Assembly (NCBI RefSeq): GCF_001562275.1
Contig: NZ_CP014304.1
Coordinates: forward strand, 4,650,001-4,714,000
Length of the DNA stretch: 64,000 nt
Origin: Hymenobacter sp. PAMC 26628
GTDB taxonomy: Bacteria; Bacteroidota; Bacteroidia; Cytophagales; Hymenobacteraceae
Direction of reading: 5' to 3'
Shown in pieces: positions 1 to 64,000 of this stretch (positions are counted from its first letter, which is position 1; each line of letters begins with the position of its first letter). Both the position numbers and the translations under genes were made by a program. The notes under the pieces were generated by a model. That model did not search any database and was not told where the DNA came from. It saw only the letters and a list, made by a program, of their open reading frames with translations.

Positions 1-2
1 GG

Positions 3-200
3 TTGGGCCGCACTGTACCCAACCGCGAAGCCGTGCACGCTGACCAACGACTAAACGTGGCTGGCTTACCTGACGGCCTATATCTGCTACACGCCACAGA
101 CGGTGGCTTTGCTTACACCGGCAAGTTTGCTATTGAACAGGGCTGCTTGCCAGCTGGGCTAGTGGTTGACCGGCTGCAATGCAGACGAACAGCCGAGTAG
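3..200 (+). pseudogene. C-terminal tail of a type IX secretion cargo protein, truncated by the window edge
   Basis: The reading frame carries a tail typical of type A sorting domains of the Bacteroidota type IX secretion system: LNVAGLPDGLYLLHAT followed by YTGKFAIEQ at about residues 17-46. In intact cargo the protein stops within a few residues of such a K-F/V-(I/V)-(E/K)-Q end, but here the frame runs on for another 19 unrelated residues. The true stop has therefore been lost or shifted. The catalytic part lies outside the window, so the enzyme cannot be named. Remnant status is inferred from the read-through and from the equally decayed sequence that follows. Confidence 0.55.
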
Positions 201-330
201 AGCGGTTGTATAAAGAAAACGGTAAACGGATGCACTTGTCGGGCGCGTTGCTCAGGCGTAATGGTACGGCTAAGGTAACCGAGCTTATCAACACCGATCT
301 GAGCGGCTACTAGCCGTCTGCACGAGCCGC

Positions 331-707
331 ATGGCCTCCGACTACCCTTTCACCGATAGCGCCGTCGCCCACTACGGCGCGGCGCTAGTGTATTACCGCC
401 TGTGCCAAGCCGACCAGGATGGCACCAGCCACTTCGCACCTTTGCCTCCGACGCCCCGACCTGGGCGCTGACCGCCTACCCTATCCCCTGGGCCGAGGAC
501 CTCAGTGCCCAGCCCAGCAGCGAGTCGAGCCCGCTAGTCCTTACCCTGCTCGGTGCAGCGGGCCACACTGTGCCGCAGCAGTCGACGACCCGCAAGCCGG
601 TCATTCAACTAATTGGCTTGCCGGCTGCGGTGTCCTTGCCCCCGGCGCCTATGGTGCGGGTGCAGCAAAATGGTCGCATCCGCACCATGCGCGTGGTGCG
701 TCAGTAG
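331..707 (+). pseudogene. Second type IX sorting-domain remnant, frameshifted
   Basis: Two frames must be joined to read the conserved end of a secreted Bacteroidota protein. The first, from about 331, gives SDYPFTDSAVAHYGAALVYY and then RLCQADQDGTSHFAP, the standard (Y)YRLRQxDxDGTxxYSP segment that precedes sorting domains. Near 430 the frame changes and continues as TFASDAPTWALTAYPIPWAE and then VTLLGAAG-like, LIGLPA, MVRVQQNGRI and MRVVRQ before the stop at 707. YPxP, DLS, LPA and the closing RVVRQ are hallmarks of the type A sorting domain. No intact enzyme domain precedes it; 201-330 is decayed sequence in which no gene was recognised. Confidence 0.6.
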
Positions 708-1211
708 TACTGGTTTTTTTTACTTTTCCCATCCCCAGCATAAAGAAGTTGAAAGGCTCATTTTTACCTGCGGCCGTAGGTCGGCGGCTCGCGGCCGTGG
801 CTATACTCATGGGGCTTAGCGTTACGGCGGCCCAAGCGCAACAGGTCATTCTGGAAGGCTTCTGGTGGAAATACAAGAACAATAACTATCCCGATGGGTG
901 GGCTAATTACGGTGCCGACCTGGCCCCGCGTCTCAAGGCGATGGGCATCAACGCCGTGTGGATGCCACTGAACCTGAAAACGTGGATGCCGACCAACGAG
1001 GTTTATTCAAATGGCTATTCGCCCTTTGACAACTACGACCTCGGCGATAAGTATCAGCACGGTAAGCTGCGCACTAACTCCGGCACGAAGGATGAGTTGC
1101 TGCGGTGCGTGGCCATTCTGCACGCCAATGGCATCGATGTGGTGCAGGACATCGTGCTTAAGTAGTCGCGCAAAAGTAATCGCATAAAAACGGAGACGTT
1201 AAATTTGGTGC

Positions 1212-1487
1212 ATGCGCGCCCCCCTTGCCTTAACCCCCGACGAAGTCACCACCCTCGACGCGTGTAGCCACCACGCCCGCCATCCCCGCCAGCGCCGCCG
1301 CGCCCAAGCCGTACTGGGCCACCACCGGGGCCAGACCCTGAACCAATTGGCGGCCTTCTTTGCCGTCCGCTACGCCACCGTCCACGGGTGGCTCAGCGCG
1401 TGGCGCGGCCAGGGCCTGGCGGGCCTGCTCGAAGGCCAACGGGCCGGCCGGCCCCCCAAACTGCCCCCGGCGGCCCAAAAAAAGTAA
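1212..1487 (+). CDS. IS630-A transposase, N-terminal DNA-binding part
   Basis: This 91-residue frame encodes the helix-turn-helix part of an IS630 transposase. The segment QLAAFFAVRYATVHGWLSAW is the recognition helix region, followed by a GRPPKLP linker typical of this family. It ends AAQKK and then TAA directly on the sequence CAAAAAAAG at about 1478-1486, which contains the heptamer A AAA AAG, the efficient -1 slippery motif known from dnaX. A ribosome shifting back one base enters the downstream catalytic frame. The short product alone might act as a DNA-binding regulator of transposition, which is an inference from other two-frame insertion sequences. Confidence 0.85.
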   Translation: MRAPLALTPDEVTTLDACSHHARHPRQRRRAQAVLGHHRGQTLNQLAAFFAVRYATVHGWLSAWRGQGLAGLLEGQRAGRPPKLPPAAQKK

Positions 1488-2224
1488 GGGCCTGGCTCGG
1501 CCCCGCCCCCCAACAGTTGCGGCGCTGGATTCCGCGCCTGCGCCGCGCCTTTGGCATCAAGCTGCACCTGAGCACGTTGCGCCGGCTGGCGCGCGCCGCC
1601 GGCTACGCCTGGAAGCGCTGCCGGCGCTCCTTGCGGGCCCAGCGCGACCCGGCCGCTTTTGCCGCCTGCCAAGCCCGGTTGCGGGACCTGCACCGGGCCG
1701 AGGCCTGCGGCGAAGTGGCCGTGGTCTCCGTCGACGAGTGCCGCTGCTCGCGCCAGGCCCCCGTGCCCTACGCCTGGCAGCGCCGCGGCCAGCCCCCGGT
1801 AGCGCTGCCCGCCGTACGCGGCCGCGGCGGACATGCCGTGCTGGGCTTCTGGCAGGCCCACGCCCCCGGCCAGCCCCTGCAGGCCTACGTGCGGGCCGGG
1901 GCCCTCACCGCCGACCTGTTCGTGCTGGCCGTCACGGACTTCGCCCAGTCCCTGGACCGCCCCACCGTCCTGGTGCTGGACAACGCCTCGATTCACCGGG
2001 CCCACGTGGTCCGCGCCTGCCACGCCGCATGGGCGGCGAAGGGCCTGAGCCTGCTGTTCTTGCCGCCCTACAGCCCGGAACTCAACCGTATCGAACTGCT
2101 CTGGCACCGCTGCAAGCACTATTGGGTGCGGCCGGAGGACTACCAATCCGACCACACCTTGCTTCAACGCATCGAACACGTCCTGATCCGAATCGGAAAA
2201 AATTATACGGTTACTTTTGCGTGA
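1388..2224 (+). CDS. IS630-A transposase, catalytic DDE part (read after -1 frameshift)
   Basis: The functional portion begins at the slippery site near 1480 with KKVRAWLGPAPQQLRRW; the frame upstream of that point is only the overlap with the DNA-binding frame. The DDE catalytic triad is complete and well spaced: VVSVDECRCS (first D), TVLVLDNASIH (second D) and PPYSPELNRIELLW (E). This is the signature of the IS630/Tc1-mariner superfamily, DD34-36E type. No stops or gaps are seen, so the element could be active if frameshifting occurs. Start choice is arbitrary because translation probably enters from the upstream frame. Confidence 0.85.
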   Translation: MAQRVARPGPGGPARRPTGRPAPQTAPGGPKKVRAWLGPAPQQLRRWIPRLRRAFGIKLHLSTLRRLARAAGYAWKRCRRSLRAQRDPAAFAACQARLRDLHRAEACGEVAVVSVDECRCSRQAPVPYAWQRRGQPPVALPAVRGRGGHAVLGFWQAHAPGQPLQAYVRAGALTADLFVLAVTDFAQSLDRPTVLVLDNASIHRAHVVRACHAAWAAKGLSLLFLPPYSPELNRIELLWHRCKHYWVRPEDYQSDHTLLQRIEHVLIRIGKNYTVTFA

Positions 2225-2447
2225 CTACTTAATCATCTGGATGGGGCCGGCTCAGACGACAGCTACACCGGAGGCCAGGACCCGGCCGCCGCGGACGACG
2301 GCGCAACCAATCGGATGAAGAACTTTCACTACGTGAGCTACACCTCGCCGGCCAGCAGCGAGACGGCCGCCAACTACCTGGCCCGGACCGGTCGGTTTCC
2401 TAAAAACTGGTAGAATTTCAATCCCAACCCTGGTAACAATTCGATCA

Positions 2448-2461
2448 CCGGCGACCGGCGA
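2448..2461 (+). repeat. 7-bp tandem duplication causing a frameshift in the amylase gene
   Basis: CCGGCGA occurs at 2448-2454 and again immediately at 2455-2461. With both copies the frame reads TGDRRLECP; deleting one copy gives TGDWNAPYFGPDIS, which rejoins the downstream alpha-amylase frame without a stop. The duplication is therefore the likely lesion, most simply by replication slippage. Confidence 0.7.
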
Positions 2462-3233
2462 CTGGAATGCCCCTTACTTCGGTCCGGATATAAGCTACTA
2501 CCCCGGCTCTTACGGCCAGAGCTCCAACGCTGCCTATAACCCCGGGCAGGCCAGCGACTACATGCGCAACAGCACCCGGGGCTGGCTGGTGTGGTACAAG
2601 AAGCAAGTGAGCTTTGACGGCATGCGCCTGGGTGCAGTAAAGCTGTTCCCGGACTTTGCCACGGATGATTTTCTTAGCAGCCTGCAAACCAGCGCTGACT
2701 GGACCAGCGGCGGCGCTACCATGTTTGCCGTGGGCGAATATGCCCAAGCTACCACGGCGGCAATGGACCAGTGGGCGGCCAACGTTAACAACCGCGCCGG
2801 CACCTTCGACTTTTAGCTGCGCGGTGGCCTGCTCGCGCTCGTCAACGGCAATGGCGCCTTCAACATCGGTTCGCTGCCTGGCTACCAGCAGGGCACCCGC
2901 GTGGTCACCATCAACGGCACTACGGTGCATCGCACGGTGCCGTTCGTCAACAACCACGACACCTTTCGGCCCAACGTCGATGCCAGCGGCAACTACGTCA
3001 GCTGGGATACGGGCGGGGAGCTGTACCCGCACATCGACCCCGCCGACCCGCGCCTTTCGGCCCAGCCCTGGCCGTGGACGGCTCGCCCCAAATCTTCTTC
3101 AAAGACCTGTTCAGCATCGGCACCACCGGCAAGCGCTTCACTCATAATCCCGCAGTGCCACTGGCCTGCCTGCCCGCTCTGATATTGAAAACTTGATTTG
3201 GTGCCACCAGAACCTGCATTTCAAAGACAGTGC

Positions 3234-3871
3234 CTATCTCTACCTTAGCATCTTTCGTGAACTGGTGGCCCAGCCCGCCCGAAGTGCGGTTCTGGTTGAA
3301 GATTTTGTTTTGCACGTTCGGCCCAAAGGCCGTAAACAGCTCATCGTAGACGTTCAAATACTACTCGCCATCGTCGAGGGTTGTCCTTTGCAGGGCCAAC
3401 GCGCCGGCCAGGTAGTAGCGAATGCGGTTCTGATAGGTCCATTTCGCCACCGCGCCCTCGCCGCCGTCCGTGCGCGTGCCCAGCCAGCGCTGCTCCAGGC
3501 GCAGGCGCTGCGTGGGCCCGAGCCGGCCCAGCGGGGTGGTGAGGGTCGCGTCTTCGTAGAGCCGGTTTTCCGGCGAGGCCCGCCGCCCCGCCACGGCGGG
3601 GTAGTCGCCGTAGCGGAAGCTCTGGAAGTACGTGTAGCCGCCCGACACCTTCACCCGGTCGGTGAGGGTGCGGCCCAGGCCCAGCCGCGAGAGCTGGTTC
3701 TGCGGCACCCGCAGCCAGTGCATCCGCCGCGCCTGGTACTCGGTGTGCAGCGTCCACTTCCGGGCAATCTGGTGGTCGCCCACGTACACAAACCAGGCGA
3801 TGGTGTTGCGGTCGTTCAGGCGGTTGTTCTGGCCGTAGCCGGCCGCCGAGCAGGAGTAGAAGCGTTTTCAT
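3234..3871 (-). pseudogene. DUF2490 family outer-membrane-type protein, broken
   Basis: DUF2490 proteins are small predicted beta-barrel proteins of Bacteroidota with unknown function. The body reads RLNDRNTIAWFVYVGDHQIA, WTLHTEYQARR, DRVKVSGGYTYFQSFRYGDY, RLRLEQRWLG and YDELFTAFGPN, NQNRTSGGLGHQF, matching the family pattern throughout. Three lesions are seen. ATG at 3871 begins MKTLLLLL in a frame that differs from the body, so part of the signal peptide is deleted. An in-frame TAG lies between GE and YLNVYDELF near 3358-3360. The C-terminus merges into the tail of the opposing amylase remnant near 3234. It is therefore not expected to make a functional product. Confidence 0.75.
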
Positions 3872-3906
3872 TTGATGAGCGCCTGAAGCAGCTGGTTGGC
3901 AAAAGC

Positions 3907-4623
3907 CTACTTGGTGTCGCGCACGCGCCGGGCCAGCAGGGCCAGCAGCAGGCTACCGCCAACGGCCACCGGCAGCGCCAGCGCCCCCCGCTGCACCAGC
4001 AGCGCGCCCCCGGCCAGGGCCCCGCCAACAAAGGCCAGCCAGACCGAGAAGAGCCCCGGCCAGCCTTTCGCCGGGGCGTGGCCGCTCACCAGGTCGGCCA
4101 GGCCCCGGCCGATTTGCATGAGCGTGCCCGTCACGTACCCCAGGCTGACCGACACGCTGCCTTCCTTGTGCACCGTGGCCGTGAGCACGCCCATTGCCAG
4201 CGCGAGACAGGCAATGGCCCCGGCCGGCCAGGCCCCGGCCCCCAACAGCAAGGCGGCCACCACAAGCAAAACGAGCGTGCGGCTCCACTGCCCGGCCCAA
4301 CGGGAGAGCAGGTTGCCGCCCATCACGCCCGTCACGTACAGGGCGACGACCCCGAACAGCAGCACGATTTTGCTGGCGCTGTGCTGGGCCAGGGCCACGC
4401 CCAGCGCGGTGGTGTTGCCGCTCATAAACGAGACGTACAGCTTGTCATAGCGCAGGTAGCTGATGGCATCGACGTAGCCCGAGAGCGTCACCAGCGCCAG
4501 CGTGAAGCTCTGTGTAGCTAGGAGCGCGATGGCCGGCCCAGCCGCCGCGGCCGGGGCAGGGGCCGCCGCGGGCACGGCGGCTGGGCCGGCCGCCGCGGCG
4601 GGGCCAGAAGAAATAGTTGCCAT
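3907..4623 (-). CDS. DUF1275 (YoaK) family membrane protein
   Basis: The 238-residue product begins with an Ala/Pro-rich stretch (about residues 7-32) and continues with six predicted membrane segments. Family hallmarks are the first-helix motif GYVDAISYLRYDKLYVSFMS followed by GNTTALG, and later GYVTGTLMQIGRGLADL. DUF1275 proteins are inner-membrane proteins of unknown function, often annotated as YoaK-like. The low-complexity N-terminal extension is longer than usual; the true start could be internal, but no internal ATG precedes the first helix, so ATG at 4623 is kept. It stands alone between the DUF2490 remnant, 35 bp downstream, and a hairpin-rich spacer upstream. Confidence 0.85.
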   Translation of the reverse strand: MATISSGPAAAAGPAAVPAAAPAPAAAAGPAIALLATQSFTLALVTLSGYVDAISYLRYDKLYVSFMSGNTTALGVALAQHSASKIVLLFGVVALYVTGVMGGNLLSRWAGQWSRTLVLLVVAALLLGAGAWPAGAIACLALAMGVLTATVHKEGSVSVSLGYVTGTLMQIGRGLADLVSGHAPAKGWPGLFSVWLAFVGGALAGGALLVQRGALALPVAVGGSLLLALLARRVRDTK

Positions 4624-4681
4624 AGGATTGGGAAGTAGGGTTTCGTGGAATACTCGTTCGGGCGGGCACTTTACCCCCTAA

Positions 4682-4770
4682 CCCCCTCTCTTTTGGAGAG
4701 GGGGCAGAGCTGTTGCGTTCTGGCGCAGGGCGATAACGCGAGAACGTAATAGCTCTGGGGCTATGCCCCG
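4682..4770. repeat. Hairpin-rich intergenic element
   Basis: The spacer between the bicupin stop and the DUF1275 start contains three stem-loops. Stem 1 is a perfect 9-bp stem, CCCCCTCTC (4682-4690) with GAGAGGGGG (4696-4704). Next is an imperfect pair, 4705-4721 against 4741-4757, agreeing at 15 of 17 positions. Then comes GGGGC-TAT-GCCCC. Both flanking genes lie on the minus strand, so it could end the bicupin transcript, but the second pair is longer than a simple terminator needs. It could be one copy of a dispersed palindromic repeat, which this window alone cannot show. Confidence 0.5.
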
Positions 4771-4803
4771 GAGGGGTCTCGTGAGGTTACCCGCGCAGGG
4801 CGC

Positions 4804-5994
4804 TTAGCCCTTGACCACGACGGCCGCCTTCTTTTGCAGGTGCGCGATAAAGTCGTCGCCCAGCTGCAAGTGGGCTTTCACCAGCGCGGGCGGGGTTAGG
4901 GCCAGCCACTGATTGAGCGAGAAATCGGCGTAGCGCGCGCTCTTGAACACTTCCAGAAAGCGCAGCGTGGTCGTGCCGGTGTTCTCGATGTAGTGGCCCA
5001 TGGCGAAGGGCACGGCCCCCACGTCGCCGGCCTGGAAATCGAAGGTGCGGGCCTTGCCGCCCGAAGCGAACACGCCCATGCGGGCCTGCCCTTCCAGGTA
5101 GTACTGCCACTCGTCGGTGTTCGAGTGCCAGTGCAGCTCGCGCATCCCGCCCGGCTCGACTTCCACCAGCGCGGCGGCCACGGTCTTCGAGATGGGAAAA
5201 ACGCTCGAATCCACGATGGTGGCCGTGCCGCCGGGCAGCTGCTGGGGCTTCTGGTCCGACATGTGGTAGGAATACTGCGTCGGCGAGGCGCCCTGCGGGG
5301 AGGCGATGCGGTCTTGGTCGAGCGGGCCGGGCGCGGGGGCCGGGAAAATCCACCACTCCTTGGTGGGCAGGTTCTTCAGCGACGCCTCCGGCACGCCAAA
5401 GTTCTTGGCAATCACCGAGCGGGGCACGTGCGCGAGCCAGTCGGTGAGCAAAAAGGTGTCGTTTTCGGAAAACGTGCCGTCGTCGAACACCAGCAGAAAC
5501 TCGCAGCCTTCGGCCAGGGCCTGAATGGAGTGCGGGATGCCGGGCGGGAAGTACCACAGGTCCCCTACCCCCACGTCGTCCACGAAGTTGCGGCCCTGCT
5601 CGTCGATGGCCGTGATGCGGGCGCGGCCCACCGTCATGTAGGCCCACTCGGCCTGCTTGTGCCAGTGCATTTCGCGCACGCCGGTTTCGTGCTCGCCCCC
5701 GTTGAGGCGCATGTTCACGCCGGCCAGCTCCGTGGCAATGGGCAGGGCCAGCTCGGTCACCTCGCGGGCCCAGCCGCCGGGTTCGAGGCGGTTGTGCGAG
5801 TCGGAGAACGAGTAGCGCAAGTTCGGCACCGTGCCGTGGTCGGTGATGGGGGCAGCGAGCAGGTCAGGGTTCTGCCGGTCGCGCTCAAGGTTGCGCGGGC
5901 CGGGGTCGGTACCGCCGCGGGCACCGTCCAGCGGTTGGGGGATGGGGGCGGCCGGCGGCGCGAGGTCCGGGGCGGCGGGTTGGGGGGAAGCCAT
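4804..5994 (-). CDS. oxdC: Oxalate-decarboxylase-type bicupin
   Basis: The 396-residue bicupin matches the OxdC/OxdD family over its whole length. Mn ligands are complete in both cupins: H110, H112, E116, H155 in the first ([14 protein letters not shown]) and H288, H290, E295, H334 in the second ([15 protein letters not shown]). The proposed catalytic Glu of the N-terminal lid is present at E177, but the lid reads SEND instead of the canonical SENS; the second-site Glu is in FLEVF (E348). The reaction would be oxalate to formate plus CO2. No signal peptide is seen; the N-terminus is Pro/Ala-rich, so it is probably cytoplasmic. A sorbosone-dehydrogenase-like gene lies upstream. Confidence 0.88.
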
Positions 5995-6081
5995 GTGGTT
6001 GGGGGAGAGGGATTGAAAGTGGGGGAAATTGAAAAAAGCTAGGGAGATAAGGGAGCTGGCCGCCGCCGGGCCCGGCCGCCG

Positions 6082-7374
6082 CTAGCCGCGGTAGCTCACG
6101 CGCCAGATGACGCCCGCCCCGTCGTCGGCGATGAGCAGCGAGCCGTCGGCGGCCGTGATGACGCCCACCGGGCGGCCCCACACCTGCGGGGTGCCCGCCT
6201 GGCCGGGGTTGAGCTGCCAGCCCGTCACGAAGTCCTCGTAGCTGGCCCCGCGCCCGTCGGGGCCGGCGGTGGCGGGCGCGCCCGTCATCTTGTTCATGCG
6301 CACGCGCACCACCTTGTAGCCGGTGCCCACCGAGCGGTTCCAGGAGCCGCGCATGGCGATGAACAGGTCGTTGCGGGCGTCGGCCGGAAACATCGCGCCG
6401 GTGTAGAAGGCGAGGCCGATGGCGGCCGAGTGCGGCTCAAACAGCACCTCCGGGGTGCGGGTGCTGGCCACCTGAGCCGGCAGCGGGCCGCTGATGCGGG
6501 GGTCGCGGTTGGTGGGGGCCAGGTACACCCAGGGGTAGCCAAAGAAGCTGCCGCGGGGCAGCACCGTGGCGTAGTCGGGCACGAGGCCGTCGCCCAGCTC
6601 GTCGCGCTCGTTCACGGCCAGCCAGATTTCGCCGGGCCGGGCCGGGTTCACGTCGATGCCCAGCGGGCTGCGCGTGCCCGACGCGTAGGTGAGGCCCCCG
6701 CTGCCATCGAGGTTGAACTCCTGCACCGTGGCGCGGGTGTCCTGCTCCACCGCCACGTTCTGCGACGAGCCAATGGGCACGTACATCTTGTTGTTCAGAA
6801 TCAGCAGCGTCCGGTAGGCGTGCTGGCCCCCTTCGGGGATGGTCACCAGCTTGGTGGGAGCCCCGCTGGCTTTGGTCTGGCCGCTGGCGTAGTCGTAGCG
6901 GTAGACGGCCCCCGAGCAGGCCACGTAGAGGTAATTGCCCTGAAAAGCCAGGCCCATCGGCCGGTCCAGCAGGCCCTGCGAGGCCCAGGTGCCCACCGAG
7001 TCGGCGGCCCCGGTCGAATTGGCGCGCAGCACCATAATCTGGTTATTATCGCCCTGGGCCACGAACACGTCGCCGTTGGGGGCGATGGCCAGCCCGCGGC
7101 CATTCATTACCCGTTCCCGAAAGATGTTGACAACGTAGCCGGCCGGCACCTGCAGCGTGGCCCCGGCCGGGCGCTTCATCAGCACCTGGGGGTAGTTGGT
7201 GGCCACGGTGGTGGCATACGGAGCTGGCAGGCCCGCCACCCGAATAGTCGACACGGCGGGCGTGAGCGTCGTCGTCAGAAAATCCGTGGACTGCGGGGTG
7301 GCGCTATCGCCGTCTTTCTTGCAAGCCGCCAGGGCCAGCAGCGCGCCCGCTAGGAATAAGCTGTAGTTTTTCAT
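6082..7374 (-). CDS. Sorbosone dehydrogenase / PQQ-dependent sugar dehydrogenase-like lipoprotein
   Basis: The 430-residue product starts MKNYSLFLAGALLALAACKK, a lipoprotein signal with Cys about residue 18. The rest is a six-bladed beta-propeller of the soluble glucose/sorbosone dehydrogenase family: RGLAIAPNGDVFVAQGDNN, SPLGIDVNPARPGEIWLAVN, ERDELGDGLVPDY, FGYPWVYLAP, GLAFYTG, DLFIAMRGSWNRS and a final LLIADDGAGVIWRV. Members oxidise aldoses or sorbosone with PQQ in the periplasm, though many relatives are uncharacterised. In-frame ATGs at 7380 and 7392 are alternative starts; 7374 is chosen because it gives the best lipoprotein signal. The gene follows katE on the same strand about 125 bp downstream. 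Confidence 0.8.
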   Translation of the reverse strand: MKNYSLFLAGALLALAACKKDGDSATPQSTDFLTTTLTPAVSTIRVAGLPAPYATTVATNYPQVLMKRPAGATLQVPAGYVVNIFRERVMNGRGLAIAPNGDVFVAQGDNNQIMVLRANSTGAADSVGTWASQGLLDRPMGLAFQGNYLYVACSGAVYRYDYASGQTKASGAPTKLVTIPEGGQHAYRTLLILNNKMYVPIGSSQNVAVEQDTRATVQEFNLDGSGGLTYASGTRSPLGIDVNPARPGEIWLAVNERDELGDGLVPDYATVLPRGSFFGYPWVYLAPTNRDPRISGPLPAQVASTRTPEVLFEPHSAAIGLAFYTGAMFPADARNDLFIAMRGSWNRSVGTGYKVVRVRMNKMTGAPATAGPDGRGASYEDFVTGWQLNPGQAGTPQVWGRPVGVITAADGSLLIADDGAGVIWRVSYRG

Positions 7375-7499
7375 AGACATTTTAGTAGACATTTTAGGGC
7401 TAAGGGCAAAATCGTGGGAATGGAAAAATGGGCCTCGCGCGCGGTCCCCTCGCCGCCCCTGGTTGCGGCGGCGAGGGGCGGCGGGGGGAGGCACGCACG

Positions 7500-9767
<2,268 letters not shown>

Positions 9768-9928
9768 TAGGCGAGGGGTAAGAGTTGGTTGAAAGGAAAG
9801 GAAGGTGTCAGGCCAGGCTGCCGCTAAGAGGCGGCGCCACGGGGGAGAAAACCCGCGTTTATTTTCGTAACAGAAATCTTATTAATCGACTGATAATCAC
9901 ACTAACAACGCCCAGCAAAGCGTGAAAA

Positions 9929-10417
9929 TCAGGGAGCCTTCAAAGCGGCCGGCTGGCCGTCCGGGCGCTCGCGGGGCCCCGCCCGCAGCTCGGTGTGGCG
10001 GACGAGCCCGCCCAGGCTGCCGACGTAGGCCATCGCCCCGCTGGTGAGCAGGGCCGCGGCCAGCACCAGGGCGGGCCAGTAGCGGGCGCGCCGCGCCCAG
10101 GGCCAGGCCAGGCCCAGCAGGGCCAACAGGGCCGTGGCGTACATGACCAGCGCGGCCCGGTGCGCAGCCTGAATATGGTTATGAACCACGGCCTTATCCA
10201 GCAGGCCGAGTCGTTTCAGCTCATCCTGCGCGGCCTGGCCCGCCTGCACGGTCGCCACCGTGGCCACGGCCATGAGCAGCAGCAGCCAGTAGCTGAGCGT
10301 GACCACGGCCGGGAGGCGCCGCGCCAGGCCGTAGGCCAGCACGAGCAGCGCCAGCATGGGGCCCAGGATGGGCCAGTGGTTGAAGAGCAAGTGCCAGTGC
10401 GCGTCGGTGAAGCTCAT
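9929..10417 (-). CDS. Four-helix membrane protein, DUF2231-like
   Basis: The 162-residue protein has four predicted membrane helices. Its first helix begins HWHLLFNHWPILGPMLALLV, the His/Asn/Pro pattern seen at the start of DUF2231-type predicted membrane proteins, and a second conserved-looking His pair lies in VVHNHIQAAHRA. Such His residues near helix ends can bind haem or metal, but no function is established and none is claimed here. It lies between katE and a lipoprotein gene on the same strand, with 70-160 bp spacers. The C-terminus is charged and Pro-rich. Confidence 0.7.
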   Translation of the reverse strand: MSFTDAHWHLLFNHWPILGPMLALLVLAYGLARRLPAVVTLSYWLLLLMAVATVATVQAGQAAQDELKRLGLLDKAVVHNHIQAAHRAALVMYATALLALLGLAWPWARRARYWPALVLAAALLTSGAMAYVGSLGGLVRHTELRAGPRERPDGQPAALKAP

Positions 10418-10486
10418 GGGAACGGAAAAAAGAGGCGGGGGGTGGGCGAAAATGAACGGCAGCGGAAGCCGGGAAAGGGCGGCGCG

Positions 10487-11476
10487 TCAGGGCGCGACGG
10501 CGTTCAGCTCCTCGCCCAGCTTTTGCAAATCCTGCGCGACGAGTCGCACGTCGGTTTCAAGCAGGGTGAGCATCCGGGCGCGGGTCTGCAAATCGGCGAC
10601 GCGGTAGTTGCCGCCCGCGCCGAAGTACAGGGCCTGCTGCTGCGCCTGCTGGGCGGGCGGGCCGCCGGCGAGCTGGTCGTACTGCGCCCAGCGCTGGCGC
10701 AGGCGGGCCAGCGGGGCCGGCAGGGCGGAGCTGGCGTGCCCGGCCCGCACCTCGTTGAGCACCGCCCAGAGGCCGGGCGGGTAGAGGGCCGGCCGCGGCG
10801 ACCGGCTCCAGACCGGGGCCAGCAGGTTGCGCGGCACCGGATAAGGCAATTGCGGGCCCACCAGCAGGGCCCCTACCCCCAGCCCGGCGCTCAGCCCGGC
10901 CGTAATCACCGTCAGCACCAGGTTCGTTTCCTTGTTGGCCACAGTGGCGCTGATGGTGCCGCTGGCGGCCCCCATTACCAGCGAGGCCGTTGTAAAGTGG
11001 TTGGTGCGCTTGGTGGTCAGGGCTTGCAGGGCCACGGCCGACTGGTCGGCGCGCTGCCGCTCGCATTCCAGCTCTCCGGCCACGCGCAGGGCCTCAGCGG
11101 CGGCCCTCGCCACGGCCAGCCCCACGGTTTGGCGCTGCCGCACGAAGGCCAGGTACTCGGCGATGGTCGCCGGCCCCCGGCCCGTCGGGGGGCGTTGCGC
11201 CAGCTGGAGCAGCGCCGGCTCCAGGTCATAGGCGCGGGCCAGCTGCCAGCTGCGCGCCGAAAGGGGCGGCAGCGCGGTGGTGTCGGGCGGCGAGCGCGGG
11301 GTGGGCGCGGTGCCCGCCGCCACCAAGGTGTCGGTGGTGAAAACCTGCGGCGGGGCGCAGTAGCTGCGGGTGTTGTCGGGGTCGCGGGGGGCTGGATGCA
11401 GCGTTCGGCAGCCGGACATCAGTGAAACCGCCAAAGCCAGTAGCCAAACGGGACGCAAGCCTTGTAGGTAATTCAT
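10487..11476 (-). CDS. Hypothetical lipoprotein with a central membrane-like segment
   Basis: The 329-residue product starts with a lipoprotein signal, LLALAVSLMSGC, with the lipidated Cys at about residue 23, followed by RTLHPAPRDPDN. The middle holds two hydrophobic Gly/Ala-rich stretches, SLVMGAASGTISATVA and LVLTVITAGLSAGLGVGALL, flanked by charged helical segments; the C-terminus is predicted helical (LLETDVRLVAQDLQKLGEEL). No domain is recognised. It is probably anchored to the outer membrane or exposed in the periplasm. It lies 70 bp upstream of the DUF2231-like gene and may be co-transcribed with it. Confidence 0.6.
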   Translation of the reverse strand: MNYLQGLRPVWLLALAVSLMSGCRTLHPAPRDPDNTRSYCAPPQVFTTDTLVAAGTAPTPRSPPDTTALPPLSARSWQLARAYDLEPALLQLAQRPPTGRGPATIAEYLAFVRQRQTVGLAVARAAAEALRVAGELECERQRADQSAVALQALTTKRTNHFTTASLVMGAASGTISATVANKETNLVLTVITAGLSAGLGVGALLVGPQLPYPVPRNLLAPVWSRSPRPALYPPGLWAVLNEVRAGHASSALPAPLARLRQRWAQYDQLAGGPPAQQAQQQALYFGAGGNYRVADLQTRARMLTLLETDVRLVAQDLQKLGEELNAVAP

Positions 11477-11568
11477 GGGAAGTGGCGGGCTAGTCGAACA
11501 CTACTTTCTTTCTTAGCTGAACACGGCGCTCGGCCGGAATGCAGGAAACTTCCCTGGCCCACCGGGCC

Positions 11569-13026
11569 CTACAGGCCCGGCACCACGCTCAGCAGGCTGC
11601 GGTCTTTGGTCGCCACGGCCTCGTGATACTGGTCGCGGAACACGTTTTGACAATCTCGCTGGTGTCGCGCTCGCCCCATAGCGGGGCCTTGCCGAAGGCG
11701 ATGGCCTGCTCGGTGGTGGACGTGGGGCGGCATGGGCGGCTCGTTGGGGCCCACGTGGCAGTCCACCACCACGGGGCCGTCGTGGGCCAACGCGGCGCGG
11801 ATGACGCGGTCGGCGTCCTTGGTTTCGGTAAGCGTGAAGCCGGTGGCCCCGCAGGCCTGCGCGTACTGGGCAAAATCAATCGACTGCAAATCCACCCCAA
11901 ACTCGGGCGTGCCGTCCATCGCAATCTGCTCCCACTTGATTTGCCCGAGGGCATTGTTGTGGAAGATGAACACCTTGATGGACAGTCGGTACTTGACGGC
12001 CGTGGCGAGCTCGCCCATCAGCATCGTGAAGCCGCCGTCGCCCGCCAGGGCCTCCACCTGCCGGCCAGGATAGGCCAGCGCGGCGGCCACGGCGTAGGGC
12101 AGGCCCGCGCCCATCGTGGCCCGCAGGCCCGAGGTCGAGAACAACATGTGCTCCTGCATCTGGATGTGGCGAGCGGCCCCGGTCGTGTTGTTGCCGCAGT
12201 CGCAGGTCACGCTGGCATCGGCGGCCAGCAGCGGGCTGAGCGTATGGGGCACCACCTGCGGCTTCGTGGGGATGGTGTCCTGGGTGCCGCGCTCGGCCAG
12301 CAGTGCCTTGACGACGGGCCCGCCCACCAGCTCGGCCAGCTGGAGCACTTCGGCGCGGGCCCCCAGGGCCCCGCGCCCGGCCAGAATCGCCACCCGCTGG
12401 CCCGCGTTAATCAGGTCGGCTGCCGCTTGCAGGGGCCCCGCCGGGGCGCTGCCGGCCGGGCTCATCGGCGTGGGGGCGCTGTAGCCGGCCATGTTGGACG
12501 GGTCGCGCGCCTTGTCGTCCAGCGTCCAGTCCTGGTAGCCTTTGGGAAAGGAAAGGTGCGCGACCGTTCGCTGGCCCAGCGCCGTGCGAATGGCCTCGTC
12601 GAGCACGTTTTCCACGTGGCTGGGGCCCATCACCCGCTCGTTGTAGGCAGCCACGTCGGTGAAGACGCGCACCAGGTCCACGTCCTGCTGGTAAAACGTG
12701 CCGCTCAAATCGTGGTAGGTGTGGCCCGTAATGGCCAGCACCGGCTGCCCGTCGTACTTGGCGTCGTAGAGCCCGTTGAGCAGGTGGGTGCCGCCGCAGC
12801 CCGAAGTGGCCAGGCACACGCCTAGCCTGCCGGTGAACTTGGCGTAGCCGCCGGCCATGAACGCGGTGGCTTCTTCGTGGCGCACCTGCACCAGTCGGAT
12901 GTTGTCCTGCCGCGTGCGCAGGGCTTCGTACAGCCCATTGATGCCGTCGCCGGGCAGGCTGAAAACGGTGCCCACGCCCCAGGCCAGCAGGCGTTCAATC
13001 AGGAGGTCAACGCCGTTGTTTGCCAT
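11569..13026 (-). pseudogene. TPP-dependent pyruvate oxidase/acetolactate-synthase-like enzyme, damaged
   Basis: The frame reads as a thiamine-diphosphate enzyme related to PoxB and acetolactate synthase. The N-terminal PYR domain is good: FSLPGDGINGLYEAL, RHEEATAFMAGGYAKFTG (TPP-activating Glu), and so is the PP domain: LAGDGGFTMLMGELATAVKY with FHNNALGQIKWEQ (GDG...NN TPP motif). The central domain, usually about 130 residues or more, is largely missing: VVKALL passes straight into AERGTQDTIPTKPQVV. Near the C-terminus PPMPPHV goes out of frame (the alternative frame gives TTEQAIAFGKAPLWGERDTS) and returns at NVFRDQYHEAVATKD. At 485 residues it is short for the family (about 550-600). It could retain a fold, but decay is more likely. 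Confidence 0.7.
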
Positions 13027-13110
13027 AGCTGATTTGGGGTTGGAGGTGGTAAACCGCTCGCGGCTAAGCGTAAGAAGGACCGACGGCGGCTAAGAATCCT
13101 GTTATACGCA

Positions 13111-13256
13111 TCACGAAGTAAGTTGAGCGTCGAGAATATGAAATTTACGGGTCAGTAAGGACGCGAGGTCTGGTTCAAACTCAGGGAGCCGGTTGAAAAA
13201 GTCTAGTACGTCCGTGCGAAACTGGCCCTTTGTGCGGTAGAAGGTGGTTGGGGCGG
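13111..13256 (-). pseudogene. C-terminal fragment of a third IS630-type transposase
   Basis: Read on the minus strand from 13256 the sequence gives TTFYRTKGQFRTDVLDFFNR, then LPEFEPDLASLL and TRKFHILDAQ before a TGA at 13111-13113. This matches the conserved extreme C-terminus of one IS630 transposase group (NTFYxTxxxFRxxxxxFF...F...L.SLL...FHI). The fragment begins exactly where the IS3-type element starts, so the upstream part was probably removed when that element inserted or by an associated deletion. It differs from both other IS630-type transposases here. Confidence 0.65.
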
Positions 13257-13278
13257 TCTAGTAAAAACAGACAGTACG

Positions 13279-13641
13279 CTAAGATAAGCTTTGGTAATAA
13301 TCGAGTTCAAATTGCTGGGGCGAGCGGTAACCCAGGGCGGAGTGTCGGCGGTCGAGGTTGAAGTAGGTATCGAGGTAATAGGCTGCTTCCAATCGGGCTT
13401 CTTCAAGGGAGGCGAATGGTTCTCGGCCAGGGAGTAATTCGGTTTTGAGGGTACTCCAGCCCGCTTCGGCCTGGGCGTTGTCATAGGGATTGCCAGGCCG
13501 GCTGAAGCTGGGCAGGGCCCCGGCGGCGTTAATGCGGGCGCGACAAGCCGCTGTGGTGTACTGGCTGCCGCGGTCAGCGTGGACGATGAGTCCCGGCGCG
13601 GGCTGGCGTAATGTCAAGGCTTGCTCCAAGGCCAGCAGCAC
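13279..13641 (-). pseudogene. IS3-type transposase OrfB, C-terminal part
   Basis: This piece holds the last two catalytic acidic residues of the rve integrase core: LIVHADRGSQYTT (second D of DDE) and FSRPGNPYDNAQAEAGWSTL (E), followed by the closing segment LDTYFNLDRRHSALGYRSPQ typical of IS3 OrfB. It is cut at its 5' side by the IS630-B insertion at 13644. The first catalytic Asp region (W.xDIT motif) is absent from both halves of orfB, so rejoining them would not give an active enzyme. Confidence 0.85.
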
Positions 13642-13698
13642 TAGTGCTTAGTCAGGGGAGTTTTTCGAACAAAAAGAGAGGCAGGTCGTTGCCGTTGA

Positions 13699-14169
13699 AT
13701 GGGAAGACCACTCACACCATTTATCCTGTCATCGGCTGATCGCCTGACTATTGAAAGCTTAACGCGCAAAGGCCGGCACGCCGGGCGCACAGTCCAACGC
13801 GGGCGGATGCTGTTGCGGCTGGCTGATGGGGTGAGCGGCTACCCTGTCGGGGCTGAGTTGGGTTGCTGCGTGCAGACGGTATATCAGGTGCGCCGCCGCT
13901 ACGTCGAGCAGGGGCTGGCCACGGCGCTCGGCGAGGCCCCGCGCAGCGGCGGTCCGCGGCGCTTTGACGGGGCGGCCCGCGCCGCGCTCACGGCCCTGGC
14001 CTGCACCCCGGCTCCGATAGGGCACAGTCGCTGGACCCTGCGCCTGCTGGCCGACAAAGCCGTAGAATCGTGCCTGGTGGACACCATTTCGCACGAAACC
14101 GTGAGCCAGGTGCTCAAAAAAACGAGCTACAGCCCCACCGCCAGCAACACTGGTGCCTGGGCGAAATGA
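13699..14169 (+). CDS. IS630-B transposase, N-terminal DNA-binding part
   Basis: The 156-residue frame carries the helix-turn-helix region of an IS630-type transposase: GRHAGRTVQRGRMLLRLADG, GYPVGAELGCCVQTVYQVRR and RYVEQGL, then a Pro/Arg-rich linker and a second winged-helix part, GHSRWTLRLLADKAV and ISHETVSQVLKK. At the run of seven A at about 14116-14122 the frame leaves the conserved protein (TSYSPTASNT). The alternative -1 frame gives KKNELQPHRQQHWCL, which is the family sequence, so frameshifting or transcript slippage on the A run is needed for the full enzyme. Confidence 0.8.
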   Translation: MGRPLTPFILSSADRLTIESLTRKGRHAGRTVQRGRMLLRLADGVSGYPVGAELGCCVQTVYQVRRRYVEQGLATALGEAPRSGGPRRFDGAARAALTALACTPAPIGHSRWTLRLLADKAVESCLVDTISHETVSQVLKKTSYSPTASNTGAWAK

Positions 14170-14864
14170 ACGCCGCCTTCCTGGCCCGTATGGAAGACGT
14201 ACTGGCCGTCTATGAGCGGGTCCACGACCCGCAGTTTCCGGTGGTCTGTTTCGATGAACGCCCTTGCGTGCTGCACGGCCAGCCCGTCGAACCGCTGCCG
14301 CCTGTGCCGGCCCAGCCCGCAGTGGGCGAGCGACCCGCCAAAGTCGGCCGTCCCCGGCGCGAAAGCAGCACGTATGTGCGTCAGGGTACGGCCTGCCTAC
14401 TGGCGGCCTTCGAGCCGGGCACGGGGCAGCGCCTGGTCGAGGTGTCGGCCCGCCGCACCGGGGCCGACTATTGCCGCTTTATGCAAGCGCTGGACGCTGC
14501 TTACCCCCAGGCCCAGAAAATCGTGCTAGTCCAGGACAACCTCAACACCCACACCGATGCCGTCTTCTACCAGCATCTGCCCGCCGCCCAGGCCCGCGCC
14601 CTAGCCGCCCGCTTCGAGGTCCACTACACACCCAAAAATGCCTCCTGGCTTAACATGGTCGAACTCGAACTATCGGCCATTGCCCGCCAGTGCCTGCACC
14701 AGCGCATTCCCACCCAAGACGAACTGCGCGCGCACGTCGACGCCTGCGTGGCGGAGCGCAATGCCCGGCGAGCAACCGTCAACTGGCAATTTTCGCTTGA
14801 CAAGGCCCGACAGAAACTCTCCCGCCATTATCAAAAGGTTTGTGCAAATAATTCCCCTGACTAG
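14070..14864 (+). CDS. IS630-B transposase, catalytic DDE part
   Basis: Meaningful sequence starts near the A run at 14116 (KNELQPHRQQHWCLGEMN). The catalytic residues are all present: FPVVCFDERPCVLHG (first D), KIVLVQDNLNTHT (second D) and YTPKNASWLNMVELELS (E). This is the IS630 group whose substrate region reads DExP and DNLNTH. The C-terminal part, RNARRATVNWQFSLDKARQK, is also standard. No stops or truncation are seen, so this copy may be mobile when the -1 frameshift is made. Confidence 0.85.
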   Translation: MPGGHHFARNREPGAQKNELQPHRQQHWCLGEMNAAFLARMEDVLAVYERVHDPQFPVVCFDERPCVLHGQPVEPLPPVPAQPAVGERPAKVGRPRRESSTYVRQGTACLLAAFEPGTGQRLVEVSARRTGADYCRFMQALDAAYPQAQKIVLVQDNLNTHTDAVFYQHLPAAQARALAARFEVHYTPKNASWLNMVELELSAIARQCLHQRIPTQDELRAHVDACVAERNARRATVNWQFSLDKARQKLSRHYQKVCANNSPD

Positions 14865-14870
14865 GCACTA

Positions 14871-15130
14871 GTTCGGTGCAGCCAGGTGCGCAGGGCGTAA
14901 CGCCCCACCGCGTAGCCTTCGGCGCGTAATTCGGCCCGTAATCGGCGGGTGCCATACCGGCGGGCATGGCGCGTAAAGGCCGCCTGCGCCGCCGGCTGCC
15001 ACGCCGCAACCGGGGGGACCGGGCGCTGACGCCACCGATTATAACCGGCGGAACTGACGGCCAACAGGCCGCAAACCACCCGCACGGGCCACGGTTCAAC
15101 GCAGGTGTGGATAAACGCGTAGCGGCTCAT
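14871..15130 (-). pseudogene. IS3-type transposase OrfB, N-terminal part
   Basis: The piece reads SRYAFIHTCVEPWPVRVVCG, then LLAVSSAGYNRWRQRP and RHARRYGTRRLRAELRAEGY, matching the HTH_21 region at the N-terminus of IS3-family OrfB. It stops at the boundary with IS630-B: the last in-family residues are RTWLHRT, after which the frame runs into the IS630-B terminus. Translation would normally enter this frame from orfA by -1 frameshifting. Confidence 0.8.
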
Positions 15131-15157
15131 GACCGAGGCGGTTGGGAGAGCCTGCGC

Positions 15158-15448
15158 TCATAGCAGGCAACTGGCCACGACTTTTTTCAAAATACCGCGC
15201 TCCGTTTCCACGCGCTTAAGTTTGGCGCGTAGCCGTTTGATTTCCTCCCGCTCGGCGCTGCTGGGCACGGCCTGTTCCAGCGCCTGGCGCTGCCACCGGC
15301 CCAGCAAGGCCGGCGAAATGCCATGGGCGCGGGCTACGTCCGTTTGCCGGGCACCGGCGGCCACTTGGCGCACACACTCGGCCTTAAAGGCAGGCGTGTA
15401 TTTCTTGCGGGTGGTGGGCAACCCACCAGGATTCAGTTTTTCGTTCAT
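15158..15448 (-). CDS. IS3-type transposase OrfA
   Basis: The 96-residue protein is a typical OrfA: an N-terminal helix-turn-helix (RKKYTPAFKAECVRQVAAGA, DVARAHGISPALLGRWQRQA) followed by a leucine-zipper-like coiled coil (EREEIKRLRAKLKRVETERG, ILKKVVASCLL). It provides DNA binding and dimerisation for the OrfAB transposase. The partner orfB is broken here, so the product could at most bind element ends as an inhibitor, which is an inference from other IS3 elements. Confidence 0.85.
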   Translation of the reverse strand: MNEKLNPGGLPTTRKKYTPAFKAECVRQVAAGARQTDVARAHGISPALLGRWQRQALEQAVPSSAEREEIKRLRAKLKRVETERGILKKVVASCLL

Positions 15449-15491
15449 GGGCAGCGAAAGTTAAGACTTCGCGCTGTCCGTTTCAGCTAGA

Positions 15492-15763
15492 ACATCCCAA
15501 TTCAAGCACTTGCTTAGTAAAGTGCGTAAGTCCTATTTATAATGCACTTTTTCTTTTGACTATCTACAGCCTTGACACGAGACCAAATTTAGCAGAGCCT
15601 ATCTCCCAAAATTCGCAAATTACGCGTTTGATGCAAGGACCCTAGCCTCAAAAAGTAAGGCTTGCGCGGCTACCAGCGCACGGTCATGGGGGCCTTCGTT
15701 AAAAGGATGGGCGAACATATGCAATTAAGGCCGAAACTGTAAGGCAATACGTCTTAGCTGGAT
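15492..15763. other. Intergenic spacer after the IS nest
   Basis: AT-richer sequence between the right end of the IS3-type element and the stop of the aldose-epimerase-like gene. No open frame with family resemblance, no strong stem-loop and no repeat was found. It probably contains only the 3' untranslated end of the locus. Confidence 0.5.
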
Positions 15764-16723
15764 TCAGGGCACCAGCCGCAATCCCATTCGCCAATGGCTG
15801 GTTTCGCCTGGGACGAGGGTAATGAGGCCAACGCCGCTGTTAAAAGCGTCGGAAGGACAAGTATAGGGTTCCACGGCCACTGAGTGCTGGTCGGGGGGGA
15901 CGTAAAGCTGCAGGTAGTTGTATTTGCCGGGCCCGGTTTCTTGCCAGACTTCTACGGTGAGTTGCCGGGCCGGGTCGTGTACCCAGGTGCGGTGAATACC
16001 TGCCTGTAAGGCTAGGGCGTGGCATTCGTGCAAATCCCCAGGGGGACCAATGGCCGTGAGAGCGGCGAAGCGGTTATGGGCGCGCTGCTGGCCGGTAGGC
16101 AAGTAATCTGCGCTCAATAATAGCTCCCCCTGACTTTCGAACTGGAGTTGCGTGTCGGTGGCGCCGGATTCGGTCAGGATGTAGGGGTGCCAGCCATCGC
16201 CCACCGGCATGGGCGTGGCACCAGTGTTCGTGGCGCGGGTAGTACAGCTCAACCCATCCGAATCCAACCGGTACGTAATGGCCAGCTCGAAAGGGAACGG
16301 ATAACCGGGGGCCGAGCCGTCCGCATGGTGCGTTAAGGTGAGCAGGCCGTGCGAGGCGCTCGCCTGGCGGTCCGACACGGCGAACGGTTGGCCGTACACC
16401 AGGCCGTGCAGCGCGTGCGGCCGCGGCGTATCGTTGGCCACCAACTGTTGCCCCTGGCCGGGACCCCAGTCATACTGCGCGTTTCGGATGCGGCCGGGAA
16501 ATGGAAAAAGCTTGGCCCCGTAGTACCCTTGCCGGCCCCAAGCTTCATACTCCTCATGGGTTGCCGGCGTTCGAAGCACGGCCTGGACCTGGCCTTCGTG
16601 GTGGAGCAGGAGCTCGTGCAGCGCGCCTCCTTGCGCGTGAATGCTCACCTGCTCACCCGTGGCCGGGTTGCGAATCTGGTGGAGGAGCAACGGCCCTAAA
16701 GCAGCTTGGGAGTGCGTGTACAT
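15764..16723 (-). CDS. Aldose 1-epimerase family protein
   Basis: The 319-residue product belongs to the galactose mutarotase-like fold. Characteristic pieces are YGAKLFPFPGRIRNAQYDWG, RPHALHGLVYG (first catalytic-type His), MPVGDGWHPYI (second His) and HSVAVEPYTCPSDAFNSG (general-base-type Glu). Members interconvert sugar anomers or act on hexose-6-phosphates. No signal peptide is seen, so it is cytoplasmic. It is the last gene of the minus-strand sugar locus and would serve sugars imported by it. A GGAACGTTTC near-palindrome about 20 bp upstream (16741-16752) resembles a weak LacI-type site. Confidence 0.85.
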   Translation of the reverse strand: MYTHSQAALGPLLLHQIRNPATGEQVSIHAQGGALHELLLHHEGQVQAVLRTPATHEEYEAWGRQGYYGAKLFPFPGRIRNAQYDWGPGQGQQLVANDTPRPHALHGLVYGQPFAVSDRQASASHGLLTLTHHADGSAPGYPFPFELAITYRLDSDGLSCTTRATNTGATPMPVGDGWHPYILTESGATDTQLQFESQGELLLSADYLPTGQQRAHNRFAALTAIGPPGDLHECHALALQAGIHRTWVHDPARQLTVEVWQETGPGKYNYLQLYVPPDQHSVAVEPYTCPSDAFNSGVGLITLVPGETSHWRMGLRLVP

Positions 16724-17013
16724 GAAGTGGAAAAAGATAGCTGAAACGTTCCGTCCGCCCCGTTGCGCTTTGTCGGCATATAGTGGACTTGTTCCTGAGT
16801 TTCATACTCATTCACCTAGTGTTGACCAGAGAAAATGGTACTGGGCTCCAAACCCGAATCGATGGGAAATTTTTTCGATGCGTCGGTTGGTGTTAGCGAA
16901 CAGTTGGCGGGCTTGCCGCATTTTCAACAAATGCTCGATGTAGCTTGCTTTCGTTCGTATAGCAGGTTGCCTTTTTAAGGCAGCACCGAGTGCGCAAGTC
17001 CTGATTCAGGTAT
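16724..17013. other. Intergenic spacer
   Basis: Between the epimerase start and the cupin stop. A short pair TGCCT/AGGCA separated by TTTTA lies near 16970 and could form a weak stem. No gene was recognised; short open frames here lack family resemblance. Confidence 0.4.
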
Positions 17014-17520
17014 TCAGCGGCCAAAGTCGTCTTGGATGCGCACAATGTCGTCCTCGTCCGAGGGGTGTTGAGGGTCGGTGTGTTGCCAGATTTCGGCCAC
17101 TACGCCCCAATCATCGAGCCCTACCAGCCGGTGACGTTCTCCCTGCCGGAGCACAAGGCGCTCACCGGGCTGGTAGGTTTTCACCTCGCCCGGTTCGTCG
17201 GTGTTGCTGATGGCCACGCCCACGGGCCCCTGTACCACCTGCCAGATTTCGGCCCGGCGGTGATGGTATTGCCAGGACAGGCGCTGGTGCGGAGCTACTA
17301 GCAGGATTTTGGGGCTCAACTGGCCGGCAATGCGCAGCTTTTCAATGGCTAAGCCATCAAAGTAAGCATCGGTAAATTGCTGGGCTTGGTTTTCGGCGAT
17401 AACAAAGAAGCCACCCCAGGGCCGGGTTGGGTCTTCCGTTTCAAGTACAAGCCCTTGGTGGCGAAGCTGCGCCCCGATTTGTAAGAAAAGGGCCTCCTTT
17501 TGCATGGTGGTTTTTGGCAT
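17014..17520 (-). CDS. Single-domain cupin related to mannose-6-phosphate isomerase type II
   Basis: The 168-residue protein carries one cupin fold. PWGGFFVI near residue 34 matches the PWG motif at the start of type II phosphomannose isomerase/GDP-mannose pyrophosphorylase cupins. Metal-ligand-like residues lie in LSWQYHHRRAEIWQVVQGPV (HH...E) and in GERHRLVG (H). It is cytoplasmic by lack of a signal peptide. Relatives are annotated as sugar-phosphate isomerases, so a role in isomerising an imported sugar is plausible but unproven. In-frame Met 6 is an alternative start. Confidence 0.7.
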   Translation of the reverse strand: MPKTTMQKEALFLQIGAQLRHQGLVLETEDPTRPWGGFFVIAENQAQQFTDAYFDGLAIEKLRIAGQLSPKILLVAPHQRLSWQYHHRRAEIWQVVQGPVGVAISNTDEPGEVKTYQPGERLVLRQGERHRLVGLDDWGVVAEIWQHTDPQHPSDEDDIVRIQDDFGR

Positions 17521-17615
17521 GGCGATGTGATGGCTGCTGAACGGTGAACGGGCGGATAAATCGAAAAATGAGAGACAGGCGAAAACGACGAGAAAACAGC
17601 GGAGCCTTTCCAGGC

Positions 17616-17990
17616 CTACTGCACAATCGTCATAATGGAATGGGCTGCGGCGGTGGTTTTAGCAGCTTGGCCTACCAGCCAAAGCTGAAAATCCAGCGCT
17701 TTGTCGGTCTGATTCATCACCACCACCACCACCGAGCCGTCGGGGTTTCGGAAGGCTGTGGCTTGCAGCGCGTCGCGGTTGGCCGAGCTCACGATGCGCC
17801 GGGCACCGGGGCGGATGAACTTGGAAAAGTGGCCGATGTAGTAATAAGAATTGGTGTAGATGAGCTTCCCGGCTTTGGTATCGCCGATGAGGGGAGCGAA
17901 GCAGAAGTTGCCCACGTGGTTGGGACCGTCGATTTCGTCGAGAACAATTGCGGCCCAGCCTTCTTTTTCAGGACGACGAAAAACCGCCCG
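17616..17990 (-). pseudogene. C-terminal remnant of a GH30 glycosidase
   Basis: Minus-strand sequence from about 17990 reads GWAAIVLDEIDGPNHVGNFC, then AGKLIYTNSYYYIGHFSKFI, RPGARRIVSSANRD and GSVVVVVMNQTDKALDF, matching the end of the GH30 barrel and its closing beta domain. Only about 120 residues of a normally 480-residue enzyme are present, and neither catalytic Glu region lies in the window. No start codon suits it; it abuts the stop of the DUF5107 gene at 18018. A deletion has removed the front of the gene. Confidence 0.75.
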
Positions 17991-18017
17991 CCCGTTTCTT
18001 CAGCCGGGCAGCCCGCG

Positions 18018-21000
18018 TTACCCAAGGCCGTCGGCCAGGTGGTAATGAGTATGGGCACCGGTGTGCATGGCATCCTGGGTCAGCACGAAGCGGAAGGCCG
18101 CCTGGGCCTGGGCGAGCTGCCCCAGGCCCAGGTAGCCCAGCCCGGTCAGATAGCGGCAATGCAGGGCGTTGCGGCGATTAAGGTCGTCTTCGAAGATGAG
18201 CAAATCGGGTAGCGACACGGCGAAGTAATCAAGTTTTACCTCGTCGGCCGCGTGCTGCTGGCCGTAGTGCAGCAGCTTGTCGAAGATGGCCCGCGCCGGC
18301 TGCGGCTCGCCCAGCTTTTCCCAGGCCCGGCCCTGATAAAAAATCTGGTCGGGCTGCTGGTCGTTGTAAAACAGGGCAGCAGCCGGCTCGCTGCTGCCCA
18401 CGGTGGCCTGCTGCCAGGCCTGGCGCGCCGCCTCGGCCTGGCCGAGGGCATCGTAGGCGCAGCCCAGCCAGTAACAAACCTCATTTTCAGGGGTAGCCGG
18501 CAGCTTGCCCTCGCCCAGGCTGTGCGGGTAGCCGGGGGCTAGGGCCTGGCGCAGCAGCCCGATGGCATCTTCGGGCCGGCCGTGCTGTAGGTCGGCTTTG
18601 GCCAGCTCTGTCAGGCAGCGGAGGTACTGCCCCGACACCTTGCCTTCGCCGCCTTCCCAGGGATGAAACTGCCGGGCCAGCAGCAGCTCAAAGGCGCGGG
18701 CAGGCTGGTCGAGCTGATTGTAGAGGGCCACGCGCTCCAGGTATAAATCGTCGCGCATCTCCACCAGCGGCCCGTGTTGTTCCAGCCGGGCCAATTGTTG
18801 CGCGGGCGGGGTGCTGAGTCGGCGGCCCAGCTGGACCAGTTCCATAAATACCCGCGCATCGGTTGGGTCCAGGGCGAAGGCCTTTTCGAAGCAGGCCAAC
18901 GCCGTTTCCGGCTGGTGGCGCTGGTTGAAGTAGGCAATGCCCAGGTTGCGCAACACCGTTGGGAAGGCGGGGTCGCGGCTAGCAGCCAGCTCCCACTGGG
19001 CAATGGCTTCGTCGTACTGGCGCTTGTCGTACCAGAGGTTGCCCAGCAGGTAGGGCGCGCGGGCATCGGCTGGGTCGAGCGCGGCCGCCGCTTGCAGCGC
19101 CGCGATGTCTTCCAGCCGGTTGGGAAAGTAGGGTGCCGCCGGCAGCGCGGCCGCTTGCCGGGCGTATTCCCGCGCCTGGGCAGCGTCGCCGGCTTGTTGG
19201 CTCAGGTTGGCCAGGTGATAATACACCAGCGGGTCGATGGTGGGCAAAGCCAGTTGCAGGAGCGCCAGCGCGTCGGCTGGCCGGCCGAGCGCGGCGTAGT
19301 CCAAGGCGTATTCCAGGTAATTGCGGGCGTCCCCGCGCGCCAGCGTTCGCAGCTGCGCCAGGCTGTCGTCGGCCGCAGCCGCTTGGCCGGAGGCGCGGTG
19401 GGCCAGGGCCCGCTCGAACCACGCGCCGAGGTTGAAGCCGTCGCGCCGCAGCGCTTCGGTGCAGGCGTCGAGCGCCGCGCCGGGCTGCCCAAGCAGGCGC
19501 AGGGCCACGGCTTTCACTACGTGCGCCTGGCCGCTGCGGGCGTTGCGGTCCAGGGCCCAGTCGATGTGAGTCAGCGCCCGCGTGTAGTGGCTGCGGGCCA
19601 CGTCCAGCCGCGCCACGGCCAGGTAGGCCGCGTCCTGCCAGGCCCCGGACCAGGTGGCCTTGAAAAAGGCGTCGTAAGCGGCATCCGGCTGGTTTTGGTA
19701 AAGCAGGCTCAACCCCAGGTTGTAGTACGGCTCGCCGTCGTAGGGATTGGGGTTGCGCTCGGTGAGGGTCGCCACGGCCCGGCGGAAGTACGGCTCGCTC
19801 CGGGCAAACTGGCCCCGTCGCAGCAGCCAGCCGCCCAGGGCGTTGTTGCTGCGCGCGTCCTGCGGGTCGCGCCGGAGGGCTTCCTCGTAGTAGGGTACCG
19901 GGCTGTAGGTGGCGTGGCGGTACTGCTCCAGGTGCTGGCCGGTGAGAAACAGCTGCTCAGTGGTGGCGATTTCCTGCGGCTCCAGCGCCGGGCGGGCCGG
20001 CTGCGGCAACTCGTTTTGTTGGTTCAGGGCCGGCTCGTAGCGAATCAGCTCCGCCCCGGCCGCGTCGCGCACCAGCAGCAGGAGCGCCGCTTCGGCCGTG
20101 CCGGCCGGCAGGGCCACGCGCTGCGCGTAGCCGGCTTCCGGGGCCAGGTCCCGGACGTCGTCCAGCACCAGCTGCCCATTCACGCGCAGCTGCACCTGGC
20201 AGCGGGGCTGCACCGACGTGGCAAACACCTGCACCACGGCTTCGCTGCCCACAACTTCCAGGTTCACCAGCAAGTCTTTCGTGGCGTTTTTGACCACCCC
20301 CAGGGCCTGGTAGGGCAAAAAATACTGCGTGAAGGTCTTCTCCTCGTAAGGCATCAGCCAGGTAAAATCGGGCTGGTTATCGGTGAACAGGCCGGTCATC
20401 AACTCGATGTAGGGGCCGTCATCGTCGGTGAGGTTGCGGTCCCAGGCGCGCCCAAAATCGGAATGCCCCCAGGTCCACTGCTTTTTGCCGGGCGATACGT
20501 GGTGGTCGGCCACGTGCAGCAGCCCCGCCTGGGTATCGTGCTCGTAGCCGCCCACGAAGTCGTACGCCGACCGGATGGCCATGTAAGACGTGGGCACCGG
20601 GATGTTGCGGTAGCGGGAAATGTCGGTGCCGGGCGCGTAGTCCACCTTGTAGTAGGTGCCCGTGGCGATGGGAAACGACGACACGTCGCGCTTGCCGTGG
20701 TCGAACACGGCGTTCACGTCCGGCGGAAACACCGACTGGTAATCGTCGTTGACCCGCACGGCCGGGTTGGCCCACCACAGAAAGGTCTGGGGGAGCGGGG
20801 TCCGGTTGTAGAGCTGCGCGTCGATTTGGAGGTAGGCCCGGTCGGGGTGCAGGGTGAACCCGGTCAGCCCCTTGGTGTGGAACATGCGCTCCACCTCGTT
20901 CACCCACACCGTTTTGCTGCCATCTTCGTGTTCTTCCAGGCGGAAATCGACGGGCTCAAACGTGCTCGGGCGGTGGTGCTGGGGCCAGTTAAATTCGATG

Positions 21001-21356
21001 CCCCCGGAAATCCAAGGGCCCGTCAGGCCCACGAGCGCGGGCTTGATGACCTGGTTGTAGTACACGAAATGCCGCTGCCGGAGCTTGTCGTAGGCCATTT
21101 GCACGCGGCCGCCCAGCTCCGGCAAAATCAGGATTTTCAGGTACCGGTTTTCCAAAAACAAGCCCACGTAGTCCCGGTCCTGCTTGTCGTCCAGAATCTT
21201 GTCGATGACCGGGTAGGGGTACACCGCGCCGCTGCTGCCCTGGTACACGCGCTTCTCGAAAAACATGGGGTTCTTGTCGGGCTCCCCGGTGCCGTAGGTG
21301 GGAATGGTTACCGTTTCCTGCCATACCCGCACGGCGGGCGCATCTGCTTCAGTCAT
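18018..21356 (-). CDS. DUF5107 protein with a long TPR array
   Basis: The 1112-residue protein has two parts. Residues 1 to about 430 are the DUF5107 domain, with a galactose-mutarotase-like look: RYLKILILPELGGRVQMAYD, WISGGIEFNWPQHHRPSTFE, GKKQWTWGHSDFGRAWDRNL. From about 480 to the end run TPR units, for example NLGLSLLYQNQPDAAYDAFF and LGNLWYDKRQYDEAIAQWEL. No signal peptide is seen. Proteins of this layout occur beside sugar porters and glycosidases in Bacteroidota; the function is unknown, with carbohydrate binding or isomerisation suggested only by fold. It lies 13 bp downstream of the sugar porter gene and is almost certainly co-transcribed with it. Confidence 0.85.
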   Translation of the reverse strand: MTEADAPAVRVWQETVTIPTYGTGEPDKNPMFFEKRVYQGSSGAVYPYPVIDKILDDKQDRDYVGLFLENRYLKILILPELGGRVQMAYDKLRQRHFVYYNQVIKPALVGLTGPWISGGIEFNWPQHHRPSTFEPVDFRLEEHEDGSKTVWVNEVERMFHTKGLTGFTLHPDRAYLQIDAQLYNRTPLPQTFLWWANPAVRVNDDYQSVFPPDVNAVFDHGKRDVSSFPIATGTYYKVDYAPGTDISRYRNIPVPTSYMAIRSAYDFVGGYEHDTQAGLLHVADHHVSPGKKQWTWGHSDFGRAWDRNLTDDDGPYIELMTGLFTDNQPDFTWLMPYEEKTFTQYFLPYQALGVVKNATKDLLVNLEVVGSEAVVQVFATSVQPRCQVQLRVNGQLVLDDVRDLAPEAGYAQRVALPAGTAEAALLLLVRDAAGAELIRYEPALNQQNELPQPARPALEPQEIATTEQLFLTGQHLEQYRHATYSPVPYYEEALRRDPQDARSNNALGGWLLRRGQFARSEPYFRRAVATLTERNPNPYDGEPYYNLGLSLLYQNQPDAAYDAFFKATWSGAWQDAAYLAVARLDVARSHYTRALTHIDWALDRNARSGQAHVVKAVALRLLGQPGAALDACTEALRRDGFNLGAWFERALAHRASGQAAAADDSLAQLRTLARGDARNYLEYALDYAALGRPADALALLQLALPTIDPLVYYHLANLSQQAGDAAQAREYARQAAALPAAPYFPNRLEDIAALQAAAALDPADARAPYLLGNLWYDKRQYDEAIAQWELAASRDPAFPTVLRNLGIAYFNQRHQPETALACFEKAFALDPTDARVFMELVQLGRRLSTPPAQQLARLEQHGPLVEMRDDLYLERVALYNQLDQPARAFELLLARQFHPWEGGEGKVSGQYLRCLTELAKADLQHGRPEDAIGLLRQALAPGYPHSLGEGKLPATPENEVCYWLGCAYDALGQAEAARQAWQQATVGSSEPAAALFYNDQQPDQIFYQGRAWEKLGEPQPARAIFDKLLHYGQQHAADEVKLDYFAVSLPDLLIFEDDLNRRNALHCRYLTGLGYLGLGQLAQAQAAFRFVLTQDAMHTGAHTHYHLADGLG

Positions 21357-21369
21357 GATTACGAGGAGG

Positions 21370-22767
21370 TTATCGGCCTTCGGGGCCGGGTTGAGTATAG
21401 CGCTGCTCTAGCTGCTCCAGGGTCTGGCCTTTGGTTTCCTTTACCCGGGCCCGGATGAACAGGAAGCCCAGCAGGCAGATGCCGGCGTACAGGTAGAAAG
21501 GCCCGTAAGTGCCAATGGCTTGCGCCAGAATGGGGAAGGTGAAGACCAGCACGAAGTAGGCGCCCCACAGCGACACGGTGGCCACGGAAGCGGCCACCCC
21601 GCGGATGTGGTTGGGGAAAATCTCGGAAATAAGCACCCACGTCACCGGGGCCAGCGACAGCCCATAGGTGCCGATGGCCAGCAGCACCACCACCGAAACC
21701 AGCCCCGGCGCGGCGTGGCGCTGCAACAGAAATGCCAGCACCAAGTACAGCACCGCCAGGCCCAGCGAGCCAAAGAGCAGCAACGGGCGCCGCCCCAGCC
21801 GGTCCACCAGCAGCATGGCCACCAGCGTAAAAGCCAGGTTCACCACGCCGATACCCACGGTTTCGAGCAGCTGCCGGTCGAGGGTGGCCCCGGCGGCGGC
21901 AAAAATGGTGGACGTATAATTGAACACCACGTTGATGCCGCACAGCTGCTGAAACACCGCCAGGGTGATGCCCACCACCATCGCCGGCCGCACGCTCCGG
22001 GCCAGCACCGCCCGGAAGGCCGGAGCCGGACCACCGGGCACCGCGGCGGTGATATCGCGCAGCGTCGCGTCCACGAAAGGCGCATTGCCTAGTTTGCCGA
22101 GCACGGCGCGGGCCTGCGCCACCTGGCCGGTGGTGGCCAGCCACCGCGGGCTTTCCGGCAGCCAGACCAGGCCCAGCAGGAAAAGTGCAGCCGGTACCGC
22201 GCCCAGCCCAAACATCAACCGCCACACGTCGGGGCCGTTGTCCGAGAGGGCATAGTTCACTACGTTGGTCACCAGAATGCCCAGCACGATGGTGAGCTGG
22301 TTGATAGCCACGTTGCGGCCCCGCACGGCGGCCGGCGATATTTCGGCGATGTACAGCGGGCTGAGCATGGAGGCCATGCCCACCCCGATGCCGGCTAGGA
22401 AGCGCATCACCACGAACACGCCCAGGGAAGGCGCGAACGCCATGCCCAGCGACGAGGCCGCGAAGATGCCCGCCGCCAGCATCAGCCCCGGCCGGCGGCC
22501 GTAGCGGTCGGCCAGCCGGCCGGCCACCAGGCACCCCGCGATGCACCCCAGGGCCAGCGAACCGGTGAGGAAGCCTTCCCACCAGGCATTCAGGCCGAAC
22601 GCTACCCGTAAAAAAGGCAGGGCCCCGGAAATCACGGCAAAGTCAAACCCGAACAAATAGCCGCCCAGCGCCGAGATAAACGCAATGCCCACAATGTAGG
22701 CGGTGTTGTAAGCCGCGCCGGTCACGGCGGGCGGCGCAACGGGTGAAGAGTTGAAATTACTGGCCAT
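21370..22767 (-). CDS. MFS sugar porter (proton-coupled monosaccharide importer)
   Basis: The 465-residue protein has 12 predicted helices and the full signature set of the sugar porter family: GGYLFGFDFAVISGALPFL in helix 1, RLADRYGRRPGLML after helix 2, PESPRWL before the central loop, VDRLGRRPLLLFGS after helix 8 and a closing VKETKGQTLEQLE. XylE and AraE are the best-known relatives, so a pentose or hexose with proton symport is likely; specificity cannot be read from sequence. It heads a tight pair with the DUF5107 gene. Two tandem 11-bp repeats lie 43-64 bp upstream of its start. Confidence 0.9.
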   Translation of the reverse strand: MASNFNSSPVAPPAVTGAAYNTAYIVGIAFISALGGYLFGFDFAVISGALPFLRVAFGLNAWWEGFLTGSLALGCIAGCLVAGRLADRYGRRPGLMLAAGIFAASSLGMAFAPSLGVFVVMRFLAGIGVGMASMLSPLYIAEISPAAVRGRNVAINQLTIVLGILVTNVVNYALSDNGPDVWRLMFGLGAVPAALFLLGLVWLPESPRWLATTGQVAQARAVLGKLGNAPFVDATLRDITAAVPGGPAPAFRAVLARSVRPAMVVGITLAVFQQLCGINVVFNYTSTIFAAAGATLDRQLLETVGIGVVNLAFTLVAMLLVDRLGRRPLLLFGSLGLAVLYLVLAFLLQRHAAPGLVSVVVLLAIGTYGLSLAPVTWVLISEIFPNHIRGVAASVATVSLWGAYFVLVFTFPILAQAIGTYGPFYLYAGICLLGFLFIRARVKETKGQTLEQLEQRYTQPGPEGR

Positions 22768-22809
22768 TAAACAAAATGAAAAATCAGCGGCATTGCCTTG
22801 GCGCAGAGC

Positions 22810-22831
22810 TGAAGCGGTTTTGAAGCGGTTT
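22810..22831 (-). promoter_or_regulatory. Tandem 11-bp repeat, possible LacI-family operator of the sugar porter
   Basis: TGAAGCGGTTT occurs at 22810-22820 and again at 22821-22831. Read on the coding strand each unit contains AACCGCTT, which fits the AANCGNTT core common to LacI-family operators and resembles AAACGCTT in the two strong palindromes flanking the lacI gene here. Position 43-64 bp before the start codon suits an operator. Direct rather than inverted arrangement makes this tentative. Confidence 0.4.
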
Positions 22832-22864
22832 AGAAAGTCAACAGGGCGTTCTAATTAAATGACA

Positions 22865-23186
22865 TTAGCTTACCTCCGGTACCAGCCCAGGCGCGGGAAG
22901 GGGCTCGTTCTCCGGCGCGTGGCGGCCCCACCACGTTGCCAGCAGGGAGAAGGTGGTGTTCATGCTGGGGCCGTTGACGGCCGGGGCAAGGCCCAGGGTG
23001 GCAATCCGACCCATTTGGGCGGCGATGCCCAAGGCTAGGCCGCCGTTCTGCATGCCGACTTCGATGGCAATGGTGCGGCTGTTGAGCCGGGACAAGCCAA
23101 ACAGGCGCCCGCCCCAGTAGCCCAGCAGCACGCCCACGGTCATGTGCAGGAACATGGCCGCCACCAGCGCCAGGGTTGCAGCATGT
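22865..23186 (-). pseudogene. C-terminal fragment of a bile acid:sodium symporter (BASS) family transporter
   Basis: The fragment reads ATLALVAAMFLHMTVGVLLG, LSRLNSRTIAIEVGMQNGGL and GPSMNTTFSLLATWWGR. RTxAIEVGMQN is the signature of the second half of BASS transporters. Only about the last 105 residues exist; the 5' part has been replaced by a piece of a DUF4861 gene in another frame. It cannot be translated from its own start and is dead. Confidence 0.8.
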
Positions 23187-23787
23187 GCCAACTGCCGGTC
23201 ACGCCCACCTGCTCCAGCACCGGTTCCAGCCGGATTTTGCCGTACACGTCCTTGCCGTTGCGCCGGTCAAAAAACGCCCGGAATTCCACTTTATCGTTCT
23301 CAATCCCCGGCCCTTCCAGCTGGTAAACCGGGTCGGCAATGTTCTGCGTGAACCCGCGCGGGCGCTCCAAGAAGGGTATTTCCGCCTCGGGCTGGCCCGT
23401 TTTGGTTTTGCGGCTGAAGCGCACGTTGGTCAGCTTTGCAAAGGCCGGCTGCTGGCCGGCCCGCACCCACGTCAGGCGTAGCGTATCGCGGGCGTTGGCG
23501 CCGAGCGATGCTTCGAGCAGCAACTCGTCCCACCGGCCGTCCGCGTCGGTGTCAACGAGTTGGGTGACGTACGTTTTGGCTCCTTTCTTCACCAGCGGAA
23601 AATAGCCGACCCCCACGCCTTGAAAGCGCGACCGGGCAATGCGGATAATTTCGCTGGCGCGGGCGGTTCGCTGCGGGTTGCGCAGCACAATCCGGCCCGG
23701 TACGGGCCCGGCCTGGGTCCGGCTCGCGGGGGCATTCATTGCAAGAAACAGCACCAGCAAGCCGCTGCTCAGGGGGAAGCCAGTCAT
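23187..23787 (-). pseudogene. N-terminal part of a DUF4861 protein, fused out of frame to the BASS fragment
   Basis: From ATG at 23787 the frame gives a signal peptide, then IVLRNPQRTARASEIIRIA, LVKKGAKTYVTQLVDTDADG, RWDELLLEASL, YQLEGPGIENDKVEFRAFFD and NGKDVYGKIRLEPVLEQV, all matching the first half of DUF4861 (compare QLVDNDGDHVWDELLCQ in the intact paralogue at 39.1-40.3 kb). At GSWH (near 23186) it runs into BASS DNA one base out of frame and stops at 23140. The C-terminal half of the domain is missing, so function is unlikely. A deletion joining two neighbouring genes explains it best. Confidence 0.8.
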
Positions 23788-23886
23788 ATGGTTAGTCGTT
23801 CAAGCACTTGGGTAAATCACTGAGGATCTGATAAATCGAACGGAAGATTCTTCGCGTCGCGGTTTTCGGCGGCGGGACGGCTGCCG

Positions 23887-24813
23887 CTATTTGGTCAGCC
23901 AGCCGTTGGCATCGAGCCAGTTGCGCAGGCGGTCGGGCCACTGGTCTTTGGTGGTTCTGTTGTTAAGGCCGAAGCCGTGGCTGCCCTTGGGGTAGAGGTG
24001 CATTTCGACCGGCACGCCGTGGCGCAGGCAGGCCTGGTAAAACACGAGGCTGTTGCCGACGCGTACCCACTCGTCGTTCTGGGCGTGCACCAGGAAGGTG
24101 GGCGGCGTCTGGGCCGTCACCTGCAACTCGTTGGAATACAGCCGCACCTGCTCCGCCGATGGGGTGGGCCCCAACAACTTATTGCGCGAGCCTTTGTGGG
24201 CCAGGCTGTCGGTGAAACTGATGACCGGGTAGAGCAGCACCAGAAACGCCGGCCGCACCGACTCCGGGCCGGGGCTGGCCCCCACGGGCTGGGCGAAATG
24301 CGTGCCCGCCGTGGCCGCCAGGTGGCCCCCAGCCGAAAAGCCCATCAGCCCAATCCGCTCGGGGTTAACACTATACTTGGCCGCTTGCTGGCGCACTAGG
24401 CGCAGGGCCTGCTGCGCGTCGAGCAGCGGCGCGATGGATTTGTCGGGCTGGCTCTGGTCATTGGGCAAGCGGTATTTAAGCACGAAGGCCGCCACGCCCA
24501 TCAGGTTGAGGCGCTTGGCCACATCGTTGCCTTCGCTATCAACGGCCAGGAAGCCGTAGCCGCCACCGGGGCAGATGATGACCGCCGTGCCGTTGGCCGT
24601 GGCGGGGTCGGGCAGGAAAACCGTCAGGTTGGGCTGCACCACGGTGGAAACGCGCACGCCGCCACCGGGCGGGGTGACGCTGACCTCCTGCAGCTCGCTG
24701 GGGTTCGAATCGGGAATGGTGCCGGTATAGAGCGGGATGACCTGCTGCGCGAGTCCTGGGCTCGAAGCCAGCAGCATGAAGCCGACCGCACGCAGGAACG
24801 AAAGTGGTTTCAT
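23887..24813 (-). CDS. Secreted alpha/beta hydrolase, acetyl-xylan-esterase-like
   Basis: The 308-residue product begins with a signal peptide (MKPLSFLRAVGFMLLASSPG-LAQ). The hydrolase core shows the oxyanion-hole motif CPGGGYGFLAVDSEGND, nucleophile elbow GLMGFSAGGHLA (Ser), acid HAQNDEWV (Asp) and the base GSHGFGLNN (His). This BD-FAE/Axe-type esterase family commonly removes acetyl or other acyl groups from plant polysaccharides in the periplasm. ATG at 24813 is preferred over upstream starts because it begins the signal peptide directly. It lies between the GH5-like gene and the DUF4861 remnant, in the same run. Confidence 0.85.
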   Translation of the reverse strand: MKPLSFLRAVGFMLLASSPGLAQQVIPLYTGTIPDSNPSELQEVSVTPPGGGVRVSTVVQPNLTVFLPDPATANGTAVIICPGGGYGFLAVDSEGNDVAKRLNLMGVAAFVLKYRLPNDQSQPDKSIAPLLDAQQALRLVRQQAAKYSVNPERIGLMGFSAGGHLAATAGTHFAQPVGASPGPESVRPAFLVLLYPVISFTDSLAHKGSRNKLLGPTPSAEQVRLYSNELQVTAQTPPTFLVHAQNDEWVRVGNSLVFYQACLRHGVPVEMHLYPKGSHGFGLNNRTTKDQWPDRLRNWLDANGWLTK

Positions 24814-24875
24814 AAAGCGGGGATTTCTGCGGGTTGCCAAAAAAGCCGGCGGCCCGGTAGTAGCATGAGGAAAAC

Positions 24876-26906
24876 CTAGTTTTTGCGAAACGTGAGGACC
24901 AGCGCGTCATTCGCTTTCACGGTGAAAGCGCTGCCCGCCGGCCGGGCCCCGTAGAGGCTACCCGCCAGCTTCCAGCCGGGTTGCGTGGTTGTGGCCGTCG
25001 AAATATCCGCGGGGCTGTAATTGATGAGCACGACCACCTTTTCCGTTTTGCTGGTCGCGTGCTCGGTCACGCCGATGAAAGGATTTTCCTGCGTCAGGAT
25101 GCGCTCTTTGAGCAGCGGCCGGGCTATTTCCTTGTAGATGGCTGCGTAGGCCGGCTGCCCTTGGTCGAACGCGCCGGTTTGGGTGGTCAGGTTCATTTCC
25201 AGCGGGAAGGTGAGCAGGTAGATGCTGCCCTTGCCGTAGGCGGATTTCAGCAATACCGGGTTGCCGTCCGCTTCTTTTGCCAGCACGGTAGCCTGCTTGG
25301 GGTCAATTTGCAGCTTGCGCTCGGCACTGGTGCTGAACCGGACGCTGTCGCCGAGCAGCTTGGCCGCGAAGGTCAGCGGGCCCCGGCGCTTGCTGTTGGT
25401 GGCCACTTCCACGCCCAGCGGCCCGTTGAAGGTGGGCAGGTAAGCATCGTCGAGCGACATATACAGCGTGGCCCCGGCCTTCACCTTGTCCAGGAGCTTA
25501 AACCAGTAGTCTTTGCGGAACGGGTCGATGCTTTTCAGCGAGGGCAGCAGGTAGAGCGGCGCGTCCTTCAGCTCCTGCCCGGCCTTCTGAAACTGAAAAT
25601 CAACCCCGGCCTGCTTGGCCAGCACGAAGCTGGTGTAGGCCACGGCCCAGGTGTCCTGGTTTTCGGTGAGGATGCACACGGCCTCGGTTTTGCGCGGCGG
25701 CAGCGTGCCGAAGGGCAGGTTTTGCACGAAGTGGCTGAAGGTTTTTAGCTCGCCCAGCACCGGCTTGGGGGTGCGGTCTTCCCGAATCAGGCCCAGCTCG
25801 GCCTCCACCGAGGCGTAGTTGTAGGGCGGGTAATTAAAGCTGAGCTGGTCGTAGGCGCACCACCAGAACGTGCCCTTGCAGTCGTGGGCCCAGTTCGAGA
25901 ACAGCGCCGTGCGGGCGAAGGCGATTTTTTCTTTTTCGCCGCCGGTCATGGGGCCCATCACGCCGGTTTCCTCCGTCAGGGCCGGCTTGCCGCCGATGTC
26001 GCCGTAGAGCCGGGTTTCGGCCGCCGCGTGCAGGATGGTCCGCATCGTGTTGATGCCGTCCTGGCCCGCGTACTTGGTCCAGAGCGAGTAGGGGTGCGCG
26101 GTCAGCACGTCGGTGGTAGCGGCCTGGTCGATGATGCGCCAGGGCGCATCGTCGGCCGCGCTCAGGCTGTGCATCCCCGACACCACCGGCCGGCTCGGGT
26201 CTTCGGCGCGGATGGCCCCGGAAATCATGGCCGACCACACATAGGCCTGGTAGTGGTTGTCCACCTTCTGCATCACGTTGCACTCGTTGCCGAAGTCCCA
26301 GGCCAGAATGGCGGGCTGGTTTTTGAGCCGGTGCACGAGCGTGGTCACAAGCTTCTGCTGCCAGGTCAGCGACTCCGGGTCGGTGAGGATGTCGCGGCCT
26401 TCCAGCGCCGGCGGCACGTAGAGCTGCCCGCTCATCCAGCCCGTCACCAGGCCCACTACCAGCTGGAGCTTGTACTTCTGTGCCAGCGCGGCCAGCGTTT
26501 CAAAGTGTTGAAGCTGCTCTTCGCTCACGCCGTTGCTGCCCACGCCGGTGGCCGGCAGCGGCTGCCCATCGGCAAACCCGACGTACTTCGGGGCCCCTTC
26601 GCCGGCGTAAATCTGGTGGATGGGCTGGAAATCAGGCCACAGCGGAAACACCCGCAGCACGGTAATGCCATTTTCGGAAAGCTGCTTGAAATCCTGCTCA
26701 ATCACCGCCGGCCGCCAGTCGCGCCACATATGCGTGCCGGCGTAGGAGGCCCAGTAGTTGCAGCCCACCGAAAACGCGCCGGGCTGCGTCAGGATGTTCG
26801 ACGGGGCGGGCGACTTTACCTGCGCCTGGCCGGGGTGGCCCAGCAGCGCCAGCAGCCCGCTCAATAGCAGTGGTTTATAGTAAGCCGCAAGATGACAACT
26901 GAACAT
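24876..26906 (-). CDS. Secreted clan GH-A glycosidase (GH5-like) with C-terminal accessory domains
   Basis: The 676-residue protein has a signal peptide and an (alpha/beta)8 domain over about residues 40-400. The acid/base appears in LAWDFGNECNVM (NE motif after strand 4) and the nucleophile in KPALTEETGVMG (E after strand 7), the clan GH-A pattern seen in GH5 mannanases and related families. From about 400 it continues with a beta-rich region resembling a glutamine-amidotransferase-like trimer domain (DAPLYLLPSLKSID, GATLYMSLDD) and a final beta sandwich. Substrate is not readable; beta-mannan or beta-galactoside are reasonable guesses. It follows the ADP-ribosylglycohydrolase gene by 31 bp. 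Confidence 0.75.
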   Translation of the reverse strand: MFSCHLAAYYKPLLLSGLLALLGHPGQAQVKSPAPSNILTQPGAFSVGCNYWASYAGTHMWRDWRPAVIEQDFKQLSENGITVLRVFPLWPDFQPIHQIYAGEGAPKYVGFADGQPLPATGVGSNGVSEEQLQHFETLAALAQKYKLQLVVGLVTGWMSGQLYVPPALEGRDILTDPESLTWQQKLVTTLVHRLKNQPAILAWDFGNECNVMQKVDNHYQAYVWSAMISGAIRAEDPSRPVVSGMHSLSAADDAPWRIIDQAATTDVLTAHPYSLWTKYAGQDGINTMRTILHAAAETRLYGDIGGKPALTEETGVMGPMTGGEKEKIAFARTALFSNWAHDCKGTFWWCAYDQLSFNYPPYNYASVEAELGLIREDRTPKPVLGELKTFSHFVQNLPFGTLPPRKTEAVCILTENQDTWAVAYTSFVLAKQAGVDFQFQKAGQELKDAPLYLLPSLKSIDPFRKDYWFKLLDKVKAGATLYMSLDDAYLPTFNGPLGVEVATNSKRRGPLTFAAKLLGDSVRFSTSAERKLQIDPKQATVLAKEADGNPVLLKSAYGKGSIYLLTFPLEMNLTTQTGAFDQGQPAYAAIYKEIARPLLKERILTQENPFIGVTEHATSKTEKVVVLINYSPADISTATTTQPGWKLAGSLYGARPAGSAFTVKANDALVLTFRKN

Positions 26907-26937
26907 AAGTAGGACGGGGAAAATTGGCCGGTAATAA

Positions 26938-28518
26938 TTAATGGGTGGCCGCTAGGGCCGACGTGGGCTGGTCCGAATACAGGAGGACTTCCTTCACCCG
27001 GCACTCGGAGGCGGGGGTGGGGTTCAGCAGTTTCAGGCGCACGGTGTGCTTGCCTTTGGGCAGCTGGTATTTCCAGGCCAGCTCGTAGCGGCGGGTGGTG
27101 AAATCGGTGGGCCACTCCACCGCTTCCAGCAGTTGATTGTCCACGTACACTTCGCCTTTGAAGACGTGGCCCGGCTGCGCGCCCGTGTGCGCGGCCTCGC
27201 CCTTTACCACGAAGCCAATGCCGTCAAAATCAAAGCTGTACTCATCTTTCAGCGGCTTGTTGACGACGAGCCGGCCCACGGGATAATGGCCCGCAAAGCT
27301 TTTTTCGAACTTCACCGGCGTGGGTTCCTGCACGCGAATAGTAACCTGCTCGCCGCGCACGCTGCCGCCGTTGCGCTGCACCACTTGCAGGGCGTGCCGC
27401 AGGCCGATGTCGTACACGTCGTTGAGCGAGGTGCTGGTGTATTTGAAGTCCAGCGGCTCGGCCTCAGCCAGGCCCTGCTTCCAGTAGGCGGGAATGTGGT
27501 CGTAGCCCAGGATGGTGCCCAGAATGCCGCCCGCCGACGACGGGTTGCAGTCGGCATCCTGCCCGCAGCGGGTCGATATTGCCATCGTTTTCGTGAAGTC
27601 GCCCTCGCCGTAGAGCAGGCCAATGACCACGTAGGCCGAATTGACGGTGGCGTCGATGTCTAGCGGCTGGAAGACGGCATCCGGGCAGCCGATGTCGGCG
27701 CTCCACTTCTTCTGCACCTCGAACCAGGTCTGTTTCCAGTCGTGGGGGTACTGCTCGTGCCAGCGAATCACGTCGCTTATGCACTGGTGGTAGTTGCTCT
27801 GCTTCGGGATGGTTTTCAGGGCTTCCCGCACGAGGTACGGGATGTCGGAGGAGGTGAAGGCCAGCGAGTACAGGGCCCCCAGGTACACGCCGCCGTACCA
27901 GCCGTCGCCGTAGTTCATGATGTGGCCCACTTTGTCGCTGATGGCCGAGGCCGCGTTGGGCATCCCCGGCGACATCAGCCCCGCGAAGTCGGCCTCAATC
28001 TGGTAGTCGATGCAGTCGGCGTGCGGGTTGTTGAGCCAGTGGCCCGATTGCGGCGGCGCCATACCGTGCAGAATGTTGTAGCGTCCGGCCTGGTTGGCGT
28101 GCCACAGGGCGTAGCCCGCGTGGGCAAAGGCATTGGCGAAGGACGCCGCCGGGGCATCGAGGCCTTCCTTTTCAATAACTTCCACGAACGTAAGGTCCAT
28201 GTACAGGTCGTCGTAAACGCCGGGATTTTCCACCATCGTTTTCTTGAGGTAGCCGTCGTACCACGGAATCGCTTGATAATCTTGAATCATCGTGCCGTTG
28301 TACTTGAACTCCACCGGCGCGCCGTAGGTCACGCCAATGGTTTGGCCGGCCCAGCCGCCCTTAATTTTGTTTTGCAGCGCCGCTTTGGTCAGCACGAGCG
28401 TCTTGGGGGCGGAAGTCGTTTTCGGGCGCGGTTTGGCCGGACTTTGGGCCGGCGCCAGGGCCGGCGCACACGCCAAGCCGCAGGCCAGGGCAACGCGGGG
28501 GAAGGAGTTTGTTCGCAT
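26938..28518 (-). CDS. Secreted ADP-ribosylglycohydrolase family protein with C-terminal beta domain
   Basis: The 526-residue protein starts with a signal peptide ending ALAPAQ. The helical ADP-ribosylglycohydrolase domain covers about residues 45-370: KIKGGWAGQTIGVTYGAPVE at the front, DDLYMDLTFVEVIE, and the metal-binding C-terminal motif STRCGQDADCNPSSAGGILG (Asp-x-Asp). A beta-sandwich domain of about 110 residues closes the protein. Cytosolic relatives remove ADP-ribose from proteins, but export points instead to cleaving extracellular ribosides. Similar proteins sit in the Bacteroides ribose-utilisation locus. Here a GRP-type permease is next upstream and a ribokinase two genes further. 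Confidence 0.85.
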   Translation of the reverse strand: MRTNSFPRVALACGLACAPALAPAQSPAKPRPKTTSAPKTLVLTKAALQNKIKGGWAGQTIGVTYGAPVEFKYNGTMIQDYQAIPWYDGYLKKTMVENPGVYDDLYMDLTFVEVIEKEGLDAPAASFANAFAHAGYALWHANQAGRYNILHGMAPPQSGHWLNNPHADCIDYQIEADFAGLMSPGMPNAASAISDKVGHIMNYGDGWYGGVYLGALYSLAFTSSDIPYLVREALKTIPKQSNYHQCISDVIRWHEQYPHDWKQTWFEVQKKWSADIGCPDAVFQPLDIDATVNSAYVVIGLLYGEGDFTKTMAISTRCGQDADCNPSSAGGILGTILGYDHIPAYWKQGLAEAEPLDFKYTSTSLNDVYDIGLRHALQVVQRNGGSVRGEQVTIRVQEPTPVKFEKSFAGHYPVGRLVVNKPLKDEYSFDFDGIGFVVKGEAAHTGAQPGHVFKGEVYVDNQLLEAVEWPTDFTTRRYELAWKYQLPKGKHTVRLKLLNPTPASECRVKEVLLYSDQPTSALAATH

Positions 28519-28593
28519 CAGTTGCGACGTGAGGTAGTGAAGTGAGGGGGGCTGGCAACCCGCTAAAGGCCCGCTTGCCGGGGTGTCGTCCGC

Positions 28594-29637
28594 TTAGTGG
28601 GCGGCAATGATGAGGGCCAGTCCGCCGAGGTAGCACAGCAGCATCCCGTTCAGAATCAGTGGTGTACCGGACGGGGCGTTGCGGAATTCCTTCCAGATGA
28701 AAATGCCCCAGACGGCAGCCACCACCGTCGCGCCCTGCCCCAGCCCGTAGGAAATGGCCGGCCCGGCCTTGCCCGAGGCCAGAATGCTGAACGACATGCC
28801 CACGCACCAGATGGCTCCGCCCAACACGCCCATCAGGTGGCTGCGCCCGCTGCCCCGGAAGTAGTCGGCGTAGCTCACGGGCGTGCCGCTGAACGGCCGC
28901 CGCATCAGCAGGGTGTTGAACAGAAAGTTGCTGAGCAGCACGCCCCCGGCGAAGCAGGATACGGCCGAATAGGGACTCAGCTTGCCAGCCAGCGGCACGT
29001 TGAAATTTGGGAACATGGACGCCGCTACGTACTTGTAGAAGAAGCCCATCAGCAGGCCCGCCACCACCGCTAGTAGCAGCCCCCTGCCCGACACCTGCTG
29101 GGCCTTGGCCGCCGCCCGGCGGTAGGCAAAGGCGTTCAGCAAGATGGCCACCACCACCAGCCCCACGCCCAGAAACAACCGCGTGGAATCACCGAGCGGA
29201 TTGCCCAGGTAGTTGACCACCACCCCGCACACCAGCGCGATGCCGATGCCCACCGGAAACGCAACTGACATGCCCGCAATGGCAATGGCGGCCACCAGCA
29301 GGATATTAGCCGCGTTGAAAATGACGCCGCCCAGTACGGCCGAGCCGATGGAGGCGCCATCGGCCTGCCGCAGGTCGGTCAGGAAGCTGCGGCCGGCCTC
29401 CCCAGTGCTACCCAGCGTGAGGCCAAACACCAGGGCCGTAAGGACAATGCCCAGCACGTAGTCCCAGTAAAACAGCTCGAAGCGCCACTGCTGGGCGGCC
29501 AGTTTCTGGGTGTTGGCCCAGGAGCCCCAGCACAGCATCGTGACCAGGCAAAAACTGACCGCCGTGGCGTAGGTATTGATAATAAACACAGGGCGGATGG
29601 GGAAGGTGAAAAGGGATTTTGTGAGCAGCAGGCGCAC
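28594..29637 (-). CDS. GRP/RhaT-like sugar permease (DMT superfamily)
   Basis: The 347-residue protein has about ten hydrophobic helices and the layout of the glucose/ribose porter and rhamnose transporter group in the drug/metabolite superfamily. Recognisable pieces are FCLVTMLCWGSWANTQKLA in helix 1, FNAANILLVAAIAIAGMSVA, FPVGIGIALVCGVVVNYLGN and GVLGGAIWCVGMSFSILAS. These proteins import sugars such as ribose, glucose or rhamnose by cation symport. Placement between an exported ADP-ribosylglycohydrolase and a ribokinase points to ribose or a related furanose; this is inference from context. Confidence 0.75.
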   Translation of the reverse strand: MRLLLTKSLFTFPIRPVFIINTYATAVSFCLVTMLCWGSWANTQKLAAQQWRFELFYWDYVLGIVLTALVFGLTLGSTGEAGRSFLTDLRQADGASIGSAVLGGVIFNAANILLVAAIAIAGMSVAFPVGIGIALVCGVVVNYLGNPLGDSTRLFLGVGLVVVAILLNAFAYRRAAAKAQQVSGRGLLLAVVAGLLMGFFYKYVAASMFPNFNVPLAGKLSPYSAVSCFAGGVLLSNFLFNTLLMRRPFSGTPVSYADYFRGSGRSHLMGVLGGAIWCVGMSFSILASGKAGPAISYGLGQGATVVAAVWGIFIWKEFRNAPSGTPLILNGMLLCYLGGLALIIAAH

Positions 29638-29667
29638 GATGATGGAAGCAGCGTCAGCCGCTGCCCG

Positions 29668-32274
29668 TTACTTCAGGCAGCGAAAGCCTAGCGTACCGGC
29701 CCGGTCGTAGCCCGCTTTCATGATGAAGTACTTGCAATGAAAATCCAGCGGCTGGGGCCCACCGGGCGCATTGTTGGTGGCCTGGCCGGGGAAGTACCAG
29801 CGCGAGGTTTGCAGCTGCCAGCCCGCGCAGCCGCTGCGCAATGACACGAAGTGGTTGTGGCCGTCAAACCGCTCGCTCTCGGTCCACTCCCACACTTCGT
29901 TGTACACGAAATCGCGACCGTGGGCTTCGCCCGCGATTTGCCATTCCCACTCGGTGGGCAGCCGAAGGCCGGCCCAGGCGGCGTAGGCGCGGGCATCGTC
30001 GAGGCTCACGTACACCACCGGCTTGTTCTTCAGCGAGTCTGGGCAGGTGCGGCCCGGCCAGTGACGCAGGTAATCCACGGTGTCGGCGGGGGCGTAGCCA
30101 CTGGCTTGCACGAAGGCGGCGTATTCGCCGTTGGTCACGGCCCGTGGCATGATGTTGAAAGCGGGTACGGCCACTTTCGTGCGATGCACAATCAGCTCCT
30201 TGCCGAAGCTGTTTTTCTCCGTCCGGTAGTCGTTGTTGTTCTTGCCGTCGGCGTCCGGGAAGCTCTCGCTTTCCCGCTTCACGCCCTTCGTCACCAGGTT
30301 GTACTCGCCCGCTTTCACGGCCAGCAGGTTGCCGGGCGCGGGGCCGTGGCCGGGCCCAATGGCCGGCGGCGCTTTGAACGGTTTGGTCGACACGAACGCG
30401 ACGTGCGGGTCCGTAACCGGCAACGGCGTGGCGGTTTCCTGCCGCTGCTGGCGCAGCAGCGCCGCCACGGCGGCCGATGGCTGGTTTTTAAAACCGACCA
30501 CGCAGCCAAACCGCGCAATCGGCACCGTGACCTTTTGGCCGGTCACGGCCAGCTTTTGGCCGCTCCACAAGTCGTAGTAGTGCCAGGATTTGTCGCCCAC
30601 CGGCAGCGCCACCGTCCGCACGGCCCCCGCCGAATCGGTGATGATGTTCCAGATTTTACTGTCCTTATTCTCCCAGGAAGAAATGTGCACCTTGGCGTGG
30701 CCGCTGGGCAAGTATGGCTTCCAGGAATCCGAGTTATACAGCCCGGAAAACTGCTGGTAGATGGCGTTTATTTTCCGTAAATCCTGGCGGTCGCGCGCGT
30801 TCCAGGGGTTCACGTAGCCGAACACGTTTTCCCACACGATGAGGCCCTGCGCGTTTATCCAGCTGTAGGCCATATTGTTCTGCCGGTCGCGGGCGTTGCG
30901 GTTGATGGTCCACTGCATGTGCTCGGGAATCAGCCATTTCACCCGCGATACCCCGTTATTTTTGTATGGCTGGAGGGTCTGGCCGTAGGACGACGTGAGG
31001 GCGTTGTAGCCCTGAATGTTTTGCAGGCTCGGGTGGTGCTCGGTGCCCAGGCTGAAGCCCCGCTTCACCTTATCCAGTTCCGGCTGGAATTCGCCCGCGT
31101 CGAAATACACATCCAGAAACGCCCCGTCCACGTCAGTTTCCGCGATGAGGCGGGCCAGGTCCTGCTCGTCGGTGAGCGTGCTGGTGCGGCGGGTGTCAAT
31201 TTCCCACGAGGTATAGGGAAAATATACCTTCACCCCATTAGCGTGAAATTCCTTCACAATGGCCTTGAGCGCGGCGATGCCCCCGCCCGGCAGCGCCCGC
31301 AGGAAGTCCCTGCTGTTGCGCTGGTCGATGCCGATGTTGGGGTAGCTGTACCAGAACAGCACCGACTGAAATCCGCCGAACTCGCGCTTCATCTTGTCGC
31401 AGTATTTCTGCACGGTGAAGGTCTTTTTGTCGGCGTCCCAAAAGTCCTGGTCCCACAAATAAGCGTAGCCCGAAATGTAGTTTTTCTTCGTCCACTGCAT
31501 CTCCTTCCGGTCGTAGAGCTGGCGGTCCACAGCCGGCGATTTTGGGTAGAAAGAGGGACGCAGGGCGTCGTATTTCGCCTGATTCAGCTTGGTGGCGGGC
31601 ACGGAAAAGGTGAGGGCCCGGAGCTGGATTTGCGTTGCGGCGGCGCTGTTGCTCTCAAAGAGCACGGTGGGCTGCACCATCAGCTTCAGCGTGTCGAAGG
31701 CGGGCACGCGGAACTCCCGGTGCAGGCTCGTCCACGCCGTGGTGATGCGCACGCTGTCCACGTTGGCGGTTTTCACCACGGCGTGGCTGTTTTGCTGACC
31801 TATCTTAATGTAGATGAGCTTGATGCTGAAGCGGGTGTTGCCCCGGTCGTTTTTGGCCTGGCCGTTGAACACGATGCGGTCGCCGGGCCGCAGGCGCATA
31901 TCGTTCAGCACGCGCTTAAAATATAGGCGCACGCTCTGGCTCTTCACCACTTTCATATCCAGGTACAGTGCCGCCGTGTCGTTCAAATGGCCCCGCAGGT
32001 AGGTCTGGTACGCTTTCATGCCCTTGTACCAGCCGTTCCAGTCCTCGTTGAAAGCGGGGGGCGCGATGACCGTTTCGTTTTCCTTCACGCCGGCAAACGG
32101 CCGGTACTTCCAGGTGATGGGCACTCCCCAGTCCGACCGGCTCACGAACTCCGAAAACGGAAACACGAGCACGCCCTTGCCGGGGCCCGGCGGCGTTTGC
32201 GCCCACGTATTTCCGCCGATAAGCAGGAAGAGTATGGCGGCCAGCAACGGCAATTTTTTAACGATATATCCCAT
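29668..32274 (-). CDS. Secreted barrel-like domain fused to a SUMF1 (formylglycine-generating-enzyme-like) domain
   Basis: The 868-residue protein starts with a signal peptide ending NTWAQ. Residues about 40-230 form a beta-rich region. About 240-600 look like a glycosidase-type barrel (FGGFQSVLFWYSYPNIGID, HANGVKVYFPYTSWEIDT, VDGAFLDVYFDAGEF, WINAQGLIVWENVFGYVNPW). The last 200 residues are a SUMF1/FGE-sulfatase fold: PAFNIMPRAVTNGEYAAFVQ, VYVSLDDARAYAAWAGLRLP, TEWEWQ, EVWEWTES, GTLGFRCLK. SUMF1 folds activate sulfatases or bind sugar, but no sulfatase gene occurs here, and the active-site Cys pair of true FGE is not evident. Family of the barrel is not assigned. Start 32274 is chosen for its signal peptide. 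Confidence 0.7.
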   Translation of the reverse strand: MGYIVKKLPLLAAILFLLIGGNTWAQTPPGPGKGVLVFPFSEFVSRSDWGVPITWKYRPFAGVKENETVIAPPAFNEDWNGWYKGMKAYQTYLRGHLNDTAALYLDMKVVKSQSVRLYFKRVLNDMRLRPGDRIVFNGQAKNDRGNTRFSIKLIYIKIGQQNSHAVVKTANVDSVRITTAWTSLHREFRVPAFDTLKLMVQPTVLFESNSAAATQIQLRALTFSVPATKLNQAKYDALRPSFYPKSPAVDRQLYDRKEMQWTKKNYISGYAYLWDQDFWDADKKTFTVQKYCDKMKREFGGFQSVLFWYSYPNIGIDQRNSRDFLRALPGGGIAALKAIVKEFHANGVKVYFPYTSWEIDTRRTSTLTDEQDLARLIAETDVDGAFLDVYFDAGEFQPELDKVKRGFSLGTEHHPSLQNIQGYNALTSSYGQTLQPYKNNGVSRVKWLIPEHMQWTINRNARDRQNNMAYSWINAQGLIVWENVFGYVNPWNARDRQDLRKINAIYQQFSGLYNSDSWKPYLPSGHAKVHISSWENKDSKIWNIITDSAGAVRTVALPVGDKSWHYYDLWSGQKLAVTGQKVTVPIARFGCVVGFKNQPSAAVAALLRQQRQETATPLPVTDPHVAFVSTKPFKAPPAIGPGHGPAPGNLLAVKAGEYNLVTKGVKRESESFPDADGKNNNDYRTEKNSFGKELIVHRTKVAVPAFNIMPRAVTNGEYAAFVQASGYAPADTVDYLRHWPGRTCPDSLKNKPVVYVSLDDARAYAAWAGLRLPTEWEWQIAGEAHGRDFVYNEVWEWTESERFDGHNHFVSLRSGCAGWQLQTSRWYFPGQATNNAPGGPQPLDFHCKYFIMKAGYDRAGTLGFRCLK

Positions 32275-32355
32275 GATGAACTGACTAGCCGCCAGCGCCT
32301 TGTTGATAAATAAATCCCGGTTTGATTCGACGCGAATCAGGGGCATTTTTTCGCG

Positions 32356-33270
32356 TTACGCACTGACACCCAACAGCTCCCGTCGGTAGGGCACGGAGGC
32401 CTGCGCGCCCATGCGCGTGACGGAAATGGCCGCCGCCTGATTGGCGAATTCGACCGCCGATTCCAGCGGTATTCCCTCGGCCACCGCCACCGCCAGGGCC
32501 CCGTTGAACACGTCGCCGGCGGCGGTGGTATCCACGGCCCGCACGCGGGCCGTGGGCAGGAGCCGGGCCCCCGTTTCGGTGCAGAGGTAAGCGCCCTCCC
32601 CGCCGAGGGTGATGACCACGTTGGCCACGCCCTTTTCCCGCAGGAACCGGGCCGCCGCCCGCATCGACGCTTCGTCCGTAATCGGAATGCCGGTCAGGGT
32701 TTCGGCCTCCGCGCGGTTGGGCGTGAGTAGGAACAGCTGCCGCAGCAGCGCATCGGGTAGCGGCATGGCGGGGGCGGGGTTCAGGATTACCCGCTTGCCG
32801 TGGGCCGTGGCCAGGGCGGCGGCGGCCGTCACGGTGGCCAGTGGCACTTCCAGCTGCATCAGCACCACGGCGCAGCGGGCGAAGGCAGGCGCGGCCCGCG
32901 CCAGGTCTTCGGGGCTGAGAGTGCCGTTGGCACCGGGGGCCACCACGATGCTGTTTTCGCCCGCGGCGTCCACCGTAATCAGGGCCACGCCCGAGGGGTG
33001 GTCCGGGTCGGCCAGCAGATAGTCGGCCCCAATGCCTTCCTGCTGGAAGTGCTGCCGGGCCTGCTGGCCAAACAGGTCGTCGCCCAGCTTGGTGACGAAC
33101 GCGACCTGCCCGCCCAGGCGGGCCGCCGCCACGGCCTGATTGGCCCCCTTGCCGCCGGGATTCGTCAAAAACCGGCCGCCCAGCACCGTTTCGCCCGGCT
33201 GCGGGAACCGGTCGGTTTTAATCACCATGTCCGTGTTGGTACTGCCGATGACCAGAATATTAGGACTCAT
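32356..33270 (-). CDS. rbsK: Ribokinase
   Basis: The 304-residue PfkB-family kinase has both family signatures: GGKGANQAVAAARLGG near residue 39 and DTTAAGDVFNGALAVA near 245, the latter with the catalytic Asp and anion hole. NTDMVIKTDRFPQPGETVLG at the start is the ribokinase sugar-binding segment, and the C-terminal GAQASVPYR end is also typical. It phosphorylates D-ribose to ribose-5-phosphate in the cytoplasm. It sits between the SUMF1-fusion gene (82 bp downstream) and the heparinase II/III gene (55 bp upstream). Ribose specificity is based on overall similarity. Confidence 0.85.
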   Translation of the reverse strand: MSPNILVIGSTNTDMVIKTDRFPQPGETVLGGRFLTNPGGKGANQAVAAARLGGQVAFVTKLGDDLFGQQARQHFQQEGIGADYLLADPDHPSGVALITVDAAGENSIVVAPGANGTLSPEDLARAAPAFARCAVVLMQLEVPLATVTAAAALATAHGKRVILNPAPAMPLPDALLRQLFLLTPNRAEAETLTGIPITDEASMRAAARFLREKGVANVVITLGGEGAYLCTETGARLLPTARVRAVDTTAAGDVFNGALAVAVAEGIPLESAVEFANQAAAISVTRMGAQASVPYRRELLGVSA

Positions 33271-33324
33271 AACTTGCGGAATTGAGAAAGGGAGGAGATG
33301 AGAAAAGCGGTGGTGCGAACCGCG

Positions 33325-35238
33325 TTACTGCCCGGCCGAAGCGGACGTTTGCTGCGGCCACTGCGCCAGTGGCAACACCTTGCGCGGGGCCCCGCCGCCC
33401 GCACTGCCCGGCACCAGCAGCACCGAAAGGGGCACTTTCGCGTTGGCTGGCACCGTCACCTCAAAGCCCACCAGGGTGGTGCCGGGGTTGGGGGCGTCGT
33501 AGTCGTGCGGCCCCACCGTGGGCCAGGTTTTGAGGGTGATGGTGGCCGGCTCGGCCACTTGCAGCCGCAGCTTTTTGCCGTGGTTGGTCAGCTCGGCGGT
33601 GGTAGGATTCAGGATTTTCACGGTGGCGGGCGTGAGCATGGCCCAGCGCACGGTAGCGGCGGCCGAGCCACCGGTCAGCTCGTCGCGCACCACGGCCGCG
33701 CGCCCATCTACCAGGGCCACCCCGCGGTGGGCGGCGGCCAGGGCCGGGTACAGTGGGCTCAGGTCGGTGGTGGCGCTCTGGAAATCGGGCGCGGCCGAGT
33801 GGCCGGTGAGCACGGCGGCCCCTTTCGCGGCTTGCAGGCCGTTGTTGACGGTGAGGGTGCTGTGGGCGAAGTTGGTAAGCCGGAACACGTCCCAGCGCTG
33901 CTTGCCGAACGGGTCGATGCCCTTCGACTCCAGCGACTCGTAGTCCTGGGCTCCAAAATCCATGCTCCAACGCACGCCGTCGGCTTCGAAAACGAACGAG
34001 CCCACGTCCATGTGCCCGTGGCTGACGGCGGGCGAGCCGGCTTTAAGGCCCAGGTACAAGGCATTGGGGTCGGTCCAGGAGGTGCGCAGCAGCGCTACCG
34101 GGTTGGGGCCGCCGCCCACCCACTGCGTGGCGGCTGGGGCCGGAATATCGCGCAGGGCAATGCCGTGGCTCCACAGCATAAGGGCCGGCAACAGGCGGTT
34201 CTGGACGTGCTGGCTAGCGTCGGCGGCTTCCAACCGGGTGCGTTCTACCCACAGCAATGAAGGGTTTTTGAGCTTGGCGGCAAACCAGTACATGGCCGGC
34301 TGCGGCCCCCCAGCGGGCCAGGAATCGGAATACATGAAGGCGTTGCCCGACGGGCCCGTCATGTTGAGCAGGTAGCCCGGTGTTTTCAGAAAGCCGGGCT
34401 GCTGGCTCAGGCCGAAATCCTGGCCAAAGGCCTTCTCCAGCGCGCTGATGAGCAGCACGTTGAAGCTGGTGCCGTAGCCCCAGTAGCCGTAGCCTTCGGG
34501 ATAGGCACCGTCGGGGCCGTAGGCGCGCATGGGAATCACCACGGTTTCGATGGCGCGGTTGAGCACGGCGCGGGCCAGCACCGGCTGCTCGTCGTAGAGC
34601 GCCAGCGCGCCGAAGGCCATGCCGGCGTTGCACACCTGGTTCCAGTTGTTGGTTTTCGTCAGCCAGCCGTTGTTTTCGGGCAGCAGCGAGGGCTCCAGGC
34701 CTTTTTTCAGCAGGGCTTCGCGGACGGTGGCGCGGGTGGCTTCTGATAGGTCGTTGTAAAGCCAGTCGTAGCCCAGGGCCACGCCCGTGGTCATTTCGGC
34801 CACGTCGAGGAAGTGCGCGGGGTTCCAGTCGCTAAAGGCGGCCACGGCCAGCAGCTCCTGCTCGGCCCGCCGGCGGTACTTTTCCTGCCGCGTCATCCGC
34901 CAGGCGTAGGCCAGAAAAAACTCGCGGCGCAGGCACTCCCGCGACACGTCGAGCAGCCGCCGGCCTACCTTGATACGTTGGAGCACCGGCAAGCCCACCA
35001 TCCTGTCACATTCCGCGAGAATGCTTTGGTGGACCGCCCGCCAGGTTTGGTCTGCGGCAATGGTCTGCTGGATGGATTGCTCCTGACCGGCCAGCAGCAG
35101 CAGGCGCGGGTGGGCCGGCACCGGGGTGGTGGCCGCAATGGGGCCGGTTGAAGCCACGGCCGCCGGCTGCCCGCCGGCCGCCAGCCCCGTCAGGAGCAGC
35201 AGCAGCAGCAGGCTGCGGAATAGAACGGGTGGGTTCAT
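33325..35238 (-). CDS. Heparinase II/III family polysaccharide lyase
   Basis: The 637-residue secreted protein has a signal peptide with a long Leu run, an (alpha/alpha)n toroid over about residues 50-370 (NNGWLTKTNNWNQVCNAGMA, YGPDGAYPEGYGYWGYGTSF) and the heparinase II/III beta domain after it (SHGHMDVGSFVFEADGVRWS, MDFGAQDYES, FAHSTLTVN). The Asn, Tyr and His residues in NNWNQVCN, YPEGYGYWGYG and SHGHMDVG are those used by this lyase fold (PL12, PL15, PL17, PL21 relatives). It would cleave uronate-containing chains by beta-elimination, giving unsaturated ends for GH88 and the Kdu enzymes encoded here. The exact PL family cannot be assigned by eye. Confidence 0.82.
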   Translation of the reverse strand: MNPPVLFRSLLLLLLLTGLAAGGQPAAVASTGPIAATTPVPAHPRLLLLAGQEQSIQQTIAADQTWRAVHQSILAECDRMVGLPVLQRIKVGRRLLDVSRECLRREFFLAYAWRMTRQEKYRRRAEQELLAVAAFSDWNPAHFLDVAEMTTGVALGYDWLYNDLSEATRATVREALLKKGLEPSLLPENNGWLTKTNNWNQVCNAGMAFGALALYDEQPVLARAVLNRAIETVVIPMRAYGPDGAYPEGYGYWGYGTSFNVLLISALEKAFGQDFGLSQQPGFLKTPGYLLNMTGPSGNAFMYSDSWPAGGPQPAMYWFAAKLKNPSLLWVERTRLEAADASQHVQNRLLPALMLWSHGIALRDIPAPAATQWVGGGPNPVALLRTSWTDPNALYLGLKAGSPAVSHGHMDVGSFVFEADGVRWSMDFGAQDYESLESKGIDPFGKQRWDVFRLTNFAHSTLTVNNGLQAAKGAAVLTGHSAAPDFQSATTDLSPLYPALAAAHRGVALVDGRAAVVRDELTGGSAAATVRWAMLTPATVKILNPTTAELTNHGKKLRLQVAEPATITLKTWPTVGPHDYDAPNPGTTLVGFEVTVPANAKVPLSVLLVPGSAGGGAPRKVLPLAQWPQQTSASAGQ

Positions 35239-35311
35239 GAGGCGGGTATGGCGTGAATTGGCGTAATCAATTGGTAGAAAATACTTGCCCTGGCTTGGAT
35301 TAAAGCGGCCT

Positions 35312-36352
35312 TTAGTCGGGCTGCTTGTTTTTCCAGAGCTTGAAATCGTCCCAGTAGATTTGCAGCGGCTTGCCCTGCGCCCGCATAAAAGCCACGACGT
35401 CCTTCGAGGTGTAGAGCTTCATTGGGTTGTAGTCGGTGAGGCCGTCGGGTCGGGGGTCGGTGGTGCTGTGCGTGTAGTTTTTCACGTCGAATACCACCTG
35501 CCGGGCCCCGCCTTCCGGGGTGATGGCCATGTAGAACCGGCCGGTTTGGGCATCGCCCTCTTTGAAATAGTAGTCCATCGTAAACCACTGGCCGATGGGC
35601 ACTTTCACGGGGTGCTGGTTGGCGTTCCACACCTCGATTTGCCCGGTGTTTTCCGCGTTTAGAATAAAGCACAAATCCCCTTCCTCCTTCACCGGCTTGC
35701 CGATGCCCAGCGTGATGCGGAAGCCGTATTTTGCCGTCGGCTCCCACCACGTGTTATTCCAGAACTCGGAGATGGTCAGCCACTTTATCTTGTCGGGGTA
35801 CTTGCGTAGGGCGCGAAAATCCTCCGGCAGGAAAACCCGCACCGATTGGTAAAACTCCCGGTAGCCGCTTTTGATGCCGTAGAGAGCAGTTTGCACGCGG
35901 GCTTTCACTTGGTGTGCGTCGGCTTCCCAGAAGTCGTTGAGCTGAAAGGCCAGCACATGGTTGCCGGGGTTGCCGGGCTCCGGGATGATGCGGGCCCAGC
36001 GTTTGGTGGAGTCGCCGCCGGTGTACTGAATCATGAACGTGCCGCCGTCGGGGCTGCGGTCGAGGTCGGCCACCCAGTCGTTTTTCCGACCGAGCGTATT
36101 ATCCACCCCGGTGATGACTTCCGGGGCGTAGCCGGGGTGGGCCGGGTTAGGAAGCTCCTTTGGGTCGGGGCCCACGCGGGAGGTGCCTTCAAAGCCGGAC
36201 TGAAAAACCAGGGTCGGTTGGGGCGCGGCTTTCTGGCCGGCCGGTGCCCGGCTGGTCAGCCGTTTCAGGCCCTGGGCGTGGCTGGCCGGGCCTGCCAGCA
36301 GCAGCGCCGTGCCCAGGAGCAAGGCCCCGGCATACGTGGTTGACTTGCTCAT
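35312..36352 (-). CDS. Secreted jelly-roll protein, candidate polysaccharide lyase
   Basis: The 346-residue product has a signal peptide ending SHAQ (start 36352 chosen for it). The rest is rich in beta strands and aromatics: VLAFQLNDFWEADAHQVKAR, KSGYREFYQSVRVFLPEDF, KYGFRITLGIGKPVKEEGDL, GQWFTMDYYFKEGD, LQIYWDDFKLWKN. This order of long strands and the closing YWDDFKLW resemble concanavalin-like lyases such as PL7, PL13, PL18 and PL20, but no catalytic signature was matched with certainty. It lies between a GH3 gene and a heparinase II/III gene in the same transcript, which fits a carbohydrate-active role. Confidence 0.6.
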   Translation of the reverse strand: MSKSTTYAGALLLGTALLLAGPASHAQGLKRLTSRAPAGQKAAPQPTLVFQSGFEGTSRVGPDPKELPNPAHPGYAPEVITGVDNTLGRKNDWVADLDRSPDGGTFMIQYTGGDSTKRWARIIPEPGNPGNHVLAFQLNDFWEADAHQVKARVQTALYGIKSGYREFYQSVRVFLPEDFRALRKYPDKIKWLTISEFWNNTWWEPTAKYGFRITLGIGKPVKEEGDLCFILNAENTGQIEVWNANQHPVKVPIGQWFTMDYYFKEGDAQTGRFYMAITPEGGARQVVFDVKNYTHSTTDPRPDGLTDYNPMKLYTSKDVVAFMRAQGKPLQIYWDDFKLWKNKQPD

Positions 36353-36389
36353 GCTGCGTTGATAGTCATATTTTAGGGCCCTCAACGGG

Positions 36390-39056
36390 CTACAGTTTCA
36401 AGGTTTTCGGCGCGCCCGTCAAGCGCAGGGGTTTGCTGAGGACCGACGTGGGGCCGGCCGCTTTGCCGGGTTGCCGGCCGCCCACGGCCACGGTGAAGGC
36501 ATCGGGGTTGAGCACCCGCTGGCCGGTGTCGTCGATAGTGGAAAAGTCGGATGGAGCAAGCCGGAACGATACCGTTTTAGCCTCGCCGGGCTTCAGCGAC
36601 ACGCGCTGGAAGCCCTTCAGGGTGCGGATTTCGGGCTGGTTCTTGCTGCTGGTGTTGGCCAGGTAGAGCTGCACGATTTCGTCGCCCGGGCGGGGGCCGG
36701 TGTTGCGCACGGTGGCCGTAACCGTGATGGGCTGGCCCAGGGCGGCGGTGGCGGGCAGTTGCAGGCCGGAATAGGCAAACGTGGTGTAGCTCAGCCCGTA
36801 GCCGAACTGGTAGAGTGGCTGGCCGGTGAAGTAGCGGTAGGTGCGGCCGGCCATGTCGTAGCTATCAAAAGATGGCAGCTGGGTCTCGGAGGTGTAGAAG
36901 GTGATGGGCAGGCGGCCGGAGGGGTTCACGGCCCCGGTGAGCACGTCGGCCAGGGCGTTGCCGGCCTGCTGCCCGCCGTACCAGGCCTCCACGATGGCCG
37001 GCAGGTGGGCGTCTTCCCAGTTCACGGCCACGGCACTGCCATTCAGCAACACCAGCACCACGGGCTTGCCCAGGGCCTGCACGGCCTTTATCAGCGCCAA
37101 TTGCGTGTCGGGCAGCTTGAGCTTGGTGCGGTCGCCCTTGTTGAAGCCGTCCACCACGAAATTCTTCATCTCCTCCCCTTCCAGGTGCGAGGAAAGGCCC
37201 ATGCACAGCACCACGGCATCGGCTTTTTTGCAAATTTCCAGGGCCTTGGCTTGCAAATTCTGGTTGGGCATTTCCCATTTCAGCTGCACCAGCGGCGCGG
37301 GCTTGGTGTTGGCGAAGCGCAGCTCCAGCTTGTATGTTTTGCCGGCTTCCAGCACAAAGGGCTTGTACTTGAGGTCGGGCTCGTGCTCGTTGTTGATGCG
37401 GGCCACCAGGCTGTCGTTGAATCGCAACTCGCACTGCTCGTAGCCGTGCAGGCCCAGACTGTAGCGACCCGAGGTGGGCGGCTTGAGGTAGCCGGTCCAT
37501 TTGGCGCTGAAGTTTTCGCGGTCGAAATTCGCCGCCGGCAGGTTGTTTATCCAGTAGAAGTCCACCGTTTTGTCCACGCGCCGCAGGGCGGGCGGGCCGG
37601 CGAATTTGGCGTTGAGGTAGTACTCGGCGCGGAGCCCGTGCTCCGTGGCGGCGGCCGTGGTGAAAAGATAGTCCGTGGGCACTACGTCCAGCGACGGTAT
37701 TTCGGCGACGTGGCGGCTGCCCTTGGCATACAGGATTTTGGTGCCCGGCAGGCGGTTGCGCAGGCCCGCCAGCGGCGTGACGACGTGGGAAGGGAAGCCG
37801 TGGTAGTTGGCCAGCGGCACTTCCTCGTCGTCGGCGTTGGGGCCGATGACGGCCAGGGTTTTGATGGTTTTGGCCAGCGGCAGCGTGTGGTTCTGGTTCT
37901 TAAGCAGCACGATGGACTTCCGGGCCGTTTCCAGCGCCAGTTGGATGTGGGCGGTCGATTCCACCGTGGCGTAGGGGATTTTGGTGTAGGGGTTGCCGGC
38001 GGGGTCATCAAAAAAGCCCAGCTTGAAGCGGGCCGTGAACAGGCGCTTCAGCGCCACGTCCAGCTCGGCTTCGCTCACCAGCTTCTGCGCCAGGGCTTTG
38101 TCGAGCGCGTTAAACGCTTCGCCGCACTCCAAATCGGAGCCCGCCCGGATGGCCAGGGCGGCGGCCTGCTCGGGGGTTTGCACTACCTCGTGCGCCCCTT
38201 TTTCGTAGAAAAGCGTCACCGCGCCGCAGTCCGTCACGATGAAGCCGTTGAAGCCCCACTGCTGGCGCAGCAGGTGGGTGAGCAGGAAGTTGCTGCCGCA
38301 GCAGGGCTCGCCCCGGAAGCGGTTGTAGGCGCACATCACCGAGTAGGCCTTGGCGTCCTGGATGCAGGTTTTGAAGGCCGGCGTGTAGGTCTGGTACAGG
38401 TCCCGGTCGCTCACGCGGGCGTCGAAGTGGCCGCGCGTGGCCTCGGGGCCGCTGTGCACGGCGAAGTGCTTCACGGTGGCAATGGCCTTGTAGTACTTGG
38501 GGTTGTCGCCCTGAATGCCTTGGACAAACGAGCCGGCCATCCGACCCGTCAGATAAGGGTCTTCGCCGTAGGTTTCCATGCCCCGGCCCCAGCGCGGGTC
38601 GCGGAAGATGTTGATGTTGGGCGTCCAGAAGGTGAGGCCCTGGTAAATGCCGCGCTGGCCGTGGCGCGCAAACTCCTCGTACTTGGCCCGGCCTTCGTCG
38701 GAAATGGCCGTGGCTACGCGCCCGGCCAGGGCCGGGTCCCAGGTGGCGGCCAAGGCAATGCTTTGCGGGAAGACGGTGGCCCTGCCGGCCCGCGCCACGC
38801 CGTGCAGGCACTCGTTCCACCAGTTATAAGCCGGCACTTTCAGTCCGGCGCTGTCGATGGCGGTGCCGGTGTACATCAATAGCTTAATTTTCTGATTGAG
38901 CGTGAGCCGGCCCACCAAATCGGCCACCCGCGCCTCGGTACTCAGGGAGGCGTCGAGGTATTTTGGTGTCTCAGCGGGCGGGCGGAAGGCCGCGAAGGCC
39001 AGCCCGCTCAGCACGAGTACGATGCCGATAAAAAAGTTAAGGGGATTGGATTTCAT
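36390..39056 (-). CDS. Secreted GH3 beta-glycosidase with PA14 insertion
   Basis: The 888-residue enzyme has an N-terminal membrane-type signal (FFIGIVLVLSGLAFAAF), the GH3 barrel with nucleophile in GFIVTDCGAV (Asp), the ligand-binding KHF motif in ATVKHFAVHS, a PA14 domain inserted in the C-terminal domain (RAEYYLNAKFAGPPALR, PPTSGRYSLGLHGYEQCEL) and a fibronectin-III-like end (VRNTGPRPGDEIVQLYLAN). The layout RVSDRDLYQTYTPAFKTCIQ and GRGMETYGEDPYLTG fits beta-xylosidase/beta-glucosidase members. PA14-containing GH3 enzymes often act on substituted oligosaccharides. It removes non-reducing beta-linked sugars in the periplasm. In-frame ATG at 39074 is an alternative start. Confidence 0.9.
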   Translation of the reverse strand: MKSNPLNFFIGIVLVLSGLAFAAFRPPAETPKYLDASLSTEARVADLVGRLTLNQKIKLLMYTGTAIDSAGLKVPAYNWWNECLHGVARAGRATVFPQSIALAATWDPALAGRVATAISDEGRAKYEEFARHGQRGIYQGLTFWTPNINIFRDPRWGRGMETYGEDPYLTGRMAGSFVQGIQGDNPKYYKAIATVKHFAVHSGPEATRGHFDARVSDRDLYQTYTPAFKTCIQDAKAYSVMCAYNRFRGEPCCGSNFLLTHLLRQQWGFNGFIVTDCGAVTLFYEKGAHEVVQTPEQAAALAIRAGSDLECGEAFNALDKALAQKLVSEAELDVALKRLFTARFKLGFFDDPAGNPYTKIPYATVESTAHIQLALETARKSIVLLKNQNHTLPLAKTIKTLAVIGPNADDEEVPLANYHGFPSHVVTPLAGLRNRLPGTKILYAKGSRHVAEIPSLDVVPTDYLFTTAAATEHGLRAEYYLNAKFAGPPALRRVDKTVDFYWINNLPAANFDRENFSAKWTGYLKPPTSGRYSLGLHGYEQCELRFNDSLVARINNEHEPDLKYKPFVLEAGKTYKLELRFANTKPAPLVQLKWEMPNQNLQAKALEICKKADAVVLCMGLSSHLEGEEMKNFVVDGFNKGDRTKLKLPDTQLALIKAVQALGKPVVLVLLNGSAVAVNWEDAHLPAIVEAWYGGQQAGNALADVLTGAVNPSGRLPITFYTSETQLPSFDSYDMAGRTYRYFTGQPLYQFGYGLSYTTFAYSGLQLPATAALGQPITVTATVRNTGPRPGDEIVQLYLANTSSKNQPEIRTLKGFQRVSLKPGEAKTVSFRLAPSDFSTIDDTGQRVLNPDAFTVAVGGRQPGKAAGPTSVLSKPLRLTGAPKTLKL

Positions 39057-39088
39057 GCGAGTCGTTTTCAGCAAATAGAAGCCGCTTT

Positions 39089-40300
39089 TTAGCTGTGCTT
39101 GCCCGCCGGGGCGGGTCGTAGCACCGTCACTTCCAGCGGCGCGGCCAGGCGGCGCGCTTCGGCGGCCAAGTAGCTTTCCCAGTCGCCCACGTTGTGGAAG
39201 CGGCCGGCTTTAGTCCAGCCGTAGCCGGCGTAGTAGGTGAGGTGCGCGGCGGGTTTGAGGCGCACGAACAGGTGGCTTTGCTCCTTGCGGGTGGTGCGGT
39301 AGGTCCACCAGTTTTGCACCTGGCCGGGGGCCATCACCAGGCCGGTGCCCAGCTCCGAATCGTCGATGGGCTCCCAGTGGCGGAACCAGCCAGCGGCTGG
39401 CCGACCGGCCACGGTGCCTTTCTGCTCGTGCAGCGTGATGCCGACGGTTAAGGGGGGTAGGGCCCCGTGGTCAACGGCCACAAACACGTCGTAGCGGCTC
39501 AGCTGCTGGCCCGCGTCGAGGGTGATGCGGGTGCGTTGCGTCAGCTGCTGGCCGGCGGCCGACCAGGGCGCGTAGGTCAGCTCAAACACGGTGCGGAGGG
39601 GTCCCGTGGCCAGGGTTTGGTAGCGGATGAAGTTTTTGGACACGGCCAGGGTCGAGTCCCGGTCATTCCACACGCCCAGGCCGCCGCAGCCGCGGCTGTC
39701 GCCCACGTGGTAGGGGTCGTAGCCTTCGCCGCGGTCGTGGTGGTAGAATGTCGGGTCCTTCGCGTAGCCCGCGTACCATTTGTCGATGATGGAATACGGC
39801 ACGCGCTTGAGCCAGCAGTCCATCCCGCTGGTGAGGGTACCGTCCTTCGAGCCGGCTTCGGTGAGCTGCTGGGCTTTCGGCCCGTAGGTGCGGAAGGCCA
39901 CCCGGTCGTTTTCCCAGGCGTAGTCGTCGATGCGCTCGGGCACGAAGCGGGAATAGGCCACTGCGGGCGCAGGTTGCGCCACTTGCCCGGCCGGGGCTAG
40001 CTCGATGGCCAGCCGCCGCCGCTCCTGGGGCCCCAGCGTCACCTGGCACAGCAGCTCGTCCCAGACATGGTCCCCGTCGTTATCGACCAACTGGGACACC
40101 AGCAGTTTCCCGCTAACCGCGTCGCGCACCCGCAGGCGCTCGGGGGTGGCCGTGAGGTGCAAGTGGCGCAGGTCCAGCGCCACGGTGGTGGCCGGACGGC
40201 TTTCGGCCAGCGGGTTGCGCACCTGCACGGTGAGCACCGGGGCCGCCGGGGCACTAAGCTGGACCGCAAGCCAACAAGGGAGCAGCATCGGAATTATCAT
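39089..40300 (-). CDS. DUF4861 family secreted protein
   Basis: The 403-residue protein has a short signal region and a full DUF4861 domain: VSQLVDNDGDHVWDELLCQV, ENDRVAFRTYGPKAQQL, SGMDCWLKRVPYSIIDKWYA, HHDRGEGYDPYHVGDSRGCG and TYYAGYGWTKAGRFHNVGDW. DUF4861 proteins are common in Bacteroidota loci for pectin, ulvan and other uronate glycans and are thought to be carbohydrate-active, though the reaction is not settled. The intact gene follows susD and precedes GH3 by 32 bp. A truncated paralogue lies at 23.2-23.8 kb. Confidence 0.85.
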   Translation of the reverse strand: MIIPMLLPCWLAVQLSAPAAPVLTVQVRNPLAESRPATTVALDLRHLHLTATPERLRVRDAVSGKLLVSQLVDNDGDHVWDELLCQVTLGPQERRRLAIELAPAGQVAQPAPAVAYSRFVPERIDDYAWENDRVAFRTYGPKAQQLTEAGSKDGTLTSGMDCWLKRVPYSIIDKWYAGYAKDPTFYHHDRGEGYDPYHVGDSRGCGGLGVWNDRDSTLAVSKNFIRYQTLATGPLRTVFELTYAPWSAAGQQLTQRTRITLDAGQQLSRYDVFVAVDHGALPPLTVGITLHEQKGTVAGRPAAGWFRHWEPIDDSELGTGLVMAPGQVQNWWTYRTTRKEQSHLFVRLKPAAHLTYYAGYGWTKAGRFHNVGDWESYLAAEARRLAAPLEVTVLRPAPAGKHS

Positions 40301-40326
40301 GCAAGGGAAAAAGCGGCGTCAGCCTT

Positions 40327-40422
40327 AAAAAAAACCGTTGGCAAGGCCCGCGCACGAAGCCTGCGAGGTTGCAGCTTCGAGGCAACTGGCTATCTCACCA
40401 CGGAGCCAGTGCGGCGCGGGCC
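40327..40422 (-). terminator. Stem-loop followed by a T run between susD and the DUF4861 gene
   Basis: GCGCGGGCC at 40414-40422 pairs perfectly with GGCCCGCGC at 40345-40353, and inside it GCTTCG (40374-40379) pairs with CGAAGC (40355-40360). On the coding strand the outer stem is followed after ten bases by eight T (40334-40327). This looks like a partial terminator or processing site that would lower expression of the enzyme genes relative to susC/susD. Confidence 0.45.
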
Positions 40423-40433
40423 CTGTCGCAGGT

Positions 40434-41888
40434 TTAGTAGCCGGGGTTTTGCGTCAGGTTGGGGTTCAGGGCCAGCTCGCGGCTGGGCAGCGGAAACAGC
40501 CGGTTCTCGGGGCGGGGGTTGAGGTTGCTGTTGGCTGGGTCCAGGGTGGTGTAAGCGGCCTTAAAGGCGAGCATGGTGCTCACGTCCTTACCCCAGCGAA
40601 TGAGGTCGTACCAGCGCTGTCCTTCGAAGCACAGCTCTACGCGGCGTTCCTGCTCGATGGCCAGCTGCGTATCGGGGCCCGAGAGGGTGAGGGGCTTGGC
40701 GGCCAGGCCCGCGCGGGTGCGGATGCGGTTGATTTGCGGGATGGCCAGCGCCGTTTTGCCATTGTTGTTGAGGGCCTCGGCGTACATGAGCAGCACGTCG
40801 GCGTAGCGCAGGATGGGCCAGTCGTTGTCGCCTTCGTTGATTTGCGTCACCGGATAAATGAGCTTTCTGGCCCAGTAATACGGGTCATTAGTCACCGCGC
40901 CGACAAACACGCTGATGTAGGCCGTTTTCCGCGCGTCGCCGGCTTCAAACGCGTTGTACAAAGCCAGCGTACCGATGCACGTGCTGTTGCCAGCGACGCC
41001 CGTGATGGTGGTGCCCGAGTTCGCCGGGGCCATTTCGTGCACGAACCGGTTGCCTTCCTGGAACCCGCTGGCCGCGTACTGCGCGGCAAAAATAATTTCG
41101 GCGTTGTTGTCCTTGCCCAGGCCGAACACGTTGGCCGGGTTGGGCAAAATCTGGTAGGGATTGGGGTTCAGCACGAGCTGGGCCAGCTTGGCTTCGGCGT
41201 CGGGCCATTTCTTCTCCTGCAGGTACACTTTGCCCAGCAGGGCCTGGGCCGCGCCCTTGGTGGCCCGGCCGATGTCGGCGGCCGAATAGGTGGCGGGCAG
41301 CGCCGCCTCGGCGTCCAGCAAGTCCTTCTCAATCTGCGCGTACACGGTGGCCACCGGGCTGCGGCTGTAGGTGTACGCATCGGATTCGCTCGTGATTTCA
41401 GTGAGCACCAGCGGCACGTCGCCGAAATAACGTACGAGGTTAAAGTACATCAGGGCCCGCAGGAATTTGGCCTCGCCGGTGTACTGGGTTTTGGTGGCGG
41501 GGAGGGCAAACGGAATCGGGTCAATCCGGGCAATGATGACGTTGGCGAAGGAAATAGTGCGGTAGGCATCGTTCCAGGCAGTCGACAGGGGCGGCGTGGA
41601 AGGCAGCCAGGTCTGCTTGTCGAACGGCCCCCGGTTGACTTCGCTCTCGCCAAAGGTGCGGGTGTCGTCGGCGGGCAAGTCCGCGTACTGGTAGTAGTCG
41701 TTGTAGATACCGCGCAGGTTGCTGTAGGTACCCGTCAGGGCCAGCTTGAAGTCCGCTTCGCTTTTGTAGAAGTTAGCGACCACGATGTTGTCGGCGGGCG
41801 TGAGGTCGACGAATTTTTGGCAGCCGCTGCCGGCCAGTACCAGGCCGGCCAGCAGCGCCAGGCGCCGGGAGAGAGTGTACCGTTTCAT
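40434..41888 (-). CDS. SusD/RagB family glycan-binding outer-membrane lipoprotein
   Basis: The 484-residue protein begins MKRYTLSRRLALLAGLVLAG-SGC, a lipoprotein signal with Cys about residue 23. It shows the SusD helical layout: YSNLRGIYNDYYQYADLPAD, AKFLRALMYFNLVRYFGDVP, LVLTEITSE, AQALLGKVYLQEKKWPDAEA, PILRYADVLLMYAEALNNNG and the final ELALNPNLTQNPGY. SusD proteins lie on the cell surface as lids for the SusC pore and hand it oligosaccharides. The gene starts 18 bp after susC, the usual order. Length agrees with the family. Substrate cannot be read from sequence. Confidence 0.95.
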   Translation of the reverse strand: MKRYTLSRRLALLAGLVLAGSGCQKFVDLTPADNIVVANFYKSEADFKLALTGTYSNLRGIYNDYYQYADLPADDTRTFGESEVNRGPFDKQTWLPSTPPLSTAWNDAYRTISFANVIIARIDPIPFALPATKTQYTGEAKFLRALMYFNLVRYFGDVPLVLTEITSESDAYTYSRSPVATVYAQIEKDLLDAEAALPATYSAADIGRATKGAAQALLGKVYLQEKKWPDAEAKLAQLVLNPNPYQILPNPANVFGLGKDNNAEIIFAAQYAASGFQEGNRFVHEMAPANSGTTITGVAGNSTCIGTLALYNAFEAGDARKTAYISVFVGAVTNDPYYWARKLIYPVTQINEGDNDWPILRYADVLLMYAEALNNNGKTALAIPQINRIRTRAGLAAKPLTLSGPDTQLAIEQERRVELCFEGQRWYDLIRWGKDVSTMLAFKAAYTTLDPANSNLNPRPENRLFPLPSRELALNPNLTQNPGY

Positions 41889-41906
41889 ATCGAGAGGATT
41901 AGAAGA

Positions 41907-44900
41907 TTAAAAAGCAATGTTGACGCCAGCCGTGTAGGTCCGGTTGGCCGGGTAGGCTCCCTGGTCGAGGCCCGGCCGGATAATCGCGGGGTTGGTACTG
42001 GTGGAGAAGGGGCCGGCGTTGATGCTCACTTCGGGGTTGAGGCCGGGGTACTTGGTGAAGGTGAGCAGGTTCTGGCCCGTTAGGTAGAAGCGCACCGATT
42101 GGAGCTTGGCCCGCTGCAATACGGCTCCCTGAAGGGTGTAGCCCAGCGACACGTTGCGCACCCGCAGAAACGAGGCGTTGAAAACGGCCCGGTCAATGAG
42201 CTGGTTGCCAAAGTTGAAGCCACCGGAACCCGCCATCGTGTACCGGGCATCGGTCGGGTGCTCGGGGTCGAACATGTTGTCGGCCACTTCGTGGGTGTTG
42301 TTGAAGCTGCCGTTGCCGTTCTGGTTGCGCAGGTTCGCATTAACCACCTGAATGCCCTGCACCCCCTGCACCGTCACGGAGAGGTCGACATTCTTGTAAG
42401 CCAGGGTCTGGGACAAGCCGTAGAGGAAGTCGGGCACGCCCTTGCCCACCTTGACGCGGTCGGCTTCCGTGATGACGCCATCGCCGTTGGTGTCCTGGAT
42501 GATGTAGTTGCCCACTTTGTCGCCCTTGTTGCCGGTCTGGGCGTACTTGGCCAGGTCGTCGGCGTTCTGGAAAATGCCCAGCGCCCGGAACCCGTTGAAG
42601 TCGCCCAGCGGGTCGCCCACCCGCACCTGGTACACGTTGGGCCAGTTCTGGGCCGGCTCGCCGGGGAACAAGGCCGGGCCGCCCAGGTCCAGCACTTTCG
42701 AGCGGTTACCCGAAATGTTGCCGTTGATGGTCCACCGCACGGCCCCCACTTTCAGGTTGGCGGTGGCCGCCAGCTCCAAGCCGCGGTTTTGCAGTTCGCC
42801 CACGTTCTTGCGGTAGTTCACGGCGTAGCCCACGGTGCCGGGCAGGTCGCGGTTGAGCAGCATTCCCTGGGTCAGGCGGTTGTAGTAGTCCAGGGACACC
42901 GAAAATTTATCGTTCAGAAAGCCCACGTCCACGCCCAGGTCGGTCTGGCTGTTCTTCTCCCAGGTCAGGTCGGGGTTGGCCAGGCCACTCTGGGCGTAGC
43001 CGATGGCCCGCGCGTTGTTGAAGCTGTAGTTGCGCCCCACCACGCTGTTGAGGTAGTTAAAGCTGCCAATGTTGGCGTTGCCGGTCTGGCCGTAGCTGGC
43101 GCGCAGCTTCAGCTCACTCACGGCATTTTTCAGCCCCTCCCAGAAGGACTCTTCGCTCACGCGCCAGGCCACCGAGGTCGACGGGAAGTAGCCGAAGCGG
43201 TTGTTGGGCCCGAAGCGCGAGGAAGCATCGCTGCGCAGCGCGGCCGTGGCGATGTACTTGCGCTTGTAGTCGTAGGTGACGCGCCCGACGTACGACAAAA
43301 ACGCGTTCTGGTTGTAGCCCAGGTCGCCCGTTCGGTCGGGCGAGGCCAGCGGGTTTTCCAGCAGCGTATTGGCAAACGAGCCGGCGCGCCCGGCCACGGC
43401 CGTGGAGCGGGCCTGAAACTTCTGGAGCGAGTACACCCCCAGCACCGTGAAATTGTGGTCGCCCAGCGACTTGGTATAGGTGGCCGTGTTTTCCCACAGG
43501 TAATCAAACGATACCAGCTGTGACTCGCGGGCGAACACCGTCGAGATAAAGGGAGTGGACAGGTTGGCCGCTTGGGCCGCGTCGGAGGCCAGCGTGGCCG
43601 GAATGTAGGCGTGCTGCTGGTCGATGTTGAGCGTGGCCCCGCCGCTGGTTTTCAACCGCAGCCCGGCCAGGGGCTCCCACTCCAGGTAGGTGTTGGCGAA
43701 CACCCGGTAGTTGTTCAGCCGGTTTTGGTTGAGGTCCACCACCGCCACCGGGTTATACAGGTTGTTTTGGTAGAACTGACTGCCGTTGGGCTGGCGCTCG
43801 GGGGCGTTGTAGCCCTGGCCGTAGTCGCCATTGGCCCGGAACACCGGAATGGTAGGCGGCATGAAAATGCCCAGGGCCGTGACGTTGGGCACGCCGCGGG
43901 TGCCCACGGTTTCGCTGCTGTTGGAGCCGCTGTAGGCCCCGGCGGCCGACTGCTGGTTCTGGATGGAGTAGGACGGGGCCACCGTGAAGCCGACTTTGAG
44001 TTTGGGCACCAAATCGGCATCCATGTTAAAGCGCAGGTTAAAGCGCTGGTAGTCGGTGCCTTTCAGTACGCCGTCCTGCTGGAAGTAGCCGCCCGACACC
44101 GCGAACCGGGCCCGGTCGTTGCCGCCCGACGCCGAGAGCTGGTACTCCGTAATTTTAGCGTTGCGGTAAATCTCGTTCTGCCAGTTGGTATCCGAGAGCG
44201 TGGAAAGGTCGGTGATGGCATCGAACGCGATGACTGACGGAGGGTTGGGATAGTTGCGCGTCCGGGCCAGAAACTTCTGGTACTTCACATAGTCGTCCCG
44301 GTTCAGCACGTCGAGCTTCTTGTTCACTTGCTGCAAGCCCGTGTAGGCCGTGAGCCGGAACACCGTTTTGCCGGCCTGCCCGCGCTTGGTGGTCACGATG
44401 ATGACGCCGTTGGCCGCCCGCGAGCCGTAGATAGCCGCCGAGGCCGCGTCCTTCAGCACCTCAATCGAGGCGATGTCGCTCGGACTGATGGTGGTGAACT
44501 GTGACGCATCCTGCAAGGGGTAGCCGTCCACCACGTACAGCGGGTCGGCGGTGGTGCCCAGCGAGCCGCCGCCCCGGATAACGATGCTCGGCGGCGCGCC
44601 CGGCGTGCCGCCCCGGTCCGAGGTCACGGTCACGCCGGGGGCCAGGCCCGCCAGCGCCTCGCCGGGCGTGCCCACCGGCTGCCGGCTGATGTCCGCGCCC
44701 TCGATGGTGGAAATGGCCGTCGACACCACTTTGCGCGACTGCGTGCCGTAGCCCACCACCACCACGTCGTCCAGCTTTTGGGTGTCTTCCTTCAGCGTCA
44801 CGTTGATTTCCGCCTGGCTGCCCACGGCGATTTCTTGCGCCAAGTAGCCGATGGAACTGATGCGCAGCACCGGGTTGGCGATGGTGGCGGGGATGTCCAG

Positions 44901-45152
44901 CGCGAACGAGCCGTCGGGGCCCGTGGTGGTGCCCAGCGTGCTGCCCTGCACCAGCACCGTCACGCCGGGGATGCCTTCACCCTTACCATCCACGACCCGG
45001 CCGCTCACCTTGGCCGTGGGGTTGGGCCGGGCCAGCCGGAAATAAGCACCGCCGGGCGCGGTGCCGGCCGGGAAGGCCTGCGCCGGCAGCGCCAGGCCAC
45101 TAAGCAGCGCCGGCACCACCAGCCACCGCGAAGAGAGTAAATGAGGAGTCAT
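41907..45152 (-). CDS. SusC/RagA family TonB-dependent oligosaccharide transporter
   Basis: The 1081-residue protein has a signal peptide, a carboxypeptidase-D-like regulatory domain (VSGRVVDGKGEGIPGVTVLV, about residues 48-125), TonB-box-like DDVVVVGYGTQSRK at about 131-144, the plug (ALAGLAPGVTVTSDRGGTPG, LYVVDGYPLQD, IEVLKDAASAAIYGSRAANG) and a beta barrel ending in the aromatic strand TYTAGVNIAF. It imports oligosaccharides across the outer membrane using TonB energy, with the SusD lipoprotein as lid. It follows the GH88 gene by about 90 bp on the same strand. No STN domain is seen, so control is by the hybrid sensor rather than an anti-sigma system. Confidence 0.95.
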   Translation of the reverse strand: MTPHLLSSRWLVVPALLSGLALPAQAFPAGTAPGGAYFRLARPNPTAKVSGRVVDGKGEGIPGVTVLVQGSTLGTTTGPDGSFALDIPATIANPVLRISSIGYLAQEIAVGSQAEINVTLKEDTQKLDDVVVVGYGTQSRKVVSTAISTIEGADISRQPVGTPGEALAGLAPGVTVTSDRGGTPGAPPSIVIRGGGSLGTTADPLYVVDGYPLQDASQFTTISPSDIASIEVLKDAASAAIYGSRAANGVIIVTTKRGQAGKTVFRLTAYTGLQQVNKKLDVLNRDDYVKYQKFLARTRNYPNPPSVIAFDAITDLSTLSDTNWQNEIYRNAKITEYQLSASGGNDRARFAVSGGYFQQDGVLKGTDYQRFNLRFNMDADLVPKLKVGFTVAPSYSIQNQQSAAGAYSGSNSSETVGTRGVPNVTALGIFMPPTIPVFRANGDYGQGYNAPERQPNGSQFYQNNLYNPVAVVDLNQNRLNNYRVFANTYLEWEPLAGLRLKTSGGATLNIDQQHAYIPATLASDAAQAANLSTPFISTVFARESQLVSFDYLWENTATYTKSLGDHNFTVLGVYSLQKFQARSTAVAGRAGSFANTLLENPLASPDRTGDLGYNQNAFLSYVGRVTYDYKRKYIATAALRSDASSRFGPNNRFGYFPSTSVAWRVSEESFWEGLKNAVSELKLRASYGQTGNANIGSFNYLNSVVGRNYSFNNARAIGYAQSGLANPDLTWEKNSQTDLGVDVGFLNDKFSVSLDYYNRLTQGMLLNRDLPGTVGYAVNYRKNVGELQNRGLELAATANLKVGAVRWTINGNISGNRSKVLDLGGPALFPGEPAQNWPNVYQVRVGDPLGDFNGFRALGIFQNADDLAKYAQTGNKGDKVGNYIIQDTNGDGVITEADRVKVGKGVPDFLYGLSQTLAYKNVDLSVTVQGVQGIQVVNANLRNQNGNGSFNNTHEVADNMFDPEHPTDARYTMAGSGGFNFGNQLIDRAVFNASFLRVRNVSLGYTLQGAVLQRAKLQSVRFYLTGQNLLTFTKYPGLNPEVSINAGPFSTSTNPAIIRPGLDQGAYPANRTYTAGVNIAF

Positions 45153-45243
45153 GGGAATGGAGAAATGGGTGAGAAAAGTGCGTTAAATGGCCCGGCAGGC
45201 GCGGGAGTGGCGAACCAGCCCCGGCCCCCGGCCACGGGAAAAG

Positions 45244-46437
45244 CTATAGCTGGTAGGCCGGCAGCTGGCGCAGGGCCTCGTAGCGGAGCAGGGCTTCGAG
45301 GTAGTAGTAGTCGGCGTACACCAGCGGCACGTCCACTTCGGATTTGGCCGGCTTGGAGCCCACGCTGTGCTTGAGCAGGAAGTTGTTGTTCTCGCCCAGT
45401 CGGGCCCGGTAGGCGGGGCTGGCCAGGCTTTGCAGCATCTTCACCGCCGCCTGGTAATAGGCTTTGCCGGCGGGGCCGGAGTAGGTGCACAGCTCCAGCA
45501 GGCCCGAGGCCGCCACGGCCCCCGCCGAAGCGTCGCGCTCCTCGTTCGGAATGCCGGGGGCGTTGAAATCCCAGTAGGGAATCTTGTCGGCGGGCAGGTG
45601 GGGGTGGTGCAGGTAGAAGTCGGCAATGCGCTGGGCCTGGGCCAGGTACTTGGGGTTTTTGGTTTCGCGGTACAGCACCGTGTAGCCGTACAGGCCCCAG
45701 GTCTGCCCCCGCGCCCAGGCCGATTCGTCGGCGTAGCCCTGGGCGGTTTGGCGCTTCAATACTTTCCCCCCCGGCCCGTAGCACACCACGTGGTAGGAGC
45801 TGTAATCGGGTCGGAAATGGTTTTTGAGCGTGCTGTCGGCGTGCGAGACGCAGATGTTGTAGAACCGTTTGTCGCCCGATTCCCGCGCCGCCCAGAACAG
45901 GTACTCCAGGTTCATCAGGTTGTCGATGATAACGGGGTAATTGTAGCCTTTGAATTCGTCCCAGCTTTTAATCACGCCATACTCCGGGTGAAAGCGCGTC
46001 GCCAACGATTGCGCCCCGGTGAGCAGGATGGGCCGGTAGGCCGGGTTTTTGGTGAGCCGGTAGCCGTTGCCCAGCGCGCAGTAGAGCATGAAGCCCAGGT
46101 CGTGGGTACTGGTGTTGGTTTGCTCCGGGGTCAGGTTCAGGCTCCACTTATCGGCGGCGGCTTTCCACTTGGGGTCTTTGGTTTGTTCAAACAGGTACCA
46201 GAGTGAGCCCCCGAAAAAGCCGCTGCACCACCACGAGGTCGGCATGTCCTTCCTCGTGCCGTCGGGGTTGCTCGACTGGGGCGTGCGCTTCACGTCCGGG
46301 TGGGTTTGCAGCATCCGCTCGTACTGCTGCCCGGCCAGGGCAAATTCCTTGGCCACGTTGAGCGCCGGGGCCTTTTGCGCCCAAACCGGGCCGGCCAGCA
46401 GCAGCAGCAAAAACAGGAGGCGGGCCTTTTTAAACAT
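45244..46437 (-). CDS. GH88 unsaturated glucuronyl hydrolase
   Basis: The 397-residue product has a signal peptide ending GPVWAQ (start 46437 chosen for it) and an (alpha/alpha)6 barrel. Family motifs are DMPTSWWCSGFFGGSLWYLF, the catalytic-type Asp in STSTHDLGFMLYCALG and the second Asp in NYPVIIDNLMNLEYLFWA, then QGYADESAWARGQTWGLYGY. Enzymes of this family hydrate the 4,5-double bond of unsaturated uronates left by polysaccharide lyases, releasing 5-keto-4-deoxyuronate, the substrate of KduI encoded at 54.9 kb. Motif details fit GH88 better than GH105. The gene opens the run that contains susC and susD. Confidence 0.9.
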   Translation of the reverse strand: MFKKARLLFLLLLLAGPVWAQKAPALNVAKEFALAGQQYERMLQTHPDVKRTPQSSNPDGTRKDMPTSWWCSGFFGGSLWYLFEQTKDPKWKAAADKWSLNLTPEQTNTSTHDLGFMLYCALGNGYRLTKNPAYRPILLTGAQSLATRFHPEYGVIKSWDEFKGYNYPVIIDNLMNLEYLFWAARESGDKRFYNICVSHADSTLKNHFRPDYSSYHVVCYGPGGKVLKRQTAQGYADESAWARGQTWGLYGYTVLYRETKNPKYLAQAQRIADFYLHHPHLPADKIPYWDFNAPGIPNEERDASAGAVAASGLLELCTYSGPAGKAYYQAAVKMLQSLASPAYRARLGENNNFLLKHSVGSKPAKSEVDVPLVYADYYYLEALLRYEALRQLPAYQL

Positions 46438-46494
46438 GGGGGCGAGTGGGCGCAAATGAGTGGGTTGAGCAATGCGAAAGGAAACGGCCGGTGC

Positions 46495-47409
46495 TCAGGG
46501 TGCGTGGAGCAGGGCGAGGAGGTCGGTTTCGGTAAGGGCGGGGGAAGCGCCGCGCCGGCCGGCCACCACGGCCCCGGCTGCGCAGGCCCGGCGCAGGCAC
46601 TCGGCGGGGCCGGTGCCGGCCGCCCACCCCGCCAGCAGCGCCGCCAAAAACGCATCGCCGCAGCCGATGGGGTCGGCCACGGCCACCGCGTAGCCGGGGC
46701 TGTGGTACCACATGCCTTCGGCGTAGAGCACGGCCCCGGCCGCGCCCTGGGTGAGGCACACGGCCCGCAGGCCAAAATGCCCGGCCAGCCACGGCAGCGC
46801 CGTGCTGGCGGCGGCCGGCTGGCCCAGCCAGCCCATGACCTCGGCCAGCTCGGTTTCGTTGAGCTTCACCAGGTCGGCCTGCTGGAGCAGGTACTTCACC
46901 ACTTCACGGGCGTAATTCGGGGGGCGCAGGTTGAGGTCAAATACTTTGAAGGCGGCGTGCTGGAGCAGCCGGTACAGGGTTTCGCGGCTCACCGGGCTGC
47001 GGGCGGCCAGCGAGCCGTACACCAGCATCTGGCCCTGGGCCACGGCCGTGCGCAGGGCCCCGGTGTGCTGGATGTAATCCCAGGCCTGGGGCCACGCAAT
47101 CTGGTAGCTCACCGGCGCACCGCTGGCCCCGATGTTGGCCTTCACGACGCCGGTGAGGTGGGTGTCGCTGCGCTGCACCAGGGCCGGGTCGAGGCCGCGA
47201 GCGTCCAGAAAGGCCAGCAGCTCGTGGCCCAGCTCGTCGTCGCCTACCCGGCTGATAAGCTGCACGGGCTGCCCGAGCTGGTGCAGGTGCAGGGCCACGT
47301 TGCCGGGGGCCCCGCCGGGCTGGCGGCCGGTGGGCAGCATGTCCCACAGGGTCTCTCCAAAGCAGACGATGGCGGCGGATGGCAACATGATGGCGTTGAT
47401 TTTTGACAA
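46495..47409 (-). CDS. PfkB family sugar kinase (fructokinase/KDG-kinase-like)
   Basis: The 304-residue kinase has VCFGETLWDMLPTGRQPGGA followed by PGNVALHL near residue 33 and ADPIGCGDAFLAALLAGWAA near 245, where GCGD forms the anion hole and catalytic Asp. The first motif is the fructokinase type, but 2-keto-3-deoxygluconate kinases are similar and would complete the uronate pathway here, for which no other KDG kinase is seen in the window. Met 8 (start 47388) is an alternative start with less N-terminal extension. It lies just downstream of the hybrid sensor gene, on the same strand, after a 260-bp spacer. Confidence 0.8.
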   Translation of the reverse strand: MSKINAIMLPSAAIVCFGETLWDMLPTGRQPGGAPGNVALHLHQLGQPVQLISRVGDDELGHELLAFLDARGLDPALVQRSDTHLTGVVKANIGASGAPVSYQIAWPQAWDYIQHTGALRTAVAQGQMLVYGSLAARSPVSRETLYRLLQHAAFKVFDLNLRPPNYAREVVKYLLQQADLVKLNETELAEVMGWLGQPAAASTALPWLAGHFGLRAVCLTQGAAGAVLYAEGMWYHSPGYAVAVADPIGCGDAFLAALLAGWAAGTGPAECLRRACAAGAVVAGRRGASPALTETDLLALLHAP

Positions 47410-47669
47410 ATGTCAGCGCCCCGCTAAAGCAGAGCCTGCTCATTTAGCACAAACTCATGCACAAATCCTTCATCCGCACTAAATATCAGTAACTAACTTA
47501 TTTTTAACTGTTTAAGTCTTAATAAATCAGGGAATACGGCGCAGACTTGTACTTTTGTAGCAAGCCTTGAAAAAATGCGCGGGGGGCACGGCGGGGTTTT
47601 CCCGATTGGCAGTGCCTGTTTCAACCGGTGCTGGCACTGTTCCGGGCCGCGCGCCTCGTGCCGGGCATT
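47410..47669 (-). promoter_or_regulatory. AT-rich spacer, probable promoter region of the GH88-SusCD run
   Basis: The spacer between the hybrid sensor stop and the kinase start holds the most AT-rich stretch of this part of the window (47440-47530) and is the obvious place for the promoter and sensor-binding site of the kinase-GH88-susC-susD run. No consensus with good spacing was found on the coding strand, so no element is marked. Confidence 0.4.
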
Positions 47670-50639
47670 TTAGCCCTCCGGGGTGGTATGGAAGGCGCGA
47701 AATTCGGAGGGCGAAACCTGGTACTTCGCTTTGAAGCTGTTGGAAAAATACGACGGCGACGAAAAGCCCAGCTCGTAGCCCACCTCCGCGATGGTGAGAG
47801 CGTCGTCGAGCAGCAGCTGGCGGGCCTTGGCCAGGCGAATGCCCTGGATAAATTCCGTCACCCCGGTGCCCAGCAGGGCCTTTACTTTTCGGTAGAGCTG
47901 CATCCGGCTCAGGTTCAGGCTGCGGCCCACGTCGTCCACATTCAGCTCGGTGCGGCTCAGGTTGGCTTCCACGATGGCCGTGAGGTCGGCCAGGAACTGC
48001 TGGTCGGGGCGGGTGGGCGCCACGGTGGTCTTGTCCAGGCTCAGCTCACGCTGAAAATGCGCGCGCTGGCGGGCCCGGTTGGCCAGCAGCGTGCGCACGC
48101 TTTCCAGCAGAAAAGCGGGGTTGAAGGGCTTGGTCAGGTAGAGGTCGGCCCCGGCCTGCACGCCTTCGAGCTGCTGCTCGGGGGCCCCGCGGGCCGTGAG
48201 CAGGATGACCGGGATGTGGCTCGTGCGCCAGTCCTCGCGCAGGCGGGCCACCACTTCCAGCCCGCTCAGGCCGGGCATCATCACGTCGCACACCACCAGG
48301 TCGGGAATGAGGTCGGTGGCCAGGCGCAGGCCGTCGGGGCCATCGGCGGCGGTCTGCACCTGGAAATTGGTCCGCAGCTTGCGCGCCAGAAAGTCGCTCA
48401 CCTCGGCGTTGTCCTCGATGACGAGCACCAGCGTGTCGCTCGGCTCATCGGCGGGCAGGTCCGTAACGGTTGCCTCGGCCGCCGTTGCCAGGGCAGCGGC
48501 CTCCGCCGGCAGGTTGGGTAGCGCGGGGCGGGCGGTTTCGGGGGCGGCTGAAGGCGGGGCGTGCAGGGCGGCAGGCAGCTCGCGGGGCAAGGTCAGCTCG
48601 AAGGTGCTGCCCTGCCCCGGCTGGCTCCGCAGGGCCAGCTGGCCCTGGTGCAGCCGGGCCAGCCCCAGCGCCAGCGCCAGCCCCATGCCCGAGCCCTGCG
48701 CCGTGCCCGTCCCGTCGGCCCGGCCCTGGTAAAACCACTCGAAAATGTGCGCCCGGTCGGCCTCGCTGATGCCGTGGCCGGTGTCTTCCACGCTGATGCG
48801 CACGGTGCGGCTCGCCGCGTCGCCGAGTTGGAGGCGCACGGTAATCTGCCCTTGCTCGGGGGTGAATTTGAGGGCGTTGGAGAGCAGGTTGAACAAAACC
48901 TTGTCCAGGATATTGGGGTCGAACCACGCCCGCAGCACCGGCACGGCCGGCAGCCAGTGCAGCCGGATGCCGCGCAGCCGGGCCGGGCGCTCGAACACGT
49001 CCACGATTTCGCCCACGAAGTCCACTAAGTTGCCCTCGCTGGCCCGCACGGGCATTTTGCCCACGTCCATCTTGCGGAAATCCATGAGCTGGTTGACTAG
49101 CTGCAAGAGCCGCTGGGTGTTGCGGCGCACCAGGCCCAGGTCGTGGCGCTGGGCGGCGGTCAGGCCCGCCTTGCCGGTCAATAATTCCTCCACCGGCCCC
49201 AGAATCAGGGTGAGGGGCGTGCGCAACTCGTGCGAGAAATTCGTAAAAAAGCGCAGCTTGGCCTCGGTGTCGGTGCGGGCCTGGGCGGCCAGCGCTTCGA
49301 GCTGGTTGCGTTGCCGGCTGATTTCCTCGTTTTGCACCGTCAACTGCGCGTTGATGCGCGTGTTTTCTTCGTTCTGGGCCGTGATTTGGGTGTTGATGCG
49401 GGCATTTTCCTCGTTGCGCAGGGCCAGCTGGCCGTTGAGGTGACGCTGCTTCCGGCCCGCCCGCCAGGCCAGGGCCCCAAAGCCGGCCACCGCCAGCAAC
49501 GCCCCCAGCAGGCCCAACAGCAGCGTGTGCTGGCTGGCGTAAGTGGCTTGCAGGGCCCCCACCAGCGCCTGCTGCCGCTCAATGTCCTGCTGCTGGCTGG
49601 CCAGCTGGTCGGTTTGCTGGCGCGTCATCAGCACGTTGGCCGCATCGATGACGGTGATGCCCAGCGCGTTTTCGCGCTCGTACGGCTGGTGGTTGAGGAC
49701 GCGCAGGGCCAGGCGGATGGCTTCTTCCCCGCCCGGCAGCTGCCGGATGGTGGCCGCCAGCACGCCGTCCTGCACCAATTGCAAGCCATTGCCCGGCCCC
49801 GGCAGCCCGTCCACCCCAATGATGCGAATTTGCCGGGCGCGGCCCAGCTCCTGGCACACCCGGTAGGCCCCCAGGGCCAGCACGTCGCTGTGCGCGAAAA
49901 TGACGTCCACTTCCGGGTGGGCGCGCAGCAGGGCCGTCAGCTCGGCCTTGGCGCTGAGCCCGCGCCAGCTGCTCGACACCTGGCCCACCAGCTGGAGGCC
50001 GGGGTAGGCGGCCAGGCCCTGCACAAAGCCCCGGTGCCGCTCGGCGGCCCCCAGCGTGCTGGACAGCCCCTGCACTTCGACCACGTGGCCCTGCTGGCGC
50101 GGCAAGCTCGCCGCGTAGCGGGCGGCGGCCTGGCCCACTTCCAGGTTCGAGCTGCCCACGTAGGCCGTGTAGTGGCGCAACCCCATTTGCTGGTCGAGCA
50201 AGATTACTGGTACCCCCCGGCCGTAGGTTTCCTCCACGGCAGCAGCTATAGTCAGCACCTGGGTTCCGCAGGGCGAGACAATCAGCAAATCTACTTCGCC
50301 GGGGCCCAGGGCGCGGATTTGGGCTTGTTGCCGCTCCGTGTTGCTTTGGCCGTCGAGCATCCGAAACTGCACCTCGGGGTGAAAGCTCAGCTCGCGCCGC
50401 ATCCCTTCCAGCATGGCTTGCCGCCAGGCTCCCGCGGTATTGCACTGCGAAAATACGATGCGGTAGGTTCGGGGCTGGGGGCCCGAAGGCGTACAACCCG
50501 CCAGCAGCCCCATGCACAACGCCCACACGATTTGCGGGCGGGCCCAAAATTCGGGCCACGCAAACGATTTGATGCAGCGCAACTGAGGCGGGGTCAAGTT
50601 TAAAAAGAGTGGGTAACGAATAGGGAAAGGTAACAGCAA
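47670..50639 (-). CDS. Hybrid two-component sensor/regulator with sugar-binding-protein-like input domain
   Basis: The 989-residue protein combines a whole signalling path. A signal/lipobox-like segment (ALCMGLLAGC, about 41-49) precedes a periplasmic LacI/ribose-binding-type domain (YRIVFSQCNTAGAWRQAMLE to about 330: VILLDQQMG, VDVIFAHSDVLALGAY, IRIIGVDGLPG). Then come a membrane helix (about 372-396), a coiled linker, HisKA with FSHELRTPLTL (His about 470), HATPase_c (LLSNALKFTP, DTGHGISE), a receiver with phospho-acceptor Asp in LVVCDVMMPGLSG, and a C-terminal AraC DNA-binding domain (IAEVGYELGFSSPSYFSNSF). It senses a periplasmic sugar and switches on the glycan locus. This input type is known from the fructose-sensing BT1754; most such sensors instead carry beta-propellers. 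Confidence 0.93.
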   Translation of the reverse strand: MLLPFPIRYPLFLNLTPPQLRCIKSFAWPEFWARPQIVWALCMGLLAGCTPSGPQPRTYRIVFSQCNTAGAWRQAMLEGMRRELSFHPEVQFRMLDGQSNTERQQAQIRALGPGEVDLLIVSPCGTQVLTIAAAVEETYGRGVPVILLDQQMGLRHYTAYVGSSNLEVGQAAARYAASLPRQQGHVVEVQGLSSTLGAAERHRGFVQGLAAYPGLQLVGQVSSSWRGLSAKAELTALLRAHPEVDVIFAHSDVLALGAYRVCQELGRARQIRIIGVDGLPGPGNGLQLVQDGVLAATIRQLPGGEEAIRLALRVLNHQPYERENALGITVIDAANVLMTRQQTDQLASQQQDIERQQALVGALQATYASQHTLLLGLLGALLAVAGFGALAWRAGRKQRHLNGQLALRNEENARINTQITAQNEENTRINAQLTVQNEEISRQRNQLEALAAQARTDTEAKLRFFTNFSHELRTPLTLILGPVEELLTGKAGLTAAQRHDLGLVRRNTQRLLQLVNQLMDFRKMDVGKMPVRASEGNLVDFVGEIVDVFERPARLRGIRLHWLPAVPVLRAWFDPNILDKVLFNLLSNALKFTPEQGQITVRLQLGDAASRTVRISVEDTGHGISEADRAHIFEWFYQGRADGTGTAQGSGMGLALALGLARLHQGQLALRSQPGQGSTFELTLPRELPAALHAPPSAAPETARPALPNLPAEAAALATAAEATVTDLPADEPSDTLVLVIEDNAEVSDFLARKLRTNFQVQTAADGPDGLRLATDLIPDLVVCDVMMPGLSGLEVVARLREDWRTSHIPVILLTARGAPEQQLEGVQAGADLYLTKPFNPAFLLESVRTLLANRARQRAHFQRELSLDKTTVAPTRPDQQFLADLTAIVEANLSRTELNVDDVGRSLNLSRMQLYRKVKALLGTGVTEFIQGIRLAKARQLLLDDALTIAEVGYELGFSSPSYFSNSFKAKYQVSPSEFRAFHTTPEG

Positions 50640-50767
50640 ATGCGCGGGAATGGGAGTAGTTTGGCCGGAAACAGGCTTGCTTTAAAAATGCCCGCTGCTA
50701 CGGCTTTTGCCAGAAGCAGCGGGCACCCTTTATTACCGGCCCAGAAATATTCGCCGGCCGGCCCCCG

Positions 50768-52411
50768 CTACTGCCCCAGCGAAAGCGCCTGGCTCACGCG
50801 GCCCGCCGGCGTGGTCAGCAGCACGTGGTACAGGCCGGCCGCCCGGGCCGGGGCCCTGAACTCCTTTTTATGCGCGCCGGCTGGCTCGTCGCCGTCCACT
50901 AGCAAGGCCACGCGCCGGCCCAGGCCGTCGAGCAATTCGAGGCGCACGGGCCCCGGACTGGCGGTGGTGTAGCGCAGCATGACCAAGCCGACGGAGGGGT
51001 TGGGATAGACTTCGAGCGCGGCCAGCGCTTCAGCACCAGCTCGGGCGGCGAGCGGCATGGCGGGCGCCACGGCGCGCTCGTAGGCCCCCAGGTCGGGCAG
51101 GCTGCCCGCCACGCGCGGGTTGCCGGCCAAGTCGGTGGCCGAGAGCTTATTATTCACGCCCTTGTCGATGGCCGGGCTGCCGGCGTTGAGCGTGAAGTCC
51201 GAGCTGAACGGGTCCGTGCTGGGGCTGATAAACTGGGGGTCGGCCACCACCGCGTTGGTGTTGGGAATCGTGCCGGTGTTATTGTTGGTGAGCGAGGTGC
51301 CGGTGCCGCCGAAAAACAGGTTGGCGTTGAGCGTGACATTGCTGGCGTACTTGACCTGGACCGTGTACTTGGTAGCGGCCACGGCGATGTTGTTCTGGAC
51401 CAGCACGTCCGAGGCGTAGGCTACCCCCAGGTCGCCGCCGTTGTTGGTGTCGGTTTTCACGTTGTGGTAGAGCGTGTTGTTAATGATGTCGCCGTGGTCG
51501 CTCTGGAAGAAGACGATACCGGCCCCGCCGTTGTCCACCACCAGGTTGTTGGCCACGAGCGTGCGGCCCGTGTAGCCGAAGTTGCGGTGCGAATCGACGA
51601 TGATGCCGTTGCCGTCGGTGTAGCCCTTGCACACGCCGCCGGTGAACCAGGGCACGAGCAGCTGGTTGCCGAAGCAGCGGTTGTTGCGGATGATGGTGCG
51701 GTAGATGTCGGTGCGCGTGTCAAAGTCCCAGCCCCCGAGTACGCTGATGCCGCTGGCCCCTGTATTGGTGTACCAGGCGCAATTGTACACCAGGTTGTTC
51801 TCGATGGTGATGTAGTCGGCCCGCGCCGACCCCATGCCGCCGCCCGGGCACTCAAAGATTTCGTTGTCGGCCATGCGGATGTGGTGCGGGTGGACGGTGG
51901 CCGTGCCCTTGACGGCGATGCCGCTGCCCTGGTAGCGCGCGTCGTAGCCCCCGGTCGGGTTGGCGCAGCTATTGGTCTGGTTCAGGGCATCGGCCAGCAG
52001 GATGTTGCGGTTATTGCCCTGCAGTCGCAGGCCGAGGACCTCGATATAGGACACCCCCTGGCCCGGCTGGTTTACGTCTTCGCCGATGTAGACGCCGTAG
52101 TAGCCGCTGAATTGCAGCAGGGGCTTGGCATCGCCGGGGTAATTGCGAAAGGTGATGGGCGCGCTGGCGCTGCCCGAGTACTTGACGTAGAGCAGGCTGC
52201 TGCCCGTGGTGATGTAGGTGCCGGCCCGGATGTAGACCACGTCGCCGGGCGTCTGGGCCCGGTCGGCCGCGTACTGGATGGTAGCGAAGGGCGCGGCCAG
52301 CGTGCCCGCATTGGTGTTGCTGCCCCCATCAGCCTTGACGTAGTAGTCGGTTGCGTGGGCCCCGGACAGGCTGGCGGCGGTGAGCAATGAAGCTAGCAGA
52401 AATCTTTTCAT
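50768..52411 (-). CDS. Secreted right-handed beta-helix protein with type IX sorting domain
   Basis: The 547-residue protein has a signal peptide, a DUF1565-type start (DYYVKADGGSNTNAGTLAAP, VYIRAGTY) and a parallel beta-helix with repeated N-rich turns (ITIENNLVYNCAWYTNTGAS, RTIIRNNRCFGNQLL, TLVANNLVVDNGGAGIVFFQ, INNTLYHN). It then ends in a choice-of-anchor-Q-like segment (LNAGSPAIDKG) and a type A sorting domain (EVYPNPSVGLVMLRYTT to LSLGQ). Beta-helix proteins of this kind include pectate lyases and related PL families, but no catalytic set was confirmed. The sorting tail implies export through type IX secretion to the cell surface. It precedes the hybrid sensor gene by 128 bp. Confidence 0.8.
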   Translation of the reverse strand: MKRFLLASLLTAASLSGAHATDYYVKADGGSNTNAGTLAAPFATIQYAADRAQTPGDVVYIRAGTYITTGSSLLYVKYSGSASAPITFRNYPGDAKPLLQFSGYYGVYIGEDVNQPGQGVSYIEVLGLRLQGNNRNILLADALNQTNSCANPTGGYDARYQGSGIAVKGTATVHPHHIRMADNEIFECPGGGMGSARADYITIENNLVYNCAWYTNTGASGISVLGGWDFDTRTDIYRTIIRNNRCFGNQLLVPWFTGGVCKGYTDGNGIIVDSHRNFGYTGRTLVANNLVVDNGGAGIVFFQSDHGDIINNTLYHNVKTDTNNGGDLGVAYASDVLVQNNIAVAATKYTVQVKYASNVTLNANLFFGGTGTSLTNNNTGTIPNTNAVVADPQFISPSTDPFSSDFTLNAGSPAIDKGVNNKLSATDLAGNPRVAGSLPDLGAYERAVAPAMPLAARAGAEALAALEVYPNPSVGLVMLRYTTASPGPVRLELLDGLGRRVALLVDGDEPAGAHKKEFRAPARAAGLYHVLLTTPAGRVSQALSLGQ

Positions 52412-52656
52412 TTGAAAAAAGTGGGTAGGATTTGAAATAGAACCGCCAGCTAATTGCCTCGCACGGTGAAAGACTTATTGAATACAATTCACATCGGAAA
52501 AATTATAAAAAACATCCCTGTTCTGCCCCGTCATTTAATTGCTGTACTGCTACAATTGCGCCCCATAGCCGCAGGCTAATTGGGGTTAGCTTAACCAAGT
52601 TGCGCGCTTTTCACCTTAGCGGCAAGTTTTTACGGGCTTATTTGCCTCTAATTGGT

Positions 52657-52704
52657 AAAATAATTCCCGCAAGCGCTGCCGCAAACGCTTGCGGGAATTA
52701 TTTT
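52657..52704. promoter_or_regulatory. Perfect 19-bp inverted repeat: LacI-type operator upstream of lacI
   Basis: AAAATAATTCCCGCAAGCG (52657-52675) and its exact reverse complement (52686-52704) flank a 10-bp spacer. The right half contains AAACGCTT, the AANCGNTT core of LacI-family sites. A 28-bp block (52667-52694) recurs identically at 53958-53985 before kduD. The site lies in the 435-bp gap between divergent genes (beta-helix start at 52411, lacI start at 52847), where no transcript should end, so operator is favoured over terminator. Apart from this site and AT-rich promoter-like sequence the gap holds nothing recognised. Confidence 0.8.
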
Positions 52705-52846
52705 AGCGGCGCGGCACTACCTTCAAAATGTCTTATTGCCACTTTAGGCCGTCTGCCGCTGCGTGGCCTGCGTCTACGCGCCGCCGCAGGGCGCGGCGCG
52801 GTAGTACACCGGCGTTTCTTGCCAATATCCACTTCGCCCTATTCTT

Positions 52847-53878
52847 ATGAAAAGCACGCCGGTCACCCTCAAGGCCATTGCCAGGGAGCTGAACATTTCC
52901 TTGTCTACCGTGTCGCGGGCCCTGCGCGGCATGCCCGAGGTGCACGCCGACACCCGCGCAGCCGTGCACCGGCTGGCCGCCGAGTTGGACTACCAGCCCA
53001 ACCAATTGGCCACCAACCTGGCCCACAGCCGCACCAAAACCATTGGCGTGCTCATGCCCAGCCTAAGCTACCATTTTTATTCGGCCCTGCTCAGTAGCAT
53101 CGAAGACGCGGCCATGCTGGCCGGCTACAGCGTGCTGGTGTGCCAGTCCAACGAATCGCACCTGCGCGAAATTACCAACATCCAAAACCTGATGCGCAGC
53201 CAGGTAGAAGGCTTTTTAATTGCGCTTTCGCGCGACACCAGCAGCTACGAGCACATCGAGCGCCTCACCCGCAAGAATTTCCCGCTGGTGCTGTTCGACC
53301 GTTGTGCCGACGGCATCGCGGCTTCTAAGGTTATCATTGACAACGAAGCGGCGGCCTTCAACGCCACCGAGCACTTGATTGAGCAGGGCTGCCAGCGCAT
53401 CGGCTTCCTGGCGGGGCCCCCCAACCTGCTCATCAGCAGCCAGCGGGTGGCCGGCTACCAGGCGGCCCTCGCCCGGCACGGGCTGCCCGCCCGCCGGGAG
53501 CACCTGCTCCACTGCGACTTCACCCAGGAAGACGCCATTGCCCAGACTCAGAAGCTATTAAGCCAGCGCCAGCTCCCCGACGGCCTGCTTGTGGTGAGCG
53601 ACCGGGTGGCGTTTCCGGCCATGTACACGCTCAAGCAGCGGGGCGTGCGCATTCCCCAGGACCTGGCCATTGCCAGCTTCAACAACGAGCCGTTTGCCGC
53701 GCTGCAAACGCCGGGCCTCACCAGCGTCAGCCAGCCCCTGCCGGAAATGGGCATCGAAACCGTGCGGCTGCTGCTCCGGCAGCTCGACGCCGACCACGAG
53801 CAGCCCCCGCTTGAAACCAAAGTGCTCGGCACGCAGCTGGTCATCCGGGAATCTTCGCTGCGCAACGCACTTCCCTGA
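52847..53878 (+). CDS. LacI family transcriptional regulator
   Basis: The 343-residue protein begins with the LacI helix-turn-helix, VTLKAIARELNISLSTVSRA followed by LRGMPEVHADTRAAVHRLA, and the hinge region YQPNQLATNLAHSRTKTIGV. The rest is the periplasmic-binding-protein-like effector domain (IVDNEA-type IIDNEAAAFNATEHLIEQGC, RIGFLAGPPN, DLAIASFNNEPFAALQTPGL). Such regulators normally repress sugar genes and release DNA on binding a sugar or uronate intermediate. Palindromic sites upstream of this gene and upstream of kduD suggest autoregulation plus control of kduD-kduI-GH92. A downstream spacer of 221 bp separates it from kduD. Confidence 0.93.
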   Translation: MKSTPVTLKAIARELNISLSTVSRALRGMPEVHADTRAAVHRLAAELDYQPNQLATNLAHSRTKTIGVLMPSLSYHFYSALLSSIEDAAMLAGYSVLVCQSNESHLREITNIQNLMRSQVEGFLIALSRDTSSYEHIERLTRKNFPLVLFDRCADGIAASKVIIDNEAAAFNATEHLIEQGCQRIGFLAGPPNLLISSQRVAGYQAALARHGLPARREHLLHCDFTQEDAIAQTQKLLSQRQLPDGLLVVSDRVAFPAMYTLKQRGVRIPQDLAIASFNNEPFAALQTPGLTSVSQPLPEMGIETVRLLLRQLDADHEQPPLETKVLGTQLVIRESSLRNALP

Positions 53879-53956
53879 ACCCGCGGCCGGCGCTGCTACG
53901 GGGCTTGTGGCGGGCAAGCGGGCGGGCCGGGCTAGGCCGTGCGCCACAAAATCAGG

Positions 53957-53986
53957 GCCGCAAGCGCTGCCGCAAACGCTTGCGGC
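53957..53986 (+). promoter_or_regulatory. LacI-type operator upstream of kduD
   Basis: GCCGCAAGCG (53957-53966) pairs with CGCTTGCGGC (53977-53986) around the same 10-bp spacer found in the lacI operator. The central 28 bp are identical in both places although the flanks differ, as expected for a conserved binding site. It lies 114-143 bp before the kduD start and about 80 bp after the lacI stop. A terminator role for lacI is possible but the identity with a non-terminator position argues for regulator binding. Confidence 0.8.
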
Positions 53987-54099
53987 AACAAAACCGGAAA
54001 TTCGCTTTTTTTTGTCAGTATCACCCCGTAACCTTGGCCCACGGGCCCCGCTACTAGCCAGCCGGTGTCATCAAAATCACTACTAATCCGGGCCCAGTA

Positions 54100-54870
54100 A
54101 TGAGTAGTTTTTCGCCGTTCAGCCTGGCTGGCAAGCGGGCTTTGGTTACGGGCTGTAGCCGGGGCATTGGCCAGGCAATGGCCGTGGGCCTGGCGGCGGC
54201 CGGGGCTGACATCATCGGTGTGTCGGCCTCGCTGCCCCCCAGCGGCAGCGAGGCCGAGCAGCAGGTGCGGGCCCTGGGCCGGGAGTTCCGCGCCTACCAG
54301 GCCGATTTCAGCCGGCGCGAACAAGTTGACGCGTTTATTGCCCAGGTGCAGCAGGATTTCCCGCGCATCGACATCCTGCTAAACAACGCGGGCACCATCC
54401 GCCGGGCCCCCGCCGCCGAGCACGCCGACGCGCTGTGGGACGAGGTACTGGCCATCAACCTGGATGCCCCGTTCCGGCTGGCCCGCGAAATCGGCCGGCA
54501 GATGCTGGCCCAGGGCAGCGGCAAAATCATCTTCACGGCCTCGCTTCTGTCGTTTCAGGGCGGCGTGACGGTGCCCGGCTACGCGGCCAGCAAAGGAGCC
54601 ATCGGCTCGCTGGTGAAGGCCCTGGCCAATGAATGGGCCAGCCGCGGCGTCAACGTGAACGCCATCGCGCCCGGCTACGTGGAAACCGATAACACCGCGG
54701 CCCTGCGCCAGGACGCCGACCGCAGCCAGGGCATTTTGGCCCGCATCCCGGCCGGGCGCTGGGGCCGGCCGGAGGATTTCCAGGGACCGGCCGTTTTTCT
54801 GGCCTCGGCCGCCGCCGATTACGTTCATGGTACCATCCTCACCGTCGACGGCGGTTGGATGGGAAGGTGA
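54100..54870 (+). CDS. kduD: 2-deoxy-D-gluconate 3-dehydrogenase (KduD-type SDR)
   Basis: The 256-residue short-chain dehydrogenase has the cofactor motif ALVTGCSRGIGQAMAVGLAA, NNAGTIRR after strand 4, the catalytic Ser in IIFTASLLSFQG and Tyr-Lys in VPGYAASKGAIGSLVKAL, then GYVETDNTAALR, a segment typical of KduD. KduD reduces 2,5-diketo-3-deoxygluconate to 2-keto-3-deoxygluconate with NAD(P)H in the cytoplasm, the step after KduI. The kduI gene follows 16 bp later, confirming the assignment by context. An operator-like palindrome lies upstream. Confidence 0.92.
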   Translation: MSSFSPFSLAGKRALVTGCSRGIGQAMAVGLAAAGADIIGVSASLPPSGSEAEQQVRALGREFRAYQADFSRREQVDAFIAQVQQDFPRIDILLNNAGTIRRAPAAEHADALWDEVLAINLDAPFRLAREIGRQMLAQGSGKIIFTASLLSFQGGVTVPGYAASKGAIGSLVKALANEWASRGVNVNAIAPGYVETDNTAALRQDADRSQGILARIPAGRWGRPEDFQGPAVFLASAAADYVHGTILTVDGGWMGR

Positions 54871-54886
54871 TTTTTCAAGCAAAAAC

Positions 54887-55717
54887 ATGACCCAAAGCTA
54901 CGCCAGCAGCCCCCGCGAGGTCGCTGCTTTCTCCACCGCCGCCCTGCGGGAAAACTTTCTCATCGAGACGATTTTTGAGCCCGGCCAGGTGCGGCTGGTG
55001 TACTCGCACTACGACCGCCTGGTGGTGGGTGGGGCCCTGCCGGGGACCGGGCCGCTGCTACTGCCGTGCCCCGAAGCCCTGAAAGCGGCGTATTTTTTGG
55101 AGCGCCGGGAGTTGGGCATCCTCAACATCGGCGGGGCCGGCCGGGTGCTGGTCGACGGCATCGCCTACGACTTGGGAGCGCAGGACTGCCTGTACGTGGG
55201 CCGCGGGGCGCAGGCCGTCGATTTCAGGAGCCTGAACGCCAGCGAGCCGGCTAAGTTCTACCTGCTGTCGGCCCCGGCGCACGCGGCGCACCCCACCGCC
55301 CGGCGCACCCAGGCCGAAGCCACGCCGGTACGCATGGGCGCGGCGGAAACCGCCAATGCCCGCACCATCTACAAGTACATCTACGCCGAAGGCATCCAGA
55401 GCTGCCAGCTGGTGATGGGCCTCACCCAGCTGGAGCCGGGCAGCGTGTGGAACACCATGCCCGCCCACACCCACGACCGGCGCACGGAAGCTTACCTCTA
55501 CTTCGGCCTGCCCGAAAACCAGCGCGTGCTGCACCTGATGGGCCAGCCGCAGGAAACGCGCCCGCTGTGGGTGAGCAACGAGCAGGCCATTATCTCGCCG
55601 CCGTGGTCCATCCACTCGGGCTGCGGTACCAGCGCCTACGCTTTCATTTGGGGCATGGCCGGCGAAAACCGCGAATACACCGACATGGACCCCGTGCCCC
55701 TCCACGGACTGTTTTGA
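54887..55717 (+). CDS. kduI: 5-dehydro-4-deoxy-D-glucuronate isomerase
   Basis: The 276-residue protein is a full KduI cupin. The metal site appears in WNTMPAHTHDRRTEAYLYF (two His and Glu) with the last His in PPWSIHSGCGTSAYAFIWG. Further family sequence is LPCPEALKAAYFLERRELGI, LNIGGAGRVLVDG and YTDMDPVPLHGLF at the C-terminus. It isomerises 5-keto-4-deoxyuronate, released by GH88 from unsaturated oligosaccharides, to 2,5-diketo-3-deoxygluconate. ATG at 54887 is preferred to an earlier in-frame codon that overlaps kduD, since MTQSYASS matches the usual N-terminus. It is co-transcribed with kduD. Confidence 0.94.
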   Translation: MTQSYASSPREVAAFSTAALRENFLIETIFEPGQVRLVYSHYDRLVVGGALPGTGPLLLPCPEALKAAYFLERRELGILNIGGAGRVLVDGIAYDLGAQDCLYVGRGAQAVDFRSLNASEPAKFYLLSAPAHAAHPTARRTQAEATPVRMGAAETANARTIYKYIYAEGIQSCQLVMGLTQLEPGSVWNTMPAHTHDRRTEAYLYFGLPENQRVLHLMGQPQETRPLWVSNEQAIISPPWSIHSGCGTSAYAFIWGMAGENREYTDMDPVPLHGLF

Positions 55718-55853
55718 CTTTCAACTACTCGCAACTGAAGTTTGCCCCTTGAGCACTATGCTGCGTCAGCGAAAAATCGGGTTGCCGCTCGCACCGCCTG
55801 GGTGCCAGCAACTCGCGCGGACGACCAATCAGATGACTAATAATAGGTATTGC

Positions 55854-58133
55854 ATGAACACGAAAACAATGACGGCGCGGTGCCGGACCAGCGGTTGGCT
55901 GGCGCTGGCGGGACTTCTATGCGTTGGGGTTCCGGCCGCCGGCCAGCAGCTGGGCGGGGCCCCGGCCCGCGCCGCCAAAGCGCCCAAGGCCCGGCAGCCG
56001 GTGGACTACGTGGACCCCAACATCGGGGTAATCGATACCGACGGCTACAGCAACTGCGTCATCGGGCCGCAGCTGCCGTTCGGCTCCATCAACCCGAGTC
56101 CGCAAACCGCCAAGGGCAGCCACGACGGGTACGCGCCTGACCAGCCCATCCGTGGCTTCGGCCAGCTGCACGTGAGCGGCACCGGCTGGGGTAAGTACGG
56201 GCAGGTGTTTCTCTCGCCGCAGATTGGCCTGGCTACCGGCGAGGAGGCGCACGATTCGCCCAAGGAAAACGAGCACGCCACGCCCTACGAATACGCGGTG
56301 AAGTTGAGCCGCTACGGCATCGGCGTGGCCGTGACGCCGGCCGCGCACAGTGCCATCTACCGGTTCGAGTTTCCAAAATCCGACGACGCGCACCTGCTGC
56401 TCGACATCACGCACTGCCTCGTGCGCGACATCGTGCCCTTTGTGGGCGGCAAGGTATTGGCCGGGCGCGTGGCGTTCACAACTCCCGCCCACGACGAAAT
56501 CCGGGGCTACGGCACCTACCGGGGTGGGTTTGGCGGCGGAGACTACAATGTGTACTTCTGTGCCCGGCTCAGCCAGGCGCCCACCGCCGTCGGCACCTGG
56601 CTCAATGGTACGGTTAGCCCCGACCAGGCCGCCGACTCATTGCGCCAGCCCAACGACCGGGTAGGGGCTTATTTCAAGCTCCGCAGCACGGCCGGCAAGG
56701 CTGTGTACCTCAAGATAGGGGTTTCGCTGAAGAGCACGGCGCAGGCGGTTCAGTGGCTGGATGCGGAGATTCCGGGCTGGAACTACGCGGCGGTGAAAAA
56801 GCAGGCCCAGGCGGCCTGGAATCAGCAGCTGGCCAAGGTGGAAGTAGCGGGCGGCTCCGCCTCGGAGCGCCGCATCTTTTACACGGCCCTGTACCACGCG
56901 CTGCTCATGCCCCGCGACCGGACCAACGACCTGCCCGACTTCGGCAAAGACGTGCCGGCGTGGGACGACCATTTTGCGGTGTGGGACACCTGGCGGACGA
57001 TGTACCCGCTCCAGGTGCTGCTCAACCCGGCCATGGTGGCGGGCACCATCAATTCTTTCGCGGCCCGCCTGGCCCAGAACGGGGTGGTGAAGGACGCCTA
57101 CATCGCCGGAAATGACATGGTGGAGGAACAGGGCGGCAACAACGTGGATAACATCATCGCCGACGCCTACGTGAAAAAGCTGCCCGGCGTGGACTGGAAC
57201 AAGGCCTACGAGGTGCTGCGCTACCACGCCGACCAGGAGCGCCTGGGCAGCTTTGCCTGGCGCAAGGAGGAGCCGCTGCTAGGCTACTACAAGAAGCAGG
57301 GCTGGATTCCGTTCGGGCCGATGGCCGGCAACATGACCCTGGAGTACGCTTACAACGATTTCTGCGCCGCCGAGGTGGCCCGCGGGTTAGGCCACTCCGC
57401 CGACTACGCGCGCTACCTGGCCCGCAGCAAAAAATGGGTGGCCCTGTGGAACCCCGCCGCCGAAAGCGACGGCTTCAAGGGCTTCATCGTGCCCAAAACC
57501 CAGGACAAGGATTTCCTACCCATCGACCTGAAGGCCCGGCAGGCCTCGTGGCGGCAGTTCTTCTACGAGGGCAGTTCCTGGACCTATTCCTGGTTCGCGC
57601 CCCACCAGATTGATACGCTCATCGTGCTCAACGGCGGCAGGGCCGCCTTCGTCACCAAGCTGCAACATGCCTTCGATTACAAGCTGCTCCAGGCCGACAA
57701 CGAGCCCTCTTTCCTGACCGTGCAGCTGTTTCAGCACGCGGGCCGCCCCGATTTGAGCAGCTACTACGTGCGCCGCCTCATGCGCCAGGGATACACCGAA
57801 AAAGGCTACCCCGGCAACGAGGACAGCGGCGCAATGGGCTCGTGGTACGTGTTTTCCGCGATGGGCATCTTCCCCAACGCGGGCCAGGACCTGTATTACC
57901 TCACCAGCCCGGTCTTCCCCGAGGTGAAGCTGCGGCTGCCCCAGGGCCAGCTCTTTCGCATCATAGCTCATCACGCCAGCCCGGAAAACATTTATGCGCA
58001 GTCGGTGAAGCTCAATGGGAAGCCGTACGCCAACTTTTTCATCACGCACGAGGACATCGTGCGGGGCGGCGTGCTGGAGTTTGAGATGGGGCCCGTGGCT
58101 GCTACAGAAGAAGGGAAGCAGGCAAAGAAATAA
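55854..58133 (+). CDS. GH92 alpha-mannosidase
   Basis: The 759-residue secreted enzyme starts with a signal peptide (LALAGLLCVGVPAAGQ; ATG 55854 preferred over an earlier in-frame ATG). The N-terminal beta domain opens with VDYVDPNIGVIDTDGYSNCV and GFGQLHVSGTGWGKYG. The helical domain has YHALLMPRDRTNDLPDFGKD, WDTWRTMYPLQVL, AGNDMVEEQGGNNVDNIIAD, YEGSSWTYSWFAPHQID and the strongly conserved YPGNEDSGAMGSWYVFSAMG. GH92 enzymes are calcium-dependent exo-alpha-mannosidases. Its place after kduI, in the LacI-controlled group, suggests the target glycan carries alpha-mannose beside uronic acid. Confidence 0.92.
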   Translation: MNTKTMTARCRTSGWLALAGLLCVGVPAAGQQLGGAPARAAKAPKARQPVDYVDPNIGVIDTDGYSNCVIGPQLPFGSINPSPQTAKGSHDGYAPDQPIRGFGQLHVSGTGWGKYGQVFLSPQIGLATGEEAHDSPKENEHATPYEYAVKLSRYGIGVAVTPAAHSAIYRFEFPKSDDAHLLLDITHCLVRDIVPFVGGKVLAGRVAFTTPAHDEIRGYGTYRGGFGGGDYNVYFCARLSQAPTAVGTWLNGTVSPDQAADSLRQPNDRVGAYFKLRSTAGKAVYLKIGVSLKSTAQAVQWLDAEIPGWNYAAVKKQAQAAWNQQLAKVEVAGGSASERRIFYTALYHALLMPRDRTNDLPDFGKDVPAWDDHFAVWDTWRTMYPLQVLLNPAMVAGTINSFAARLAQNGVVKDAYIAGNDMVEEQGGNNVDNIIADAYVKKLPGVDWNKAYEVLRYHADQERLGSFAWRKEEPLLGYYKKQGWIPFGPMAGNMTLEYAYNDFCAAEVARGLGHSADYARYLARSKKWVALWNPAAESDGFKGFIVPKTQDKDFLPIDLKARQASWRQFFYEGSSWTYSWFAPHQIDTLIVLNGGRAAFVTKLQHAFDYKLLQADNEPSFLTVQLFQHAGRPDLSSYYVRRLMRQGYTEKGYPGNEDSGAMGSWYVFSAMGIFPNAGQDLYYLTSPVFPEVKLRLPQGQLFRIIAHHASPENIYAQSVKLNGKPYANFFITHEDIVRGGVLEFEMGPVAATEEGKQAKK

Positions 58134-58401
58134 TCGGCCTTGGTCCTACCAAAGTGGCATGTTCCTGCAAATACGTGCATTCATCAATTCTTGAGGGTTG
58201 TTTAAAGCAGGTTGGTGGTATTAGCTCAAATACGCTTCGAGGCTTCAACAACCTGGGTTAGTACGGCGCAAAGACCAAAGAGCGGCCCTATCCATACCTA
58301 AAGCGGCCAGCTGGGAGAATTTTCCTTTTTTGAGAAAAACCCTATCGGAGCAGTTTCTGATATTGGCCTTTTTATAGCAATGGGGGATAAAACGACTCTA
58401 A

Positions 58402-59269
58402 GAGGCTATCCAAATAGGCAGTTATACCAGGTGATTCGCGCAAGCAAAATGAAGCATGGCCAGGTAGTTTTCGGGCTTTTTGGCCCAGCGAATGAGCAAG
58501 TGCCGGAAGCGGTTGCGCCAGGAGTGGGTCCGCTCCACGGCCCAGCGCCGGGCTTTCTGGCCGGCTTTTTTGGCCTGGACTTCTTCCCCCCGCGGGCGGA
58601 TGTGGGCCGTGTAGCCGAGGGCCGCCAGCAGTTCGCGCACCTGCTTCGAGGCGTAGCCGGCAGCCAGGCACAGCCCCTGCTGCCCGCCCGCCGCCCGGTG
58701 GGCGTCGCGGGCGGCTTCGGCCTGGGGCGGCACGCTGGCCCAGGTGCTCTCCACCAGCTTCCCGTCGTGGCGGTTGGCCCCGTCGAGCACCAGCCCCACC
58801 GGGATGCCCCGGGCCTCCGTCAACAGGCTGCGCTTGACGCCGCCGTTGCCGCGGTCCGGGGGGTTGGGCCCCGTTTTTTTTTCCGCCCAGCGGCGCTTTG
58901 TGCAGCGAGCCGTCGAGGGCCATCCAGGCAAAGTTTAACCCAAGCAGCTCGTCGTAGTCGCCCAGGGCCTCGTCCCAGCGGCGGGCAAATACGCCCGCCT
59001 GCACCCACTGTTGGAACCGACTGTGGGCCGTGGAGCTTTTGCATAACCCGTCGCATCCAATGCTTTCCACTGGCAACCCGTGCGCAGAACGAAGAAAATG
59101 GCGCTCAGTACCTCCCGGTCCGCAAGGCGGCGGCGGTGGCAGCCCAAAGGGTGGGCTTTGGGCACATGGACCGGCAAGAGCGGGGAAAGCCGCTCCCATA
59201 AGGTGTCGGAAATGGTAAACGCTTGAACTGTCGCCATAACTCCAACTTACAACCTATTTGGATAGCCTC
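58402..59269 (-). mobile_element. IS5-type (IS427-like) insertion sequence, left copy (868 bp)
   Basis: The ends are GAGGCTATCCAAATAGG at 58402-58418 and its reverse complement at 59253-59269. TAA flanks each side (58399-58401 and 59270-59272). It encodes a minus-strand two-frame transposase and faces away from the second copy, sharing the central TAA with it. Its distal 590 bp are identical with the other copy, while its transposase 5' region is clearly diverged. Confidence 0.88.
58422..59237 (-). pseudogene. IS5-type transposase, left copy, with extra frameshift
   Basis: Translation from ATG at 59237 gives ATVQAFTISDTLWERLSPLL to RTGCQWKALDATG and then leaves the family frame. The correct continuation (LCKSSTAHSRFQQWVQAGVF) is one base out, because GGGTTATGC here replaces GGTTTGTGC-type sequence with a 1-bp loss near 59045. 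Downstream it needs the usual second shift on a run of nine A (complement of T at about 58874-58882) into GPNPPDRGNGG and LVLDGANRHDGKLVEST, ending at 58422. The deletion means this copy probably makes no active enzyme. Confidence 0.75.
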
Positions 59270-59272
59270 TAA

Positions 59273-60142
59273 GAGGCTATCCAAATAGGGGATTAACTTT
59301 GGCTAATGGCGACAGTTCAAGAATTCACGATTTCAGACACGCTTTGGGCGCGGTTAGCGCCCCTGCTGCCCGCGCATGTGGGCAAGGCCCACCCGCTGGG
59401 CTGCCATCGGCCGCGCATCCCGGACCGGGACGCGCGGAGCGCCATCTTCTTCGTTTTGCGCACGGGCTGCCAGTGGAAAGGGCTGGATGCAACCGGTTTG
59501 TGCCAAAGCAGTACCGCCCACAGCCGGTTCCAGCAGTGGGTGCAAGCCGGCGTATTTGCCCGCCGCTGGGACGAGGCCCTGGGCGACTACGACGAGCTGC
59601 TTGGGTTAAACTTTGCCTGGATGGCCCTCGACGGCTCGCTGCACAAAGCGCCGCTGGGCGGAAAAAAAAACGGGGCCCAACCCCCCGGACCGCGGCAACG
59701 GCGGCGTCAAGCGCAGCCTGTTGACGGAGGCCCGGGGCATCCCGGTGGGGCTGGTGCTCGACGGGGCCAACCGCCACGACGGGAAGCTGGTGGAGAGCAC
59801 CTGGGCCAGCGTGCCGCCCCAGGCCGAAGCCGCCCGCGACGCCCACCGGGCGGCGGGCGGGCAGCAGGGGCTGTGCCTGGCTGCCGGCTACGCCTCGAAG
59901 CAGGTGCGCGAACTGCTGGCGGCCCTCGGCTACACGGCCCACATCCGCCCGCGGGGGGAAGAAGTCCAGGCCAAAAAAGCCGGCCAGAAAGCCCGGCGCT
60001 GGGCCGTGGAGCGGACCCACTCCTGGCGCAACCGCTTCCGGCACTTGCTCATTCGCTGGGCCAAAAAGCCCGAAAACTACCTGGCCATGCTTCATTTTGC
60101 TTGCGCGAATCACCTGGTATAACTGCCTATTTGGATAGCCTC
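59273..60142 (+). mobile_element. IS5-type (IS427-like) insertion sequence, right copy (870 bp)
   Basis: The same 17-bp ends occur at 59273-59289 and 60126-60142, with TAA at 59270-59272 and 60143-60145. It lies head to head with the left copy, so that 58402-60142 forms a large palindrome. Its transposase frames are undamaged apart from the expected programmed shift, so this copy can be active. Confidence 0.88.
59306..60122 (+). CDS. IS5-type transposase, right copy (two frames joined by -1 frameshift)
   Basis: The first frame runs from ATG at 59306: ATVQEFTISDTLWARLAPLL, CHRPRIPDRDARSAIFFVLR, RFQQWVQAGVFARRWDEALG, LGLNFAWMALDGSLHKAPLG (DDE first Asp in the MALDGS region). At nine A (about 59662-59670) a -1 shift leads to KKTGPNPPDRGNGGVKRSLL, GIPVGLVLDGANRHDGK (second Asp) and WAVERTHSWRNRFRHLLIRW (Glu), ending at 60122. 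These are IS5-family, IS427-group motifs, a group known for two-frame transposases. Confidence 0.85.
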
Positions 60143-60344
60143 TAAGATAGCCCGCCTAACCTGTCCAACTTTTGGGGAGTACTACATTCTTTTGATTGGC
60201 GTCGCCCTTAGCACTCTTACCATATACTCTGTTGAGCTTAGAGGTAAGTCTAGCGTTCGTTAATCTTTCAGCATCTGTAAGACAATTACTTATAAGTGCT
60301 TCGGGGTACTTTTTGCGTAACGTTGTGCCTATTATTTTACTCAA

Positions 60345-60695
60345 TTACTTTACTGGCAGCGTTTTCACGCTACCTGTTTGCTTGTTTACCTCGAAGGCGG
60401 CGCGGTTGGGCATGCGGTGGATCCAGTCGGTACGGGGTACTAGGACTTGCCAATAGGCCCCGAGATCGGTGGCGCGGGCTGAATCGATGACATATAAGTT
60501 GGCGTTAAATTGGCCTTGCAGGTATCGGCCGATGGCGGCGCGCGCCGCCGCTTCGGTGGAGGCCCCGGCAGGAACTGGAGTAGCTGCGGCCGAAACGGCT
60601 TCGGTAGTTGCAATGGTGGCGGGCGTTTGTTGGCAACTGCCCAAGGGGCTGGCGGCGGTTATGGCCCCTAGGATGATGAAGTGGTTCGGGCGCAT
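60345..60695 (-). CDS. Small hypothetical lipoprotein
   Basis: The 116-residue product has a lipoprotein signal (HFIILGAITAASPLGSC, Cys about residue 21) and a Thr/Ala/Pro-rich spacer, then a compact domain: AAARAAIGRYLQGQFNANLY, VIDSARATDLGAYWQVLVPR and NRAAFEVNKQTGSVKTLPVK. The pattern, a helix followed by strands ending in VDKxTGxVxxxPVK, is reminiscent of PepSY/NTF2-like small folds, but no family is claimed. It is convergent with nothing and sits between the IS pair and tatC. ATG at 60707 is an alternative start. Confidence 0.65.
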   Translation of the reverse strand: MRPNHFIILGAITAASPLGSCQQTPATIATTEAVSAAATPVPAGASTEAAARAAIGRYLQGQFNANLYVIDSARATDLGAYWQVLVPRTDWIHRMPNRAAFEVNKQTGSVKTLPVK

Positions 60696-60788
60696 GGTAC
60701 TATACACCTAGTATATATAAGGAGGTGGGGCCGCGGGCCCGAAGGCGCCGTGGCTGGGGCCCCACCGAATGAAACCAGAGCATGTTAA

Positions 60789-61688
60789 TTAGTTAACAGG
60801 CGGACCGATGGCGGTGCGGGCTTCTTCTTCGGCTTGCTGGCGGGCCAGCTTGGCATTGAGCCGGGCGGCGTCGCCGCGGCGCACCACGCGGGCAATGTGA
60901 ATGCTAAGCTCGTAGAGGAGCAAGATGGGGATGGTGACGATGATCTGGGCCGTGATATCGGGCGGGGTGATGATGGCCGCGATGATGAGGATGACCACGA
61001 TGGCGTGCTTGCGGTAGAGCTGCATAATTTCGGGCGTCACGACCCCGGCCTTGGCCAAAAAGAACACAATCATGGGCAACTCAAACACCAGTCCGCACGA
61101 GAGCGTCATGGTGGTGAGCGTGCTCAGGTAGCTCTGCAAGTCAATCTGGTTCTCAATGCTGGCGTCGACGGTGTAGCCGGCCAGGAAGTTGATGCTCATC
61201 GGGGCGGCGATGTAGTAGCCAAACAGCACACCCGCGACAAAGAGAATCGACACGAAGAACACGGCGCCCTGCGAGTTTTGGCGCTCGTGTGGGTACAGGC
61301 CGGGCTTAATGAAGCGCCACAGCTCCCAGAACAGGTACGGAAAGGCCAAGATGCAACCCGCAATGACGGACGTGCTGATGTGCATCGAGAGCTGCCCGCT
61401 CATCTCCCGGTTCTGGATGATGAAGTTAACGTGGTCGGCGCAGGGCTCGGCGTTACCGAAGAGCTTGCCCATTTTGCAGAACATCTGGTAGGTCCAGAAG
61501 TCGGCGCGTGAGGGCCCCAGGATCAGGGTGTGGAAGAGGAAATTCTTCGAAAAGAAGGCAATTGTGGCAAACACCACCACCGAAATCGCCGCCCGGATGA
61601 CGTGCCAGCGCAACGCCTCCAGGTGGTCGATGAAGGACATTTCGTGCTGGTCGCCCAGCGAGGGGGAAGTTTGCGGTTGCGGTTGCAC
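60789..61688 (-). CDS. tatC: Sec-independent protein translocase subunit TatC
   Basis: The 299-residue protein has six predicted helices and the TatC signatures MSFIDHLEALRWHVIRAAIS at the N-terminus (the conserved HLxELR region, here HLEALR), FPYLFWELWRFIKPGLYPHE in the first cytoplasmic loop, GLVFELPMIVFFLAKAGVVT and a final helix before a charged tail. TatC recognises twin-arginine signal peptides and nucleates the Tat pore in the inner membrane; the catalase at 7.5-9.8 kb carries such a signal. The loop after helix 1 is longer than in E. coli, usual in Bacteroidota. glyA lies 94 bp upstream on the same strand. Confidence 0.95.
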   Translation of the reverse strand: MQPQPQTSPSLGDQHEMSFIDHLEALRWHVIRAAISVVVFATIAFFSKNFLFHTLILGPSRADFWTYQMFCKMGKLFGNAEPCADHVNFIIQNREMSGQLSMHISTSVIAGCILAFPYLFWELWRFIKPGLYPHERQNSQGAVFFVSILFVAGVLFGYYIAAPMSINFLAGYTVDASIENQIDLQSYLSTLTTMTLSCGLVFELPMIVFFLAKAGVVTPEIMQLYRKHAIVVILIIAAIITPPDITAQIIVTIPILLLYELSIHIARVVRRGDAARLNAKLARQQAEEEARTAIGPPVN

Positions 61689-61740
61689 AGAACAGGAATT
61701 GGGGTAAACGGCTTCGGGGGCCCCGCCGGTGGGGCCCCGT

Positions 61741-61763
61741 GCGGGCCCACCAACTGGGCCCGC
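61741..61763 (-). terminator. Strong GC stem-loop downstream of glyA
   Basis: GCGGGCCCA (61741-61749) and TGGGCCCGC (61755-61763) form a perfect 9-bp stem with a 5-base loop, 20 bp after the glyA stop and before the tatC start. A second GGGGCCCC-rich pairing lies next to it (61716-61740). There is no T run on the coding strand, so full termination is uncertain; it may stabilise the glyA mRNA end. Confidence 0.45.
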
Positions 61764-61782
61764 GCCGGGGCACCTACGAGAT

Positions 61783-63075
61783 TTAAGCGAAGAGCGGGTA
61801 ATCCTGGAGCCAGGCGTTCACTTGCCGGCGCACGTGGCCCAGGCGGGTGTCGTCGGCGTGGTAGGTCAGGGCCTCGTCAATGAGTTCCACAACGCGGCCC
61901 ATGTCGGCCGTGCCCAAGCCGCGGGTGGTGATGGCGGCCGAGCCGATGCGCATGCCGCTGGTCACGAACGGCGACTTGTCGTCGAACGGTACCATGTTTT
62001 TGTTGATAGTGATATCAGCCTTGATGAGCGTGTTTTCGGCCAGCTTGCCGGTGAGGCCCTTCGAACGCAGGTCAATCAGCATCAGGTGGTTGTCGGTGCC
62101 GCCCGAAATAATGTTGTAGCCCAAAGCCGTGAAGCCCGCCGCTAGCGCCTGGGCGTTGGCGGCCACCTGCTTGGCGTAGGTCGTGAAATCGTCGCTCAGC
62201 GCCTCGCCAAAGGCCACGGCTTTGGCGGCAATCACGTGCTCGAGGGGCCCGCCCTGCGTGCCGGGAAACACGCCCGAATCGAGCAGGGCCGACATGGGCC
62301 GTACCTCACCCTTGGGCGTTTTAAGGCCGAAGGGGTTATCGAAGTCCTGGCCCAGCATGATGAGGCCCCCACGGGGGCCCCGCAGGGTTTTGTGGGTCGT
62401 CGTCGTCACGATGTGGCAGTGCTGGAATGGGCTGTTCAGCAGGCCTTTGGCGATAAGGCCGGACGGGTGCGAGATGTCGGCCAGCAGCAGAGCCCCCACC
62501 TCGTCGGCAGCTTCGCGCAGGGTTTTATAGTCCCAGTCGCGCGAATAGGCCGAGGCCCCGCAGATGATCATTTTGGGCCGCTCGCGGCGGGCAATTTCTT
62601 TCACCTTCTGCCAGTCAATCAGGCCCGTTTCCTGCTCCACGCCGTAGAAGCTGGGCTGGTAGAGCTTGCCCGAAAAGTTCACCGGTGAGCCGTGCGTGAG
62701 GTGGCCGCCGTGGCTCAGGTCGAAGCCCAGGATTTTATCGCCGGGGTTGAGGCAGGCCAGCATCACGGCGGCGTTGGCTTGGGCCCCGGAGTGGGGCTGC
62801 ACGTTGGCCCAAGCCACGCCAAACAACTCCTTCACGCGGTCGATGGCCAACTGCTCTACCTGGTCAACTATCTCGCAGCCACCGTAGTAGCGCTTGCCGG
62901 GCAAGCCCTCGGCGTACTTGTTGGTCAGCACCGAGCCTTGGGCAGCCATCACTTGCTCCGACACGTAGTTTTCGGACGCAATCAGCTCCAGGCCATGGGT
63001 CTGGCGGATTTTCTCTTGTTCGATGAGGCCGAACACGGCGGCATCGTGAAGGCGGGCAGGGGCGGTGATTTCCAT
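61783..63075 (-). CDS. glyA: Serine hydroxymethyltransferase
   Basis: The 430-residue PLP enzyme interconverts serine and glycine with tetrahydrofolate. Motifs are [71 protein letters not shown], the PLP-binding lysine in [18 protein letters not shown] and [20 protein letters not shown]. Start 63075 ([20 protein letters not shown]) is preferred to an earlier in-frame codon because it matches the usual N-terminus. Length agrees with the family. It is a core cytoplasmic enzyme and marks the return to conserved chromosome. The gene at 63241 is divergent. Confidence 0.96.
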
Positions 63076-63240
63076 GGCCCAAAGGTACAATGGCTCCGCC
63101 ACCCCGCCCACGGGCCTCGGGGCCACCAGCCGTGGCTTGGGCAGTTCGCAAATAAAACCATACCTTCATTTAAAAATACTAGTCAATCAGGCTATTCGAT
63201 TATTTTATTCATTATCAATCACTTTTAAATACTATTTATT

Positions 63241-64000
63241 ATGTCTACGCCACTTGCTGAGGTTCTGACGCACTTGCGCGTTGGCAACCAGAAATTTCTC
63301 GTTGATTTCTACCAGCAGCGCCGCGACGTGTTTGCCCGTTGGGCCCTGCGCCAGCACCAGTTGGGAGCCCCGGCGGCGTACGCGTTACTGCAAGGGGCCC
63401 TGCTTGATTTCTACGACCAAGTATCCGATGGCCGCCTCACGCGCTTGCCTCCCGACGTGCCGGCCCACGTGAACCAGTTGGCCGAGCAGCAACTGGCCGC
63501 TGCGGCCGCGCCCCTGCCCGCCGCCGAGGCCAGCCGCCGCCAGCAACGACTGGCGCACTTCCACCAACTCGGGACCGATTGCCAGCGGCTGCTGACGTAT
63601 TTTTACTTCCACGGCTACAACTTCGGGCGAATGAGCGGCAAGCTAGGCTTTGCCAACCCCGCCGTGGCCCGCCGCCAGAAAGGGGCCTGCCTGCGCCGCC
63701 TGGTAGACCTGACGAACCCACCCCACGGCTTCCGTACGCACCTCGACGCGCTGGAGCGCTTCGCCGACGGGGCCTTGGACGAATCGGCTCAGGAAGCGTT
63801 TGAGCAGCGCTTGGCCACCGATGCTGACTTGGCGACAGCCTACGCCGCCTACGAACAGTTTACGGCCGATTTGCGCTGGGCAGCTGGCCACGACACCCTG
63901 CGCTTGCGCTTGCACCTGCTCGACCGCCGCCTCGACCAACGCACCACCTCGCTGGCCCGGCTCCAGCGCATCAGCCGCGGCCACCGGCGGCGCAGCCTGC
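63241..64000 (+). CDS. Sigma-factor-like regulatory protein, 5' part (runs off the window)
   Basis: The frame is open from ATG at 63241 to the window edge (253 codons). The N-terminal 160 residues have the length and helical make-up of a sigma-70-type protein, with a region-4-like segment (CQRLLTYFYFHGYNFGRMSG, KLGFANPAVARRQKGACLRR), close to the YFxxxSxxEIAxxLGFxNxxVAxxQKxxCLxxL pattern of Bacteroidota sigma factors. After it comes an anti-sigma/zinc-finger-like helical part (DALERFADGALDESAQEAFE, QRLATDADLATAYAAYEQF). Such sigma-plus-tail proteins are plausible regulators, but promoter specificity is unknown. The AT-rich 165-bp gap to glyA holds both divergent promoters. Confidence 0.65.
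   Translation, partial: MSTPLAEVLTHLRVGNQKFLVDFYQQRRDVFARWALRQHQLGAPAAYALLQGALLDFYDQVSDGRLTRLPPDVPAHVNQLAEQQLAAAAAPLPAAEASRRQQRLAHFHQLGTDCQRLLTYFYFHGYNFGRMSGKLGFANPAVARRQKGACLRRLVDLTNPPHGFRTHLDALERFADGALDESAQEAFEQRLATDADLATAYAAYEQFTADLRWAAGHDTLRLRLHLLDRRLDQRTTSLARLQRISRGHRRRSL

Follow-up and report, generated by a model that had tools for sequence, protein, structure and literature searches.

The question raised by this locus is which reaction, and on which sugar, would be carried out by a protein that joins a glycosidase-like barrel to a SUMF1 domain within a SusCD gene cluster. The DNA is a stretch of 64,000 nucleotides from Hymenobacter sp. PAMC 26628 (contig NZ_CP014304.1), referred to as a whole as the window. 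To our knowledge, enzymes that free ribose from larger molecules are poorly defined, although ribose loci of Bacteroidota are known. The explanation favored here, which is given an even chance, is that of a secreted retaining glycosidase from a family outside Pfam and NCBIfam that carries a noncatalytic SUMF1 module, and the family branch of the window would feed a ribose-type pathway.

The barrel–SUMF1 gene is carried by a genome of 5.37 Mb. Its open frame (29668–32346, minus strand) corresponds to 892 amino acids, and the start at 32274 gives a protein of 868 amino acids. The parts of this protein are listed in Table 1 together with the genes of the cluster. The SUMF1 domain is located at the C terminus, where PF03781 (FGE-sulfatase) exceeds its cut-off in the Pfam scan over residues 692 to 804 (E 4.2e-20). 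No other Pfam family matches the protein at E up to 0.1, and the NCBIfam matches are all far below cut-off and lie in the SUMF1 part. The fusion proposed in an earlier sequence-only reading is thereby confirmed, with an N-terminal part devoid of Pfam or NCBIfam matches, and both barrel motifs quoted in that reading were located (residues 382 and 481). It had further described the N-terminal 600 residues as one new barrel-type enzyme. Herein, the barrel type is retained, and the single unit gives way to what are, judging from the models, probably three parts—a sandwich at approximately 33 to 227, a barrel from approximately 254, and a β-domain reaching to approximately 595.

Table 1. Parts of the barrel–SUMF1 protein and genes of the surrounding SusCD cluster, in positions of the window
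Feature	Positions	Strand	Basis
Putative signal peptide, residues 1–25 (...NTWAQ)	32200..32274	−	Translation read by eye
β-sandwich, residues 33–227, like CBM4/16/22/29 and MAM	31594..32178	−	AlphaFold2 model, VIA-align
Glycosidase-like (β/α) barrel, residues 254–515	30730..31515	−	53-protein alignment, low-confidence model
D388 codon, candidate nucleophile	31111..31113	−	Conservation; weak alpha-amylase LDT alignment, E 0.035
E412 codon, candidate acid/base	31039..31041	−	Conservation; same weak alpha-amylase alignment
C-terminal β-domain of barrel part, residues 515–595	30490..30732	−	VIA-align to GH13 9qf3
SUMF1-like domain without FGE Cys pair, residues 650–868	29671..30327	−	PF03781, FGE-type references aligned
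Esterase	23887..24840	−	PF20434 over cut-off; closest NCBIfam PaeX, AxeA1, both below cut-offs
GH2/GH5-like protein	24876..26906	−	PF02836 over cut-off
ADP-ribosylglycohydrolase homologue	26938..28518	−	PF03747 E 1.6e-36
Sugar permease, ureide permease/Sugar_transport kind	28594..29637	−	PF07168 and PF06800 over cut-off
Ribokinase	32356..33270	−	TIGR02152 370.6 bits, cut-off 299.65
Heparinase II/III-like protein	33325..35238	−	PF07940 over cut-off
357-aa protein, no Pfam/NCBIfam match	35312..36385	−	Pfam and NCBIfam scans
GH3 with PA14	36390..39074	−	Pfam
DUF4861, BT_3233 family polysaccharide utilization protein	39089..40300	−	Pfam and NCBIfam over cut-off
SusD	40434..41888	−	PF07980
SusC-type TonB-dependent receptor	41907..45152	−	PF07715, PF13715
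GH88-like	45244..46455	−	PF07470 just over cut-off
Second PfkB sugar kinase	46495..47409	−	PF00294; NCBIfam matches all below cut-off
Hybrid two-component regulator, periplasmic sugar-binding sensor	47670..50639	−	Peripla_BP_4, HisKA, HATPase, response regulator, AraC HTH

The barrel belongs to a family with members in several groups of genomes. Searching sampled genomes with a barrel profile identified members in 15 of 395 genomes drawn from the phylum and in 6 of 395 drawn from the class. A larger profile yielded 26 of 294 for one family, 4 of 195 for another class, and 13 of 291 for the order; these draws overlap. The resulting set comprises 53 barrel proteins from 51 loci; one genome (G514), whose copy is broken across two small contigs, was omitted. 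The nearest named relative is that of Hymenobacter terricola, with 91% identity across residues 1 to 778. Its copy lies on two contigs (L027 and L030), which were not joined; it was counted once and contains only the start of SUMF1. Relatives with the whole architecture occur in Pedobacter frigiditerrae (59%) and in a Salinivirgaceae MAG (58%); the locus of the latter (L029:6315–14169) holds three barrel–SUMF1 paralogues in a row. A scan of viral contigs yielded 31 stretches but no relative.

The link to SUMF1 is a trait of this family, which goes beyond the single fusion described earlier. The two are fused in 47 of the 53 barrel proteins and encoded by adjacent genes in four, and the remaining two (L109 and L126) are cut by a contig end. 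The split version is confined to one genus (L059, L060, L135, and L136), where the SUMF1 gene lies directly upstream of the barrel gene; at L059:7581–10698, for instance, the two are separate neighboring genes. When 19 members were scanned with Pfam, 17 matched PF03781, and every other family matched at most one member (best E 0.015). The two members lacking PF03781 are explained by the split, since these are L059 and L060, whose neighboring genes contain the domain. In one clade member (L052:8169–10949), a frame break parts SUMF1 from the barrel ORF, which may reflect sequencing error or decay. Among the matches listed from the open-licence literature, there was no paper on a SUMF1–glycosidase fusion or on the barrel family.

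The substrate can be approached from the gene neighborhood, which the earlier reading had overlooked. In the window, the ribokinase gene lies 81 bases upstream of the barrel–SUMF1 gene and the sugar permease gene 30 bases downstream, followed by that of the ADP-ribosylglycohydrolase homologue. The 357-residue ORF of the cluster moves with the locus, since it is 87% identical to an ORF just upstream of the ribokinase of Hymenobacter terricola (L027). A nucleoside hydrolase was found neither among the window ORFs that were scanned with Pfam nor, with a one-seed profile, among window ORFs of at least 120 amino acids, and this counts against the ribose reading. DUF4861 genes lie at both ends of the cluster (39089–40300 and 23140–23787, minus strand), and the latter covers only model positions 2 to 167 of 380. 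Also on the minus strand, 18018–21356 encodes a 1112-residue DUF5107 and TPR protein, adjoined by an MFS sugar transporter at 21370–22767. Past the regulator end, on the opposite strand, are found a GH92 gene (55749–58133, plus strand) and a LacI-type regulator (52847–53878).

A tree of the 53 barrels, which contains long branches, resolves an 11-member clade including the window protein, the 4-member split-gene clade, and a third clade of 38 members. Ribose-type genes—herein a permease, an ADP-ribosylglycohydrolase, a nucleoside hydrolase, or a kinase of the ribokinase type—were sought within 10 kb of each barrel; 14 of the 15 members of the first two clades have at least one, compared with 1 of the 38 members of the third clade. 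The corresponding Fisher p value of 9e-11 treats related loci as independent and is illustrative, since the rows are related and the seeds of the neighbor profiles came from these same clades. Mapped onto the tree, the ribose label requires three changes versus a mean of 13.2 after shuffling, and none of 500 shuffles was as low. The exceptions are L124, a clade member with no ribose-type gene nearby, and L113, the sole positive of the third clade, which has a permease. L124 counts against the ribose reading.

The locus of L058 contains a ribokinase over the cut-off, a permease, an ADP-ribosylglycohydrolase, and SusD, that of Pedobacter a PfkB kinase and RhaT, and that of L029 a PfkB kinase, a permease, a nucleoside hydrolase, and GH28. 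The kinases of L028, L029, and L059 score 264 to 290, below the ribokinase cut-off of 299.65, which counts against a ribose reading. Because its branch sits beside genes of ribose use, the window member may free ribose-type sugars from larger molecules. The SusCD locus resembles one for ribose utilization and therefore provides a testable substrate class.

The same neighborhoods bear on the strongest alternative, in which the protein is a glycosidase for a nonribose substrate, for instance a pectin-like polymer or one rich in uronic acids, and the ribose genes serve a minor component or are ancestral baggage. The GH88-like, heparinase II/III-like, and esterase genes of the window cluster point to a mixed or uronic polymer and thus speak against ribose, and DUF4861 and GH3 in the window, as well as GH28 in L029, fit the same alternative. 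So does the third clade, the neighbors of which are different ones: GH127 near 11 of its 38 members, an MGH1-like GH near nine, GalT and aldose epimerase near three each, and DUF2961 (which we take to be GH172) near two. None of the neighbor genes sought was near 20 of them. By contrast, ribokinase-type or permease genes recur beside the window clade in several bacterial families, whereas the other enzymes vary. Taken together, a nonribose substrate is considered rather unlikely, and a glycosidase feeding a ribose-type pathway is retained as the preferred reading. That the substrates of the 38-member clade contain furanoses as well is a guess, based on the minority with GH127 or DUF2961.

The fold and the conserved acids of the barrel bear on whether it is a hydrolase. 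The full-length AlphaFold2 model, computed from four sequences, is poor (mean pLDDT 47.4), and the barrel crop, modeled from six, is of low confidence (pLDDT 56.7, pTM 0.44). In the full-length model, block pLDDT ranges from 63 to 85 across most of residues 100 to 230, with lower values before them. Residues 33 to 227 were aligned by VIA-align with sandwiches of CBM4/16/22/29 and MAM (Z 9.4–11.3, rmsd 2.6–4.7, 100–141 residues aligned). For the barrel crop, Foldseek returned a GH13 amylase first, with an E-value of 5.1e-10 and a probability of 1.00, yet with a TM of 0.26 and an rmsd of 18; the best 50 rows are mostly GH13, with GH27/36 and GH30 further down. The whole barrel reached a Z of at most 8.8 at an rmsd of 13 to 16 in VIA-align, near the stated background of the tool, and so at most the general barrel arrangement is supported. 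The C-terminal β-part gave a better fit, with GH13 9qf3 (Z 7.5, rmsd 3.0, 106 residues; model 251–368, equivalent to protein 478–595). These low-confidence models suggest an architecture of CBM-like sandwich, GH13/27/36-like barrel, and β-domain.

Four acidic positions are near-invariant in the 53-protein alignment. Position 317 is D in 52 of 53 barrels, with a gap in the remaining row; 52 barrels have an acid, D or E, at position 358; position 388 is D in 52; and position 412 is E in all 53, although L058 has Q there in a 19-row alignment and E in the 53-row one. D388 and E412 are 24 residues apart. In a PDB profile search, D388 falls onto the LDT of an alpha-amylase and E412 onto a Glu, in the weak alignment of Table 1. 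The barrel profile has no credible sequence match in the PDB (best: a designed protein, E 2.1e-4, approximately 30 residues). The earlier reading of a new barrel-type protein is supported in that Pfam, NCBIfam, and the PDB give no credible sequence match. Hence, the barrel is a candidate new glycosidase family, where new denotes a family lacking a Pfam or NCBIfam model.

The near-invariance of four acids across 53 diverged proteins is the pattern of a catalytic pocket, and this is what tells against a second alternative—namely, that the barrel binds sugar or performs nonhydrolytic chemistry (as a lyase, isomerase, or pseudo-enzyme) in a surface capture protein. It draws on the low-confidence fold, on the two binding-like domains that flank the barrel, and on one paralogue with N at position 388. 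The latter (L029:6315–8471) belongs to a ribose-linked locus and also counts against the main reading; it is the first paralogue of its row and, judging from this residue, perhaps a pseudo-enzyme. A capture protein is regarded as improbable, and hydrolysis remains the favored function of the barrel.

The SUMF1 domain retains VTN...LPTEWEW as its core and GFRC at its end. The FGE active-site Cys pair (GGSFxC...C) is absent from all 17 family SUMF1 domains that were aligned with five FGE-type references, and a pattern search for the pair gave 0 positives among the 47 fused proteins. Eight proteins of related genomes do contain a GGSFLC...C pair, and five of these served as the references. In the 868-residue protein, the region of the pair reads SGCAGWQLQTSRWYF, and C816 is consequently near, yet not at, the Cys-pair position. 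The description of a SUMF1 fold without an evident catalytic pair can thus be extended to the family. The absence of a sulfatase from the 64 kb likewise holds for the whole genome, within the reach of PF00884. This model has two matches there with an E-value of 0.001 or less; neither has the C/S-x-P/A-x-R sulfatase signature, and both look, by eye, like phosphatase-type members. PF03781 occurs in four places of the genome, the barrel–SUMF1 gene and three others, which by appearance we take to be two GldK/GldJ-type proteins and one of EgtB/SenA type.

A role in sulfatase maturation is rejected on the missing Cys pair and on the absence of the signature among the PF00884 matches of the genome. 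The wider proposal that SUMF1 is catalytic in a noncanonical manner—in sulfatase maturation or oxidatively, as in EgtB and SenA, with the barrel as its partner—is highly improbable. It draws on SenA and EgtB matches to a shared core motif, far below cut-off; against it, the FGE-type pair, a second Pfam domain such as DinB, and a sulfatase-signature protein among the PF00884 matches of the genome are all missing. The family retains the SUMF1 fold as a near-obligate module lacking the FGE Cys pair, and annotation of PF03781 matches of this kind as sulfatase-modifying enzymes is unwarranted.

In the preferred reading, the barrel would catalyze retaining hydrolysis with D388 as the nucleophile and E412 as the acid/base, and the site for the sugar would be shaped by D317 and D/E358. 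The SUMF1 module, which has presumably lost formylglycine chemistry, and the CBM-like part probably hold the substrate or hold the fold together. The earlier interpretation is partly supported overall, and the carbohydrate binding that it proposed for SUMF1 is a possible role. The sugar released in the window branch would probably be ribose or a related pentofuranose, which may then be imported by the adjacent permease and phosphorylated by the adjacent ribokinase. A bolder version is doubtful: the window clade would comprise the first dedicated secreted O-ribofuranosidases, the wider family would be furanosidases, the 38-member clade would act on other furanoses, and SUMF1 would be a new carbohydrate-binding module derived from an oxidase fold and inseparable from the barrel. 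If true, such O-ribofuranosidases would free ribose from polysaccharides or glycoconjugates and thereby feed ribose PULs.

Compared with known systems, the barrel has GH13, GH27, and GH36 among its first Foldseek matches, with GH27/36 listed by VIA-align as well, and D388 and E412 align weakly with the amylase LDT and E. For the GH13 arrangement of a TIM barrel with Asp on strand 4 and Glu on strand 5, the indications are the low-confidence model and this weak alignment. GH13 enzymes have an Arg two positions ahead of their nucleophile. With D388 taken as the nucleophile, none of the 53 barrels has this Arg; the residue there is F, V, I, or N. Likewise, the Pfam Alpha-amylase family is not among the 11 families matched by any of 19 members at E up to 1. 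On these two differences, GH13 membership is rejected. A profile–profile comparison scored 2.53% over 32 columns for GH13 (30 sequences) and 1.60% for a GH3 control (30 sequences); in hhalign, a GH36 profile of nine sequences scored 0.08%, within its shuffles. The highest values among 10 column-shuffled targets each were 0.24% (GH13), 0.26% (GH3), and 1.04% (GH36). Because both GH13 and the GH3 control exceed their own shuffles, this comparison does not discriminate.

With FGE-type SUMF1 enzymes, the Hymenobacter domain shares the PF03781 match, the core motif, and the GFRC end, and it differs in the Cys pair and in a genome whose PF00884 proteins lack the signature. The SUMF1 module has a C-type-lectin-type fold. 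Another parallel is SUMF2, the human FGE paralogue, which has the same fold, is not known to have FGE activity, and was retrieved as a PDB match of the Hymenobacter protein (1y4j). SUMF2 is a standalone protein, whereas the Hymenobacter domain is joined to a barrel.

The locus itself compares with the rus PUL of Bacteroides thetaiotaomicron, which reportedly contains a nucleoside hydrolase, ribokinases, and an ADP-ribosylglycohydrolase, the last of which also has a homologue in the Hymenobacter locus. The rus PUL (BT2803–2809, with the permease RusT and RusR) is required for ribose use (PMC12596196). Both loci have SusCD and a ribokinase, together with a sugar permease and their own regulator; the Hymenobacter ribokinase exceeds the TIGR02152 cut-off. 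The Hymenobacter permease belongs to a broad family (PF07168 and PF06800), and its likeness to RusT is tentative. As differences, the Hymenobacter locus adds many polysaccharide enzymes and the barrel–SUMF1 protein, and no nucleoside hydrolase was found in the window, whereas the L029 locus has one. With its near-invariant acids and its recurrent position beside ribokinase-type kinases and permeases, the barrel family is a direct candidate for the release of ribose.
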